The notes beneath the pieces were generated by a model. The model was not told where the DNA came from. It did no database searches and saw only the letters and a list, made by a program, of their open reading frames with translations. Made by a program: the position numbers and the translations under genes. 64,000 nt of DNA from Symbiodinium sp. CCMP2592 (lineage: Eukaryota; Sar; Dinophyceae; Suessiales; Symbiodiniaceae), in assembly GCA_905221615.1 (NCBI GenBank), contig CAJNDT010002001.1, forward strand, positions 712,881 through 776,880. The letters run 5' to 3'. Numbering within the stretch: the first letter of the stretch is position 1; each line of letters begins with the position of its first letter. Positions 1 through 64,000 of this stretch are shown here, in pieces.

Positions 1-608
1 GTTATTACACTCCCAAATGAGTACCTAACCAAACAAACAGCCGCAACATTAACACCACCAATCGCCAACCACGCAAATGCGGAAACATGGTAGTGGCTGC
101 CCGAAAAACGCAGGCACCGGGGTCTTAGCCCTCATTAGTATATGAGAAGCTACGATTCAAGAACCTCTCTACTAATGAAACTTGACGCTCACCAGCATAG
201 ATAGAATCATCAAGGTAACCGCACCGACTGCAACACGGAAGGGTAGCAGCAGCAACAACAACAGCAACAGCAACAGCAGCTAATGGAGCAAGCGAGAAAC
301 AAACAGACACACGAAGTTGCCCAACGAACTGTTCGCGCATCTGCAAGCTCCAGGCTTCAATGATAAAGGCCCGCCTTTTGCTCGGATTTGCAAAAATCTG
401 CTGCAAGTGGAATGCTCAGGCACATTACGACGTCTCACTCCGCTTGGGCCTGCTGCGAGGCCGTGGCGATTCGGATGGCTGCAGAAGGCCTCCTTGGATC
501 CCTGTGACGAAAGGAACTGAAACCTGGGCGCTGAGGCTTGCAACTGCGAGCCGACAAGGGAGGAGTATGACGATTCGGAGTAGAAGTAGACAACAGCAGT
601 GGCAGCAG
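1..608. other. Unassigned DNA
   Basis: AAC/AGC-rich stretch near 245-285; nothing else recognised. Confidence 0.5.
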
Positions 609-616
609 TAGAAGTG

Positions 617-656
<40 letters not shown>

Positions 657-661
657 CAGTG

Positions 662-700
<39 letters not shown>

Positions 701-701
701 A

Positions 702-754
<53 letters not shown>

Positions 755-757
755 CCA
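609..757. repeat. (TAG)n trinucleotide tract
   Basis: Nearly uninterrupted TAG/AGT repeats. Long Val, Thr or Leu runs in all frames come from this, not from a gene. Confidence 0.95.
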
Positions 758-1080
758 GTACTGGTGATAGTGAGAGTGGTGATAGTGGCAGCAGCCGTAG
801 TAGTACTGGTTTTAAACGGAACAGCAGCCACAGTAGATGCAGCGTCCTTGTAGGCCGTAGTTGCTGGTCGGCGCGGGTGAAAAGCACATCAAATCACTTC
901 AACTGGATGGCGCTGGCAGCGAACAGTATGAAGCTAATTATGTAACCAAGAGACTTTGAGCGGAGGTTGTTGATGTGGTCGCTGCCGGCTTCCAGCGCTT
1001 CCTCTCGCTCCTGTCTGCCGGCTCTACGAACGAAGCAAACATAAGAGCATTGGCAACTGGAATGTCCACACGGAAAACAC

Positions 1081-1435
1081 ACTGCGTCTGCGTGTATGTA
1101 TGTATGGGTGTGTGTCTGTATGTAATTATGTGTGTAAGCACATCTGTATGTTATGTATGTACAGCATGTAGGTATGTAGGTACGTAATTAGGTAACCAGG
1201 TATGTGGTATGCACGTACGTATGTACGTGTGTATACTACATGTATGTGTACATGTGTATGTGTGTATCTGTGCGTGTGTGTGTGTGTGTATGTGTGTGTA
1301 CGTGTGTTTATGTGTATGTGTGTATGTGTGCTGTGTATGTCTACGATTGCATGTCCGTGTGTATATACATACATATATCTACATTTATACATATATATAT
1401 GTATGCATGTGGATGTGTATGTGTACCTCAGCATC
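1081..1435. repeat. TG-rich microsatellite block
   Basis: Mixed GTGT, TATG and GTAC repeats over about 350 bp. Confidence 0.9.
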
Positions 1436-1588
1436 CATAATTGCATGCACAAATATTTACGCACACTTCCCAATTCCCTTCCCAACAGTGGAGTTCAGTA
1501 CTTGCAGATACATCATGATATCTATAATAGTTTTAACACCGCAGATGATACTAACAAGTACTCGGAAGAAGCACGCACACATCATGTA

Positions 1589-1706
1589 CATATAATACAT
1601 ATATATATATATATACACTTATGTAGATATGCATATATACATATATATATGTATATGTAGTATGTATGTATATGTATATATACATACATATGTATATGTA
1701 TGCATG
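1589..1706. repeat. (TA)n/(TACA)n tract
   Basis: ATATATAT and TATGTATA repeats. Confidence 0.9.
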
Positions 1707-1719
1707 CTGACACACAAAG

Positions 1720-3079
1720 GCACGGGTTGAACAGTTTGAAGTCCCGACGAGAACACACACTTTGCGAGCCCCTGCCCCAAATTGACGCATAAGACCTTGA
1801 GCATGGTTCGGGGCATCATGTGATGTTTTTTGCAGCTTGCTGCAATGTTGGCAGTTATTCTGCGCATTTGCCGTCATATGTGAACCTCCAACCCTGTGTC
1901 AAGGCAGTTTCAACAGAAGCGACTCTGCCTAGAAACCGGATACTGGGAAGCTGGGTAGTCTCGACCATCCCCATCAACTAGCGGTCGCGCCACAAAAACC
2001 CGCGAAACACTCTGCCTGTATCTCCTTTTCCTGCGCGGCAAACTCCTCTGTCACATCCTGTTCTCAGGGCCCGCCAGTAAACCCAAGTTGAATGACACAA
2101 CGAAGAAGTGGCATCAGCATTCAAGTTCAATCATGATGACAAGAGCATAGGAAAATCAAGAAAAAAAGAAGAAACAATACCAACACAAGAGATATTGGGA
2201 AAGACGGCTTGGGCTAGAAGAAAGGTTCATCGTTCATCATACTCTTATTCGCGGCTAACATAATCTGGAAAAAGCTGCTTTGTTCTCATTACAGAGTTGT
2301 TGATAAGCGCAGTGTTGCTGTGACGGCATGGTTTGCTTCAGCAATCGGCCGGCGATCAGCAGCGGTCGGTAAATGAGCTTACTTGACCTCTGTCGGTCTG
2401 AATGAAGACACGCAGCTAACATCGGTCAACAGCAGAAAACCGAGAACAGTCATCAATACCATACAGCCGCAGCCGGTCTACAAACAACTATGGACAACTT
2501 GCGATCCTCCACTCCAAACAAGCCCTGCGCATGCGCCTGCACCTTTCGATCCGTCTCCTCCCGGACCTTTGCAGCTTCAAGCTGCGCCTCTGCAGAAAGG
2601 TAGAGATGCTGAGACAAATCGTGCCAGCTAGCCTCAGCTGAAAGCTGCATGATTAGAATATTCCGTTATTCTCGAGTCCGAAACCTTACTCTGATAAAAG
2701 CTCTGTCCTGAGGCGGGGCGGCTAACATTCATGGTGCCTGCGCCGGTCCTTCTGCATCTTGCCATGCTATCACAAACCGATTAAGAGAATCTTCCAAAGA
2801 CCTCCTGCAAAGCTTAAAACCCAAAATCGCACAGAGCCCTGAGCACGATCGTCATCGACTTTCCCTGTCCTGATGGATCCGGCCACGGAGAGTCTTCTCC
2901 CTCAGGACCGCAAGTTTTGGATGTTCTCCCCCTTTTTTGCACATGCTTTTCGGAGCCCCCTATATGATGATGGCTCACGGTCAGCAGTGAAAACCATCTG
3001 ATTGTACCTACGATCACGGGCGCTCTTCGATTTGTGAGAGCTCTTCCCAGTACGACTGGCAAAGTGTTTTTTTATGAGA
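1720..3079. other. Unassigned DNA left of element 1
   Basis: No supported gene. Short frames have no recognisable domain. Confidence 0.5.
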
Positions 3080-3084
3080 ACTGC
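3080..3084. repeat. Target site duplication ACTGC, left copy
   Basis: ACTGC immediately outside the LTR; the same five bases follow the other LTR at 14947-14951. Five bases is the usual copia integrase stagger. Confidence 0.85.
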
Positions 3085-3275
3085 AATCAAGAGGGAAGGA
3101 AGGTACTTAAACCCGGCCAACCCTCTAAAGAACCAGGGCATCTAGCTGCATTGCCCTTCTTTTTCTTGAGCCAAACATAATCCGAAGTCGCACTTGAAAC
3201 GCTTCAGGAAGAAACCTCTGAAGCTAACCTCTCATACATGCTCTGCTGGGTCTCTGGGGTCGTGTTCTTTTAACT
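3085..3275 (-). repeat. 3' LTR of element 1
   Basis: Exact copy of 14756-14946. On the minus strand it is preceded directly by the purine tract GAGGGGGG. No substitution separates the two LTRs by eye, which is the basis for calling the insertion young. Confidence 0.93.
3165..3175 (-). promoter_or_regulatory. Spliced-leader-like 11-mer in the 3' LTR
   Basis: Minus strand TTTGGCTCAAG equals the last 11 bases of the dinoflagellate spliced leader as I remember it (ending ATTTTGGCTCAAG). The match stops there. It could be a relic of a trans-spliced leader copied into the element, or chance. Confidence 0.35.
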
Positions 3276-3283
3276 CCCCCCTC
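3276..3283 (-). other. Polypurine tract of element 1
   Basis: Minus-strand GAGGGGGG directly abuts the first base of the 3' LTR. This is where plus-strand DNA synthesis would be primed. Confidence 0.8.
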
Positions 3284-3318
3284 GCCAGAGTCAACTGCAG
3301 ACTACGGAACTGTACAAT

Positions 3319-3396
3319 GGGGCGCTTAAAGCAGCCCCCTAAGCACACGGGCGCCTACGGCAGCCCCCCTAGCGGAAGAGCGCTAAAAGCAGCTCC
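3319..3396. repeat. Three tandem-spaced microhairpins in the 3' untranslated region of element 1
   Basis: Copies at 3319-3338 (GGGGC/GCCCC), 3348-3367 (GGGC/GCCC) and 3377-3396 (GAGC/GCTC), between the Gag-Pol stop and the polypurine tract. They are outside coding sequence, so amino-acid selection cannot explain them. Confidence 0.8.
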
Positions 3397-3426
3397 CTCC
3401 GGCAAGCTGTGCAAAAGTGAACGTCG

Positions 3427-6400
3427 CTACTTGGGACTAGACCCCGAAGTGGGAGAGGTGGTAGGGCCACTACCGGCTTTGGTCTTGAGTTGTCTCGTGT
3501 CTACCAGAACCTCGGGAAGCTTCTGGCGCATGCCTAACAACTTCAACGCATTATCCCACTTTTGTGGTGGAAGTGCTTTGGTGAAGATGTCGGCAGCCTG
3601 CAAGTTTGTATCGACATACTCAATGTCTACATCATCCTCATCAATCACCTCAGAGATGGAACCCAAATTGACCTTATGGGTGCGCGCTATGTGCCTAAGC
3701 TTCGGCGAATAGCCCTTCTTTGCAACTAGGATCGTAGCCTGGTTGTCCTCATGAATGACTAACCTGATCGGATAGTCGAGGATAGTCTGCCAGAGCTGCA
3801 ATGCCGGAAGTGCTTCTTGGAAGAGGCTATGAGCTAAAGACACAATCTCGGACTCTGTGGTACTGCGACTCACAGACGTCTGGCGCTTGGACACCCATGC
3901 AAGAGGAAAGAAGGTGTTGGGACCTTTTAGGACTAAGAAACCTCCACTGGTGGATTTGGCATCGTCCCTTTCCCCTGCAAAGTCGGCATCAACGTAGAGC
4001 GCAAGATGCAGCTCCCTTGGCCCGTCCGATACAGTGCCTACAAGGCGGTGGGTCTTAGTGGAATCGATGTAGCTTATCAGGCGAAGAAGCTTCTTATCAT
4101 CGTTCCTCGACCACTTTTGCACCTTGGTCGCGAGGTCACCTATCGGCTTGACTAAGTCAGGACGCGCAAGTCTGCCTAGCCAAAGGGCCTTCATTAACAC
4201 CTTACATGCATTAGGAGCAAGCTCCCCTGCGATCTCCTCTTGGCTCACAGGAAGTGAAGCCTCTGGAGCAAAGGGAGTGGCAGCATGTTTTAGAGCCTTA
4301 AGGCCAGTGAGGCCCTTGTAAAGGTCTACGGTCTGTTGCGCATAGTCAAACATATCAAACGCCATGGCACCCCTTAATGCGCCTAGGGCAGCATTCTCGG
4401 TGCCTTCAGGCTCGGCGTTGATAGTGCAATGATTGCGACCTAAGATCCGATACACAGGCTCTGGGGGTTCTACATCAACAACCTTACACAAAGCATCCCA
4501 AAACGGCTGGTGCTCCTCCTGTGGTCCAGAGAGGGTAAGATCATCAACGTAAGTGGAAAGAAGGAGCTTAGTCTCAGGAAACCAAAAGTTACCTGGATAT
4601 TCCGGCAGTTCTTGTCCACCCATATTCCTAAGAACCTCCTTAAGGTGTTTCTCCCACAGTCCGCCTGCTTCTAGGTGGCCGTACAGCGCGCGTAGAAGCA
4701 GCACTACTGGTTTTGCAAAACACTCACGCCACCAAGCAGGACGAAGTTCAGGTGGTAGCTCTATCCAAGTTTGGTACTTGGATTTAAGAAGAGCTTGCAC
4801 ATACGCTTTGACGGCGTCTGCGGCACTGGACTGATGGCCAGGTAAGCTACCGTAAGCTAAACAGGCATTAAGTCCCTGAACAGAGGTGGGGTTTGCACCT
4901 AACTCTCTGTAAACCGCTGCGGCGCCCTCTTCGTCCTTCGCACAGTCACCCCGGTACACGATTCGGCCTTTAACCTTCTGAAGGTGCTTGGCAAGTTCCC
5001 AAAACTTGATGGACGCAATGCTCATCAGCTTGCCGAAGTGTACCTTAGTGCCAGTGCGGCGCGCTTGCGCTTGGACGCTAGCGTATTCCTGCGGGTTCGT
5101 TTCGTCCCACACTGGAACTGCGCGAAGACCGTCTGCTTCCTGTTTCACCGCATTGAGGGCCTCAGGTGAGGAGAGCATTTCGGCCCGAGAGAGAAGTTTC
5201 GTCACCATTGCAGACACCTCCTTTGAGGGTGCTTCCTTAGGTATGCCATGAACTGCACACACAAGGGCGGAAAGGTCGACGACCTCTTCTACGAGCTTAG
5301 AAGCCTCCTGGTCGGACTCTATTACGGCGGCAAGGTCCTCGTATCCGCTGAGAGCGGAAACGTGCTTCAGTTCCTGTTCTTTTTCGCGGTGTTCAGTGGT
5401 TGTGGAAGTGGGTAAGATCGGCATCGCAGGAACCGAGATATAGGCCCTACTGGGGTTGATGGCAAAGGCGATGCGCTCACACATCTCTTGCGTGTACAAC
5501 CCAGTGAGTTCAAGATCCTTTCCCCGAGCCTCGACGTGCTCACTGGGATCATGGTTGCAGGTGATCCCTTCAAAGGCTGATACGATAGATGTGGATGTTG
5601 TCATGAGGCGCCATGGTTTCTTAACCGGCTGCCCCCCTGAAGCAGACACACCTAACATACAACCATCAAAGTCAACAACCTTAAACCTAGGATCCTTAAA
5701 GAACTCCTTTACATCAGGCCTCTTCCATGAATCGGAATACCTCGGCCACTCAAACGTGACGTCAATCCCGAGGTCAAGCGCGGTCTTAGCATGCTCAACA
5801 AACTGTGCGAACAACTTCTTAGACCTGTGAATCTTTTGCAGGAGTCGTGCGCGATACTCACCGCCACCTCTCTTAAACTGAACGCGATGCCACTGGCATC
5901 CAGAGGTGCACGGCAGACACACCCAAAGGTGACTCTTAGGACACGCACTGAACTGTTCGTGCAGCTGGGCGGCCACAAGCTCGTTCTCAACGTCCAAAGT
6001 TTCTTTGGCGAGGCGTACGTGGGGTACTCCAAGCTCTTCGTTCACACGCCCTAACATTGAGTTTGGGGAACATGCGTACTCAAAGACAGTCGTGAGCTTA
6101 GTGGGCTTCCCTCTCCTTCGACTCCGCTTGTTACCTCTCCGTTGCGGTTTGTCCTGCCCAAAACGCGGTGTAGAGGGAGCAGCTAAACCAAACACAGGTA
6201 GGTTCTCCTTTCCACGCACAGTGTCTAGGAGACACGTGGTACTGGCAGTGCACGGTGGCAAGGCAGCGCCTGCAGAAACAACGCTCACTGTAGCGGAAGC
6301 TGGGGGTACAGGAGTACTGGGTGCAACGCTTGGAGCAGGAGTTTCAGGAGCAGCGGTTGGAAAGGGAGTCTCTGGAGCAACGCTAGGCGCGGGAGTCTCT

Positions 6401-9400
6401 GGTGACTCTCCCAGGGCGCGAAGCGCAGCCCTCCTTGCAGCAGCTTCTTCCTTGTCTGCTTTAACAAGTTCGGCAAAGCGTGCTCTGCAAGTGTCGGTGT
6501 GCTTTGTGGCCTTTCCCCTACACGCTAAGCAACCCGGAGTCTCCCCGAACTTAACAATCCTATCGGCGGTGATATAAACCGTCCTAACGCCAGGTGTTCT
6601 GGGCGCCGGCGGCCCGATGCTTTCAAGAGCAAAGGGAATCTCCCGCAATGGGATCTCGGGCAGTGCGCCGGAGGCAGCACTCAAGGTGGAGCCGTCTACA
6701 AGCGCCTTGCGGGTTGCATTCGCGACTGGGAAGATGGGCGGACCGTCCTCTATGTACAACTCAGGTTCTGGCACGTCGTGGACAGACGTGTTGCGTTTAC
6801 CACGAAAGTCGTTGTAATCAAGAACCTTAACAACATTGCGATAGCGCATGCCTGCGTCTATCCGCCACCCTAGGAAAAGACCTGGTGACATGTTGGGTTC
6901 AAGAGTGCGCTTAGAACCTTTAGAACGGTACCAGACGAGTTGCCCAAAACAGGCCCTCTTCCCATTAAAGGGCTCCTTTGTGAGGGCCTCCCACTGTGTG
7001 ACCCCCCCTAGCGGTGCCGTCCTGTCAAAGGACAAAGAAAGGCACGCGTACGGGTACGAGTAAGAATGCATGTCGTAAGGAAGTCCACTCTGGAGGTGGA
7101 TAGCACGGCAGCACTCCTTTTCCTCGCGGATATCCCTCTCGAGTAAGGCGTTGTGGGGCCATCTGTTAGGGAGAGAGGAATCCGGGGTCAGGCCTACCTC
7201 CTCTGCCGCTACGATCAACTCGCCAGCTTCATCTAATTTAATGAGGCAGGTCGGCGACATCTCGTTTGCTCTTAGACCTATAAAATGCCGGAAGTTGCGT
7301 GCATGCTGGGCAGCACCCCTACGCGTCATAGGGTACGCAACTCTAGCCCCTGAGAAAACATCCCTTACTACATGATGTGACTTAACCCCTCCAGTTCCTA
7401 TGCCTCGGTGTTCATCACCTTTTGCCATGATGACATCATCAGTGGCAAGCTGTTGGAACGGAGCAGTGGGGACATCAATCATGTCATCTGCCTTGGCATC
7501 GGGCTTGTGAGCCACACGCATTGAGGTGGTCTTGGCGATGTGACAGATCTTACAGAAGGGATTCTTAGGAAAGTGGGTCCTAAGATGCTTCTCAGAAGTG
7601 GCTTCGGCTCTAAGTTCTTCGGTCTTGGAGTGGGGCTCTGGAGGAGGCGGCAACGGTGGTGGTTGCTCTGTGGAAGGGGCGCTCGGAGCAGCCCCCTCAC
7701 GCGAACTAGAGGCGCCTGAGGCAGCCTCCTTTGCTGTTGTGCCTTCGGCAGGCTGTTGCGTACTTGCGGGCTTTCCCTTGAAGAGTTCAGGAAAAAGTTC
7801 TTCTTCGGAGCTTTCACTGGCAGCTGTCTCACCTACAGCGCCTTCACGAAAAAGCCGCTTTGCTTCAGCCTTCTTCTCTGCATGCTTCTCGACGACGTCG
7901 GCTTCCCAATCATAATCGCCAGAGGTTGTGCGGGGATAGCTTGCCTCAGCCTCTTCAAGATCTGCGACCTCGAAATCGCTGAACGACACAGTATCATCAT
8001 CCTTCGGCGCGGGGGATGCCGATGCAGTAATGGGGCTTAGGCTTGGGCTCTGCTCCCTCACTGCCGGGCGCAATGTCTCCTCGAACTGGGGGACATATTC
8101 TACGACCCTGGTCGCATTGATCCTCGCTTTGCGCGGGATACGAAGCTTGCAGCGGTGCACGTCCTCTTTCTTCACGAAGTACGGACGGTGCTCTCGAGGG
8201 TCCCAGACAAACAAGGATCCCTCGTCAAGGACAGCTTTACCTACAGAAAAGGCTGGCGGACACTCCTTAAGTACGTAGACCTGCTCCTCTGAAGGTAACA
8301 ACCGGCTGCCCTCAAACGCGAGGCTGTGAGTGCCTTCACGCGCGCCGCCACCAGTGGCAAAACCAACAGGTGTCTCGGAGCGGGTGACACAGGAAAGGGC
8401 TTTGGAGGAAAGCGCCTGGCGACCTATCAAATGCCTACCTGCTGCCGTGTCCCAAAGCCAGGTGATCTTGCCATCCTGGTTCAGCTCGGCGGGGAGAGCA
8501 TTGATTAACGGTGCCGTTGCAGCGTTCGCCTTCGCCTTTGCCTTAGGCTTAGCCTTAGCGTCTGGCTTTGCAAGTGACTTGGGCTTAGGACCAGTGTACT
8601 TGTTCTTGCTGTCGTGAAGGAACGGACAGGGGTCGCCTTTGCAGGCGCCGAACGCCCAAAACATACACGGTGTCTTGGCCTTCTCCTCCGGGGTCATGTT
8701 CCTGGCGCTTTTGGCCTGAGCAGATCTGGGCGTCGTATCACCACCTTTTGGGCTTCGTGGTGTTCCGTTGCCCTTTCCGCCCTTTCCGCCTTTGCCCTTA
8801 CCCTTTGGGGCAGGTGCACCTGGGACCTCAACCTCGGGTTCGCCCTCGTCTTTCTTTTTCTTTTTCTTCTTTTTCTTCTCCTTCTTCGGCGGCTTGTCGG
8901 TAGTGCCTCCTTTCGGTGCGCCTGCGGCAGCACCCGGTGCGGGTGTTGCGGGCACACTTGGCTTTGAAGGCTGGGAGGTGGAAGTCAAGGTCTCTGGCTT
9001 CTGTTGCAAGGACTTATCGAACTCCTGTCGATTGACACGCTGCTGGTGCAAGTCGATTGCAATGTCCACGCGGTTCCACAACCATGCGGCGGTGCGACGG
9101 TGTGATCCCGGTCTCGCTTCCCTTGCCTTCTCTACCTTGGGCTTAAGAACTGAAACCTTTTCGAACTCATCGATCAGATGATTGAAGATCGTACTGTCCT
9201 TGGGGAGATCCTCTACAGGAACGGTATTGGCGACGTAGTGATACTTATCACGAAATGCCTCCAGATGGGAAATACCATCCCCTCCGATCCTAATGTTCAG
9301 GAGGTTACGTTCAGCTAACATACCCATACGATCACGTTCCAACTGGAAGTGACTGTATATGGCGCGCAGCATGCAGCGCCCATTGGGCATGCCACCCGAC

Positions 9401-10062
9401 TGAAGCCTTTCAGACTCAACCATCTGCTGGAAAAGCAACCCGAAGCGACCGTGGCGACACACTTTGATAAGCTTAGCGGCGATCTCGCGGTCAAGGCGAG
9501 GGAAGCGCCCATCCTTACAAAGTGCGGCAGGCTCCTTCTTTAGGCAATCTTGTGCCCAGATGTACACCTCGTCGCCTGGGGTCTTCTGGAGTTTTCCAAT
9601 GGCCATCAAGGTCTGATTCACAAACCCTCTCGCTTGCGCTGCGTTTTGTGGCGGGTTTGGAAAGGATAAATCAGAAAGCGATTTCACTCTGATGGTGTCC
9701 TCCTCAAGCTCTGCATTGGTCTTCGGAGCCGCCGCGCTTGAAGCTGCGGCCCCATCACCGTCAGGGGCTGGATCATCACCTCCATCTTTGTTGCAGGTGA
9801 GCTCTGGGCACTCCTCTTCTGCGTGTTTCTTAGAACCACACATCCTACATGCTGGGTGCTCGGACCTTGCTGAGGAATCAGATGAGGACGATGAGCTGGA
9901 TGATCCGCCTGATCCTGGTGAGCCTGGTGGCGCTGTAACTTGAGCGGTGCCTCCTAGGTTCAACGTGGGTACCTGAGGTGGTGGGTCGGACTGTGCTTCT
10001 GCTGGTGCGCTTGGGGCTGCACCCGAAGGCGCGGCTGCACTATATACCAGACTGCGCGGCAC
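3427..10062 (-). CDS. Copia-type Gag-Pol polyprotein of element 1
   Basis: 2,211 codons without a stop; the listed start is GTG, and the frame is open from 10080. In order: CCHC knuckle CRMCGSKKHAEEEC (72-85), capsid-like helical region (about 115-370), Lys-rich linker, CCCH finger (about 466-482), protease DTAAGRHL (about 538), HHCC integrase zinc site (about 826-845), integrase core with ATDDVIM, KLDEAGE and ALLERD (about 873, 943, 971; D-X30-E), a CCHC-like site GCLACRGKATKHTDTC (about 1175-1190), an extra domain (about 1320-1530), RT with YVDD (about 1836), and RNase H with YVDADFAG, TESEIVSLA, HEDNQAT (about 2022, 2069, 2102) and ADIFTKAL. It makes and inserts the element's cDNA. The knuckle sitting before the capsid is unusual. 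All catalytic residues appear intact. Confidence 0.93.
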   Translation of the reverse strand: MPRSLVYSAAAPSGAAPSAPAEAQSDPPPQVPTLNLGGTAQVTAPPGSPGSGGSSSSSSSSDSSARSEHPACRMCGSKKHAEEECPELTCNKDGGDDPAPDGDGAAASSAAAPKTNAELEEDTIRVKSLSDLSFPNPPQNAAQARGFVNQTLMAIGKLQKTPGDEVYIWAQDCLKKEPAALCKDGRFPRLDREIAAKLIKVCRHGRFGLLFQQMVESERLQSGGMPNGRCMLRAIYSHFQLERDRMGMLAERNLLNIRIGGDGISHLEAFRDKYHYVANTVPVEDLPKDSTIFNHLIDEFEKVSVLKPKVEKAREARPGSHRRTAAWLWNRVDIAIDLHQQRVNRQEFDKSLQQKPETLTSTSQPSKPSVPATPAPGAAAGAPKGGTTDKPPKKEKKKKKKKKKDEGEPEVEVPGAPAPKGKGKGGKGGKGNGTPRSPKGGDTTPRSAQAKSARNMTPEEKAKTPCMFWAFGACKGDPCPFLHDSKNKYTGPKPKSLAKPDAKAKPKAKAKANAATAPLINALPAELNQDGKITWLWDTAAGRHLIGRQALSSKALSCVTRSETPVGFATGGGAREGTHSLAFEGSRLLPSEEQVYVLKECPPAFSVGKAVLDEGSLFVWDPREHRPYFVKKEDVHRCKLRIPRKARINATRVVEYVPQFEETLRPAVREQSPSLSPITASASPAPKDDDTVSFSDFEVADLEEAEASYPRTTSGDYDWEADVVEKHAEKKAEAKRLFREGAVGETAASESSEEELFPELFKGKPASTQQPAEGTTAKEAASGASSSREGAAPSAPSTEQPPPLPPPPEPHSKTEELRAEATSEKHLRTHFPKNPFCKICHIAKTTSMRVAHKPDAKADDMIDVPTAPFQQLATDDVIMAKGDEHRGIGTGGVKSHHVVRDVFSGARVAYPMTRRGAAQHARNFRHFIGLRANEMSPTCLIKLDEAGELIVAAEEVGLTPDSSLPNRWPHNALLERDIREEKECCRAIHLQSGLPYDMHSYSYPYACLSLSFDRTAPLGGVTQWEALTKEPFNGKRACFGQLVWYRSKGSKRTLEPNMSPGLFLGWRIDAGMRYRNVVKVLDYNDFRGKRNTSVHDVPEPELYIEDGPPIFPVANATRKALVDGSTLSAASGALPEIPLREIPFALESIGPPAPRTPGVRTVYITADRIVKFGETPGCLACRGKATKHTDTCRARFAELVKADKEEAAARRAALRALGESPETPAPSVAPETPFPTAAPETPAPSVAPSTPVPPASATVSVVSAGAALPPCTASTTCLLDTVRGKENLPVFGLAAPSTPRFGQDKPQRRGNKRSRRRGKPTKLTTVFEYACSPNSMLGRVNEELGVPHVRLAKETLDVENELVAAQLHEQFSACPKSHLWVCLPCTSGCQWHRVQFKRGGGEYRARLLQKIHRSKKLFAQFVEHAKTALDLGIDVTFEWPRYSDSWKRPDVKEFFKDPRFKVVDFDGCMLGVSASGGQPVKKPWRLMTTSTSIVSAFEGITCNHDPSEHVEARGKDLELTGLYTQEMCERIAFAINPSRAYISVPAMPILPTSTTTEHREKEQELKHVSALSGYEDLAAVIESDQEASKLVEEVVDLSALVCAVHGIPKEAPSKEVSAMVTKLLSRAEMLSSPEALNAVKQEADGLRAVPVWDETNPQEYASVQAQARRTGTKVHFGKLMSIASIKFWELAKHLQKVKGRIVYRGDCAKDEEGAAAVYRELGANPTSVQGLNACLAYGSLPGHQSSAADAVKAYVQALLKSKYQTWIELPPELRPAWWRECFAKPVVLLLRALYGHLEAGGLWEKHLKEVLRNMGGQELPEYPGNFWFPETKLLLSTYVDDLTLSGPQEEHQPFWDALCKVVDVEPPEPVYRILGRNHCTINAEPEGTENAALGALRGAMAFDMFDYAQQTVDLYKGLTGLKALKHAATPFAPEASLPVSQEEIAGELAPNACKVLMKALWLGRLARPDLVKPIGDLATKVQKWSRNDDKKLLRLISYIDSTKTHRLVGTVSDGPRELHLALYVDADFAGERDDAKSTSGGFLVLKGPNTFFPLAWVSKRQTSVSRSTTESEIVSLAHSLFQEALPALQLWQTILDYPIRLVIHEDNQATILVAKKGYSPKLRHIARTHKVNLGSISEVIDEDDVDIEYVDTNLQAADIFTKALPPQKWDNALKLLGMRQKLPEVLVDTRQLKTKAGSGPTTSPTSGSSPK
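5465..6100 (-). other. Extra domain between integrase and RT (possible methyltransferase-like fold)
   Basis: Within Gag-Pol residues about 1320-1530. It shows FEYACSPNSMLGR (glycine-loop-like start), HLWVCLPCTSGCQWHRVQ, an FEWPR motif, GCMLGVSASGGQPVKKPW and CNHDPSEH. The arrangement strand-loop, then a Pro-Cys motif, then an E-W-P motif recalls Rossmann DNA methyltransferases, but the canonical PCQ and ENV motifs are absent. Methyltransferases inside dinoflagellate retroelements have been reported; whether this is one is inference. Confidence 0.35.
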
Positions 10063-10080
10063 TAGCTGCGACCAACTTCG
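10040..10080 (-). promoter_or_regulatory. +1 overlap between ORF-C and Gag-Pol (candidate recoding window)
   Basis: The Gag-Pol frame opens right after a TAG at 10083-10081 and ORF-C stops at 10042-10040, leaving a 41-base window in which a ribosome could move +1. The Gag-Pol frame has no ATG until about residue 74. I do not see the Ty1 slippery heptamer CTTAGGC. Slips at GCT-AGT or at ATA before the stop are conceivable but unproven. Confidence 0.5.
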
Positions 10081-11182
10081 CTAGATCGGAAACCAACTTA
10101 GCCAATTCATCAACCCTCTGGCTGGCCTCCCCCCCTGGTGCGCCAGCGGCTGCACCCTCTTGGGGCGCATCGCTCTCGCCTGTTGGTTGTGCGACAAGCG
10201 GGGTGCTTAAGGTCTCTTGTTCCTCAGGCACTGGCTCGATCACAGGGGTTGTGGGTTGTTGGACCGCATCATTTTGGCTTGTGTCCGGGGAGAAAGACAT
10301 CTCCGGAAAAGAGAGACGGGTTCTTGTGGGGGTTCGCTGCGCTTGGGCGTTGCTACTCTCCACAAACTTAGCAGACAGATCACGGTATCGCTCGGCCATG
10401 ACGGCCATTGCCTCCTCGTGACGCCGCTGCATCGACTCCATCTCGTCTGCTAGCCTCACGATATCAGCGTCACGTTGGCGCAAACGCTGGACCACTTCCT
10501 GCCTATCGACCTCAGCCTGCTCCCGTGCCAAAGTGGCTTGCCGGAGAGCTTCTGATAAACCCCTAGCCTCACCCTCAACTAACCTTATTCTAGCTTGTGC
10601 TGAATGGTTGCTTTGGGCTATGGCTTGCTGGGCCTCACCTTGAATCATTGAGACCCGTTGTTGAGCCTCACGAGTGGTGGCATCAATGGCGGATTGGGCT
10701 TCTTGCCTAAGGCTAGCTTCTCGATACCTAGCATCATCCACGATACCCTGCGCAGCCCGTGCAATCGTCTGGGCCTCGTCGCGGTACTGTGCCTCGGCCG
10801 CTGCAGCTTGAAAGCTAGCTTGCATTACGGCCTCCCTAGCTTGAGTAACTGTTTGCTGTTCCCTCTCTGCAGCCTGGTGCGCGAGGGACGCAGCACCCAA
10901 GGCAACGCCGGAGGCGTGGTGGGCGTGTGTCACGGCGGCACCTGCAAGAAAGGTTGCTTGTGTTGCGCTAAGCTCGGGACCCCTTTGTGGGGGAGACGCC
11001 GCGGAGGACGAGCTATACCCCTCATTCCTTTGTGGTGTGGGGGCTGGTTCGCGGATCCTAAGAATGGTTGCTGCTGCCGGGACCAAGGCCTGGCCGCTAA
11101 AAAGCTCTGGGTCGCTAAAGGAGGATTCCCCTGATGTCCGGCTTCGGCTTCGGTCTTCTGATGGTGGGGAGATGCCTGGCAT
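10040..11182 (-). CDS. ORF-C of element 1: long coiled-coil, Gag-like accessory protein
   Basis: First ATG at 11182 gives 380 residues; the frame is open from 11230. After a Ser/Pro/Arg-rich start, about residues 75-280 are a continuous Ala/Gln/Glu/Arg helix with heptad character (for example QAEVDRQEVVQRLRQRD, EMESMQRRHEEAMAVMAER), a strong coiled coil. The C-terminus has GAAAGAPGG (hairpin-encoded) and a short helix VDELAKLVSDLAKLV. It ends with TAG at 10042-10040. The Gag-Pol frame overlaps its last 41 bases in the +1 frame, as Gag and Pol do in yeast Ty1. It may multimerise as part of the particle. No family recognised. Confidence 0.7.
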   Translation of the reverse strand: MPGISPPSEDRSRSRTSGESSFSDPELFSGQALVPAAATILRIREPAPTPQRNEGYSSSSAASPPQRGPELSATQATFLAGAAVTHAHHASGVALGAASLAHQAAEREQQTVTQAREAVMQASFQAAAAEAQYRDEAQTIARAAQGIVDDARYREASLRQEAQSAIDATTREAQQRVSMIQGEAQQAIAQSNHSAQARIRLVEGEARGLSEALRQATLAREQAEVDRQEVVQRLRQRDADIVRLADEMESMQRRHEEAMAVMAERYRDLSAKFVESSNAQAQRTPTRTRLSFPEMSFSPDTSQNDAVQQPTTPVIEPVPEEQETLSTPLVAQPTGESDAPQEGAAAGAPGGEASQRVDELAKLVSDLAKLVAASAAQSGI

Positions 11183-11233
11183 GGCTTCACCTCCTGAAGC
11201 TTGAGCCTTTGAGCCCAAACAACACCCTGTCTA

Positions 11234-11768
11234 CGAAAACCGCCTATCGGCCGGGACCCGAAAGAATCCCCAAAAGAACCTTAGGGCAAAAGGGAGGGGG
11301 CAAGAAAACAGGACCCCTCACGCAACCACTCTCGAAAAGACTTTTGTGACTGGTACGCACGCGGTGGCTGGCCCGTTTGGGCGCCAAGCGTCTCTGAAAG
11401 AAGTGTGTGTGCCGACGGCTGTGCGCAAAATGCAGCACACACACACGCAAAAGTAACGTACAATACCCCTAAGGACCACCACCCAGCACTAAAACCACAA
11501 TGCACCCTAGACCTGTTACCCGGCCCGGTGCGCCACAGGCAGCACCCTAGGGCGCTGCGAAAGGAGGTGTTGTGCTGAACCGGCGGCCTTCCGAGAGGCA
11601 GGGAGCTGACGTTTGCAACCCCTATGCTACAGAACCCAAGGCACTAAACCACTAAGGTGGCCCGGTGCGCTTGGAGCGGCACCCTCGGGCACCGCAAGCT
11701 GGCAAGACGGTGGCGGCACGCAGGCTGGAGCAGCCGGCCCGGTGCGCCTAAAGCAGCACCCTAGGGCG
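11234..11768 (-). other. Internal spacer of element 1
   Basis: 535 bp between ORF-B and ORF-C with no coding frame I can support. It holds three hairpin repeats (11527-11546, 11664-11683, 11741-11760). It could be an internal promoter, an intron or an untranslated leader for ORF-C; nothing in the sequence decides. Confidence 0.5.
11527..11760. repeat. Three microhairpins in the internal spacer of element 1
   Basis: Copies at 11527-11546, 11664-11683 and 11741-11760, all with GGTGC/GCACC outer stems but different loops (ACA, TGG, TAA). Confidence 0.8.
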
Positions 11769-12689
11769 CTACCTCTCGTATAGCAGCTCTTGGGGCTCGA
11801 GGTGACGAGCCGTGGGCAGGTTGTTGCGCCCACGGCGCCTGATCAGAGCACTTGCCTGGTTGAGCTCGTAGATCAACTGGTCGACGCCTCCTCCTTTCTG
11901 AGCCTGTACCGTGAGTGCGCCGGTTTTGGCGCACTCCTTGATAATGCCTCGGTTGTCGTCGATCACGACGCTTGCTGGCGGCACTATCTGGCACAACTGC
12001 TGCGCTTTTCCGTCCGGTCCTGTGCGCTGGTACGTCTGCCCAATGCTAAGGTTGATGCTCAAAGGCAACGCCACCCTTAAGCACTCTAGGGCCTCCTCGA
12101 GGAAGTGGAAGCGGTACCAAGGAGCAGTGGATGGCGTGCTGTAACTCAGAATTGCCAATCGCAGTGGCTTGTGTTCCTCGCAGAATTCCTTTAGCGCGGC
12201 CACAAATTCAGTATTGAAATACCCGTGGGAACCAGGCTTGGTGTCCCAGGTGGCACCTCTGGACTCGATCCAGGCCTTGTCCAAGACGTGGTGCCAGTCG
12301 AATACAATAGTGGCCTCGGTGCGCGTAGCAAGCACCCTCTGCGTGGAACTGGCAGCCGCCGCGCTTGAAGCTGCGGCCTCGGCGTTCTCCTCGTCACGCG
12401 TCTGCTGCGCCCAAGCGTGGTACGCTAGCTTCTGACGATTGCCTGTGACGATCGGCGGTGGAGCCTTTGTGCTCGCCTTGGGCTGCTCTTGGCCTCCCCT
12501 GCTGATATTGGCCACAAACACGGAGTGGGGCGGGCCCTTATATGCTGCTGTTGCTGCCGACCCCGTTGGCGTGGGCGGCGCTGGCGCAGGAGGCGACTTA
12601 TACCTAACCCCGTACTTATCGGTCGGAGGCACCTTTGAGGGAAGCTTCGGCTGTGGTTGCCGCGCCTTTGGCAGACTCTCCTTCGTCAC
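11769..12689 (-). CDS. ORF-B of element 1: HAD-phosphatase-like protein lacking any Met codon
   Basis: About 306 codons from a GTG at 12689; the frame is really open from 12737, right after the ORF-A stop. Residues 1-115 are Pro/Ala-rich. From about residue 127 there is a HAD-like pattern: TIVFDWHHVLDK (motif I, with the nucleophile Asp, but the usual second Asp is His), LAILSYSTPS (motif II, Ser) and ASVVIDDNRGI (motif IV, two Asp). HAD enzymes are phosphohydrolases or phosphotransferases; loss of the second motif-I Asp suggests an altered or binding-only role. There is no ATG anywhere in the frame. Two or three hairpin repeats lie in its 5' part. A HAD-like domain is not a normal part of copia elements. 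The fold call rests on motifs only. Confidence 0.6.
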   Translation of the reverse strand: MTKESLPKARQPQPKLPSKVPPTDKYGVRYKSPPAPAPPTPTGSAATAAYKGPPHSVFVANISRGGQEQPKASTKAPPPIVTGNRQKLAYHAWAQQTRDEENAEAAASSAAAASSTQRVLATRTEATIVFDWHHVLDKAWIESRGATWDTKPGSHGYFNTEFVAALKEFCEEHKPLRLAILSYSTPSTAPWYRFHFLEEALECLRVALPLSINLSIGQTYQRTGPDGKAQQLCQIVPPASVVIDDNRGIIKECAKTGALTVQAQKGGGVDQLIYELNQASALIRRRGRNNLPTARHLEPQELLYER

Positions 12690-12737
12690 CGGTGCGCGTG
12701 ACCTTGGGGAATCGCCCTCAGAAGCTGCACCCTCTGG

Positions 12738-12740
12738 TTA
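12738..12740 (-). other. Single in-frame TAA between ORF-A and ORF-B
   Basis: ORF-A and ORF-B share a frame (codon starts equal 2 modulo 3) and only this TAA separates them. The next codons read PEGAASEGDSPRSRAP before ORF-B proper. ORF-B contains no ATG, so readthrough of this codon (or splicing across it) is the simplest way to express it. A plain nonsense mutation is the alternative. Confidence 0.6.
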
Positions 12741-14597
12741 TGAAGATGCGTGCCGCTTGGGTGGCCACGACCCGCTGCGCCCTCGACCCCGGTGCGCCTG
12801 TGCAGCACCCTTTGGGGGAGCTGCTTCTGCCCGGGGCGGGGTTATTGTGCGCTCTCTGGGCCCTGCCTCCTCAACGGCTTCTATGGGCTCTGCCTTTGCA
12901 CCTCGCCTGGCCTGACCTATGCCTGTGCTTGCCTCGGCTGTCCTGGGCCTGGCCTTCGGAGGCGGGCGCGGCACCCTCAATGGTGCGCTGGCTGCGGTGG
13001 GGACACCGGGTGCCTTAGAAGCGGGGGTAAGGACCACACGGGGGCGCCTCGTTGGAGGCTCTCCCTCAGGTGTCGCGGGCCGCCGCTGGCCTAAGGCCGC
13101 TGTCTCTTCCACCTCGGCCTCAACGATCTCTCCCTGCTGGAACGGTCGCCTCTGTGGGGGTGCCCTAGGTGTTGCCGGTGCGCCTGAGGCAGCACCCCGC
13201 TGCCTTGTGTCTTCTTCGGAAGAGCTGGTGTCTATGCGCGCTACGGACACACCCCTAGGAACCCCACTAGCTGTGTAGACCTCCCGGTAGGAGCTGGGAT
13301 CGATCCACGCGTCGTCTGGCAGATCAAACGGATCGGGTGCACTTAGGGCTTCTTCTGCGTCCCCTTGGTGCGCGGTGCGCTGCACCCTCGGGGGGGGCAC
13401 GGCACGACGCTGAAAGGTGGGAACCGCACCGGAATCCCTAACCCGAACCCAAGCACCCTGACTATCAACCCGAACCGTTGGGAAGGTTTCGGTGGGAGGT
13501 GCAAGGATAAGTGGCCTGCGGGTCACACCCCGGCCCCTGCCAAGATTCACACGGATCTCTCGCGTTGGGGCTGCGGCTTCCGAAGTGGCTGGAGAAACTG
13601 TTGCCTCCGAGGCAGGGTGCACGTCTATTGCCTCGTCTTCCTCTGCTGCCTCTTCCTCCTCGGCGCCTTCTGCCTGTCGGCCTTCGGTTGCTGGCTCGTC
13701 GTCTGGTGCGCCTTCGGCAGCACCCCGGTCGTCACCTTGGGCAACCTCGACCTCTACCTCTACCTCCTCGGTCTCCTCCTCGCCGGCTGCCTGCTCGGGC
13801 TCTGCGTCTTCGGCGTCCCTAAAAGAGGCAAACACCGAGCCGCGGAGCCTAAGCTCCTCCAGGCGTGCCTCCTCTTGCGCTCGCCGCGCCGGCGGGGTGC
13901 GGACGCGCCTGGCAGATCGCAGGGAATCTTCTGCCGGATTCCCGCCAGCTCTGGACAGATCCACCTCGCCCTCGGCAGCCGGTGGCTCGGATGATGCTCT
14001 CGCGCCAGTGTCTTCAACGGTCTGTTCTGGCTCTGCTGGCACCCTCCTCTGCCTCAGTGGGTCGCTCCGGCCCCTGTAATAAAGGTCCCGCGTGGGTCCC
14101 CTTATTCCAAGAGCCGGCGCCTTCGGAGGTGTGGGCGGCTGCGCCGGTGCGCCAGGGGCTGCACCCTCGGCGGGCGCGCCTGACGCTTCCTCGGCTGGCT
14201 GCTCCTCCTCCTGTGGTGCGCTTGAAGCAGCACCCCCCGACCCGGCTGCCTTTGCTGCGGCTTTCGGCCTCCAGCGAGCTCCTGACCCAGTGGCAGGCTC
14301 TTCCGCGACGTCCGAAAAAGCAGCCCACAACTCAGGATAGTACTCGACCAAATCTGCCCACACAGGGTGATATACGTCGACTTGCTCTGTAATCTGGCCG
14401 AACCTTATAATCGTGTCGTAGTGGGCCTCGGTAACGTCTTCAAAGCTCCTCCTCTGCACGATTATATCTTGTACCCTCTCAGCAAGCTGGATCAGCGCGT
14501 CCTGCGCTTGGTAAAAGTGAAGCTTCCTCCTCTTCGCTCCTGCGCGGCCCCCTCTGCAGGGTTTGTCTCCGGCAGGTGCCTCGCCCTTTGGTGGCAT
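12738..14597 (-). CDS. ORF-A of element 1: acidic low-complexity protein
   Basis: A 619-residue frame beginning at a true ATG at 14597, the first long frame after the 5' LTR. Residues about 20-100 form a compact, mostly helical domain (FYQAQDALIQLAERV, then a Trp/Tyr-rich stretch DVYHPVWADLVEYYPELWAA). The rest is disordered: runs of E, A and P, an acidic stretch (EEVEVEVEV, AEEEEAAEEDEA), RGRG motifs, and several GAAxGAP-type heptads encoded by the 20-nt hairpin repeat. It ends in TAA (12740-12738), and the same frame stays open afterwards into ORF-B. I recognise no family. Position would suit an accessory Gag-like or nucleic-acid-binding protein, but that is inference. Confidence 0.7.
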   Translation of the reverse strand: MPPKGEAPAGDKPCRGGRAGAKRRKLHFYQAQDALIQLAERVQDIIVQRRSFEDVTEAHYDTIIRFGQITEQVDVYHPVWADLVEYYPELWAAFSDVAEEPATGSGARWRPKAAAKAAGSGGAASSAPQEEEQPAEEASGAPAEGAAPGAPAQPPTPPKAPALGIRGPTRDLYYRGRSDPLRQRRVPAEPEQTVEDTGARASSEPPAAEGEVDLSRAGGNPAEDSLRSARRVRTPPARRAQEEARLEELRLRGSVFASFRDAEDAEPEQAAGEEETEEVEVEVEVAQGDDRGAAEGAPDDEPATEGRQAEGAEEEEAAEEDEAIDVHPASEATVSPATSEAAAPTREIRVNLGRGRGVTRRPLILAPPTETFPTVRVDSQGAWVRVRDSGAVPTFQRRAVPPPRVQRTAHQGDAEEALSAPDPFDLPDDAWIDPSSYREVYTASGVPRGVSVARIDTSSSEEDTRQRGAASGAPATPRAPPQRRPFQQGEIVEAEVEETAALGQRRPATPEGEPPTRRPRVVLTPASKAPGVPTAASAPLRVPRPPPKARPRTAEASTGIGQARRGAKAEPIEAVEEAGPRERTITPPRAEAAPPKGAAQAHRGRGRSGSWPPKRHASS

Positions 14598-14606
14598 ATG
14601 CTAGCC

Positions 14607-14666
14607 GGTGCGCACAAGGCAGCACCCCACTAGCAATCTGCCCACCAGCGCGCCTAAGGCTGCGCT
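14607..14666. repeat. Two microhairpins in the 5' leader of element 1
   Basis: 14607-14626 (GGTGC/GCACC) and 14647-14666 (AGCGC/GCGCT, inner GCC/GGC) just upstream of the ORF-A start, in the leader of the genomic RNA. Confidence 0.8.
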
Positions 14667-14740
14667 CTTGCTATGGCAGGGGGAAGAACCACTAAAACCC
14701 TGCGGCCGGGTTCAAGTAGGAAACCAAAGGAAACAAAGAG

Positions 14741-14757
14741 CTACGGCTGATAACCAA
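14741..14757 (-). other. Candidate primer binding site of element 1
   Basis: At the 5' LTR inner edge the minus strand reads TTGGTTATCAGCCGTAG. The TGG could pair with a tRNA CCA end. TGGTTATCAGC resembles the initiator-tRNA-Met site TGGTATCAGAGC used by many copia elements, with one extra T. The match is imperfect, so the primer is uncertain. Confidence 0.4.
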
Positions 14758-14946
14758 TCAAGAGGGAAGGAAGGTACTTAAACCCGGCCAACCCTCTAAA
14801 GAACCAGGGCATCTAGCTGCATTGCCCTTCTTTTTCTTGAGCCAAACATAATCCGAAGTCGCACTTGAAACGCTTCAGGAAGAAACCTCTGAAGCTAACC
14901 TCTCATACATGCTCTGCTGGGTCTCTGGGGTCGTGTTCTTTTAACT
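14756..14946 (-). repeat. 5' LTR of element 1
   Basis: Identical over 191 bp to 3085-3275. On the minus strand it starts AGTTAAAAG and ends CTTGATT, so it lacks the usual TG...CA ends. The boundaries are fixed by the ACTGC duplication just outside and the purine tract next to the other copy. An alternative boundary one base further in (a shared C) is possible but would break the duplication. Confidence 0.93.
14836..14846 (-). promoter_or_regulatory. Spliced-leader-like 11-mer in the 5' LTR
   Basis: Second copy of TTTGGCTCAAG, in the transcription-initiating LTR, about 110 bases from its upstream edge. If the transcript is trans-spliced, or began as a spliced copy, this is where the trace would be. 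Confidence 0.35.
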
Positions 14947-14951
14947 ACTGC
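14947..14951. repeat. Target site duplication ACTGC, right copy
   Basis: ACTGC immediately outside the right LTR, matching 3080-3084. Confidence 0.85.
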
Positions 14952-15205
14952 AGGCCAAATTCCGATGTTGAAGAAACCCAAAGAAATCAAAGTCACGCCG
15001 GTGTGCCCCCTTCGTCCAAAGAAATAGGAGTCAGGAGCACCGAGACACCATTCTCAAAAACATGCCCGGCCTCTATCGTTTAAGGATTATGAGCATCTGC
15101 ATGCATACATCACTGTCTAACAATGCTTCAATCAATGTTACTCAGGCCCACATCGGTTGATGGACCCACGTCAACGAACAACGAAAGTGGCTAATGTCGG
15201 TGCTG

Positions 15206-15316
15206 ACATGTGGCAGATTTTCAAAATTATGGTCCCTTTCTGGCTACCCTAAATATTAGGTGCCGTATTACAATAAGGACCCAAATAGGGACCCTAATTT
15301 TGCCAGCCACCCATGT
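15206..15316. mobile_element. Foldback element, family F, copy 1
   Basis: Arms GACATGTGGCAGATTTTCAA ... GGTCCC and inverse ending CCATGTC; core TACCCTAAATATTAGGTGCC. Confidence 0.65.
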
Positions 15317-15472
15317 CGAAGCTCGATGCCCTCTGGGGATTGGGCTCCTCCATGTACTGCCGGATGGCCAACTCTGTCTCGTGTGCCTGCGGGACAGACC
15401 CGAAATTTCAGCTCCCAGAACCCAGGGACCGAGACCCCTCAACGCCGGAACTCAAAACTTTTGGTTTAGAGT

Positions 15473-15568
15473 TTACCCATAGGCCCCAAATTAGTTCCTT
15501 CTTGGGATTACCATATAGGGTTCTAGATATGAACCCCAAAAAGGAACTACTTTGGTGCCTTAGGGTAA
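15473..15568. mobile_element. Foldback element, family C, copy 1
   Basis: About 96 bp. Arms TTACCCATAGGCCCCAAA ... AAGGAACTACTTTGG ... TTAGGGTAA. Confidence 0.8.
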
Positions 15569-15774
15569 GAGGGTGCAGAAGCCCTTCGTGACTATTGGTT
15601 ACATATGGCAGCGTCAGTATGAGTGGCTTATTAGCATTTTGGACGTAGGTTGTATCAGGGAGTGTTGAAGTGGTGGGCTTCATGGGGATCAAGGCAAAAG
15701 CACAACGTACAAGGGGATCTATGCCTTGTGGGTTGGGAGTAGGATGAACTAGGAAATGGGAGTTTCAGAAACTT

Positions 15775-15843
15775 GGGGGTACCTTATTCGGGGGTCCTTG
15801 TAATAATGATCCTACTATTTAGGGTACTGTATCAGGGTGCCCC
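15775..15843. mobile_element. Foldback element, family J, copy 1
   Basis: GGGGGTACCTTATTCGGGGG to CTATTTAGGGTACTGTAT; GTACC/GGTAC arms. Confidence 0.55.
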
Positions 15844-15979
15844 GTAGTCGGAAACTCCCAAATGAGTCTAGCTCCAAGCATCCAGCCTTCTCCTCCAGGG
15901 CTTGAAGTCGCTGGCGCAGGCCCTCCCATGCAAGGACAGATGCAAACTCATGATCGTTGGCGAGACAGAGACGAAAACA

Positions 15980-15988
15980 GGGAGAGAC

Positions 15989-16037
<49 letters not shown>

Positions 16038-16053
16038 CGAGAGAGAGAGCGAG
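15980..16053. repeat. (GA)n tract
   Basis: GA repeats with occasional GC interruptions. Confidence 0.95.
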
Positions 16054-16154
16054 CATACGGACTATTGCAGGTTCGCCTGCAATGGTGCAAGTTCAGGGTA
16101 TATCAGGATGGCTACAGCCCCAAGCCCCACAACAATCAATGACAGCAACCAGTT

Positions 16155-16434
16155 CCCCCATTCCCTACGAAGAACCAGACAGTTCAGGGCCCCTATCGAT
16201 CCCCTTTATAGGATCCCTTTAAAGGAACCCTAAGGCCATTCCCCCATTCCCGACTAAAAAACCAGATAGTTCAGGGCCCTAAACCCTAAACCCTTTAGAT
16301 CCCTTGTGGATCCCTTAAAGGACGCCTTAAGGATCTACTCAAAAAAGGACAGCCTACTAAGAACCCTAAATCCCTATAGTATGACCCTTAAAGGAACCCC
16401 ATTCCCTACTAAAAACCAGACAGTCCAGGGCCCC
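16155..16434. mobile_element. Three direct half-copies of family B
   Basis: Arms of the form CCCCATTCCCTACTAA then ACCAGACAGTTCAGGGCCC at 16155-16193, 16240-16279 and 16396-16434, all in one orientation and separated by GGATCCCTTTAAAGG-like spacers. Confidence 0.65.
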
Positions 16435-16532
16435 GCCTTGTTCTCCTCGGTGTTGGCAATGATCTTCCCCTCGAGCACGCCCGCAGTGCGACTGTGCTCC
16501 AAAAGGCGACCCTGCGAAACAGCACGAAGTGA

Positions 16533-16650
16533 TAGTTTGCTATGGTTTATTATGGTATATTATAGTATGTTATGGTATAGTACGGTATATTATAATATGT
16601 CATGGTATAGTATGGTATATGATGGCATATTTTGGTATAGTATGGTAATG
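16533..16650. repeat. 5-bp period AT-rich satellite
   Basis: Consecutive pentamers TATGG, TATAT, TATAG, TATGT and variants, about 23 units. Confidence 0.8.
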
Positions 16651-17312
16651 CGTCCAGGTCGGACTTTCTGGGTCTGACGGAGGCTAGTGTAGAATCTAGA
16701 GAAGCAAACGCGGCAGGAGACTAGCACGGCCTGGACCTGAGTTTGAGGGAGCTTCTTCAAACTGGGCAGACAACACTCTGAGGCGGTTTTCGGTGAGGTC
16801 TTTCAAGATCCAAAAGAATTTCCGTCTCATCTTCCATCCCAAACTAAGGCAACCTTTTTCTCAAGCTAAGAAGTGCATTCTGAGGGAATTCCCTCTTTTG
16901 ATGGAAGTTAGGTGGTTCGAGTAGGGCAGGCGAGGCCTTGTCATCGTCTTTGGTCTTTGTATGGGCATGCCGCTCGTTGTCGAGCTGCTGTCTCGTCTCC
17001 TGCTGTGGCACAGCTGGTCGTCTTGGACTTCATTGAGTGTCGTGGAATGTAAATCACACCACACCGGCACGCCTCGGCCATTCGAGAGTGCTCGTCGCGG
17101 ATTTGATCCGTCTTGCTCCTGCAGAAAACATAAGCGAGAAGGCCCAGCCGATGATAAACACAAGGGTGCTGTCGAGCAGTCCTGAGGAGCGTCCTCTCGT
17201 CGTCATGCTTGGAGCGAAGATCCTTCTGCAAGACTTAACTCGGAGTGGTCTCGGAAACTGCAATCAAAACCACATGGGTATAATATAGGAGCCGAATCAA
17301 TTACCTAAACTA

Positions 17313-17407
17313 ACTACTGAGTTGTCCTTTAAACCCTGTGAAATTTATTCACTATTTTGGTTCCCTACAGAATAGTAGGGGAAATTAAAAAAGATCCCAA
17401 AGGACAA
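17313..17407. mobile_element. Foldback element, family K
   Basis: GTTGTCCTTT left and AAAGGACAAC right, AT-rich middle, about 95 bp. Confidence 0.5.
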
Positions 17408-17537
17408 CCCGGATTATCAAGGCCCCTACATATGTTAGGCGCTTGATATACGAGTCCCGGGGCCTGCAGTTGCCTCGGGGAGTCTCGCCAAGTTCTGAAA
17501 GCGGCAAACAGAATACTTACCTTTGGTTAGTAGGGAA

Positions 17538-17607
17538 TAGCGTTTTGGGGCCCATTATACTATACTCATACTAAGGAACCCCCAAGATAGTATTGGTTAT
17601 TATTAAG
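17538..17607. mobile_element. Family D fragment, copy 6
   Basis: GTTTTGGGGCCCATTATACT to TAGTATTGGTTATTATT, sandwiched between family A sequences. Confidence 0.65.
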
Positions 17608-17700
17608 CTTACCTTTGGTTAGTAGGGAATGGAAGAATGGTAGTGAGATAGTTGTTACAATTGTACATCATTCCTCCATTCCCTACTAACCAAAGGTAAG
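17608..17700. mobile_element. Foldback element, family A, copy 1
   Basis: 93 bp, starts CTTACCTTTGGTTAGTAGGG and ends with its inverse. It sits directly after a family D fragment, and another family A half is at 17516-17539: a nest of elements. Confidence 0.8.
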
Positions 17701-17884
17701 AAAGAACTCAGTTCCTGCCTGAACTCGCTGTTCATGCTCCTGGAAAGGAGCGGGCTTTGTTTGAGAAGCTTCGTAAGGGCTGTCATGTGGGGTTTTACGG
17801 TACCGGATTCTGTAGCATCGGAGCCGATGTCAATAGGAGGTGGACACAAGACCTACGTCAGCTTTGTTCGGATTGGGTGTACCC

Positions 17885-17979
17885 TACCCAAAGGCCCCCA
17901 AAGTAGTTCCTTTTCGGGGTTCATATTTAGAATCCTATAAGGTAATCCCAAAAAGGAATTACTTTGGGGCCTATGGGTA
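17885..17979. mobile_element. Foldback element, family C, copy 2
   Basis: 95 bp. TACCCAAAGGCCCCCAAAGT at the left, inverse GGGGCCTATGGGTA at the right. Confidence 0.8.
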
Positions 17980-17999
17980 AATCCTCAACCCTAGGCTTA

Positions 18000-19100
18000 T
18001 CGCTGCCGTCTTCGCCTGGCTTGAAGAGGCTCCTGCTGCACGCGAAGCTTCTCGTTGCCATGAGTCTCTCTCTCATTGCCGAGCTCCAGCCTTCAGTGGT
18101 TCAATGTTCAATCTTTGTTTCGAGTCATATGCCATTGCTCACACTTCGCCAGGTCAGCCGACAGGAAAAGAGACATACGAAGGACTGCGCCGATACATGC
18201 GTTCACCCTCCCTGCTCCGTTGAATTCTGCATGTCAGCACCCAGGTACCAGGTTTCTGGACCACAAGCCCTAAAACCTAATGCCCTAAGAACCGCCAAAG
18301 CAAGGGCTTTTCCGAATATCACCGTGAGATCGGTCGTCTGCCGGTTCTAACCGACTCATGCCAAACCAGGGCCGATTCTTTGTTTTCCGGGGCTTGGGGC
18401 TTAAGGGCCAAAGGGCTTTAAGGGCCTTAGAGCATTGGGGATTCCAAGGCTTAGGGTAAGCACCACCCGTCGAGATTGAGCCACTCGCTTGATGTCTTCG
18501 ATATTCTGCCCGACCTGCTTGCAAAGGTGTGATGGAGGCAAGTGGCATCGCTTTGTTGCGATGACCCTTTGTCAGAATACTGTGAACACTGAAACAAAAC
18601 AAAACGCATGCAATCAAGGAAGCCCCGCGACTTTCACGCTGTCGTGTTTGCCTCTTTGCCCGCAGTTCTACCTTTGTGCAACGGATTGGGCCCACTGTGG
18701 TTCTGTTGTGTGTGCAATCTTGAATCTTGGGCCGGTCGGCCTCACACTCCTGTGGCACCAGTACCACACCCCTTGCCGGAGCATTGAGGAACAACCACGG
18801 ACATCCACGCATCATGATGATAGGTTTCAGTCCACAACAAAACGGCGTGTGGGCAGTACACAGGGGACCAGAGCAACGACTGAAACTCAGCGTACCTATC
18901 ACACAGACCTATCGCCCATGGATGTTGGTTGATGGCCCATTTTGGCTGGTCCTGAAATCCTCCTAGACCCTGAAGCCCAAAACCCCACTACAGGCCTCTT
19001 CAAGGAGTTGCTTTAGCCGCTGCTGCTCGGCCAGGGAGGCATCTGAGGCATTTGCGGCCTTAGCGTGTGATGGGGCTTACGAGCTAACTATGCGTCCTTG
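18000..19100. other. Unassigned DNA
   Basis: A 205-codon minus-strand frame (18285-18902) has no recognisable motif and a composition like its flanks; I do not call it. CATTTTGGCT at 18939 weakly resembles the spliced leader. Confidence 0.45.
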
Positions 19101-19106
19101 CCTGGA

Positions 19107-19170
19107 CCCCAAAAGTATGTAGAATAATAGCCTTTTATAGGTTTTGGGCCATGATTTGACATACTTTTGG
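19107..19170. mobile_element. Foldback element, family G, copy 1
   Basis: 64 bp. CCCCAAAAGTATGTAGAATA left, inverse CATACTTTTGG right; core TTTTATAGGTTTTGGGCC. Confidence 0.7.
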
Positions 19171-19835
19171 CGGTCTAGGTTCTAGTAATTCAAGTATGAT
19201 GGGGCGTCTTTGCTGTCATTATGCTCATGAGTGGCACTATCATCTTCATAGTGGCAGGGTAGACGGAATTTTCTGATGTAGCTGGACCTGGCCACTAGCT
19301 TAGGCTTAGCCCTCAAGCTAATCTACAATACATGATCGGGCCGCGAAGGTGCTTCAGGAACCGCAAAGACAAGCCTGCATCATGCTGTCAGCCATTATGT
19401 AGCTGCCCTTCAATCCCGAACCCTACATGCCACCCCGTGTATAGAGTGCCGAGTCCGTGGCAGCACGCTCCTCAGCAAAGCGCTCTGCATCCTCACGGGC
19501 CTCGACGGTGTTTGGGCTTTGGCTTGAGGCTGCGGAGCAGCTTCAAAAATCTTCGGGTATCGAACCCAAGACAAAGACACTGTAGTTCAAGTTTCGGGGT
19601 TCACCTTGGCTTCAGCCCAGCAGTTTGCAGCCGATAGCCTGTGAAGCTATTTATTCGAGCTGCGAAATCGCATCTATAGGGGCTCCTTTAAAGCGGCCTA
19701 TAAGGGCTACTATAAGGGATCTATAATAAGGCTCTATAAGGGCACTAGAATGCAAAGGCCTTCATAATTAGACATTCACGGGAGCACTTCACCAAGGTTT
19801 TTGTTGGCTGCAAGCCCTGAGACGAAAAGTCACTC

Positions 19836-20033
19836 CCCTAAACCCTAAACCCTGTAAGCCCCATAAAGCCTAAACCCTAAGCCATAAACCCTAAACTCTA
19901 AACCCTATAAACCCTAAGCCCAAAACCCTGAATTCTAAACCCTACAAACCCTTAACCCTATAAACCCTAAACCCCATAAACCCTAAACCCTATAAACCCT
20001 ATAGGCCCTATAAACCCTATAAACCCTAAACCG
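19836..20033. repeat. Degenerate telomere-like tract, CCCTAAA/CCCTATAAA
   Basis: Units CCCTAAA mixed with CCCTATAAA and CCCCATAAA. Confidence 0.85.
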
Positions 20034-20709
20034 AGTCCACGGCGAGATCAGCTCGAGCCTGCAGCCGCAGCTACAAGTTCATTGAAAGCCCGAGAAACTT
20101 TCTGGGTTGTAATTTGTTTTAGGGTTGTAGTTTGGGGGCTCTGAAAAGTATTTATGAACAGGTACCGCTATAGGAACCATAAGGAAAATTAAAAAGTTTC
20201 CCGAATTGCCACCTAGCTTTGCATTTAAAGTGAAAGGTCCAACAACCAAGAGCAATCACAAACTAATCGTTGTCACAACAGAAGCACGATGCTAGCAATG
20301 CTGCAATAACACCGAAAACAGCAAAGGTCACATCCAGCTTAACAGTTGCCAACAGCTTTCTAGATCGACGACACGGAAAAAGCACATGCCATGGTCACCC
20401 CAACAGGAGTAAGCCCAGCAGACTCGATCAAGGATGCTGGCAGGAATGCAACCGCCAGCAGCTACTAGTGCAGTGAGTTGAAGGCAATATTTCTGCGTAG
20501 AAGAGCTGCTATTACAGAGTTGACTAAGTACATGGAAGTACTATGGTGGTACAGTATCTCAGCTCTTCTGCAACCGTCTGCCGGGGGCCAGAGCCCTTCA
20601 ACTGAAGTTCGCCGCCTGCTCCAGCTCCTTCCGAAGGGAAGCTTCCGAGTCGCCAACCACCTTCGCTGCCGCCGGCGATGATCGGTTTACATGGGTTGTT
20701 GTCAAGATT

Positions 20710-20800
20710 GGGATCTTTTTTTTGGGGCCCTGACTATAGTACGGCACCTAATATTTAGGGTACCCCAAAAGGGACCATCATTTTGACAATCGCCCACATG
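20710..20800. mobile_element. Foldback element, family F, copy 2 (inverted)
   Basis: Core GGCACCTAATATTTAGGGTA, the reverse of copy 1; right end GACAATCGCCCACATG. Confidence 0.65.
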
Positions 20801-21123
20801 AGACGATGCAATAATCAGACAAAAGCCTGCCCGAAACGAACGAACGAACTCTGGCCATCTGAACGCAGAACCCCGAAACCCGAAGCAGAATCCGGATTTG
20901 TAACGGCACTATATACTATATACGACCCAGCGCCCACGCCGAGACCGCAGCGCGCTGTTGCGCTCGAAGCTCCTGCTCTCGCAAACGCGAAGCCTCCCGG
21001 GGTTGTTGTGAATGTCCTTTGAAGGGATCTATAAGTAATTCCTTAAAGGGATCTATATATGGGTTCCGTTAAGGGGGTCTAGAAAGGGCTCCGTTGTTTT
21101 AGGGTTTAGAGGTTCCGATAACT

Positions 21124-21186
21124 AGGGGTACCTTATTTTAGGGTCCTTATTATACGGATCCTACTATTTAGGGTACTCTATATGGG
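21124..21186. mobile_element. Foldback element, family J, copy 2
   Basis: GGGGTACCTTATTTTAGGGT to CTATTTAGGGTACTCTAT; same layout as 15775-15843. Confidence 0.55.
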
Positions 21187-21930
21187 GTGAATGTCGCGCT
21201 TGTCATCCGGGCTAGAACTCGTTGTTACTACTAGGATTGATTATGCATGCACTAGCCCCCAATAACACGTAATGCGGCAGGAAAGCAGAGGCTTCAGGAT
21301 TTGGGTAGGCTAAGGATTCTACAGGGATCTGTGTATTTGTGTGTTGGGTGTAGGGTTTAGAACTGACAGGGTTCGTGGTATGGTTGAAGTAGAGCTTTGG
21401 CTATGGAGACTTGAGTTTAGGAATTCACAATTTCCAGGCATGCGAATCCAAGCTGACTGAGTTTAAAGAGCCGAGAAGAAGCGATCACCTCGCAGCAGCC
21501 CTGCGTGAACGGAACAGAGGAGAGAACTTTGCCAGCTTACCGGGTAGAGAGATCGCGGAGAGGATCTGTATGCAAAAGGTTGGTCAGATGGCCGCAGAGG
21601 AGAGTTGCGTCAGCATGGCGAGAATGTCTTGGGCACACAATAAGGTTGTCATCCAACATTTGAGAACCTGATGTTCTGAGCAATGTTTGTGCACTGGCCG
21701 GTGCAAGATGTGACGACTCTGACAAAGCAAACCGAACTGGATTCCCAAGCATCTGAAGTCCCACAGCCCCCCGGAACGCCTCCAGGCTCTGCATAACCTC
21801 CTTCAGGCTGTCTCGCTGAGCATCCAATTGCGCCTGGACTCAAGGAAAGTTCATATGGTACCACAATGATCACACAATGGTTCCTGAATCTGGTCGTGGT
21901 ATAGTAGACAAGGCAACAGTGATAACAGTA

Positions 21931-22095
21931 GTACAGTAGTAGTCGTCGTCGTAGTAGTAGTAGTCGTACTGGCTGTGACACTGGCGGTGGTAGTGGTAGT
22001 GGTAGTAGCGGTGGTCGTATATGGCGGTGGTGGTGGTGATCTTTGTGGTAGTGGTAGTGGTAGTGCTAGTTGTGGAGTGGTGGTGCTAGTAGCAG
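21931..22095. repeat. GTA/GTG trinucleotide-rich block
   Basis: GTAGTCGTCG, GGTGGTGGT and GTAGTGGTA runs. Confidence 0.85.
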
Positions 22096-22267
22096 AAAAA
22101 CTTGGAAGTAGATGTTGTAACAGCAGCTACTTCTACCAGACGGCCCCGAAACTTGAAACCTAGGCAAATCCTCTTTGATTGCTTGGTCAAGAACCTTCCT
22201 TGCGAATGTGGGGTTCTGGAAGCTGATGTTTATGCATTCTGGCATCTTAAGATCTGGTCCTCCACCA

Positions 22268-22371
22268 CCCAGAGATCCCAGTACCCCTTAATTAAGGAAT
22301 ATACCTCAAATCATAATATTAAGGCCCCTATAGTATGTAAGGTATATTCCTTAATTATTGGGTTCTCTGGG
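22268..22371. mobile_element. Foldback element, family E, copy 1
   Basis: 104 bp. CCCAGAGATCCCAGTACCCC left, inverse TTATTGGGTTCTCTGGG right; inner TTAATTAAGGAATATACC pairs with GGTATATTCCTTAATTA. Confidence 0.75.
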
Positions 22372-25130
22372 CAGACCAAAGCCTCCACTTTGGTTGGTCG
22401 ACTTGTCAAAACTTGCCGTCAAAACGATGGTCAATATGCTTTGAGGTATAGTATGTTCACAGCTGGGTCGAGACTTCGGGGATTATTGGTTGTGGCGGAG
22501 TTCTGTCGTCAGGTTCGCTATTTTGCACACCTGCTGCATTGCTTTCGCAGGAAAGGCTGCGTTAGCTCTATCCACTCGATCCAGCTTTGAATTTGCGGGT
22601 GCCTCTTGGCTCTCGACTTGTTGAGTCAACTCATCACACTCCTGCACCAGGCTGAAGATGTCAAGAAGACGGAAATGTCTACATATACATGGTGGGTTCC
22701 TGCCGTCTGATTGATGCATGCCCTTTGTGCCACACACACTTTCCAACTCACCGCGTTTCTCATCAGCAATATGGTGCTAGCTTACTGCAAGGCACCAGCT
22801 CTCATGTCCAGGCAAACTGTTGCGTACTGCGCCGTTGCAGCCTGTGGCAGCTATCACCCTCGCCCCCCCACCCCCCTTCCGGTCCTGTTCGGCTTTGTCA
22901 GCCCTCGCATATGCAGGCAGGAAGCAGGTCATACAGGATAGTACCAGTGTCTGGAGAGATTGGACTGCTGAGTGCTCTTTCGGTTGGGTGTGCGTTGGTG
23001 TACTTGTTGGTGACACTGACATACACGTCCTGCAGTACACGAACGTGCGATGTAGTGCGTTACTAGTATCGATCCGGCAAAAGTTCAATATGCATGTCTT
23101 CCTGCACTACCATTTGTGTGTTGCAGGGTGAACTTTGCGATGCTGCCATGATACTTGTTTCCTGCATCAAACTCATCAAGCAGGTTCAACACATATGCGA
23201 GTTTGTATACATTCGTGCATAGTAACATGCTAAGTAATCTCTTGCACACATCGACTGTGTAGTACCGTCCGTGTGCTGCTGTCATGCTATGCTGTGTCCC
23301 TGATCTCTGTTTGAAGTCTCAAGGGCAGTAACTAGGTCACTCATGGATTCGAAGTCTCGATATCGCCACGTTGTTTTATACAACGTGGCTTTTCGAACAG
23401 CATTTCTTGGGATCATATATACATATTTATGAGTGTATCCTTCACAGAAATCTGTGGGGACGGCATACAACTCAGTCTACGGTTGAGGAGTCCCTAAAGC
23501 TCACATGCTAAGCAGTCTAAGGCATGGGCCTCTCTACGGCCTCATCCAAGGCTGCCTGGGACACGGAGTCGTGAGCTGGTGTACCGGCAAACTTACCGTT
23601 GGTTAGTAGGGAATGGAGGAATGGGGTATAATTATAACTACTATTACTACCATTCTTCCATTCCCTACTAACCAGCGGTAAGGTAAAGAAGTGCATGCAC
23701 TCGTCCACCAAGTGATAAGAGAGACGAGTCGCAATGACAAATAGACGGAATAAGGAGCTGTCAACTCTGCACTAAAAGATGCTGGTGGTAGTGATGAAAG
23801 ACAAAGGCTTTTGTCATAGCTCACCATGTAGCTGTTTGCTGATGTTATGCAGATACGTGCCTTCTGCGTCTCGAGCTCCGATCTTGCGGTGCCCTCCTCA
23901 CCAGAGAAGAGGGCTTTCAAGGCGAGCTAGGCTGCCTCTCCGTTGCTATGAGCATCGTGGGCCGAGTACTCTCTTCGGGTGTTTCTGACAGCTGATTGCT
24001 TGAGGCCGGATGACGCTCCGCTCTCATTGCTCTCGTTGCCTTGATTCTGCTGACGAAATGGATGAGCACGAAACCGTAACACCCAAACATTGCTGAGCCT
24101 GGTCGTGCCATAGACATGTCTGAAAATATGCTTGGAATGGTAAAGCAGAAACCCAAGCTGGTTGGTCTCCTGCTGCGCAGCTTTCTCCCCCCATGCGACA
24201 GCCTTCCGCTGCAGGTCCTCGGGAGGCAAGTTTTGATGGGCTTAGGGAGATGCTTTTTTAATGTGGGGGCCTCAACATGTCAGTAAAGTTTGGGATGTCG
24301 GGGCATACACATATAACCAAAAGCATAAGTACATATGGGGACAACAAGGGGAGCCTATGGCCACATATTCAGGCCTGTATGTCACAGTGCGGTTCCTTTG
24401 TTGGTGCCCTTGTGTGTAATTTGGTCCTTCTTCTGCAAGGCACCTGATGTGAGCAACGGGAGTGTTGGAGCGGGGGTATGAACATTTCGTATGTTCACGC
24501 GAGGACAACTGCTGCAAGTCGTGAAGATTATGGTGCTCATTGTCACTATCATGATGATGACTCTTCCTGAGCAAATACTGCAAAGTATTACCTTCGGGCC
24601 TTCATGAGACCACCGTGGAGACCCAGCTCCAGGAAGCTCAGACTGCACCAGGACTACCCGAGCTTCCGACATTCTGCCGCTCCAGCGCATGGGCCACGGC
24701 GCTGCGTGTAGCAGACATGCGCCGGGCTGCCGCCTACCAGGGGTGTAGGCGGTTTAGGTTTAGGATCTATAGAACTTCTGGATTCTACAGCTTTAAGATT
24801 CACGGTTTGGGAAATTAGTGTGCAGGGCTGAGGCGGTTGACTGTAGAGCTGGCGAACGAGAGCTGACATGAGACTGACTGGGTGGTAAGCTTCTGATATC
24901 TTCTGATGCACATGCTAGGTTGCACGTATATGAGCTGGCAAGGTTTTTTCTCCCTAAGTTACGCTGTTGGTCTTGGGCTTCAACTACGAACCGAGAAGTA
25001 CCAAGATAGACTTGAAGAATCTGCCTGGATGGCGATCCGGCTGGCCCTGGACAAGGAAGCGCCAGGCATTCTCGTCATCAGCACCTCGGGCAATCAAATG
25101 TTCCAACCTGAACTGCCTCCAACCTCTGAT
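22372..25130. other. Unassigned DNA
   Basis: Nothing recognised apart from family A copy 2. Confidence 0.45.
23592..23682. mobile_element. Foldback element, family A, copy 2
   Basis: 91 bp; CTTACCGTTGGTTAGTAGGG and its inverse. Both arms carry the same change (GTTGG/CCAGC differ slightly), with an AT-rich loop. Confidence 0.8.
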
Positions 25131-25221
25131 CTTGCCTTTGGTTAGTAGGGAACGGAGGAATGGGGTACAACTCTAACTACTATTACTACCATTCTTCCAT
25201 TCCCTACTAACCAAAGGTAAG
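25131..25221. mobile_element. Foldback element, family A, copy 3
   Basis: 91 bp, flanked by TGAT on both sides, a likely 4-bp target duplication. Confidence 0.85.
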
Positions 25222-25537
25222 TGATTCAATCGCAGAACGCCCGATGCTGAAAACCGAAGGGGCCCTGGCTCCCAGCAAGTTGCAGATCTCGTCTGTGCCA
25301 GTGTCCTCGTCCTTGTCCAGCCACTCCTAGCAACGGTTATAGGAAGAGTTAGGAGGATGGAGAGAGATCTGGTTGTTGCGGGCTCTCCCCAAATCATGAT
25401 GCGGCGGGATTTCCGCGATTGCAAAGCCACGACTTGCATACCGAAAAACAACGACAAGTGCAAGTAAAACAGCTAGGCAAGCACAGAGACTCAAGACATG
25501 CAGTCCGCCAGTTGTGCACGGACTCATCTACAGGTGT

Positions 25538-25690
25538 ATCTACATGTAACACGTATGTAGACATGTAGATATACGTATGTGTGAGCTTGCATATATACAT
25601 GTATATGTCCACATATCTGTGTGTATATATATATATGTATGAATACATACATAACGTTCTACATACATACACACATACATACATAACTGG
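25538..25690. repeat. (ATAC)n/(GTAT)n-rich block
   Basis: Mixed TACATGTA and CATACATA repeats. Confidence 0.85.
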
Positions 25691-25700
25691 ATATACATAG

Positions 25701-25801
25701 GTGGCTGCCAACATTAGGTCCGTTTTTCGGTCCTTAGTATAATACAGCACCTAATATTTAGGGTACCCAAAAGCGGACCACAAATTTGAACACCCCCACA
25801 T
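25701..25801. mobile_element. Foldback element, family F, copy 3 (inverted)
   Basis: Core CAGCACCTAATATTTAGGGT; arms GTCCGTTTTTCGG and GCGGACC. Confidence 0.65.
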
Positions 25802-25802
25802 A

Positions 25803-28800
25803 TGTAACTAATTACACATAGAACAACATACCTGCATATGCACAGTATATGACGCAGATAGCTTTGGACGTACTTGCTTGCCAAATTCGCTAAAGAAACA
25901 CAGGCGGGCAACATCTTGCTTGTAGGCCTACATGCAGCATATGTATGCGGCTAAGCCCAACAGTACAGGACCAACGAAGCTACAGATGTAGCTGAAGTGC
26001 TGAAATCATGCGGAAGCTGTGACGAATAAACTCTGCTCCAAAAATTTAGAAGCAAACACATGTTCGGGAATCTAGAACTGCGCTCTTACCTTGTCTTCTA
26101 AACACGCTGTTCTGCTACACAACATGTTTCCATGCTTCATAGATATCTTTCTGCGAGCCCGGATTGCATGTTCAGACAAGGGCCAGCAGGGACGGCGTCA
26201 GATACATAAACATAAACCCATAATCCTCTGCAGCAGGAGGATATGATTCGAAATCGGTCCGTAGATCTACCAGTGTATGTGTATACACGTATGCAAAAGA
26301 CTAAACCGGCAGGCAGAAGGACATGCAATGATATGCACCGGCAGGGACGTACTTGACAGGTCCGTGGTAAACATGTAAGTTATACCTATGCTTACGTTTC
26401 TTCCCAAGTTGCGGCTTCTGCCAAACCGCAAACCAGATGAAGCACTATAAAGAGGCTTCCATCGCAACTCTTCAGGAAACCAGTTTCATAACAAACCCAT
26501 GAAGGTTGATGCACAAGGAAAGGGGCTTCCAGGCCTGCCAGGCCTTGACACCTTCCATGAGTTGCTGGTCCGCGACTCGCGCATTCCTGGTTCTTCCGGC
26601 AAGTGCTTAGGGGCAACAAGCAGTGAAGTTCAGAGCGACGACTCATAGACTCATACTACTTGTTACGACGAAGGTTCGTTGTCCTGGCCGCGACTGCGTT
26701 GATATCTTTGCTTATATTCAGAGGCTGTCAGAGACCAAGCATGCAAAAGGTTCGAGAAGCTAAACATTGATTGAAAGCACTATGCCGAGTTCACGGCTGC
26801 GTCTTGACCATGTTCTCCTGGCTCCCAGCGACGCCAACAACGAGCCGGATAATTACTTCTTACTGCTTGCAGGAACTCGCAGGAAGGAAAGCCACATGTA
26901 GCTCTCCAAGTCTGCTGCGCCTCCCTGGCGAGGGATGTCTTCAGCTCCTGCGATCACCAAATCTTGCTACAAACATCCAACAGGTCGACTGCGGAACCCC
27001 AAAACACCCTGGGACAACATCGTTTGTGAGGAAAAGAGGAGGGGCAGCCCCCCCGAACATGTCTGCTTGCATCCATCTTCGGATTACTCTTGCAGCTGCG
27101 TGCTGTAAGCACCACTGCGACCAAACGCTTTTGCTCCCTTCATCTGGTACTCAAGGGGAAGAGTGCAGCATCAGACTCAACGTCGCACCCTGTATGAGTA
27201 TGAGATTCGTCACGATCACGCCTGTCATACTCGTCCGAAAAAGGTTCCTTTCACAAGAGGATCTCAAAACTGATGGGTCGGTATTTTCGGGACGGATAGA
27301 AGGTCTGAATCCCGTGAGGGGCTGAGCTATCCAGGCCGTCCTTCCAGTAGGTGCGGCGAACCGTTTCATCTCCGAATGCTCGCTCCTGCTGAAGAGCATG
27401 AGACTCAATTTGTCAGATAGTTACTACATCTCAGGCAGGACACGGAAAGTCCTTGCAAGCTACCGACTCTTCGCGGTCGCACGATCAAAACAAGCTTAGC
27501 AGAAAACACCCGCGCCTCCCACTGAGCTTTCAGAGCACGCTTGCGGTCACGGACGACCGTAAAAAGTGCCTGAGTTACACAGCTGGAGAGAAGCGAACGT
27601 GTTCTAAGAGCAGGCATCATGTGTCCTCAAAGGAACTATGTACCCAGAGATCCCAAATACCCCTTAACATAACTTAAATAATAATATTAAGGCCTCTATA
27701 ATTTAAGGTGTTCTCTCTGGATAGCGAGCCACAGCCGATGTGTGACCTTCTGGGTGGGGTCCGCGGCAAAAATGAAAAACAAATATTATGGAGACACACC
27801 CATACTGATACTGGTTTGCGGACACGCATAAACAGAAGACAGATTCTAGAAGCAGCACCAGCTGGTGGAGGGTTACAGCTCCACGGCCATGAACGAAAAT
27901 CCACGAATTCCCCCTCGAATGAAAACACGCCTCCTCGCTCAGCGGAAGCTTCGCACCGCCTGACTGGCATCTGCAAGTCATTTGCAATGTGGGGGGGGGA
28001 GGGGGGCCTGGCACACTGACCCTGACCGGCCTTCAAACTCCTACTCCGCGAAATATCTAGACTCTAGACTCATGCAGGAACCTGTAGCACTGTAGAGGCG
28101 CCTGAACCCTCGGCTCTTCCAGCCTGAAGCTGGAACTCTAAAGCACAAAAGGCAAACAGGAGCAAGGGCACCAATTAAACAGGCCGGATACATGGTTGTC
28201 CACCACTTCGGGCCCCCTGCCTTCGATGGGGCGCCCAGCAGCCAAAGATTGGAACAAAGACGAAGCTTCGCCCTTGGTCGGTGGGTTTAGTAATTTACCT
28301 TCTAGGGAAGTGTCCTGGGCTTGGGGCTTCCCTGTTGGCATGGGTTTACGGTCCAGCCATGCAGTCGGTTCATCCGGAAGGCCCCGGAGCTCCACCCTGC
28401 AATTGGCTTCGACTCTCTTTTCGCAGAAAGGACGCAGCCGTTTGTTCTATCAAGTTTCGACTTTCGCCTTGTGCAAGTTTCCTGCAGGGCAATGTAAAAG
28501 CACGAGACGGTTGAACGAGTACAGGCACAGTCTGCCTCACCCGCGACTCCTCGTCTGGTAGCTACAGCCCACGGCGAGCAACTGCTTCTCATGACTGATG
28601 TTAGGATGTTGACACATGCTCTGACCTCTGTCCAAACCCGAATCTCTTCCGAACCATCAAGAGAGTAACAAAAACCTGAACGTCCCTGAACTCGGCAACT
28701 CCAGCACCCAAGGATCCCACCCTTAGCTCATCTGATAAGGAGCCACCTCAGCAGCAGGGCACATCAGTCTTAGCTGGAGCGACCAGTCTTTGGTGAGACG

Positions 28801-29390
28801 TGAGTGATGCATCGTGTCAGTGTTCTTGTTGGTTGCTCTCTGTCTGATTCGTTTGAAATCGGTTACAGGTCTTATGGCTATGATTCGCTATGATAGCTAT
28901 GAAAGTGAGCATCTCGAAACTAGCTTCCCTTCTGACTTCCTGGCATCGCCCACAACATCGTGGCACAACGCTGCGACGCTACAGGTGTACTGTACCGCCG
29001 CGTTCGGGAATACATGACACACACAGACTCATGTCAAAGCACTGAAACCTCAGAGCTCTTTAATTAAATTCCGGCCCACTGTGAGATCTCAAGAAGCCTT
29101 TGTAAGCCCTCCAGGGCTTCATCGTTCTCTACACCCACGGAGAAGAGAGGCGAAACCCCACCAAACAGCCCCCCAAACCCCTAAAGTCCTAAAGACCTCA
29201 ACCCAAAACACCTAAACCTCCCCCCCCCTCCGAAAAAAATGCGAGAACAAACCCTAAAACCCGAAAGCCTTCGACTAAACCCTCAATCCCGACAGGATCC
29301 GAAAACCCCCTGCGACAGTAGGGGCCCAAGCAGGAGGTGTGCTGGACCGACTCCCAGGCTGCGTGCAGGCTGAGAATCCTCCGAAACGGC
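25803..29390. other. Unassigned DNA
   Basis: A 184-codon plus-strand frame at 26771-27325 is the longest, but it has no motif or codon bias I can support. Family E copy 2 lies inside. Confidence 0.45.
27643..27720. mobile_element. Foldback element, family E, copy 2
   Basis: 78 bp, same left end CCCAGAGATCCCAAATACCC, shortened middle, right end GTGTTCTCTCTGG. Confidence 0.7.
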
Positions 29391-29478
29391 TTAGGGATTA
29401 GGAATTAAGGATTAGGGTTTAGGGATTACGGATTAGGGTTTAGGGATTAGGGTTTAGGGATTAGGGTTTAGGGTTTAG
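29391..29478. repeat. Telomere-like tract alternating GGGTTTA and GGGATTA
   Basis: Heptamers GGGTTTA and GGGATTA alternate on the plus strand. Confidence 0.85.
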
Positions 29479-29489
29479 TGCCTTTTTGG

Positions 29490-31058
29490 AGTCTGCACGG
29501 AGCATTCCCCGGCTGAGGGTCTAGGGTTTAGGGCTTCAGGCAAGGCTGGCAGGTTTCCGGGCGGATTCTTTAAGGGTTCTGCAGGACTTGATCACGGCTC
29601 TGTCAGGGCGTTGAGGGTATTCAGATTTCAGGAGTTCACGGTCTGCAGGGTTTGCAGGTTCCGAGGCTTCTAGGATCCGGGGGTTTAGGGCTTGAGGTGT
29701 GGAGACTGGGATCTCTAATTCAAGTTTAAAGCCTCTGAGCTTAGGGGTTTCGGGTTAGAGGAAGTTTTCGAGGACCAAGTACAGTGCCATGGAGTTTAGG
29801 TCACCATTTGATGTTGCTTTCTGGTGGGCTTTCTTCGGGGAGGCAGTGTTGTGAGTGGCAGAAGTAGCTTCGGTTGGGGCTGATCGGCTTTGTTGGTCCC
29901 ACGAACTAATCCCATGATGCGTTTGCAGTTGCTGCACGCGTGGCATTCCGGACATGGAGCAATGGGGGCTCTGAATATCCACGGGCATGGTATCTTTCAA
30001 AGCGACCCCCCGTAGGGCGTGACTCAGATCGAAACACAACGAGGCAAATACACGCAAAGCGCACATGAACCCTAAATTCGTGGTTACCTCACAATCTGCA
30101 ACCCAAGGCCTGCCGTCGTTCACGGAGGCTACGAGCTGCTTCAGCAAGGCCTCACTGGATGTTGCGTCAGCGGCTTCGATCGGGGCTCGGGATAAGGTTA
30201 GTCCTGGCATCTAGAATTCGAAGGTTTACGGGGCTTGGGCTACATGGTCGCAAGTAGTTACAAAGCTTCCATGTTTCAGAGCCCATTTACAATAGGGCTA
30301 CAGAGTTGAGAGGTTGGCAGAAGCCCGAGCGCTTGGAAGCCCACCACGAAGGCCACGCAGCCCAGCGTCTTGCCATTGACAGCCTGGTGTAACTGAAGCG
30401 CTGGAGCCGGAGTAATAAGATAAGCTGTTATAACATGATGACATTACGACAAACCAAAGGTCATGTAACATAAACCTTCATAAGATCAGGCTGTATGTAA
30501 CTGCAATGAATTAGGCTGCAGGCCAGTCTTTTTGGCATTCAGAGTTGGAGGCCCGAGAAAACAACTTGGCGGTCGAAAGGTGGCTAGCCTTCACCATCGA
30601 ACGTCATTCAAACTCTGAGGACACGAGCGGAGTCAGGGCTTCTGGATCAGAATAGCAGGGATTGCGATTTGGGCACTAGACCCTAAACCCTAAACCCTTA
30701 AACAGGGAGCACACTCTCCGAGAAAGTATAGGGAACAGGGCCCACCATGGCACCTTCGGCCGGGAAAGGCCAGCAGAGAACAGCTTCGAGCGGAACTTTT
30801 CCACAGCGTCCTGGCTTCAGTGACTCAATGAATTTGAGAGGTGGCAGGCTGCACTAAATACAATACCAGAACATACTGGAGCTGGAGCGGTGATACAATG
30901 ACTTTCGAACGATTGCAACGCAAGCGTAATTGACCCTATAATCAATGAAGTGACGCCATACGTCGAGAAGTACTGTAATCGGCGGCTGCTGTTGCGCACG
31001 AACAAGCGCAAGTGTCAAGGTGTTGTTGGCTGCATATTTCGAGCCCATGTAGCACACA
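29490..31058. other. Unassigned DNA
   Basis: A 151-codon minus frame at 29755-30210 is unrecognised. CCCTAAA remnants near 30680. Confidence 0.45.
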
Positions 31059-31086
31059 CGGGCACACAGACACACACACACACACA

Positions 31087-31142
<56 letters not shown>
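31059..31142. repeat. (CA)n tract
   Basis: About 40 CA units with rare interruptions. Confidence 0.95.
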
Positions 31143-31144
<2 letters not shown>

Positions 31145-31328
31145 GGTATTGTATTGACCGCTTCAAAAGCACGTCGAAAAATTAAGACGCGCATTCCTCA
31201 AGCCTTCCGGGCCCTTTTAACACCCTTTTACACCGTGCAGCAATGCAGCAGCAGGCCTTAAAGGGCTTGCCCAAAGAGTCGTAGCTGGCACCTCCAGAGT
31301 CGGTGGCTTTTGCTTCGACAATGGTGGT

Positions 31329-31441
31329 CTGTCTGGTTCTTAGTAGGGAATGGGGGACTGGATCCCTATAGTAGTCCCTATATAATCCCCAATTATAGTC
31401 CCCATAACCCATTACCCCATTCCCTACTAAGCACCAGACAG
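31329..31441. mobile_element. Foldback element, family B, full copy
   Basis: 113 bp with about 27-bp arms: CTGTCTGGTTCTTAGTAGGG and onward, inverse at 31415-31441. The arm interior AGTAGGGAATGG is shared with family A, so the two families are probably related. Confidence 0.8.
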
Positions 31442-31997
31442 TGGCGGTGCCTATGAGAATGGCTCGCCGCTTGAACCCAACACAGTGGTGATGATCGGCC
31501 CTCTACCGCAAGCCCAACACATTTATTTCATGCCAATGCCCTCAACCCAAAATGAGCCCAAACTCAAAACCCCTAAACCCTAAACAACCCTGCTGTCAAC
31601 AAATCTTAACCCACGAGGACCAAGGCAGCGGCTCTCGAGACGACTTGCTTGGGGACTTGGGATGACATCGCAACTCCGATGCCTGCGCTTCAGGCTGAGG
31701 CTTGAAGGATTCAGGGGAGAGCTTTCCTGCCGATTGGTGGAAGAGTTATGGTTCTGTCTTGGTTCAGAGCTCTGTCATGCAGGGGGACTGCAAAATATGT
31801 TGCTTACTCAAATCCTGCGATTATGCACACATGCCTTTGAAGCAAGGTTCCTTCACAAACGCTACCGTTCGAGGCATGATCTCGCAGAGTTCGACTCAAA
31901 CCGTCCAATGGCGGACTTCTGCTGAGTAAAGCCTTGATGTGCGCAGAAGACGTCGTAAGGCCCAGCAGCTGAGTTCACAGCAAGTTGCCAGGACAGC

Positions 31998-32091
31998 TAC
32001 CCATAGGCCCCAAAGTAGTTCCTTTCTGGGAGTACCTTATAGGATTCTATATACGAATCCCAAAACAGAACTACTTTGGGGCCTTAGGCTA
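31998..32091. mobile_element. Foldback element, family C, copy 3
   Basis: 94 bp, TACCCATAGGCCCCAAAGTA with its inverse; core TATAGGATTCTATATACGAA shared with copy 4. Confidence 0.8.
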
Positions 32092-32310
32092 CGTTCTCTA
32101 AGCGAATTTAACCGGCCAGCGAGAGACGATCCAACACATGAAGCCAGGGAGCACCTCAATTCTCCGACCTTGCCTTAAACTTTCCGACCGATGCCAGTGA
32201 TGCGAAGCGCAACGCAGAAGAGTTCGGAACTTCCATCATGAGTGTTGCAGCACATACGCCTCTGGAAAAGCTCACACCTAACACTGGTGCCAAGAATCAT
32301 CCAGTAATGT

Positions 32311-32408
32311 AGGGGCCTTAATAATTAGACTAGGGTTTTGGGGCCCATTATGCCATAAGTATGATAAGGAACCCCCCAAACATAGTATTGGTAATTATCT
32401 AGGCCCCT
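32311..32408. mobile_element. Foldback element, family D, copy 1
   Basis: 98 bp. AGGGGCCTTAATAATTAGAC left; GGTAATTATCTAGGCCCCT right; inner GGGTTTTGGGGCCCATTAT. Confidence 0.8.
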
Positions 32409-33366
32409 CTACTCGGGTCCGGCCTGAAAAACTTCACGAGCCCATGTCGGACACCGCAGGCTTTCCGCGCGCTCTCCTGGCCAGGGTCATGAAGCAGTCA
32501 TACCTTCGTATCAAACTCCACTTTTTCATGTCGAAGACTTAAGGGGTTCAGATTTCGGATTCGAGATCTTATCCGACCGAAACTCCCCACGACGTGTACG
32601 GTATGAAAAGTTTGTGTATTTTGCCGTCCTTCGAGAGCTCTCGCGAATCGTGCAGGCACTGCTCCAGGTACTCGTCGGAAGACAAGGTCCGGCCCTGCAG
32701 ATGAATATGATTACTATCGAACCATTATTCGTAATTTTCTTAAACTATGACTACCATTACTCGTGTTAGTGTTATCTGGGCTATTCTTATTAGCACTGTT
32801 CTTAGTTTTGTCGAAAAGGCATTGGCACCTCTCGGCGTAAGCAAATGCATCAGGATTAGACTCCATAATTCAAGGTTTGTTGGGCCCGTTCTTGAGCTCA
32901 CCTTAGTAAGGTTAGCGGGTCGAACCTCCGGCAATCTACAGGCTTCCTCACTCCGGCGAAATCAGACGAGGACAGCAAACACCAGATGCAAGCGACGCAC
33001 CATAAGAAGCCCTGTCGGCTCAAGTCCGGGATACAGCAATAACAACAATGCCCATTACTATAAAACTAAAAAAGAAATCATTTTAAATCAACATAACTGT
33101 TGCCGATATCGGAGGAGTAGTACTCGTGCCACTAGCATGAAGCAGAATTCCCCCCCATAGACCCCCCCGAGGGCCCAAGCCTTCCCATCGCGAGGAAGCT
33201 CCTTAGCTTGGAAATAGTCCCTTAAAAGGATCTTCTCATTTTGGTCCTCGAGTGTGTCTCTTCTGCTAGGGCTTGGGCTGAGTTATTCGCTGCCCGAAGA
33301 CTGTGTGAACTACTGCAGGACTCTGCGTCCAACTCCCCGGAATCCTTCGGAAGTCGAGGCCCAACC
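32409..33366. other. Unassigned DNA
   Basis: AT-rich near 33040-33120; no gene seen. Confidence 0.45.
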
Positions 33367-33535
33367 CCCTAAACCCTAAACCCTAAACCCCAAACCCTAA
33401 ACCCTAAACCGCGTATTTAGCCGAGTCTCCGCAAAGTCACGTAAAGCCCAGAGCAAGGCCGGCTTCCCATAGGCCTTTGCAAGGCGAAAGGGTCCTATGT
33501 ACCTATATAGGTTTAGGGTTTAGGGTTTAGGGTAT
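33367..33535. repeat. Two telomere-like tracts in opposite orientation
   Basis: CCCTAAA units at 33367-33412 and TTTAGGG units at 33510-33535, about 100 bp apart. Confidence 0.75.
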
Positions 33536-33618
33536 AGAGTAGCATGTAGGGTTTCTGTATTAGGAATTACTATTATGATCCAGGGAAGTATCCCCCATAA
33601 CAGTACATAGGACCCTTT
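33487..33618. mobile_element. Foldback element, family I
   Basis: Perfect 16-bp inverted repeat AAAGGGTCCTATGTAC / GTACATAGGACCCTTT enclosing a TTTAGGG tract and an AT-rich loop. Confidence 0.6.
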
Positions 33619-33966
33619 GGGAAAGCGAAAAAGGGCGCGCTGACAAAGGCTGAGTGTGTGTGCAACGGTGTACACATTCGAGTGGCCGAGATGTTTGTAA
33701 GCAACCTCCAGAGCCCAACCGCCCGAAAAACATGCAGATGGTAGCACCCAAAGAGTAACTAGTAGCGTAAATGAGGTAGCGTATACGTATATTGCTTTCA
33801 TATCCCCATGGGGGTACTTATAACATCATCGCTCATAATCTAACCAGTGGTTTTGGGGTTCCCTTGGCTCTTTAGCTCCTTATTTAACAGGGATTATCAT
33901 CATCCCTGGCTCCTTAGCTCCCATAATATCAATGGTTAGTAATTCGTAAACACCCTACAGTAGAAG

Positions 33967-34051
33967 CCAGAAAGTTGGAATATCATTATCGTAACCCCTG
34001 TAAGGTAAATTATAGGGGATCCTACCATTAATCCATATTCCAACTTTCTGG
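33967..34051. mobile_element. Foldback element, family H
   Basis: 85 bp with a perfect 17-bp inverted end CCAGAAAGTTGGAATAT / ATATTCCAACTTTCTGG. Single copy here. Confidence 0.7.
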
Positions 34052-34277
34052 AGTTCCCCCTACTTCCCAAGCAGGTCAAGGAGCCTCAGTCCCCCTCTCC
34101 TCGACGATGTCGCTGAAGTGGCTGGCTGACTTCAGCTGGTCGAAGGTTGCCTTCCAGGCTTGGGCGCCGTGGGTCTAATAGTTTCGGGTCTACGGTTCGG
34201 AGGTGCAGGTTTTGGGGCATGCGGACCTGGGCTCTTGTGAAATATAAAGCCGGGCCTAGCTAACATTCTAACCTAAA

Positions 34278-34344
34278 CCCCCCAAAGTAGATAAAATAAT
34301 GGCCCAAAACCTATAAAAGGCCACTATTCTACATACTTTGGGGG
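34278..34344. mobile_element. Foldback element, family G, copy 2 (inverted)
   Basis: 67 bp, reverse-complement layout of 19107-19170: CCCCAAAGTAGATAAAATAA to TTCTACATACTTTGGGGG. Confidence 0.7.
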
Positions 34345-37300
34345 TTCGGGAACCTGTTGGAAGGATTCGGCTGGATGTTTGGAGGATTTCGGACCTTGCC
34401 CCTCGGAAGATTTGCGCAGTTCGGGAAGGCTGGAGGTGTCCAGGAACAAGAAGCCTGGCCAACCGCAATGCCCAAAATGCCGAAACCTCAACTCGAAGTA
34501 TCTTGACCCTGGACCTTCATGCGGCACAAACATCACGAGCCTACTTAAGGGCGAAAGTTGAGCTGTCGTCAAGACAGCTGCTTAGAGCGAACATCGTGAA
34601 GCAGCCAAACATTTCGGGCAGTTTTCAGAAACCAGAGGCTGCATGTTTGCGGATTGCCAGCTCTCCAGATTCTGTGTGTGCTGCGGGACTCCGTCCCCGA
34701 CAGCCTCGTCCAAGGTGCCAGTGGTGTTCATGACCTGCAACAAGTCTGAACACACAGACATTCCTTGAACCGGCTTGGCAGCAGACATGGAATTGACACA
34801 GACGCACCATTCCCAGAGGTGGAGCTGGGTCGCGAACGATTGCGGACGACAGCCTGGAAGATCGGTGCATCTTGCATGTGTCGGAGCCAGATGTTCACTT
34901 GATGTCTGTTGCAGGACCATGTCGAAAGTCTTCGGCACCTTCTCACCACAGCTCGTGTTCGAGCTACCCCCACAGTTGTCATGGCTGTAGTGCTCTCAGC
35001 TGCAAGTTAGCTTGACCGATTAATGCTGCTGGCTGCTGGTGTAGCTTGCAAGCACCAATGCCGACCCTGTCTGAAGGTCCAAGTCGTCGAACCATAACCC
35101 TGGGCCTCTATGGTTACGGTTCCTTCATGCAGACGCGAAGCAACCAGCACAGCGCCAACAGTTGCATGTCACGGGAGGCACCGTGACCTGAAAGATTGAA
35201 ACTCACAGTGCTACAGTGCTCCAGAGTTGAGGAGTTGACGGTCAGGTGCTTTGGTGGCTGCATGGCTTCGAGCTGTTGGGAGGTCTAAAAGGCCGGAGAA
35301 GGCTGATTCGTCGGGCGTGGTTTACGTCAGGACCCAGACCTTGGGCTCTTGCACAAGGAGTCTGAAACACCACACCACAACAACTACATCCCATCCTAGA
35401 CCCTGAGCCCTAAGCCCCCAAAACGCCATGACCCTTATCACCCTACCCAGAGGCTCCATAGTAGTTCCTTTTTGGGATTACCTTATAGGATTCTATATAC
35501 GAAACCCCAAAAAGGAACTACTTTGGGGCCTTTGGGTAAACCCGGGCGTCATGTCGGCCAGGGGTGCGGCAGCTGTTGTCCGAAACAGAAGCTCCGGATC
35601 CGCCAAAGCCCTGACAGGCCACATCTTCGACACCCTAAACCCTAAACAAACATGACAACAATATTTAAACAAAACACAAAACACAACAGTAATCACAAAG
35701 AAAAAATATACACAATAATGACCGTAGCACACGAGGGGGCACGTTCCTAAGCATGGTCGCCGTTTACGGTTTTCCGGAATAGTAGCAGGATCAACGGATC
35801 GGAGAATAGTACCCGGCAAAGAACCGCAACCAACCCCAGGTCAAGATAGTCGACCCAAAGTGGGACTGGACCTTCCGCGGAGATGCTATTGAAACGATGG
35901 GGCCTAGATTTGGTGTGCTACTTTCGCAGTCCATGCTGCATCTAACTCCGCAACTACTCCACATGAGTTACAACTCGTACGGCCCCCGAACCCAACACCC
36001 TTGTTGAAGTTGCGGGACGGGTTAGAATCAGGGTGTCGCCACAAGCAGCCATACCGAGAACTGTGCGCAATGGAGCTGTGGGGCACCTGTAAGCGGCGCG
36101 ATATCTACCAAATTCCCCTGCTCAGGGCATCTGAATGCACATTCCTACAAGAGTCCGGCTCAACAAAAATGCCTCGCAGTCCAGGAGGAGGATAACAGGG
36201 CTCCTGAAAGAATAGCTGCAAGAGTACGACAGGTGTACTTGGACCATAAAAGGTCGCAGATGAAGGGCTGTGAACGTTTGAGGTGGGCGAGTTTAAGGTC
36301 AGTAGGATTGAGGGATGAGAACTTGATTTGGAATTTTGGGCTCAGCTGCGGAGACGGCGGTGCGGGCCGGTCAGTTGTTTGGAGCAGGAGTATACAGCTC
36401 TTCAATGTCTAGGATACCCAGTGTCATGTTTCAACGGTTCCCAGACACAACGCCATGATCCAAGATATCCTTGCTGCAAGTACGTGAGCGTTTCAGAAAA
36501 TGTGAAACTTCAGAACAGACTCTAAACAACCTCATTTCCAAGAGCCCCGGGCAAGGACCTCAAATTTCTGGCATTCCGATATGCCGGTCGTGGTAATTGC
36601 GACTTACGCTGCGCAATCCGGCCTCTCGTCTTTGTCTGCCCCTCCCGCCCACAGCCAGACACCTGCTGTCGGAACGGAGATTGGCTAGGCTCAGGTCCGT
36701 TTCGGCGAGCACCGGCTGCAAGAACAGAGTGGGCGTTTGCCTTCCGTCCTTGTAGTAGACCAAAGGCTTCCACCGACTTGCAGCACCTCAAGGAACAAAC
36801 GGGACCATGGTGAATTCCTGAAGTGTCATGGGCGTACTACGAGGTGAGCGCGTGGGCCATTCAACGACCTCTGGTGCTAAAGTATCTGAAGTTCGAGAAC
36901 CTTTTGCTCAGATCTGCTTCAACACATGATACAGGATTTCCGAGAATTAAGGCGCCCCACTCCTACTACTCAAGCTACATTCGGGGCACTTCGTTTCCGG
37001 AAACTCCCTCATGCATGCCACTGCACATTCTTGGGCATCGGCGGGAAGTCCCTGCTGAGGACGATCAAGGAGATGATTCGCCCTTGGCCCGAGATTGAAT
37101 AATAATGAAAGTTGAATAATAACTGCAATACTTGACAAATAATACAAATGTTAATAATCATAGCAATAAAAAACAATCATGATAGCAGGGTTTTGTGTGC
37201 AGTTGCTGATCTCATGGTGTGGGAGCACAGGCGGAACCATTCGCTGCGTGGTTCTGAATCAAACACACAAAACACCCATGACGCTGACATGGCTTCAAAT

Positions 37301-38000
37301 GATCCAAAATTGCCAGGAGCTTTAGCAACAGAGATCAGGATCGAGCAGATATGTCTTTCCACTCTGGCAGGTCCCGCAAAGGGCAATGGCCTCAGTCGAT
37401 CTCAGCTGGCAAAGAGTTTGTGACTTGATCCTGCCTTGTGCCCCCGAATCGAGCAGAGGGTGCTCTACGTTGGCAAAGAGGGAATCCGTGCTTTTACTGC
37501 AGCACCATTTCAATGCTGGGATCCGCGCGACGACACCACGCCTCAGGGCTTCCGGCAACAGGCACAGTGACGGTAATCTGCCTTGAGCTTGCACATATAT
37601 ACACACTTACATTCATATCACATGTGCCATGCGGACAACTATGATATCAAGTTTACCTTTACAATCGTGCACTCACACACGAAGCCGCTGCAAGCATAAT
37701 CTCTTCCTTTTGCCTGCCCCAAGCGCGAGCCTGGGGCTGTCCACCCATTAGCTGCAGCCTCCGACCCCATCCCCGATGTGAGAATCCGCAGGATGGGACG
37801 GCCGAAGCCTAAACTCGAAACCATGAACTTAGCTGTCACGAAGCAACTATAACTGCACAATTCGCAGGAAATTTCCGGCTACAAAACACTCGGGTCTGCC
37901 TGAGACCGAAACTGTCCCATACTTTCCAGCGCGGAAGCTGCCTCGGGGCAGACCTCGAGCTTGTACCTCTCGTGAACACGGCTCGGCGGGCACCAGAGTT
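34345..38000. other. Unassigned DNA
   Basis: Contains family C copy 4 and an AT-rich island at 37098-37190. No supported gene. Confidence 0.45.
35444..35538. mobile_element. Foldback element, family C, copy 4
   Basis: 95 bp; same core as copy 3, left arm slightly diverged. Confidence 0.8.
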
Positions 38001-38093
38001 CTTACCTTTGGTTAGTATAGGGAATGGAGGAATGGGGTACAACTATAACTAGTGATACTACCATTCTTCCATTCCCTACTAACCAGAGGTAAG
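38001..38093. mobile_element. Foldback element, family A, copy 4
   Basis: 93 bp with the same arms; two extra bases (TA) in the left arm. Confidence 0.8.
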
Positions 38094-38221
38094 TTTCAAG
38101 GGCGTCGATAGATGCCACAACTCCCTCCTACTTGGGATGCCTGAAAACCGGTGACGAGCATGCCTGGACGAACTGAAGTCTCGATGCAACGAATCCAACT
38201 TGACCCGTATAGATCCTTCGA

Positions 38222-38266
38222 CCTAGTTGAACCCTAAAAAGGAACTACTTTGTGGCTTTAGGGTAA
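38222..38266. mobile_element. Family C, right half only
   Basis: Only the AAAAAGGAACTACTTTG to TTAGGGTAA arm remains. Confidence 0.6.
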
Positions 38267-38392
38267 ACCAGCACCCCTTCTGACCGGAACTGCTTGGACT
38301 TGTTTTCTTCGCGGCTTCTCCTGTCCAGGCAGTCTTCGGAGGCGAGCCAGCCGCGGCCTCGGCGAAGCGGCTGGAAGTCTATGCAGGGTTAG

Positions 38393-38477
38393 TAAGGGTT
38401 TAGGGTTTATAGGGCTTATAGGGTTTATGGGGCTTAGGTTTTATAGGGTTTATAGGGCTTAGGGTTTATAGGGTTGC
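38393..38477. repeat. Degenerate TTTATAGGG tract
   Basis: GGGTTTATAGGGCTTATAGGG-type repeats, reverse orientation to 19836-20033. Confidence 0.8.
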
Positions 38478-38545
38478 TGGGATTCCCTATACATTACTCT
38501 TAAGGATTGAGGTTTTTGGTTTCCAACTTTTCGGCTTCTAGTGAA

Positions 38546-38605
38546 TGGGGGAATAATCAGGTATCCCCAAAATAGTATAGGTAAGTATGAATGCCCCTAT
38601 ATTAC
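38546..38605. mobile_element. Family D fragment, copy 7
   Basis: Right part with CCCCAAAATAGTATAGGTAA and CCCCTATATTAC. Confidence 0.5.
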
Positions 38606-39105
38606 AAGTTCTGGCTTTGCCCTAGATTTTACGAGGACTGTTTTTCGGTGGACGCTCTTCTCCTTAGAAGGGTTCAAAATTCAGAGCTTCCGAGCCAATG
38701 TATGCCAAAAAAGCTTGCAGATGCTTTACACTTGGCACCTCACACCAAACGTACCAAACATAACACTACATTTCTCGTAACAGCAATGTGCTCCGAAGTT
38801 CATCATATGTTGGGCCATCGCCACGTGGCTCGACGTCGCTGAAATGCGGAGCGAGAAGTTTGGCTTTCATGCAAGACGATTTGAAGCCGAAGTGCAATGT
38901 CCTGACCCACTGAAGACAAGCTCATCAGCTAGACTTCTAGACAAAGTCTGGACTATCCGGACCTGGGGCTGTCGAGTACCCGGGGGGTCGACATCCGAAC
39001 AGAATCCCTGGCTTCAGCCGCTCCTGGAACCTGAAACTCCGAGCCCTTGTGCCATTCCCCATCCCTGGAACCTCTTGCGGCAGAAATCCGGACCACCACG
39101 GACAC

Positions 39106-39195
39106 TACCAAAAGGCCCCAAAGTAGTTCCTTTTTGGGGTTCATGTTTAGAATTCTACAAGGTAATCCCAAAAAGGACTACGGGGGCTATGGGTA
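39106..39195. mobile_element. Foldback element, family C, copy 5
   Basis: 90 bp; core TTCATGTTTAGAATTCTACA, close to copy 2. The right arm is shortened. Confidence 0.8.
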
Positions 39196-40251
39196 GAATG
39201 CCGTGCAAGCACCTCGGGGGCGAAGGACACGCCGCAAACGGGGCATGCTCCTTCGCTCCAACAGTGGAGCAAACACTCCACATGGAATACCTCGGCGAGG
39301 ATCGTTCAGGTGCTTTGACTCTCCACCAGTGCAAGGAGAAGAGCAAATGAGCCTCAATGAATCACTAAGACTCCAGTTATACAAACAGTATTTTGGGGTT
39401 TAAATACCGTAGACGATGATCATGACTTGGGCTATTTGGAATCTGAGGGGTTGGCCGACGGGATACCACAGCATGGTTCTTTCCGAAAGGTCTGGACTCT
39501 TAAGCCCGCGGTGCAACTTGTGGCCCTCTGTGCTTAGGTTTTCGGGTTTGGGGTTTTGGGTTTTACGTGTCCAGGGTCAGGGAAACCCGGAACCCGACAG
39601 GTGAGTCTACGAAGATGAAGTGGACTTGAAGTCTCCGAGGCTCCGTTGCACTCATGCCGAAATAGGCATGCTTAAGTTGTGAACCGGCAAGATGCATCCC
39701 ACGTCCCATAGAATGACTGAACACCATGCGAGTCGCATCCACCATAGGGGTGCATGGGAGATACTTCGAACTTATCTTCGCAGAAAATCTTCGAGTTCTT
39801 CATTGTTGAAAGGCAAAGGGTGTGCCATGGCGACCCAGTCGCCCTGAAAGGCCTATAAATACTAAGGCACAAGGGCCTGCCAATGGTTTTTTGTTGTAAT
39901 TACCTTGCCCGTGCAGCTTGTTGTAAGGTCTACGAGGTCTACGAAGCAGTTCAGTCATTGTCGAAATCTGAGGAAACCGTGCCCATCCAGCCAAGGCGCG
40001 TGGCCGCACTTCCGAGGCCGTACGCGATACGCTGCTTCTATCGGCTGCCCGCACAGCATGCACTCCTGTCTGCATCGCACATCGCGTTAGGCTCTTGGTT
40101 GCTGCACTGAACAGACGATGCCCCAAGGCAACCAGAATGCACGAAGAGACGGAATTCGACTCAGGAACACCGCGAAGGCCTGCGGCGTCTGGTCCAAGAA
40201 AACCTCCACGTCCCCGAACTCCTGCAACGGACATCCAGCAGCAACTACTAT

Positions 40252-40385
40252 AGGGGCCTTAATAATTAGAATAGGGTTTTGGGGTATATTATACTGTAAT
40301 TATAGTGGTGTATACTATACTATATAATTTCTGTACTTGTAACAAGGAGCCCCCAAAAATAGTGTTGGTAATTTGTTGAGGCCCA
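40252..40385. mobile_element. Foldback element, family D, copy 2
   Basis: About 134 bp, longer than the others because of an extra AT-rich middle (TATACTATACTATATAAT). Confidence 0.75.
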
Positions 40386-42388
40386 TTTATTAGGTAAAAG
40401 CGACTGATGCGTGAGCCCGACCGGCATGGCTGACGTGCACAGAAAAGTGGAGTGGCAGGCCCACGTGACTCCCGCAGAACTCTTTTTGCTGTGGTCGCCT
40501 TGAAAAGCCACTGCGTCCTCTGGGAAAGGCCGCTAAACTTCGGGTGAGGCAAGTAAGTTCTTCCCGACGACAGTCCGTGACATCGCAGCCTTGAGAACCA
40601 GGTAACTCCAAAACCCACAACTAGACCCAGAAATCCTAAAACCCCTAAACCCTAAACGACAACACTTAGCTGAGGCCCCCCTCTACACCGAAGGGAACAG
40701 TGGCAGGAAAGCAAAGGCCTCCAGGTTGGCCTTCATGGCTTGAAACCTGAGGTTTTAAGTCACTTAACTGTTCCTCTCCGAGCATCCATGTCTGGATTGA
40801 GTGTTCGTAGTTGTTTCGAAAAGAAGGTCTGCCGAATGTCACTGCAAGCATTCACATGCATGCATGAAGTCATGCATACATGCATGTATGTGTACATGCA
40901 AACTGCTACTACAGTTAGAGATAGGCAAAATCTGTGACAGAGCGTTGCCGAATGAAGAACAAACCAGTGGCAAAGCATGGATTGCTCGAAACCTACCAGG
41001 ATTCTGACCATACCTTCAGATTGTGGTTTTGCTTTGTCATCTCGTCGGATTCTCAGCTGTGTCCGAGGAACCAGGGCAGCTCGCCCACATCCTGGCAGGA
41101 CTTTGGGCAGAATGAGGCGAACCGACTTATTGACGAGGCTTGACGCTTCTCGAATTTACGTGGCCTCATAACAAGGCTCAGGAAACATCTCAAGATGCGT
41201 TACGGCGCAGTTTATGATTGGCCACCGGATTTATGCTCTTTGGGTACCCTGCAATAACTTTGGAGGTGCAGGCTTACGAAACTACTCACTTGGAGATTGA
41301 GTGCCCCTGCTATCTGGCACGTCGGAGATCTACTTGAGGGGGACGACCCTTGACAATAAACAAAATCTTGACCACGCATTCTTGCTTGGCCAGTGCTCGA
41401 AACTGCTCCAAGCCTTCAACCCACGTGCGCTTGAACAGGAGATTCATGAAACAGATGCTGAATGGGACATGCTTCCAAAAAACGACAACTGCAAAGCAAC
41501 TCTTGTAGCCCTGCGAATACTGCCTCACTCGGTACGTACAACAACCATAAAATTCTCTTCAACTCGGCAAAGTCTTTCCCTTTTACCCTCGCGCCCAACC
41601 CGTTAGAACTCAACCATAGACGTCCACGCAACGTTCAAGCTAGAGGTAAACTCCCAAACGTCAAAACTTGAGTCGAAAGCCCAAGTTCCGAACGGCAAGC
41701 CCTCGGACGTGTCCTCCTCGCTAGGCCGTGCACCAGGTGAGGACTTCTCGGGCTCCTTGGTATGCGCACCAGAGAACCGATTACTAAGATATGTGGACTC
41801 ATTGTGCTGTTGCGTCTTTGGAACTGAGAGTACTGGTAAACATCCTTATCCTGACTGGTGACTTGTAAAGTGTTATGGCGGTAGCATGTTGCTGCTGATC
41901 TTGTCCTTCTTCTGGCGGTCTTTAGCAGTCTTGAAGAGCGTTCATAAGACTGGGAGGAGACCTAGCGTGGAAACACCAAGGCAGGAAACACATCAAGGTA
42001 GTCCTAAACTCTATAGTATAGACTGGAAAGAGGAACATGGAGCATGCTCGAAGTCTCCTGCATGATCCTTTCAACCACGGTGACATGACGATCCAATCTT
42101 CCGGACTCTGCAGAGTAAACACACCGACACGCATAAAATGAGAAATGAGCACTGCAGATCCACATCTCGATGATCCAGCGCGGGCAGCATACATCTCACA
42201 TCTCACCCCGATGCCTAACTCAGCGCCAACCTAATTGAACCACACGCAAACTTTGGAAGCTCCAACATCCCAACCCAAAAAACAAAACCAATATCCACCC
42301 CCCCGTCTCACAGCCTTCAGCCCCCTATGACCACCTTGTGGCAAGACCCCAAGGTTGCAAAGAATAACTTATAACATAGTATGCTCAG

Positions 42389-42457
<69 letters not shown>

Positions 42458-42472
42458 TATAGATATATAATA
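42389..42472. repeat. (TA)n tract
   Basis: Long AT repeat with one CATATG interruption. Confidence 0.95.
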
Positions 42473-43573
42473 ATTAAATAACTAGTTAGAACACTTGATT
42501 TTTTTGATTCATGATATATCACATATAAGTTTTTATACAATATATGCATGTTTAATGTGCCTCAAGGGCACATGGGCCAGCCTCGCCTCGCTGGGGAGGG
42601 ACTGGGAAGGCCCCGAAGTGCTCTGGATGTGGCCATTCGCCACGTCCAGGCCTGGGCGGCGAAATCTGGGACGTTTCGAAGGGATGGAAAAGAAGGATCC
42701 CATATACACTACTAACATGGAATTAGGTCTTCAAAATCATAATTGGGACGGGCTGTGACCTAAGTTCTTAACTCGATGCATAAGGCCTTTCTTGTTTAGG
42801 GTTTGGGAATATAGGACTTTGCGGCTTACAAAGGCTCGCTCGTACAACATGGGCTTGAGATGGAACTGAAGATCGGGTTTTCTACACCCTGAACCCGAGA
42901 GTTTTCCGCTGGGGGAGGGGCCTTTGGTTCTGCTGGAGAGCAGCTCCCCCGGAGCGGGGCTGCGAGACTGCGAGCAAGCCCGCAACCTGAGATCTCCAAG
43001 AGTTCAAGGGCACCAGGACAACATCTTTTCAGGTTCAGGCTTTTAAGTTTCGGAGGTTTAGTGTTTAGGGTTTATAAAGTTTTAGAACTTTAGGGCTTAT
43101 GAAACTTACTGGGTTTAGGGAAGCGCCTCTGGGTTTTAGGGTTCCTAGACTTTTGCGGTGCAACAAGCTCGGTATCCAGTTGGCGGCTTCAGAGTTGGGT
43201 GTACCAGGGCAAAGCATGTTGAGCAAAATGTGCGCGTGCAGAACCCGTGAGTATAGCATGAATATATGTCACTTTTGCAAACATGCATATGCACGAACAT
43301 ATACATGTACATGTAGACATACATATTCAGACAAATTGATGGTCCCTGGTCGTGCATGTACCTGTAGGGTAACTCTAAGTTAGAAAAAGTCCCCAGATGC
43401 TAACTCCAGTGAGCCGGCGGAATGTCAGCACCGAAAACTCAACACCGTCGGGCAACCTGATCTGTGTGTTGCCCATGTCCGTCAAACTAGGTCAACTAGT
43501 TTGCAAGGCTCAGGAGTGCCTTGAGTCCGAGGAATTGGCACGGAAGCCAATTAGTAATAGCCATGGTCACTTA

Positions 43574-43656
43574 CTTACCTTTGGTTAGTCGGGAACGGGG
43601 TACAATTATAACTACTTCTACACCAGTCTTCCATTCCCTACTAACCAAATGGTAAG
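43574..43656. mobile_element. Foldback element, family A, copy 5
   Basis: 83 bp, flanked by CTTA on both sides; a deletion in the left arm. Confidence 0.8.
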
Positions 43657-43741
43657 CTTAACGAGCCCGGGTCATCAGCAAGTTTCCGCAGCTCCTGGAT
43701 TCGTGCAAGCAACCTTCGAAGTGAATGCATCCAGAACGACA

Positions 43742-43839
43742 AAGCCTTAATAATTAGAATAGGGTTTGGGGGCCCATTATATTACAAATAGAATAAGGAA
43801 CCCCCCAAATTAGTATAGGTAATTATTTATAGGCCCCTA
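43742..43839. mobile_element. Foldback element, family D, copy 3
   Basis: 98 bp; same arms as copy 1, AAGCCTTAATAATTAGAATA at the left. Confidence 0.8.
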
Positions 43840-44567
43840 TATTACGGCCTTGAAACCTGAATAACCACGCGAACAAATCCGACCTGGGCAAAGGCACATG
43901 TCAGACGTCAGCGTGGCCACATGCTGAAAAGTCGAGCGGTGGTGCTCGGACAGCGATTGCAAAGCCTCGAAGCATTCATTTCAGGCCCAACCTTCACCTA
44001 CATAAGCCTTCTGACCTCTTGCGTGAGATCAGGTTCGAGCGCATGTTGTAGCAGTAGCGGCGTTTACAAGCTTACGCGTATACTACTGATTACTACTGTC
44101 AAATGAGCAGAGCAACGAATAGCCAGACATTCCGACACGAAATCCCAATGTTCTGCACATGGAGAGGTCTTGCAACACGCCGGTTCGAAGTTTCAGATGT
44201 GGGACAAAGACGAAACATGCAGTATCATACAATCAACACCTGTGCCGTGAAGGCTGCCCTGTAAATCGCCTGCTAGCGCTGGGAATGTGCAGCCCTGAAG
44301 CTCTTAACGGAAACGCAAGTTATGTTCGAGATCGACACCCCCGAACTCTTAAAGCTAAAAGCACTGCCAGACTTGATTCTTGATACCTAGCGGAAACGAG
44401 CCCTGAATTTCGTTCAAAACCAACCCTCAAGAGCCCATGCAGACTGCACCTTCATGATCTCGTGCGTCTTGGTCTCAACCTTCCGCGGCTTAGCTTAAGA
44501 GACTCAGGGGTTTAGATTCGCAGGCCGGGTCTCCGGAGACTAAATAAACTAACAACCAGGAGCGTTT

Positions 44568-44705
44568 GTATGTATGTATCTATATATATATATATATGTA
44601 TATATATGTATATATATATATGTATACACATGTTTATAAGTATACACACTTACATGTATGTGTATATATAAACATATATAGAGAGAGATACAGAGAAATA
44701 GAGCG
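44568..44705. repeat. (TA)n/(GTAT)n tract
   Basis: TATATATG repeats, then GAGA-rich. Confidence 0.9.
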
Positions 44706-45189
44706 AGAGAGATAGTCTTACAAAAACAGAACCTTAAGAGTATGAAATCCAGATCCTAGAAGTGTACAGCATGCAAGCCGGAAAGGCCGCTCAATCCTAT
44801 CAACCCTTCTACCCTTCGTGAGGCCAGAGAAAAAGCCTTGAACCAGGAGCTCGATAAGCGCTTAACTCCGGCAGATGACCCCACCCCTCACCCACCCCTC
44901 GTCCCCCCCTTCCTTCCAAAAATCACATGCACGCCTCGTGCTTGACCTCTTTGGCCTCCTCTGACTTGTCAGAGGCACCTCAGGTGGGATGCGGATTTCG
45001 GATGTTAGCGGCTTGGTGCTGATGACTTCGTTTGACTTAAGGTTGGTCGGCGAAAGTATTGAAGTCGCGACTTCAGTTGCGAGATTCAACAAACAAGCGA
45101 CCTTAACATAGACCGATACCCACAGGATAGTCGTCACAGCTACCCCTTCGCAAGTTACATATAGTACTCTTAAGACGGCTGTATGAATG

Positions 45190-45710
45190 CTTGTGTATAT
45201 ACACGTGCCTACATATATATATATATATATATCTACCATATCTATGTGTATGTATATATTATACAGAGGTATATGTATAGATGTATGTATCTGTGTATAC
45301 GTACATACATACATACATACATACATACATACATGCATGCAAGCACACATACATACATACATACATACATACATGCATACATACATACGTACATAAATTA
45401 CATAAATAAAGACTGACTGACAGAAAGGCAGACAGACACACATACATACTTACTTACACACCTGAGTGCATACATGTACATTCATACATGCATGCAAATT
45501 CGTACTTACATGCTTAGATGCATGCATGCAAACGTTCATATGCACACACATGCATGCATGCATGCATACATACATACATACATACATACATACATGCAGA
45601 CATATACACATACATCCATGCATCCACATTCACCTACACATCCCCATCCCTTTTCCTATACACCCACATCCACACTTGCACCTACACATATACACTTACA
45701 ACATACGCTC
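45190..45710. repeat. (CATA)n tetranucleotide block
   Basis: CATA/TACA repeats over about 500 bp, with perfect runs at 45300-45335, 45345-45395 and 45560-45595. Confidence 0.9.
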
Positions 45711-45825
45711 TTACTCTAAGCCCCCATCTACGCGTTTACTCGAGTCCTCTCTTCTTGCCGCCCGGAGCACCGATCTGTGCCTTCAGCATCTCCAGCTCCA
45801 GGTTGGCCTTAGAGTTGGAATACTG

Positions 45826-45920
45826 TAGGGGCTTTAGTTAGAATAGGGGGTGCATGTATACTATACTATAGATATTTTGGGGAGGCCCCAAAATAGCTTA
45901 GGTAATTATTAAGGTCCCTT
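45826..45920. mobile_element. Foldback element, family D, copy 4 (diverged)
   Basis: About 95 bp. AGGGGCTTTAGTTAGAATAG left, GGTAATTATTAAGGTCCCT right. Confidence 0.65.
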
Positions 45921-46682
45921 TTTTAGATTGAGCTTTAGGCTTTCGGGGTTGCAGCGTTTTGGGATTTAGGGTTGGCCTTGGAAGGAGAGGAAGGTGAGGG
46001 CAAAAGGAAGTAAGAATTCGGGCTTTAGGCTATTGGGGGTTGTGGAGTTTAAGGTTGCAGCTAGAGTCTCTGGCTTTGGTATATGGATCCAGGGTCGGAG
46101 GCTTAAAGATTTTAGGGTTTGGGGCTGAGGGTTTACAAAACCTCAACAGTCTAGGGCAAGTTAAGGGCTGAGGGTGCACAGGCGATACAGGGATGGCTAG
46201 AATGGAAAATTGCATACGAGGCTCTTCGGCTGCGGGTGCCGGAGCGAATTTCTGCATAGTGGCTGAGTAGCACCCTGCATACCCTCAGCCACGGATCAGA
46301 ACATCTCCACCCAGAAGACTTCTTTGCAGTAACCTTTCGGGCACTCATCCCATGATGTGCCTCAGACGGAGTGCCTGACGTCCCCAAGCGTGAAGGATCT
46401 GCTTCTAGAAGCCCTAAAACCAAAAACCTTGATGATTTCGGGCGCAAAAAAACCCCGGAAGCCTCACCGTGAAAGCTTGAGGGTTGTAAGAGCTCGAAGT
46501 TACGTTTTTTTTTTGAACGGCCCTTTTCCTCCTCGCCGTTGAGTCCGAAGTTACCGTTTATAGGGCTTAGGGTTTAGGGTCCCTAATGGGAAGTTGAGGA
46601 TCCTTCGGAGGCTGAGCCCAGTCACGCCCTCCCGCCGCTGCTCATCGAGCTGCTCTCGGAGTTTGCGGAAGGCCTCCCAGGC

Positions 46683-46754
46683 TATAATACTTCGAACAGG
46701 GTTTTGGGGCCCATTAAACTATAATTATAATAAGGAAGCCCCCAAAAATAGTGC
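46683..46754. mobile_element. Family D fragment, copy 5
   Basis: Inner part GGGTTTTGGGGCCCATTAAA to AGCCCCCAAAAATAGTG; outer arms missing. Confidence 0.6.
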
Positions 46755-48076
46755 CCAGAAATGCCAGACTTCGGATCTCTTGAATAGGGTCTTGGAGTTG
46801 CAAGTCTCGTAATCTCTACAGTTTGAGGCATGTGGGAGATGTCTTCGCGTCAGATAAGGCCAGTTCGAAGTAGTTAGCATATGGTTTCGGAGTGAAGGCA
46901 ATCCGTCCAGGAGCGTGCACAAGCATTATTTACAAAATGTGAGAGCAACTACTATGCCAATCGTCCAACGTATGAGTTATGAGTAGGGGTGCTGCATGCC
47001 TGGCCACTGTGTTGTCTAGCTGGCATGCCTGTTCAGATTCTGACTCAGCTTGCTAGATGCTGCTCTCAACCAGACAGTCTACGATGTAACAAGAAGGAAC
47101 AGGAAAATCATGGCCGCAACAACAAGAACAGTCCGGAACACTCACAACTGGAAAAAATAACAGTGCTGAGCACGCTGAGATGACTGCTGATCCCAATTTC
47201 TTAATTACTAACCCTGAACCACAAACCAACTGCAGTTACACACACCAACAAGACGACACACCACTTATTGTGGACTATAACCATACAAATGCATACTACC
47301 AATTAAAAACAGTATTAATTCAAATAACAATGAAAATTCTTGATACTGAAAGAGAACAAGAATGCCTCAGCGCTTTGGGCTCGCTCAAGCTCTAGGTCCT
47401 CCAGCGGCGAGTCGCAAAGGGTGAACATAGCTTTCGCGGGTAAACTCGCTCCCCTGAATTACCCATACTAAAGAATACACCATATTTCCCATAGTCTAGG
47501 GCCAGTAAGGAAATGCAGGATGCACATCATCAACCGTAGCCGTAGGCCATGCAACAAGACCGGAAGCACTCCCTACTCAAGATAAGTAACTCGTGATGAC
47601 ACACATGTAGTCGGTCTTGAGACTTTCTGCCGAGTCTTGCATTGTCACGATCGGCTGAAGCAACATGGCAACAGCAGTTGGAAGCTGCAGATTGTTTGCA
47701 GGCAATCTAAATTCGACTGTTCTGACCAGAACCCGGGGCTTTTCAAACACAATTTGAAGCAACCGCTAAACTGCATGGACGATGTTGAGAAGCATTGGTG
47801 GGGATGTGGCACGGCAATTCAACAGAACAACTTACGTGGGGCGGCTACTGCAACCATAAGCTTGCAGTTGGCTCCTTCCGAAGCTGCTTGATGTCTGCCT
47901 CAAGCGTGTTTTGCTCCTGCAGATGAAAGAAGTCTGAGCTGCAGTTCACAGCCGAATGCTGTCGGTGCATCAACCAACCTTCGGGTCATTTCGCAATGCA
48001 ACATGGACGGCGGCTTCGATGATACCCTCGCATCAATGCGACACAGCCTGTACGAATGTTTGTTCTTCTGTGCTTA

Positions 48077-48124
48077 ACTCTCCCTCTCCCTCTCCCTCCA
48101 TCTCTTGCTTGCTTGCTTGCTTGC
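48077..48124. repeat. CTCTCC and GCTT microsatellites
   Basis: CTCTCCCTCTCC followed by TTGCTTGCTTGC. Confidence 0.85.
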
Positions 48125-48308
48125 ATGGCGTGTGGGCAGCAGAGCGCGGAACCCTGCCCCCCTGCGCGTGAGCGCTACGCCTGTGTCCGTGTCTGGTGTG
48201 AAACGTGTGTGGTGCACAGCCAGGTTGGGTGTTTCAGCACAGATTTCACACCCTCTGCATGAAAGCCCCCATACCCCTTGTTTACCTAGTGTTGTGTCCC
48301 CGCCTGGC

Positions 48309-48320
48309 TCGCTCTCTCTC

Positions 48321-48398
<78 letters not shown>

Positions 48399-48420
48399 AG
48401 TATGTATACAATATATATGC
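48309..48420. repeat. (CT)n(TA)n compound tract
   Basis: CT repeat changing into TA repeat at about 48380. Confidence 0.95.
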
Positions 48421-49311
48421 ATACATACCAGGGCCCTACGTTCGATGTGTTTTGTGGCCCTACCCCAACCCAGAATGGCACCGGTATGTGAGTGTGTGTG
48501 TGTGTATGTTATACTTAATTCATAAACGAACATGCAATAGCCATGGTCGCTGGTGTGCGTGGCAAACCCCCACTCGAGAACAGTCTGGCAACAGCAATAT
48601 CTAAGTACACCTACTGTCGAATCCCCTGTTGCTCAATCCTGCTCGACATGTCACTTCAACTCCCACTCCTGCTGCTTCACCTGTAGGTCCAGTAACCTCA
48701 GGGTTCGCCGCTGGCGATCATGGATGCTCTGCACTGGCGTCCAGCAGCTACAAGGTCCCCCCTCGAGTTTCAGAAAGCAAGATAATCCAAGGAGTCTGTA
48801 AAAACCGCACATATGGGATGCACACAATCCCCACTACAGGTTCATTAAAATTCAGGCACTGGAAAGCAAACCCGCAGAATCCAGAAAACGCCAACCGCTG
48901 TGAGAAAAAAACAGCTTTAAGCGCGAAAGAAAATCTTTTCCCTTGCCCCCCAAGCCGCTGGAGCTTTTTGTTTTGGAATTCCCGCACATTCCCGAGCCCG
49001 ACACACGCCCGGATAAAAAATAACATCCTTTAACAAGCGGGCAGGTGTTAGGGAGGTTCTGCTCGATCATTGAGTTTAAGCTTGAGACAGCAACACATTT
49101 ATAGTTAGGTGATTGTGGATGGGGGGGCTTCAGTCGAAGGCTGCTGTCATCTGACCTCCACAGAGATAATTGTGCGCAAGTTGTTGTCACCTTCCAGGAT
49201 TACGGGTGCAGGGTGAGGAAGCTCGAAACAATTCAAGGTGTAAATTTGAAAATAAGTAAGACCCGCGTTAAAGTAACAGCTGAGGCAACCTGTGAGATTT
49301 GATTTTCCTTA

Positions 49312-49316
49312 ACATG
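49312..49316. repeat. Target site duplication ACATG, left copy
   Basis: ACATG directly outside the left LTR; repeated at 57945-57949. Confidence 0.85.
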
Positions 49317-49464
49317 TATGAAAGCCGCGCGTGCGGCACACAACAGGCTATCCGGTTTTCCTGCCAGAGCCAAGTCTGGGTCAAGGCCTAGACGGCAGAA
49401 GGACGTGGCAGCTCGTGTGCACACACACTGTTCGGGACCAACGGCAACAGCCTAGGCTTTCACA
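49317..49464 (-). repeat. 3' LTR of element 2
   Basis: Identical to 57797-57944. Its first bases (minus strand) supply the last codons and the TAG stop of the pol frame. Confidence 0.93.
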
Positions 49465-49950
49465 TCGATCTTCTTCTCTTTGTTGGTCCGAAACAGAGTG
49501 ATGAGCACAGCTGCTTCACAATCCAATGCCCGCAATTGACGCCCGTATTGGGCTTCCTTCTCGAGAAGCCTCCAGACGCCCCGACCGCTTTGGTCGTGGT
49601 AAAGGGCAAACGTCGTCCGCAGCGGATATTTCGCTGCCTCAAATCGTGGCTCAGGCCGCCGAAAACTCTTGGCACGAAAGGCCACTTGGATGGCCATGTC
49701 GTCTCTCTTGTGCCATCCCGGTTGGGTGCTCAAACCCTGGAGGAACCCGATCATCGGATCCCCAGAGGAAACCTCGGTCCCGCTCAGAACTTCCGGTCCT
49801 TCTCGCGCGGGCTTCTTGGGCTTGATCGTTTGCCGCACATACTTCTCGTCGAAACAGTAGCTCCACTCGCCGTCGGTCAAGGTCTGCCTCATGTGGTCCT
49901 GAGGCATATCCTTCGTCCCGGCGTCCACGAACATGTTGTCCACTTCAGGC
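49452..49950 (-). CDS. RNase H tail of element 2 pol, ending in the LTR
   Basis: Continues the RNase H end (DNMFVDAGTKDM) in a shifted frame; one missing G in AAGTGGACAAC would explain it. Then about 150 residues, including FRRPEPRFEAAKYPLRTTFA and a Lys-rich end. The last codons VKA-stop are the first bases of the 3' LTR, so pol has no 3' untranslated gap before the LTR. Confidence 0.65.
49469..49481 (-). other. Polypurine tract of element 2
   Basis: Minus strand AAAGAGAAGAAGA just before the 3' LTR. It is also coding sequence for the end of pol. Confidence 0.65.
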
Positions 49951-51553
49951 TCACGTTGGCTTTGGCCACCATCCCACGAAGCCAGGCAATGGTGAATGCC
50001 AGTGACTTCTGTGACCCATACGATGGTGTGTCGCTGTTGGTCTTGTCGTAGGTGTCCTTGGCGTCCGTCACCACGATCAACCCGACAAGGTCCAAAAGCC
50101 TGTCGGCGTTCTTGAAGGAGAGGTCGTACCCCAGCACTTCAGCCCAGTGGCCCCTGCAGTACTGGCCCACGTCGAACCCTTCCTCGACACCCAACAGCTC
50201 GGCCGCAAAGGTTGAGCGACACACCCTCTGAAGCCTATGGCTTCTGTAGTCAAGCAAGGTGAACTTGCCCGAGGAGCCAGCCAACAAGTTCTTGTCAGCG
50301 AGCAGCACGCAGTAGCAACTTTGAGAGTAAACCCTCTCGAGGGGCTTCTCTCCCACAGAGCCCTCCTTGGTGACATTGCCAAGGCTGGCGTCGGAGACCA
50401 CCACGATGCCCTCCCCCTCCAGGTTCATGGGTCGAAACTTCAGGCCAAAGTCACGTGTGGCCTTGAACTCCTTGACAAGGGCGTTGGCTCGCAAGATGGT
50501 GCCCACGGTCGCCGTCTCGCTCTGCAGAACGGAGAGCTGGAAGCCCATGTCGACCCGTACCTGGGCCACAAGCCACTGCAACGAGCCCACCAGAGCCCTC
50601 AGCTGCTTCACTTCACCCGAATGCAAAGTAGCATCTGGGTCCCGTCGCCTCCCAGCCGCCATCCGTATGGCTTGGAGGTTCTCGTGGTAGGCCACCATGG
50701 AGACCGAAATCACACCAGTGTCGGGGTCCTGCTCGACCTTCTTGCCGCAGTACATAAAGGAATCTCGCTCAACAGAGCCGAAGCCGAGCTCGTCTCCGAG
50801 GCGGCCAATCGACTCCCAGGCCTCCTTGCTTCCTGTGAAGAGCAGGTCGTCCACGTGGCAGCAAAGGATGCCCTCCAGCTTGGGTTCCGGCCCCTTTCCC
50901 CACAGAAAGAACAGAGCCGCATCCATGGTGGATTGCGTCCACCTTTCCCGCAGCAGGCTCTTCTTGAGCCTCAAGTACCACTCTCGAGGGGCGTCACTGA
51001 GGCCAAAGACCCCTTTCACTATCCGGCTCGAGCGCCGACCCACGGGGAGCACCGGGCTGCCTTCCTTGGATTCCATGTTTTGGAGATATAGCTCCCGGGT
51101 CCCAGCAACGTATCTCTCACCCTTCAAGAAGGCACTTTTCACATCAGCGGAGCCGGTGCGCCAGCCATCACGGTGCTTGCTGGCGCCCACAGAGAACAAC
51201 AAGTGCTGTGAAGTGCGGCTGGCCGTTGGAGCGTCCTTTCTGAGGTCGAACGCTGTGGTATCTTTATACCCTGGCACTACAAGTCTCGCTGAGGCCTTCA
51301 AGGGGAGGTCGTTCGTGGAAGTGCGAATCCCGTCGTGCTTGTCCGTGTACACGAACCTCGGCGTAAGCACTTTGTTCATCTCGCCCCTTTGTCGGAGCGT
51401 GGCCAGCGTCCTTGCGGTCTCCTCCTCACTCAGGACCTCGACGGCTTCATTGCCACACGTTCCAGGCTTCCTCCGAGGCTTCCGCAAAGGCCTTGCGCTG
51501 CTCGGGGGACATGCTCCGCCAATGGTACTCTTTCCTGGCCGCTTGCACTGCAA
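49889..51553 (-). CDS. Reverse transcriptase and RNase H of element 2
   Basis: Protein-like from about 51450. TPRFVYTDKHDG, SADVKSAFLKG (motif A, catalytic Asp), GVFGLSDAPREWYLRLKKS, then CCHVDDLLFTGS (motif C, HVDD instead of YVDD) near 50850. RNase H follows with VVVSDASLGN, TFAAELLGVEEG and VVTDAKDTYD (Asp, Glu, Asp). It copies the element RNA into DNA. The frame breaks near 49950 after VSLKW. Confidence 0.85.
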   Translation of the reverse strand: MQCKRPGKSTIGGACPPSSARPLRKPRRKPGTCGNEAVEVLSEEETARTLATLRQRGEMNKVLTPRFVYTDKHDGIRTSTNDLPLKASARLVVPGYKDTTAFDLRKDAPTASRTSQHLLFSVGASKHRDGWRTGSADVKSAFLKGERYVAGTRELYLQNMESKEGSPVLPVGRRSSRIVKGVFGLSDAPREWYLRLKKSLLRERWTQSTMDAALFFLWGKGPEPKLEGILCCHVDDLLFTGSKEAWESIGRLGDELGFGSVERDSFMYCGKKVEQDPDTGVISVSMVAYHENLQAIRMAAGRRRDPDATLHSGEVKQLRALVGSLQWLVAQVRVDMGFQLSVLQSETATVGTILRANALVKEFKATRDFGLKFRPMNLEGEGIVVVSDASLGNVTKEGSVGEKPLERVYSQSCYCVLLADKNLLAGSSGKFTLLDYRSHRLQRVCRSTFAAELLGVEEGFDVGQYCRGHWAEVLGYDLSFKNADRLLDLVGLIVVTDAKDTYDKTNSDTPSYGSQKSLAFTIAWLRGMVAKANVSLKWTTCSWTPGRRICLRTT

Positions 51554-52424
51554 AGGCTTCGCGGCCGGTGGGCCATTTCAGCCCCGCCCTCGTCATGGCC
51601 TCGAAGTCCGAACGGCTCGGTAAAGGCCACCTGCCGTCCCAAGTTCCATGGTCCTTCGCCTCCGTCTCCTCGCCGCTTTGGCGGTCCAGCGCCGCCTGAG
51701 CTTGTAGCCGTACGAGAGGATGTACTTCTCCCTCCTTGGCCGCAGCTGCCGCCATCACCGCCAGCACCAGCGCGTCAAAGGGAACCCCGGATCCTTGAGA
51801 GAGGTTCCGGAGAGCTTCGGCATCCACCTCGGCAGGCCGCTTCACACTTCCGGGACCACCTTGCTCCTCAACAGGTTGCGTGGTGCCAGGGCGCACAAAA
51901 CTCGTAGTAGCACTTTGTCGTGGTGTGCCCGGTCCCTGTGAGGTCACTCCAGAGGCCACCGGCCCCAGCAAGGTAGAAGGCCGCCGCGATCCCGGCAACG
52001 ACACCCCAGAGGTAGAAGCTCTCACCAGCTCCTCGGCCGAAACTGGAGGCAAGTCATGACCACGATCGGCACGAGATTTAGCCATGGCTTCACGAAGACG
52101 ATCTCGAAAAGGAACAACAGCTTCGAAACTAGGGCCCCCGGGTTCTGGAACTGAAGGTTGTCTCGAAAGTCCAGAGCCCTCTGTTGGCTCTTCCTGACCC
52201 AGGCCCTCTCCGAACACATCCTCCGGCATTTGCTGTTCGGTTTCGGTCTCGGCCCCCGGCGGCGGTTCTGGAACTGAAGGTTGTCTTGAAAGTCCAGCGC
52301 CATCGTCAGCACTCTCCGCGCCACCTCGCCTGGGGCCGATCATCTCCCACTCTTGGTCCCGCTCGGCTGCGGCAACCACTTCTTGAATCACTTCTTCCCA
52401 TTCTCCTGAGGCTATTTGCTCCAT
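51447..52424 (-). CDS. Integrase-RT linker of element 2
   Basis: 325 residues, Ser/Pro/Glu-rich and probably disordered. A near-exact internal duplication, GLSRQPSVPEP, occurs twice. The segment ends RKAFAEASEEAWNVWQ then TGA; the next frame continues NEAVEVLSEEE, and one extra C in GTGGCAATG near 51447 explains the break. Confidence 0.65.
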   Translation of the reverse strand: MEQIASGEWEEVIQEVVAAAERDQEWEMIGPRRGGAESADDGAGLSRQPSVPEPPPGAETETEQQMPEDVFGEGLGQEEPTEGSGLSRQPSVPEPGGPSFEAVVPFRDRLREAMAKSRADRGHDLPPVSAEELVRASTSGVSLPGSRRPSTLLGPVASGVTSQGPGTPRQSATTSFVRPGTTQPVEEQGGPGSVKRPAEVDAEALRNLSQGSGVPFDALVLAVMAAAAAKEGEVHPLVRLQAQAALDRQSGEETEAKDHGTWDGRWPLPSRSDFEAMTRAGLKWPTGREAFAVQAARKEYHWRSMSPEQRKAFAEASEEAWNVWQ

Positions 52425-53265
52425 CCCTTCTCACATGCTCAAAGGCCACCTTGGTCAACGTCCCCCGGGAAGTGACATAGGCATTATTGCCCTCGATTGC
52501 GATCATCAGCGCCGGTCCGTGCCAGCGCTTCAGTGCGATTTTCTTTCGGTGCTGGCTGGCCTTCCGGTTGTATCGCTGCTCTCTCCAAAAGTAGACCAGG
52601 TCGCCCACACATGGAGCATCAGCCACCGTAGGGTTCCTCGATCTCGCCTTTTCGGCCTTCCGGAGAGCACTGCTAAAGTGGAGGCGCAACATCGCCATGC
52701 GAGCGGCCTCCCGGACCGCCACCAATCTCACAAAGCCCGGCTGATCCATAGCATCGATCTCTCCCAGCCGCCCGTTGCCAAGGGCGTCTCCTGGAGGCAA
52801 CGGTTGTCTCCCAACTGCCGCCTGCATCGGAGAGAAGCCGCTGTCGCCGACGTCCATGTTGTAGGCCAGCAGCGCTTCCGCCAAGCCGGTCTTCATTTCC
52901 TCTTCGCCCATCAGCGACTGCGAGGCCGTAGCGGCTGCCAGCACCGTCTTCAAGATTCCGCCGACACGCTCGCACAGCCCGTTCTGCCAGGGAGCCTGCA
53001 CCGCAATAAAGTGCAGGAACACGTTGTTCTCCGAGGCATAGTGCTCCACCTCGTGGCTGGCAAACTCCCGGCCCTGGTCCATCACGATGGTCCGGGGGGT
53101 TCCGAACACTGGAGCCCAACGCTCCTTCAGGAACCGAATCACTTCAGCACTCGACTTATGTTCCACTAGCACAGCCATCTGGAAGCGCGTCACCGCATCA
53201 ACGGCATGCAGGATCCCATAGCGGCCCCCGGCAGCGTCGAAGGAGTCGAAAATGTCAAGGGCGAT
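52306..53265 (-). CDS. Integrase catalytic core and C-terminal domain of element 2
   Basis: First Asp in IALDIFDSFD (about 53255), second in IVMDQGREF (about 53080), Glu in NGLCERVGG (about 52970), with canonical D-X35-E spacing. It is followed by LVYFWREQRYN and HGPALMIAIEGNNAYV, an SH3-like C-terminal domain. It inserts the cDNA. The frame breaks near 52430 in GAAGGGATG, after EHVRR. Confidence 0.8.
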   Translation of the reverse strand: MALDIFDSFDAAGGRYGILHAVDAVTRFQMAVLVEHKSSAEVIRFLKERWAPVFGTPRTIVMDQGREFASHEVEHYASENNVFLHFIAVQAPWQNGLCERVGGILKTVLAAATASQSLMGEEEMKTGLAEALLAYNMDVGDSGFSPMQAAVGRQPLPPGDALGNGRLGEIDAMDQPGFVRLVAVREAARMAMLRLHFSSALRKAEKARSRNPTVADAPCVGDLVYFWREQRYNRKASQHRKKIALKRWHGPALMIAIEGNNAYVTSRGTLTKVAFEHVRRDGANSLRRMGRSDSRSGCRSRAGPRVGDDRPQARWRGEC

Positions 53266-53719
53266 CTGGTCGCCCGGCTCCCGAGGAGCAGGCAGGGAGG
53301 CCGCTGCGTTTTTGGTGGCCGTTTCTCCTCACACACACACTGCACCTCAGCTGCTTTGCCGCTATCACTGCCTCAAGCGGGGCACCTGCAATCACGAGCG
53401 CCCGTGCCAGTCTCTTGGGGCTCCTGTGGCCCGTGTTCTCGTGCAGCCGGCGCACAGCCTGTCTCACGGCCGCCGACACCGGCACGTCCTTTTCCACTTC
53501 GGTCGTCACGGCTCCGTCCTCCGAGTCCGACCCGTCGTGGCCCACCGGAAAGTCACTCTCTAGGTCCGTCTCCGCCGCAAGCATTTCAGTCGCATTCCCC
53601 GCGCGGTGGTCCGCCTCGAACTGCTGCTCCATCGCCTCCAGCACGGCGGGCCCTGGAAGTCGTGGTTCCCCGTCCGGAAAGCCTGGGCGACCAAGGGGCT
53701 CGACGTCATGTAGCGACAC
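53255..53719 (-). CDS. Integrase N-terminal zinc domain of element 2
   Basis: Acidic stretch, then the HHCC pattern RLHENTGHRSPKRLARAL ... LRCSVC, the pre-integrase zinc site. The frame then breaks in a GTGTGTGTG run near 53325 and again at CCTCCCTGCC near 53290 before the catalytic core resumes. Confidence 0.7.
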   Translation of the reverse strand: MSLHDVEPLGRPGFPDGEPRLPGPAVLEAMEQQFEADHRAGNATEMLAAETDLESDFPVGHDGSDSEDGAVTTEVEKDVPVSAAVRQAVRRLHENTGHRSPKRLARALVIAGAPLEAVIAAKQLRCSVCVRRNGHQKRSGLPACSSGAGRPDRP

Positions 53720-55362
53720 CCTTTTCGCAGAAACTCCACCACGCCGGGCTCATCCAGCAGCTCCTGGCCCTCCGGTGTGCGCCGAGGGTCCGCGCCGCGA
53801 AAAAGCTCCACGAAGAAGTGCCGGCCAGACCGCCGGTGTGCCAAAGCTTGCCGCATAGCCTCCGCCTCGGCATCCAAAGTTTTCTTTTCAGCGGCGGGTC
53901 TGGTCGCCGGCCGGAGGTTGAGCAAAGGAGACGGCCCAACTGCACGGAGAAGTCGGAAGTAGGGGCGGTCTCGGTCAGGAAAGATTAACTTGACGGCATG
54001 GCCTTTGTTCTGTGCCGCCGCCACCACATCACCACAAACGCCGCTTCGAGCTGGAAGCGGCCATTCCGGGGAAGGCGCCACGAAAGGCGAGGTCAGAGCC
54101 CGGTCCTGATCCTCAGCCACCGTCACCGCCAAGGCGTCCCACAGCTCCTGAGCACTAACTTTCACATGTGCCCGGTCACGGCGCCCTTTGCGCCAAGCCT
54201 CGGTGATCAGGAGGCGTTGGCCGGGCTTGAGCTGCTGCCGAAGGGGAGCAATCACGGGACGTCTTCGACAGTCTGAAAGCCCATGTCGCTGTCCGGTGGC
54301 GACAGGGGAGTCTCCCCAGGCTGTTGGTGGCCCGCCATGGCCATCATGTGCTGCATAGCCTGTGCCATCATGGCGGTCATGCGCTGGTCCTGGGCCTCGA
54401 TCATCCCTTGCATTTGTTGAAGTAGCGCCTCGTCCTTGGCCGAGTCCGTCGCCATCGGGCCGGCCGTCCGCATTTCCGGTGGATCTTGATGTCCAGCTCG
54501 CCCCGGCGAATCTCCGTGAGCACCCGGCGAAGGTCCTGGTAGAGGAACCGTTGTTGCCGGGGCGGTCGCCAAGGGAATTCTCGATGAAGTCGAGGCCTGA
54601 ACGGTCGGCTGCGAGGCCGGCTGTGGCAGCCCACGTAGTGTGTCCACCATGGGCCTCAGTTTGGCCTTCAGCTTGTCGACGGTGTCGTTGGTCTGCACCT
54701 CGACGTGGAGGAGCACCGCCAACCTGAGAAGGTCCTGCTTGAGCGTCGGGAGGCCGCCCTTGGGACCCAGCAAAGCCCTTGCCGCCGTCAGCTCCTCGCC
54801 CTTGGCCTTCTTCTCGGCAGCTTCTTTTCGCAGTCGGTCGACCAATTGGTTCTGAATCGCTGCCTTGACGCCTTTGGTGTACCTTGCTGCCAACATGCCC
54901 GGCAACATTGAAGTCCTCCAAGAAGGCCAGCTTGATGCCCAGTCGGTCCCTCAAGTACCCAGCGTCCTTCAGCAGGCCCACATCGTCGAACTTCCGCTGC
55001 ATAAGCGCTGCCCTGTAGTGGCGCCTGGGCAAGGCGCCCTGTTTCACCATGGCTTCCGCTTGCTCCTTCCACTCCTCCAAGGAGCGCGTGTTGCTGTACG
55101 GAAGGGGCACATAGCGAAGAGAGGGCCGCTGCAGCAGCCAAAGCAGTAGCCCAGCGAAGTGCCACACGTTTCTTTCGAGGAGCCGCAGGCACATACGGCG
55201 CAGACGGTGGCATACCCGAACTGCTCGCTCCTCGGCCGGTCCTTGCAACATAGGGCGCGGCACCGGCACAACGAATTGAATCTCCAGCTGACGCCTTCGA
55301 TCTTGAGAGGTCACCCGGCGCACGCACCAACGAAGCTTCAGAAGAAAGTTGCTCGTGCACAC
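53560..55362 (-). CDS. Protease-integrase linker of element 2, main frame
   Basis: Open for 600 codons but protein-like only in parts: YVPLPYSNTRSLEEWKEQAE through AFLEDFNVAG (about 55110-54910) and LKPGQRLLITEAWRKG through VVEFLRKGCRYM (about 54235-53700). Between them the frame at 54252-54908 takes over. No enzyme recognised. In a competing frame 55044-55271 is Cys-rich (CAVCACGSS, CFGCC) and could be a zinc site. Confidence 0.5.
   Translation of the reverse strand: MCTSNFLLKLRWCVRRVTSQDRRRQLEIQFVVPVPRPMLQGPAEERAVRVCHRLRRMCLRLLERNVWHFAGLLLWLLQRPSLRYVPLPYSNTRSLEEWKEQAEAMVKQGALPRRHYRAALMQRKFDDVGLLKDAGYLRDRLGIKLAFLEDFNVAGHVGSKVHQRRQGSDSEPIGRPTAKRSCREEGQGRGADGGKGFAGSQGRPPDAQAGPSQVGGAPPRRGADQRHRRQAEGQTEAHGGHTTWAATAGLAADRSGLDFIENSLGDRPGNNGSSTRTFAGCSRRFAGASWTSRSTGNADGRPDGDGLGQGRGATSTNARDDRGPGPAHDRHDGTGYAAHDGHGGPPTAWGDSPVATGQRHGLSDCRRRPVIAPLRQQLKPGQRLLITEAWRKGRRDRAHVKVSAQELWDALAVTVAEDQDRALTSPFVAPSPEWPLPARSGVCGDVVAAAQNKGHAVKLIFPDRDRPYFRLLRAVGPSPLLNLRPATRPAAEKKTLDAEAEAMRQALAHRRSGRHFFVELFRGADPRRTPEGQELLDEPGVVEFLRKGCRYMTSSPLVAQAFRTGNHDFQGPPCWRRWSSSSRRTTARGMRLKCLRRRRT
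54252..54908 (-). CDS. Linker segment in a shifted frame (element 2)
   Basis: Protein-like: Lys/Glu-rich helix near GVKAAIQNQLVDRLRKEAAE, then LLRLAVLLHVEVQTNDTVDK, and a Met-rich helix MTAMMAQAMQHMMAMAG. The join to the previous frame lies at GGGCATG near 54905, where one extra base explains the shift. A middle part (about 54480-54570) reads better in a third frame (FLYQDLRRVLTEIRRG). Confidence 0.5.
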   Translation of the reverse strand: MLPGMLAARYTKGVKAAIQNQLVDRLRKEAAEKKAKGEELTAARALLGPKGGLPTLKQDLLRLAVLLHVEVQTNDTVDKLKAKLRPMVDTLRGLPQPASQPTVQASTSSRIPLATAPATTVPLPGPSPGAHGDSPGRAGHQDPPEMRTAGPMATDSAKDEALLQQMQGMIEAQDQRMTAMMAQAMQHMMAMAGHQQPGETPLSPPDSDMGFQTVEDVP

Positions 55363-56485
55363 TCGGCTTCACTGCTGCGACTCTCCGGCGGGCCCACTCA
55401 GCACAACTGACCTGCACTTCCAGAACCCCGTCGGCGCCTTGTCTGGTCCATCGTCGGCCAAGGTCCTCGGCGAAGGTCTTCGGGAGGAGCTCCAGGTAGA
55501 AGTGACCTGCCGACAGCTGGCGCAAAGGAATGCGACGACAATCTAAATGATCAGCTCGCAAGGCCCTCCGGGTAAAGCTGATCACACCGCCGATGGCCTC
55601 CAGGAAGTCTCTCCCAAGAAGAAGCCCGAGCGACCGCACCTCCACAACGCTGGTCCAAACACAGACAACGGAGTCACCAACGGTAATGGGAAGCCGGTGC
55701 CGCTCCAGACTGGCCTTCGTCCCGTCGTTCCCGAACTTGAAGGTCTCGTTCTCGGTCTCGGTCGCCAGGAGATGCCGCAGGGCCTCCCAGCAAGGACTTT
55801 CCCGAAGTGCCGTCCTATTGCAAGCCGAATCTAGCGCACCCACGTTCCTTTTGTCACTCGACATGGCCCCGGCCAGCACTTCTCTCGAGCAGGTGTTCTC
55901 CAAAGCGAGCTCCAAAGTGCTAGCCACCGCCGTCTCGTGAGATCGAGGCTCCTCGGTCTCGGTCCCCGTCTCCGTCGCCATTGTTTCCACAAGCTGCACC
56001 CTTCGTTGGGGCGACCCCGACGGAGCCGACGATGAAGGAGAAGCGCTGTTGGCAAGCCCGGCCCCAGGTCGCGTGCAGCCAGCATCTCCTGCCCAATGCC
56101 CGGGCAGCCCGCAGTCATGACAGACGCCTCGCTTCTTGAACCCTTGGTTCCCACGGCCGGCTTGTCCCTGGGACTGGCTTCCCCCGGCCCGACCGTAACC
56201 CCGATCTCGGCGAACCTCTTGCAGACGGGACTTCGCGTCCCTCATCGTGATGAGCGCCTCGGCCGCGCTCTCCACGCAGCCTTCCAACTGCTCCAGCATG
56301 CCAGGGTCCACCCCTTCGTTCTCCGCCTGCTCCAGCTCGGCAGCCAGAGCTTCCGCTTCCGTCTCCAAAACGGCATCCAGGTCCGGCGGCTGCAAGGAGC
56401 TCCTCCTCCTCCGGCTCGTAGGCATCCTCCGCGGTCTCCTCCTCAGCCTCCGCAGCAAAAGCCTGCTTGGCCCGGAAACTTGCAA
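55290..56485 (-). CDS. Zinc knuckle and protease region of element 2
   Basis: The frame runs from 56485 to 54788, but only about 56400-55400 looks real. It holds helices rich in Glu/Ala, then the knuckle CHDCGLPGHWAGDAGC (spacing C2C4H6C, slightly long), then the copia protease site ALDSACNRT, then LLLGRDFLEAIGG typical of the aspartic protease C-terminal half. The protease cuts the polyprotein during particle maturation. Past about 55350 the plausible frame changes. Confidence 0.75.
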
Positions 56486-56603
56486 AGTACGGTCGACGAG
56501 CTCCGCCCGGAACGCCCTTGCCAGCCGACTTGCCAGAGAAGCTTGGCTGAACGGCGTTCGGTCCCGACCGTCCTGACCACGAGCTCGCGGCCGAGCTCCT
56601 CAA
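56395..56603 (-). CDS. Gag continuation, shifted frame (element 2)
   Basis: About 70 codons of protein-like sequence: basic/Ser-rich, then FASFRAKQAFAAEAEEE and an acidic run. It bridges the Gag frame above and the knuckle/protease frame below, each one shift away. Both joins look like small indels. Confidence 0.55.
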
Positions 56604-57316
56604 GAAGACGCCCCGCCCGAAGAAGAGGCACCACCAGAAAAGCCGCGGCCTCGTCCACGCGGCTCGGAACCAAGCTTCCTGAACAAGGGGTCGGAGGCGT
56701 GCAAGTCCTTAAAAAGCCTGAGCGCCTCCGCCTCCACATCCTCGAACTTCTCTCGGCCTTGCAAGGCCGTCTCCAGCAGCTGCTTCCTCAGGGGGTCCAG
56801 CCCGAGCTTCTCCCTCAGGAACCATCCCAGCTCCCCGGTCGGAAGGTCAATCCCCTCCGAGCGCATCTCCGCCGTGAGCACCCGGAAGCGGCTGAGAAAA
56901 TCAGCCGGCCGCTCGCCCGGGGATCGCCGCAAAGTCAAGTAGAACTGGTTCCGAAGCTCCCCTTTTCTATCCAAAGCCGACTTTCCATTGATGCCCTCCA
57001 ACGCCTTCATAAGCTTATTGATCCCCGCAAAGGCATCCTCCTTGACCACAACTATCTCTACACCATCGGGGTCCTTGGCCTTAACTTCCTTCTGGTAGAC
57101 CAAGTCCTCCGGGGCAAACTCCTCGCCCCTCTGGCGGACCACACCGCTCTGCCTGAGCAGCCAGCGCGCCGCCAAATTGAACTTCTTGGTGGCCTCCTGG
57201 TCCAAGGAGCTCAGCCACCAGTTCATTTCCCTTTGGAAGGATCTCCATGTGGTAGGGCTTCCATCCCAGGTCGGCACCTTATACCATGCCGAGGTCGTCT
57301 TGTCCTCCTCGGCCAT
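56600..57316 (-). CDS. Gag (capsid region) of element 2
   Basis: True ATG at 57316 (MAEEDKTTSAWYK). Features typical of a copia Gag capsid: VPTWDGSPTTWRSFQREMNWW at the start, then helices including FLSRFRVLTAEMRSEGID and GWFLREKLGLDP, and a Gly/Arg/Ser-rich tail. The frame stops at TGA (56602-56600) within the tail. Protein-like sequence continues in another frame, so this is probably a truncated Gag. It would build the virus-like particle. Confidence 0.8.
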   Translation of the reverse strand: MAEEDKTTSAWYKVPTWDGSPTTWRSFQREMNWWLSSLDQEATKKFNLAARWLLRQSGVVRQRGEEFAPEDLVYQKEVKAKDPDGVEIVVVKEDAFAGINKLMKALEGINGKSALDRKGELRNQFYLTLRRSPGERPADFLSRFRVLTAEMRSEGIDLPTGELGWFLREKLGLDPLRKQLLETALQGREKFEDVEAEALRLFKDLHASDPLFRKLGSEPRGRGRGFSGGASSSGGASS

Positions 57317-57780
57317 CGTATCCACAGCCCGGCGGCAAAATGCCGCAGCCAGAAAAAGGCGGGCAGCCTAGCCGCTGCCAAAGAAGATCAGGCAGCCTAG
57401 ACGCTGCCAAAAGGAAGGAGGGCTTGCCGTTCGCCTCCAAGCAAAAGGAACTCAGCTCAAGAAGCCGGAGCGTCCGGACAGCACAGTTCCCAAAGTAGTT
57501 CCTGAAAGAAGTTGTTCCACGAAGAAGGGCCCACAAAGCCAGCAGCAGCTGGACAGCCACAAAAGGAGTCCAAGGAGCCCGGGCACAGCAAGTGCCTGCT
57601 CCCTCTCAGGAGTGCCAAGAAGGCGCAGCAGCGCACAGCACTCAAAGCCTCAGGCGCCACGTCGCCGTGCAGAAGGCCACCCTCCGAGGAGTCAGCCTCG
57701 TAGCACAAACCACGCCCGAAGAGGTAGAAGGAGAAAAGGTCGAAGCAGAGAGAGCGCAGGGTAGCAAGCGGATCGGAATT
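57317..57780 (-). other. 5' leader of element 2
   Basis: About 460 bp between the primer site and the gag ATG, with no supported frame. It includes a short direct repeat, CAGCCTAGNCGCTGCCAAA, near 57365 and 57394. Packaging and dimerisation signals would be expected here. Confidence 0.5.
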
Positions 57781-57795
57781 CAGGCTCCGGTGCCA
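57781..57795 (-). other. Primer binding site of element 2
   Basis: One base inside the 5' LTR the minus strand reads TGGCACCGGAGCCTG, beginning with TGG that pairs with a tRNA CCA end. The matching tRNA is not identified. Confidence 0.6.
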
Positions 57796-57796
57796 C

Positions 57797-57944
57797 TATG
57801 AAAGCCGCGCGTGCGGCACACAACAGGCTATCCGGTTTTCCTGCCAGAGCCAAGTCTGGGTCAAGGCCTAGACGGCAGAAGGACGTGGCAGCTCGTGTGC
57901 ACACACACTGTTCGGGACCAACGGCAACAGCCTAGGCTTTCACA
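57797..57944 (-). repeat. 5' LTR of element 2
   Basis: 148 bp, identical to 49317-49464. Minus strand starts TGTGAAAGCC and ends GGCTTTCATA, a near-perfect 10-bp terminal inverted repeat (TG...TA rather than TG...CA). Confidence 0.93.
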
Positions 57945-57949
57945 ACATG
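57945..57949. repeat. Target site duplication ACATG, right copy
   Basis: ACATG directly outside the right LTR; matches 49312-49316. Confidence 0.85.
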
Positions 57950-60580
57950 AAAATTTGCATCCTATTGCAACCAAATGCACATTCATGCTGGAAACGCTCG
58001 TGCCGAAGGGTTTGGATCGTTCAAGTGAAACGGCTTTGTTGGTTTCAGAGGTTTCCAAACAACACATCAAAACCTTTTTCTCTTGTCAAGAAAAACCTGC
58101 TTCTTTATGATCAAATGGTCTGGCAGCGACAGGACTTTAACGAAGTCCGTTTCCTTTGTACTCCAAACCACGGATGTCAATCGGGCACAGTATCATATAT
58201 AATAGGGCCTTTCGGCGTCTTTTCATCAAATTAAGCCAAATGCGATAGAAGCGGCGGCACCCTTGGAATAAGACGTCATTTTTGCAATTGGGTCAGGCAC
58301 ACACAGACACACACACACACACAGAGAACAGAGCACGAAGGATGGACGTTGCCCCTGTACAAGCCACAAGAACCGCACAGGCCCCAAGCACAAAGCACAA
58401 TGCTAAGCACCGGCCAGTACTCACTAATCGACATGTTGATGCTTCCAAGAGTTCGCCCCGCACCCTGCCACACCCAAACCCTCGACCCCTAAACCGCCGT
58501 ATTGGATCCCAAATTCGAAACCTGGAGACCCACCACTTCACGAAACGCCAAACGCCACAATGTTCCGCTACCCTAAACCCCAAACCCTTTGCCCTAAACC
58601 CCAAATCCTATACCCTAAACCGTATACTCAGATTTCCGGCTACGGAGCAGCCGCCGCCTTTCCTCCTCCAGCCGATGGTAGCCCTCGTTCGGGGAGACGC
58701 CATCGGCAGCGCCTGTAGCATGTGGGTTAAATAACGATGACAGCAATGACAAAGAATAGTCGTAAAATCAATAAGAAGTATTCATTTTAATAATACAATA
58801 GTAATAATAATATTGAAAGTACTAATAATAATACTGAGAATAAGCATCTCGGGTAAGGTTTTTACTATACTTTGGAGAGGAAATTCTTGGGTTAAGCATT
58901 TCTTGGCAAGTAGAGACGTCGCAGCTCCACATGAAGAGCCAAGGAAACTCGCAAGGGCGAGAGGAAGATGCTTTAGGCCCTAGGGCCCGGAACCCGAAGC
59001 TTCGCAGAACACAGGGCACCCCTCAGCCCTGCGACCTAAAACCCTAAATAGCCTATCGTACACAACTTCTGCAGACTGAGTTGTATCTGTGCCTTCAGCT
59101 CTTTCCAACTAAAACACTGCCACCATGAGCCGAGGCTCTGTGAGGGCGAGTGCGACGCTCCCCGCTTGCGCGTGAAGCTGTCGGAGCAGAGTGACCGGAG
59201 TGGTCCGGCCGACGCCGAAGCGAAGGGTGGTCCTCACTGCGGCTTCGGCTTTAGGGTGCGGGGGTTCAGAGTCTAGGGCTCTTAAGTACGGCAAGCAACT
59301 ATGCAAGTAGAAAACAACGAGTGAGCCAGTCAGCCAACTGTGCACCGCGGAGGCGGGTGCTGAGCCGAGTCGGGGGCGGGTGTTTGAAAACTCAGAATCA
59401 CTGAGCTGCAAGGACGTCAAGCAGATAAAGAAACAGCCCTTCGAAGTGCTGACGGAGCCGACCACAAGTACTACTCCTACCACCCCTCACCCTCACACTA
59501 CACGCCGTAATCATCACCGGCGCCTGTGCAACCACCACCACCACCACCACGACCACGACGACTGCGTGCAATACCACTGCCAGGAAAGGGGGTTCATGTC
59601 CACTCATCGAATTGCTGCAACATGCCTCACAACAGAAACCTTGATACTCGGTATTAATCACAGCCATCCAAATGCTGTTTCGAAGTAGTGTCTTCCCTGA
59701 GCTTTCACGTATGCAGAATCTGTTGAGGCCACGGAGCGAAGGCCTGCGGCGAACCGCGTTGCTGCAACGACCTCTGTGATCCCTGCAGTCGCGCATCCAT
59801 GCGGTGGTCAAGCCTGGACTGTCGAAGCAAATTCTCGTGCAAAGTGTGGGCTCAGGGCGTGCTTCGAACATGTGATGTCTGACTTTCTGGTAGACGAACA
59901 CCCGATTTGAGCAACTCAAATTTCAAGAATGCGTTTCTCTTGACTTCACCTTCTCCAGAGTGAAAGAGACCACCTACCCCTGCCGGCAAAAGATCACCTT
60001 CAACTTCAGATACCATGTAGCCGCACAGCCACACCCCAGCCTGGACTGCTAGGCGCGATCTTTGCGCTGCCCATTCAGCATGGCTATTGCGGAGTGGTAG
60101 CGCCACATATCTGGCAAGTATGTTTGTTAAGCTGTGCCGCCAACTAGAACTTTCTAGAAGCCTCACACGATAGAGAAGTCCTCACGGTACTTCGAACCAT
60201 GAGATGGATCAACATGGCAGTGCCATGTCACCGCTCGAGCTGGGATAGGATCGCAAGACTAACACTGCTGAGCAAAAGGCATCGCGAAAATCAGAAGGTT
60301 CACGCAAGAACATGTGCGTTGCAAGATGGTTTTGACATGTCTTCCACATCATTGAAGGCAGCTGTAGGACAACAGGTGCGGGGTGCAAAGACCCGAAAAT
60401 TTCAGGTGCAAATCCTCTCCCTGAACTCGCAACCCTCCCCAGCATCTCGATAAGTGCGAAAGCGCACACACTGTGCTCGCGACAACCATAGTGGCCAGCC
60501 CTGACAACTACAGAAACCAGGGAGCACTTCGGCCCACCTTTTCACTGTCAGCAGAGTGTGACTACTTATTGCGAGATACC
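57950..60580. other. Unassigned DNA right of element 2
   Basis: AT-rich (TAA)n-like island at 58740-58860, degenerate CCCTAAA at 58570-58620, CCACCAC run near 59530. No supported gene. Confidence 0.45.
58297..58324. repeat. Short (CA)n tract
   Basis: About 13 CA units with one interruption. Confidence 0.85.
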
Positions 60581-60689
60581 CAACCCCCTGAACCCTAAGC
60601 CCAGCCCGAAACCCTTTACTAAACCATCAACCCAAAACCTTAACCCAGTTAAACCCAAAACCCTCAACCCAAAACCCCGCGCCTAAACC

Positions 60690-61148
60690 CAGTCACACTA
60701 AACCTATATCCTGAACCCTAAACCCAGTTACCCTAAACCCAAAACCCAGGTTACCCTAAACCCTAAACCCAGTTACCCTGAACCCTAAACCCAGTTACCC
60801 TAAACCCTAAACCCAGGTTACCCTAAACCCTAAACCCAGTTACCCTAAACCCTAAACCCAGTTACCCTAAACCCTAAACCCAGTTACCCTAAACCCTAAA
60901 CCCAGTTACCCTAAACCCTAAACCCAGTTACCCTAAACCCTAAACCCAGTTACCCTAAACCCTAAACCCAGTTACCCTAAACCCTAAACCCAGTTACCCT
61001 AAACCCTAAACCCAGTTACCCTAAACCCTAAACCCAGTTACCCTAAACCCTAAACCCAGTTACCCTAAACCCTAAACCCAGTTACCCTAAACCCTAAACC
61101 CAGTTACCCTAAACCCAGTTACCCGAAACCCAAAACCCAGTTACCCTA
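60690..61148. repeat. 22-bp telomere-variant minisatellite
   Basis: About 19 tandem copies of CCCTAAACCCTAAACCCAGT plus TA: two telomere heptamers followed by CCCAGTTA. The middle copies are identical; edge copies carry CCCAGGTTA or lose a heptamer. Confidence 0.95.
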
Positions 61149-61273
61149 AACAGCCTGAACCCGAAACCCCCAAGGCGCACCCCCCAGCAAGGCCCGGCCG
61201 TCGAACCGACCGAAGCAGCTGCTGGGGCTCCATCAAAGCAGAGACCTCAGCGGTCGGAGAGGTTTAGGAATAG

Positions 61274-61293
61274 TATATATATATATATATACC
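61274..61293. repeat. Short (TA)n tract
   Basis: About ten TA units. Confidence 0.85.
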
Positions 61294-61689
61294 TATAATC
61301 TACTGCAGAACTAGAGCTTAGTGGCACACGCGAGAATATACGTATAAGAAGAGTATACCTATAGTATGTGTACTACAGGGCGAAGGGATTTACGGCGAGC
61401 AGCACGTTTAGGGCTTCGAGGGTTGCAGCTGTTACACGCGTAGAGTTCATCTCTGTCGGACTGGTCTTGAAACCTTCGACGGCCAATGGCATTGTAAGAC
61501 CTTCATCGGATCTGCACATAGAGGGCTCCGATTCAAGGGGCTGAACACATGTCTGCAACTAAAAGCATCTCCAGCATGGGTCATGCTGCTGCAAATTTCG
61601 GTCACGCTGAGGCTAAGATCGAATAACTACTCATTCGAGACAATGGGAACCGTATTCACATGCTGCATGACAGAATCTGCAAGGCATGC

Positions 61690-61782
61690 TACCCTAAGGC
61701 CCCATAGTAGTTCCGTTTGGTGATTACCTCATAGGATTCTAGATATGAACCAAACAAGGAACTACTTTGGGGCCTTAGGGTA
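61690..61782. mobile_element. Foldback element, family C, copy 6
   Basis: 93 bp; TACCCTAAGGCCCCATAGTA with inverse GGGGCCTTAGGGTA. Confidence 0.8.
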
Positions 61783-62137
61783 ACCAAGCTGTGTAGGACC
61801 TGGGAAGATCCAGGTCCAGACCAACAAATTGCGAAAGGCAGAGACCCTCCTGGGGCTATGGCACTGCTAAGCGTGGATCCCGGGGGCATCGTCGGTGCAT
61901 TTGCGCGGGCATAGCTGGGAGAACCTTGCGGAACCCTAAACCCTAAACCCCGTAGGAGTGCCTATCAACCATTCAAGCTGAGGTCTCGGAGATCCCTTCT
62001 CGAAAGTAGACCCCGAACTGCCCGTGAGGCTTTCGGCTTTGGAGGGTTTAGGCAACGGAATATTGCACTCCAAACCGCAAGCCTTGAAACCCCGCCATCG
62101 TTGTGGTGGCAGCGTGGGCAAGGGCAGTCGTCAAAGT

Positions 62138-62200
62138 GTTCGCAGCAGCAGCAGCAGCAGCAGCATCAGCAGCAGCAGCAGGAGCAGCAGCTGCGCAGCA
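62138..62200. repeat. (CAG)n tract
   Basis: CAG units with CAT and GAG interruptions. Ser, Gln and Ala runs in the three frames come from it. Confidence 0.9.
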
Positions 62201-62586
62201 GCAGCGTTGTCGTCATCGCGGTCGTGCCACCGTGGCAGTGTGGCAACCGCAGTACTGTGCACCGCCGTCCTGTTCTTCTTCAGAGCAGCGTAGGAATGGC
62301 TTGAAGTAGTTCACTCGTCTAGGAAACTGGGTTCTTCTCAACGATTTAAATTAAGGTGCCATAATCAGGAAACCATACTATTTACTATAGATCCCTACTA
62401 TGAAAACTTAAATCAAGCCCCTTAACAAAAACCAAGGAAACCCTGCCTGGGTCTCCAGGAGCCGGCCGATCCGGAGCCCGAGCCGAGCCAGACCGCAAGC
62501 GGTCGACTGGCACGTCCTCTCGTTTTGTGCGCGCACGGCTGGGGTTCCTACTGTTGATGGACACAATCCTGCATTACCCATTATAA

Positions 62587-62633
62587 GGTGTATATATATA
62601 TATATATATATATATTAAATATATATATATACC
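62587..62633. repeat. (TA)n tract
   Basis: Two TA runs separated by TTAAA. Confidence 0.9.
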
Positions 62634-63659
62634 TGGGAAACCCTTACGCCTTTTATAAATGCCGGCGCCGGGTAAAGTCGCCTTTAAGCGGTCGGCTGCG
62701 GGATTGCAGGTTTGTCGGCGCTTTTGTAGATTTGGCGGCGGATTTGTGTTTTGGGCCGTCTCAGCCCTTTGGCTCCCGTTGTGGAGCTGCTGGTGCCCCT
62801 TCAAGGTGGGCCCACCTCTCTGCTGCAGCTGTTGCATCGTGATTGGCTGCGAAATGTGCTTGAGCCTCTGATTCTCCAGTTGCTTTTGTGCTCGAGGGCT
62901 TTAGATTGGGCAGCAGGGTTTTGATGATGGAGCAACTTCCTGTGCCTATGGAGTGCTTCGATCTCCTGAAGTCCGTAGGACCGTGGTTTTCGCATTAGCA
63001 CAACATCGTGGCAAGCAATTCGTTGTGATGATTGAGCTTTTCCAGGACTCCAGGATATGCCCCTGGCTTTCTTCCACCAGGTCCAAGGGGTGCTCTGGCC
63101 GGAGATTCCGAATCCTCACGCCACTTAAAAGCATAGAGATCCGAGGAACTATGTGAAGCCTTTGCAGCATCCTGGATAAATCCTTCCCAAGGACATCTTG
63201 AGTCCCGACGAGATTTCGGTCATAGTTCAAAACTACCGAGATGGAGGGTCGGTCAGAGAGCTGGCGAAGCAGTTTTGGGGGGCCCAGGAAAAGATTCGAG
63301 CCTCCGGCTGCAGTTGTGCTTGGAGTTTTGGCTAAAGTATATGATCATTATGAAACTCATTTTGCCCAGGACTCCATGCCCAACCTCAGACACCCGAGAA
63401 GGAGACAGCGCCCAAGAAGGATGTGGGAGAGCAGTCCATTTAGATCATGGACAGGAACACCGCATCCGCTCGAGTTTGAAAAAGACTTCGAACTTTGGGC
63501 GAAGACTGAGTTTGGTCCATAGCCCTATAATTCTTTCGATCGTTGCCTTCGCAGGTTTGACATGCTTCGGCTCCGCATGGTCCAACACTGAGCATATATC
63601 TTGCATCGTTCTCTCAATCTTCCTCCCTTTCTTTTTCTCTAAATCCCTCTTTCTCAAAA

Positions 63660-64000
63660 GAGTGGGTTTTCGCCTGAGGCCCCGGTGGCTTCTGGTGGAT
63701 AGCTTCGACTTGCTGCAAAACCACGATAAGGCTCGTCAACCGCATTTCCCAAAACCCTTAACCTTTGAGTGGGTTATCGCCTGAGGCCGGGGTGGCTTCT
63801 GCTGGATGGTTTCGACTTGCTGCACAACGACGATAAGGCTTCTCAATCGCAACTCCCAAAACCCTTAGCCTCCGAGTGGGTTATTGTCCTGAGGCCCGGG
63901 TGGCTTCTGGTGGATGGTTTCTCGACTTGCTGCAGAACGAACGACGATAAGGTTGCTCAATAGCAATTGCCAAAACCCTGAACCTTTGAGTGGGTTATCG
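63660..64000. repeat. 107-bp tandem repeat, truncated by window end
   Basis: Units start GAGTGGGTTWTYGCCTGAGG at 63660, 63767, 63874 and 63988; the third is longer (114 bp) because of small insertions (TTTCTCGACTT, ACGAACGACG). Confidence 0.9.

What the first reader, a model, noticed from the sequence alone, without database searches (positions are those of the whole stretch)
3319..14666. Covarying 20-nt microhairpins scattered through one retrotransposon
At least 20 copies fit N5-GCY-N3-RGC-W-N5' with N5 and N5' complementary. Eight or more different outer stems are all fully paired, and the inner stem covaries too (GCC/GGC, GCT/AGC, GCG/CGC). By a rough estimate (8 paired positions, 1 in 65,536 per site) about 0.2 perfect copies are expected in 11.9 kb. 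They occur in coding and non-coding parts and I do not see them in element 2. Compensatory change points to selection on a folded RNA or DNA, or to a micro-element that spreads as a palindrome.
Basis: partly seen in the sequence, partly recalled or inferred. Interest (0 to 1): 0.85.

Follow-up and report, generated by a model that had tools for sequence, protein, structure and literature searches.

The report
Repeated bulged hairpins throughout one retrotransposon
A jumping gene of a coral-symbiont alga carries about 26 copies of one tiny bulged hairpin along its message, kept in shape by matching changes on both sides of the stem, probably as repeated grip points for a protein such as its own shell protein.

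Summary
The element (3084-14946, minus strand; identical 192-bp LTRs; polyprotein 91-98% identical to Symbiodinium sp. CCMP2592 proteins) carries 26 sites with core GC-N-GC-N5-GC-GC on its sense strand. The core was searched without asking for pairing, yet 23 of 26 have a fully Watson-Crick outer triplet and 26 of 26 follow a G. The antisense strand has 2 (unpaired); window 14947-64000 has 0. Of 150 hairpin geometries one stands out: triloop, 3 bp, one 5'-bulged base, 5 bp (20 perfect copies; 0.3 in dinucleotide shuffles). Codon shuffling leaves 0.22 on average of 15 fully paired coding copies. In a copy 85% identical, stems changed at 7 of 272 positions, loops at 11 of 51, the rest at 13.5%. 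In a distant family (about 60-64% nucleotide identity) two apparently homologous sites hold a different paired stem. This is a selected single-strand, most likely RNA, hairpin, densest in non-coding parts and nearly absent from the pieces seen of a more distant family. Best mechanism, inferred only: dispersed binding sites for the element's own Gag (probable capsid fold plus zinc fingers), like bacteriophage MS2 packaging signals. A spreading palindrome is not supported. The genome-wide census did not run.

The parts
3084..3275 (-). 3' LTR of the element (sense strand is minus)
   Evidence: 192-bp direct repeat, 100% identical to 14755-14946; ACTG on both outer flanks
14755..14946 (-). 5' LTR
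   Evidence: ACTG on both outer flanks
3427..10062 (-). copia-type polyprotein, 2211 aa (capsid-like domain, zinc fingers, reverse transcriptase; protease, integrase and RNase H read by eye from recalled motifs)
   Evidence: RVT_2, CCCH and CCHC matches below the curated cut-offs; capsid-like model
10040..11218 (-). ORF B, 392 aa; the open frame around the polyprotein is 2612 aa in several other copies
11769..12689 (-). ORF C, 306 aa, conserved in Symbiodinium
   Evidence: 12 relatives, 52-73% identity
12738..14597 (-). ORF D, 619 aa, low-complexity by eye
14647..14666 (-). hairpin, leader
14607..14626 (-). hairpin, leader (inner third pair C/T unpaired; C-G in relative L149)
14215..14234 (-). 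hairpin in ORF D
14146..14165 (-). hairpin in ORF D (inner third pair lost in L179)
13705..13724 (-). hairpin in ORF D
13367..13386 (-). hairpin in ORF D, other reading phase
13177..13196 (-). hairpin in ORF D
12358..12377 (-). hairpin in ORF C
11741..11760 (-). hairpin between ORF C and B (one U.G pair; C-G in L179)
11664..11683 (-). hairpin between ORF C and B (bulge C; U in L179)
11527..11546 (-). hairpin between ORF C and B
11420..11439 (-). hairpin between ORF C and B (poorly kept in L179)
10872..10903 (-). possible further hairpin in ORF B with a five-base loop, not among the 26
   Evidence: 8 of 8 pairs; 26.9 bits, E 0.0013
10137..10156 (-). hairpin in ORF B; inner pair replaced by another pair in the 68% family
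10004..10023 (-). hairpin at polyprotein start (inner C/A; C-G in L179, where the bulge is G)
9731..9750 (-). hairpin in polyprotein; two outer pairs replaced in the 68% family
9361..9380 (-). hairpin in capsid coding, other phase (one pair lost in L179; possibly chance)
8915..8934 (-). hairpin in polyprotein
7709..7728 (-). hairpin in polyprotein
7676..7695 (-). hairpin in polyprotein
6662..6681 (-). hairpin in polyprotein
6413..6432 (-). hairpin in polyprotein
4376..4395 (-). hairpin in polyprotein (between RT and RNase H, by eye)
3996..4015 (-). hairpin in RNase H coding, other phase (one G.U pair)
3377..3396 (-). hairpin, 3' untranslated (one G.U pair; A-U in copy L142)
3348..3367 (-). hairpin, 3' untranslated (outermost pair G/G)
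3319..3338 (-). hairpin, 3' untranslated

Best explanation
The copies are one family of functional hairpins in the element's single-stranded sense RNA: G, then an 8-bp stem with a single bulged base (mostly U or A) on the 5' side between invariant G-C/C-G pairs, closed by a free triloop. SHOWN by sequence: one strand, one geometry, fixed core next to the bulge, free loop, compensatory stems, conservation at the same sites in a diverged copy. INFERRED: such a pattern (fixed bases round a bulge, free stem sequence elsewhere, many dispersed copies from leader to 3' end) fits repeated binding sites of one RNA-binding protein. The most likely reader is the element's own Gag (probable capsid domain plus zinc fingers), which would grip the genomic RNA at many points to select and condense it into a virus-like particle, as coat protein does with dispersed packaging signals in bacteriophage MS2. 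In reading frames the hairpins mostly read as the peptide GAAx(G/S)AP or close variants, which protein linkers seem to tolerate.
Confidence: 0.5

Rival explanations
1. Same RNA hairpins, but read by another protein: a host factor or another element protein (ORF B, C or D) controlling export, translation, stability or escape from silencing of the element's RNA.
For: Density is highest in the 3' untranslated part (3 in 151 bp), the leader (2 in 157 bp) and the C/B gap (4 in 550 bp), typical places of regulatory sites; ORFs B, C and D accompany the hairpins here.
Against: Copies all along 11 kb, also inside polyprotein coding, are more than a regulatory site would seem to need; no reader was identified.
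Confidence: 0.3
2. The hairpin acts as single-stranded DNA in the minus-strand cDNA, or in an antisense RNA, for instance as pausing or binding sites during reverse transcription.
For: Predicted to form better on the antisense strand: mean 0.62 against 0.44 (RNA energies). In the 68% family A.C-type departures exceed G.U-type 4 to 2 (counted).
Against: In group 1 G.U-type departures outnumber A.C-type 10 to 2 (not independent); sites are spread from leader to 3' end rather than placed near primer site or polypurine tract alone.
Confidence: 0.1
3. A peptide motif GAAx(G/S)AP (linker or protease site) is selected and the hairpin is its by-product.
For: 14 of 17 coding copies share one phase; GAAx[GS]AP occurs 59 times in 27 of 120 relatives while three rearranged peptides occur 0 times.
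Against: 9 of 26 copies are outside the frames and 3 are in other phases; codon shuffling destroys the hairpins; other stems read AAASSAA, EAASGAS, SAASGAL, NAALGAL, RAALRAL; the fifth residue of 51 distinct GAA..AP is S 31, G 19, R 1, as pairing demands.
Confidence: 0.04
4. A mobile palindromic micro-element that inserts itself, like organellar palindromes or double-hairpin elements (recalled).
For: Many near-identical GGTGC copies; peptide copies at varied places of relatives' proteins.
Against: One orientation; sites shared by diverged copies; a site made of conserved RNase H residues; none in window 14947-64000; no clean empty site seen.
Confidence: 0.05
5. Chance or base composition.
For: The element is partly G+C-rich, 50-64% in 2-kb steps.
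Against: Dinucleotide shuffles 0.3, mean of all geometries 0.56, antisense 0, codon shuffles 0.22.
Confidence: 0.01

Closest known systems
Dispersed packaging signals of bacteriophage MS2 (coat-protein stem-loops)
   Same: Many similar stem-loops of about 20 nt spread over a genomic RNA whose own shell protein is encoded alongside (PMC4751978, passages). The 5'-bulged base of the MS2 operator and the triloop of the Q-beta one are recalled.
   Different: Here an LTR retrotransposon; a near-uniform core in 26 copies, where the MS2 sites are called degenerate; bulge mostly U or A; binding by Gag is untested; no homology claimed.
Ty1 packaging region and Gag binding
   Same: An LTR retrotransposon (copia superfamily, recalled) whose Gag binds its RNA (PMC8396678, passages).
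   Different: Ty1 uses a region near the 5' end with a pseudoknot and Gag binds many RNAs with little specificity; no hairpin repeated along the RNA is described in the passages seen.
Palindromic micro-repeats of organelle genomes and double-hairpin elements (recalled)
   Same: Short GC-rich hairpins in many copies.
   Different: Here one strand, shared sites, copies inside reading frames, compensatory stems.
Iron-responsive element (recalled)
   Same: Bulged base below a short upper stem, read by a protein.
   Different: Six-base conserved loop there; free triloop here; no Rfam match beyond chance level.

Membership tests
Ty1/copia LTR retrotransposon | long terminal repeats | tested here: met
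   192 bp, 100% identical; ACTG on both outer flanks
Ty1/copia LTR retrotransposon | copia-type reverse transcriptase (RVT_2) | tested here: met
   own protein only 17.8 bits against a cut-off of 31.6, but homologues such as P0013 (63% identity over 97% of the query) carry PF07727
Ty1/copia LTR retrotransposon | order protease, integrase, reverse transcriptase, RNase H | tested here: inconclusive
   read by eye from recalled motifs in the translation; no profile hit for protease or integrase
Ty1/copia LTR retrotransposon | Gag capsid domain | tested here: inconclusive
Dispersed packaging signals | many similar stem-loops over one genomic RNA | tested here: met
   26 sites, 23 with fully paired outer triplet
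Dispersed packaging signals | bound by the element's shell protein and needed for packaging | not testable with these tools
   needs binding or cross-linking
Any Rfam family | covariance-model match | tested here: not met
   one chance-level match in 3000-15100, mir-455, E 0.97, 20.7 bits against a cut-off of 70
Mobile palindromic element | copies in both orientations | tested here: not met
   sense 26, antisense 2 unpaired
Mobile palindromic element | clean empty sites in relatives | tested here: inconclusive
   none seen in the seven pieces compared; few close copies could be read upstream

The most novel reading that the evidence does not exclude
A dinoflagellate LTR retrotransposon lineage has evolved a near-uniform assembly code: about 26 copies of a sequence-specific bulged hairpin along its whole RNA, read by its own capsid protein, so that packaging signals of the MS2 kind arose independently in a cellular retroelement and shape its protein linkers.
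Probability: 0.42. Interest if true: 0.88.

Novelty: new variant of a known kind. Interest (0 to 1): 0.78.

Why it matters
Dispersed packaging signals are described as degenerate in MS2 and are hard to see in a sequence. Here the sites are so uniform that a reader saw them by eye, and strand, codon-shuffle and divergence controls agree. The element offers a clean natural test of multi-site RNA recognition by a retroelement, and shows an RNA structure bringing a recurrent peptide (GAAx(G/S)AP) into proteins.

Tried and rejected
Chance, base composition, peptide by-product and mobile palindrome were tested and rejected or disfavoured as told under rivals. The control column of the genome-wide core count (11,104 matches against 4,420) was set aside because the backward pattern holds more CpG and is no fair control; of the first 8 core places 0 had a fully paired outer triplet. 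An extended outer stem in the flanks was looked for: mean best flank helix 3.54 against 3.16 when flanks were re-paired at random (fraction 0.057), so not established, although the leader hairpin 14607 shows one paired change in its flank between window and L149 (by eye). Protein searches there: 2 and 28 stretches matched a peptide pattern, none encoded a relative. Element 2 (49400-57500 examined) has no such hairpin and no geometry above 2 copies. The 43-45% family was scanned for another geometry of its own (L173, L175, L177); AT repeats swamped two of the three and the third showed nothing outstanding. Foldseek alone did not show the capsid fold. The genome-wide count of the full pattern never ran.

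Full report
What is there. The finding lies in one LTR retrotransposon on the minus strand of the window: LTRs at 3084-3275 and 14755-14946, 192 bp and identical, ACTG on both outer flanks. Its reading frames are a 2211-aa polyprotein (3427-10062), ORF B (10040-11218), ORF C (11769-12689) and ORF D (12738-14597). Over the region searched (residues 1400-2210) the polyprotein is 91-98% identical to proteins of Symbiodinium sp. CCMP2592 (P0001, P0002, P0003, P0005), so the host is that alga or a very near one (inference); the genome held has 1.098 Gb. In several other copies the open frame is 2612 aa, which fits ORF B and polyprotein in one frame, while here they are two frames.

Is it the peptide. 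Seventeen of the 26 lie in reading frames, 14 in one phase, reading GAAx(G/S)AP or, with other stems, AAASSAA, EAASGAS, SAASGAL, NAALGAL, RAALRAL; 3 lie in other phases and 9 are outside frames. Relatives carry GAAx[GS]AP 59 times in 27 of the 120 proteins listed (123 found), while three rearranged peptides occur 0 times; the fifth residue in 51 distinct GAA..AP is S 31, G 19, R 1, residues whose codons AGC, GGC, CGC can pair (inference). Shuffling synonymous codons within the four frames (ORF B taken from 10064) leaves 4.7 cores, 0.9 with paired outer triplet and 0.22 fully paired on average in 1000 shuffles, maxima 11, 6 and 3, against 17, 16 and 15 observed. Density is 9 in 906 bp of non-coding sequence and 17 in 10.6 kb of frames. 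The nucleotide structure is what is selected; the peptide is what the proteins tolerate (inference).

Related elements. The host genome gave 67 matches to the RT/RNase H part, a lower bound: 14 nearly full-length ones at 97-100% identity including the window, 6 at 68%, one at 87%, one at 65%, 35 at 40-47%, and fragments. In the 13 other close copies, the seven sites inside the fetched stretches keep their core in 87 of 91 cases (counted); changes within them are mostly in loops, one G.U pair is A-U in L142, and one stem is broken in L139. L179 is 7 kb of a copy that is 98% identical in RT but 85% upstream: 17 of 17 sites there keep the core, with stems changed at 7 of 272 positions, the invariant stem positions at 0 of 136, bulges 3 of 17, loops 11 of 51, six-base flanks 8 and 9 of 102, and 881 of 6546 outside hairpins (Fisher P 8e-10 for stems against outside, 7e-6 loops against stems). 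Pairing is gained at 11741 and 10004 and lost at 14146, 11420 and 9361. In the 68% family, whose nucleotide identity is about 60-64%, two sites line up with a hairpin that is paired differently: 10137 changes its third inner pair from C-G to U-A, and 9731 changes two outer pairs (GCCGC/GCGGC to GGTGC/GCACC); both lie at edges of local alignments. At the other window sites that could be compared the family has no hairpin, but it has further ones of its own, mainly with a GGGC/GCCC stem and an unpaired outermost base. Over all pieces held: group 1 (window, close copies, L149, L179 and the 65% copy of contig C5214) has 60 distinct sense sites, 46 with full outer triplet and 59 with G before, and 3 antisense, none full; the 68% group has 15 and 7, with 4 and 0 full; pieces of 5 of the 35 copies at 40-47% have 1 and 0 in 54 kb (identical 30-mers collapsed, some loci overlap, flanking host DNA included). 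The covariance model finds 23 matches at E up to 0.1 in L159-L178, all on the sense strand, none in the 43-45% pieces. Eight core places in contig order from the genome have 0 of 8 full outer triplets.

Which strand and molecule. The copies are on one strand, so a double-stranded DNA role or a palindrome inserting at random is unlikely. G.U-type departures exceed A.C-type ones 10 to 2 in group 1, which suits sense RNA, but are 2 to 4 in the 68% group (counted from the pair tables, not independent). Local folding favours the hairpin in 14 of 26 sense contexts (mean 0.44) and in 19 of 26 antisense ones (0.62). In MS2 too some packaging stem-loops must refold (PMC4751978, passages). A role in minus-strand cDNA is kept as a rival.

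Known or new. No Rfam family matches beyond chance level. Full-text searches listed no paper whose title or shown start of abstract describes this; those papers were not read, one search showed 8 of 414 and one search showed 10 of 18, and only open-licence papers are held. Ty1 Gag and its packaging region were seen in passages of PMC8396678: a 5' region with a pseudoknot, not a repeated hairpin.

Noticed in passing
window 11769-12689 (-): ORF C has 12 relatives at 52-73% identity, the named ones from Symbiodinium, and no Pfam match; by eye it holds HAD-like motifs (recalled). 8 of the 12 relatives have AAAxGAA, by eye where the window has AAASSAA at hairpin 12358.
   Followed up: partly
window 49889-56485 (-): Second copia-type element with an RVT_2 match and about 61% G+C, without these hairpins.
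   Followed up: partly
L179 against window 14946-8000: A copy 98% identical in RT is only 85% identical upstream, which may mean recombination between element subfamilies.
   Followed up: no
L149 900-3042: An internally deleted copy joins the 5' leader to RT sequence and keeps a leader hairpin with a changed bulge, loop and inner pair.
   Followed up: partly
window 60710-61151 and other CCCTAAA arrays: Degenerate telomere-type repeats inside the contig.
   Followed up: no
window 63660-64000: 107-bp tandem repeat reaching the window end.
   Followed up: no
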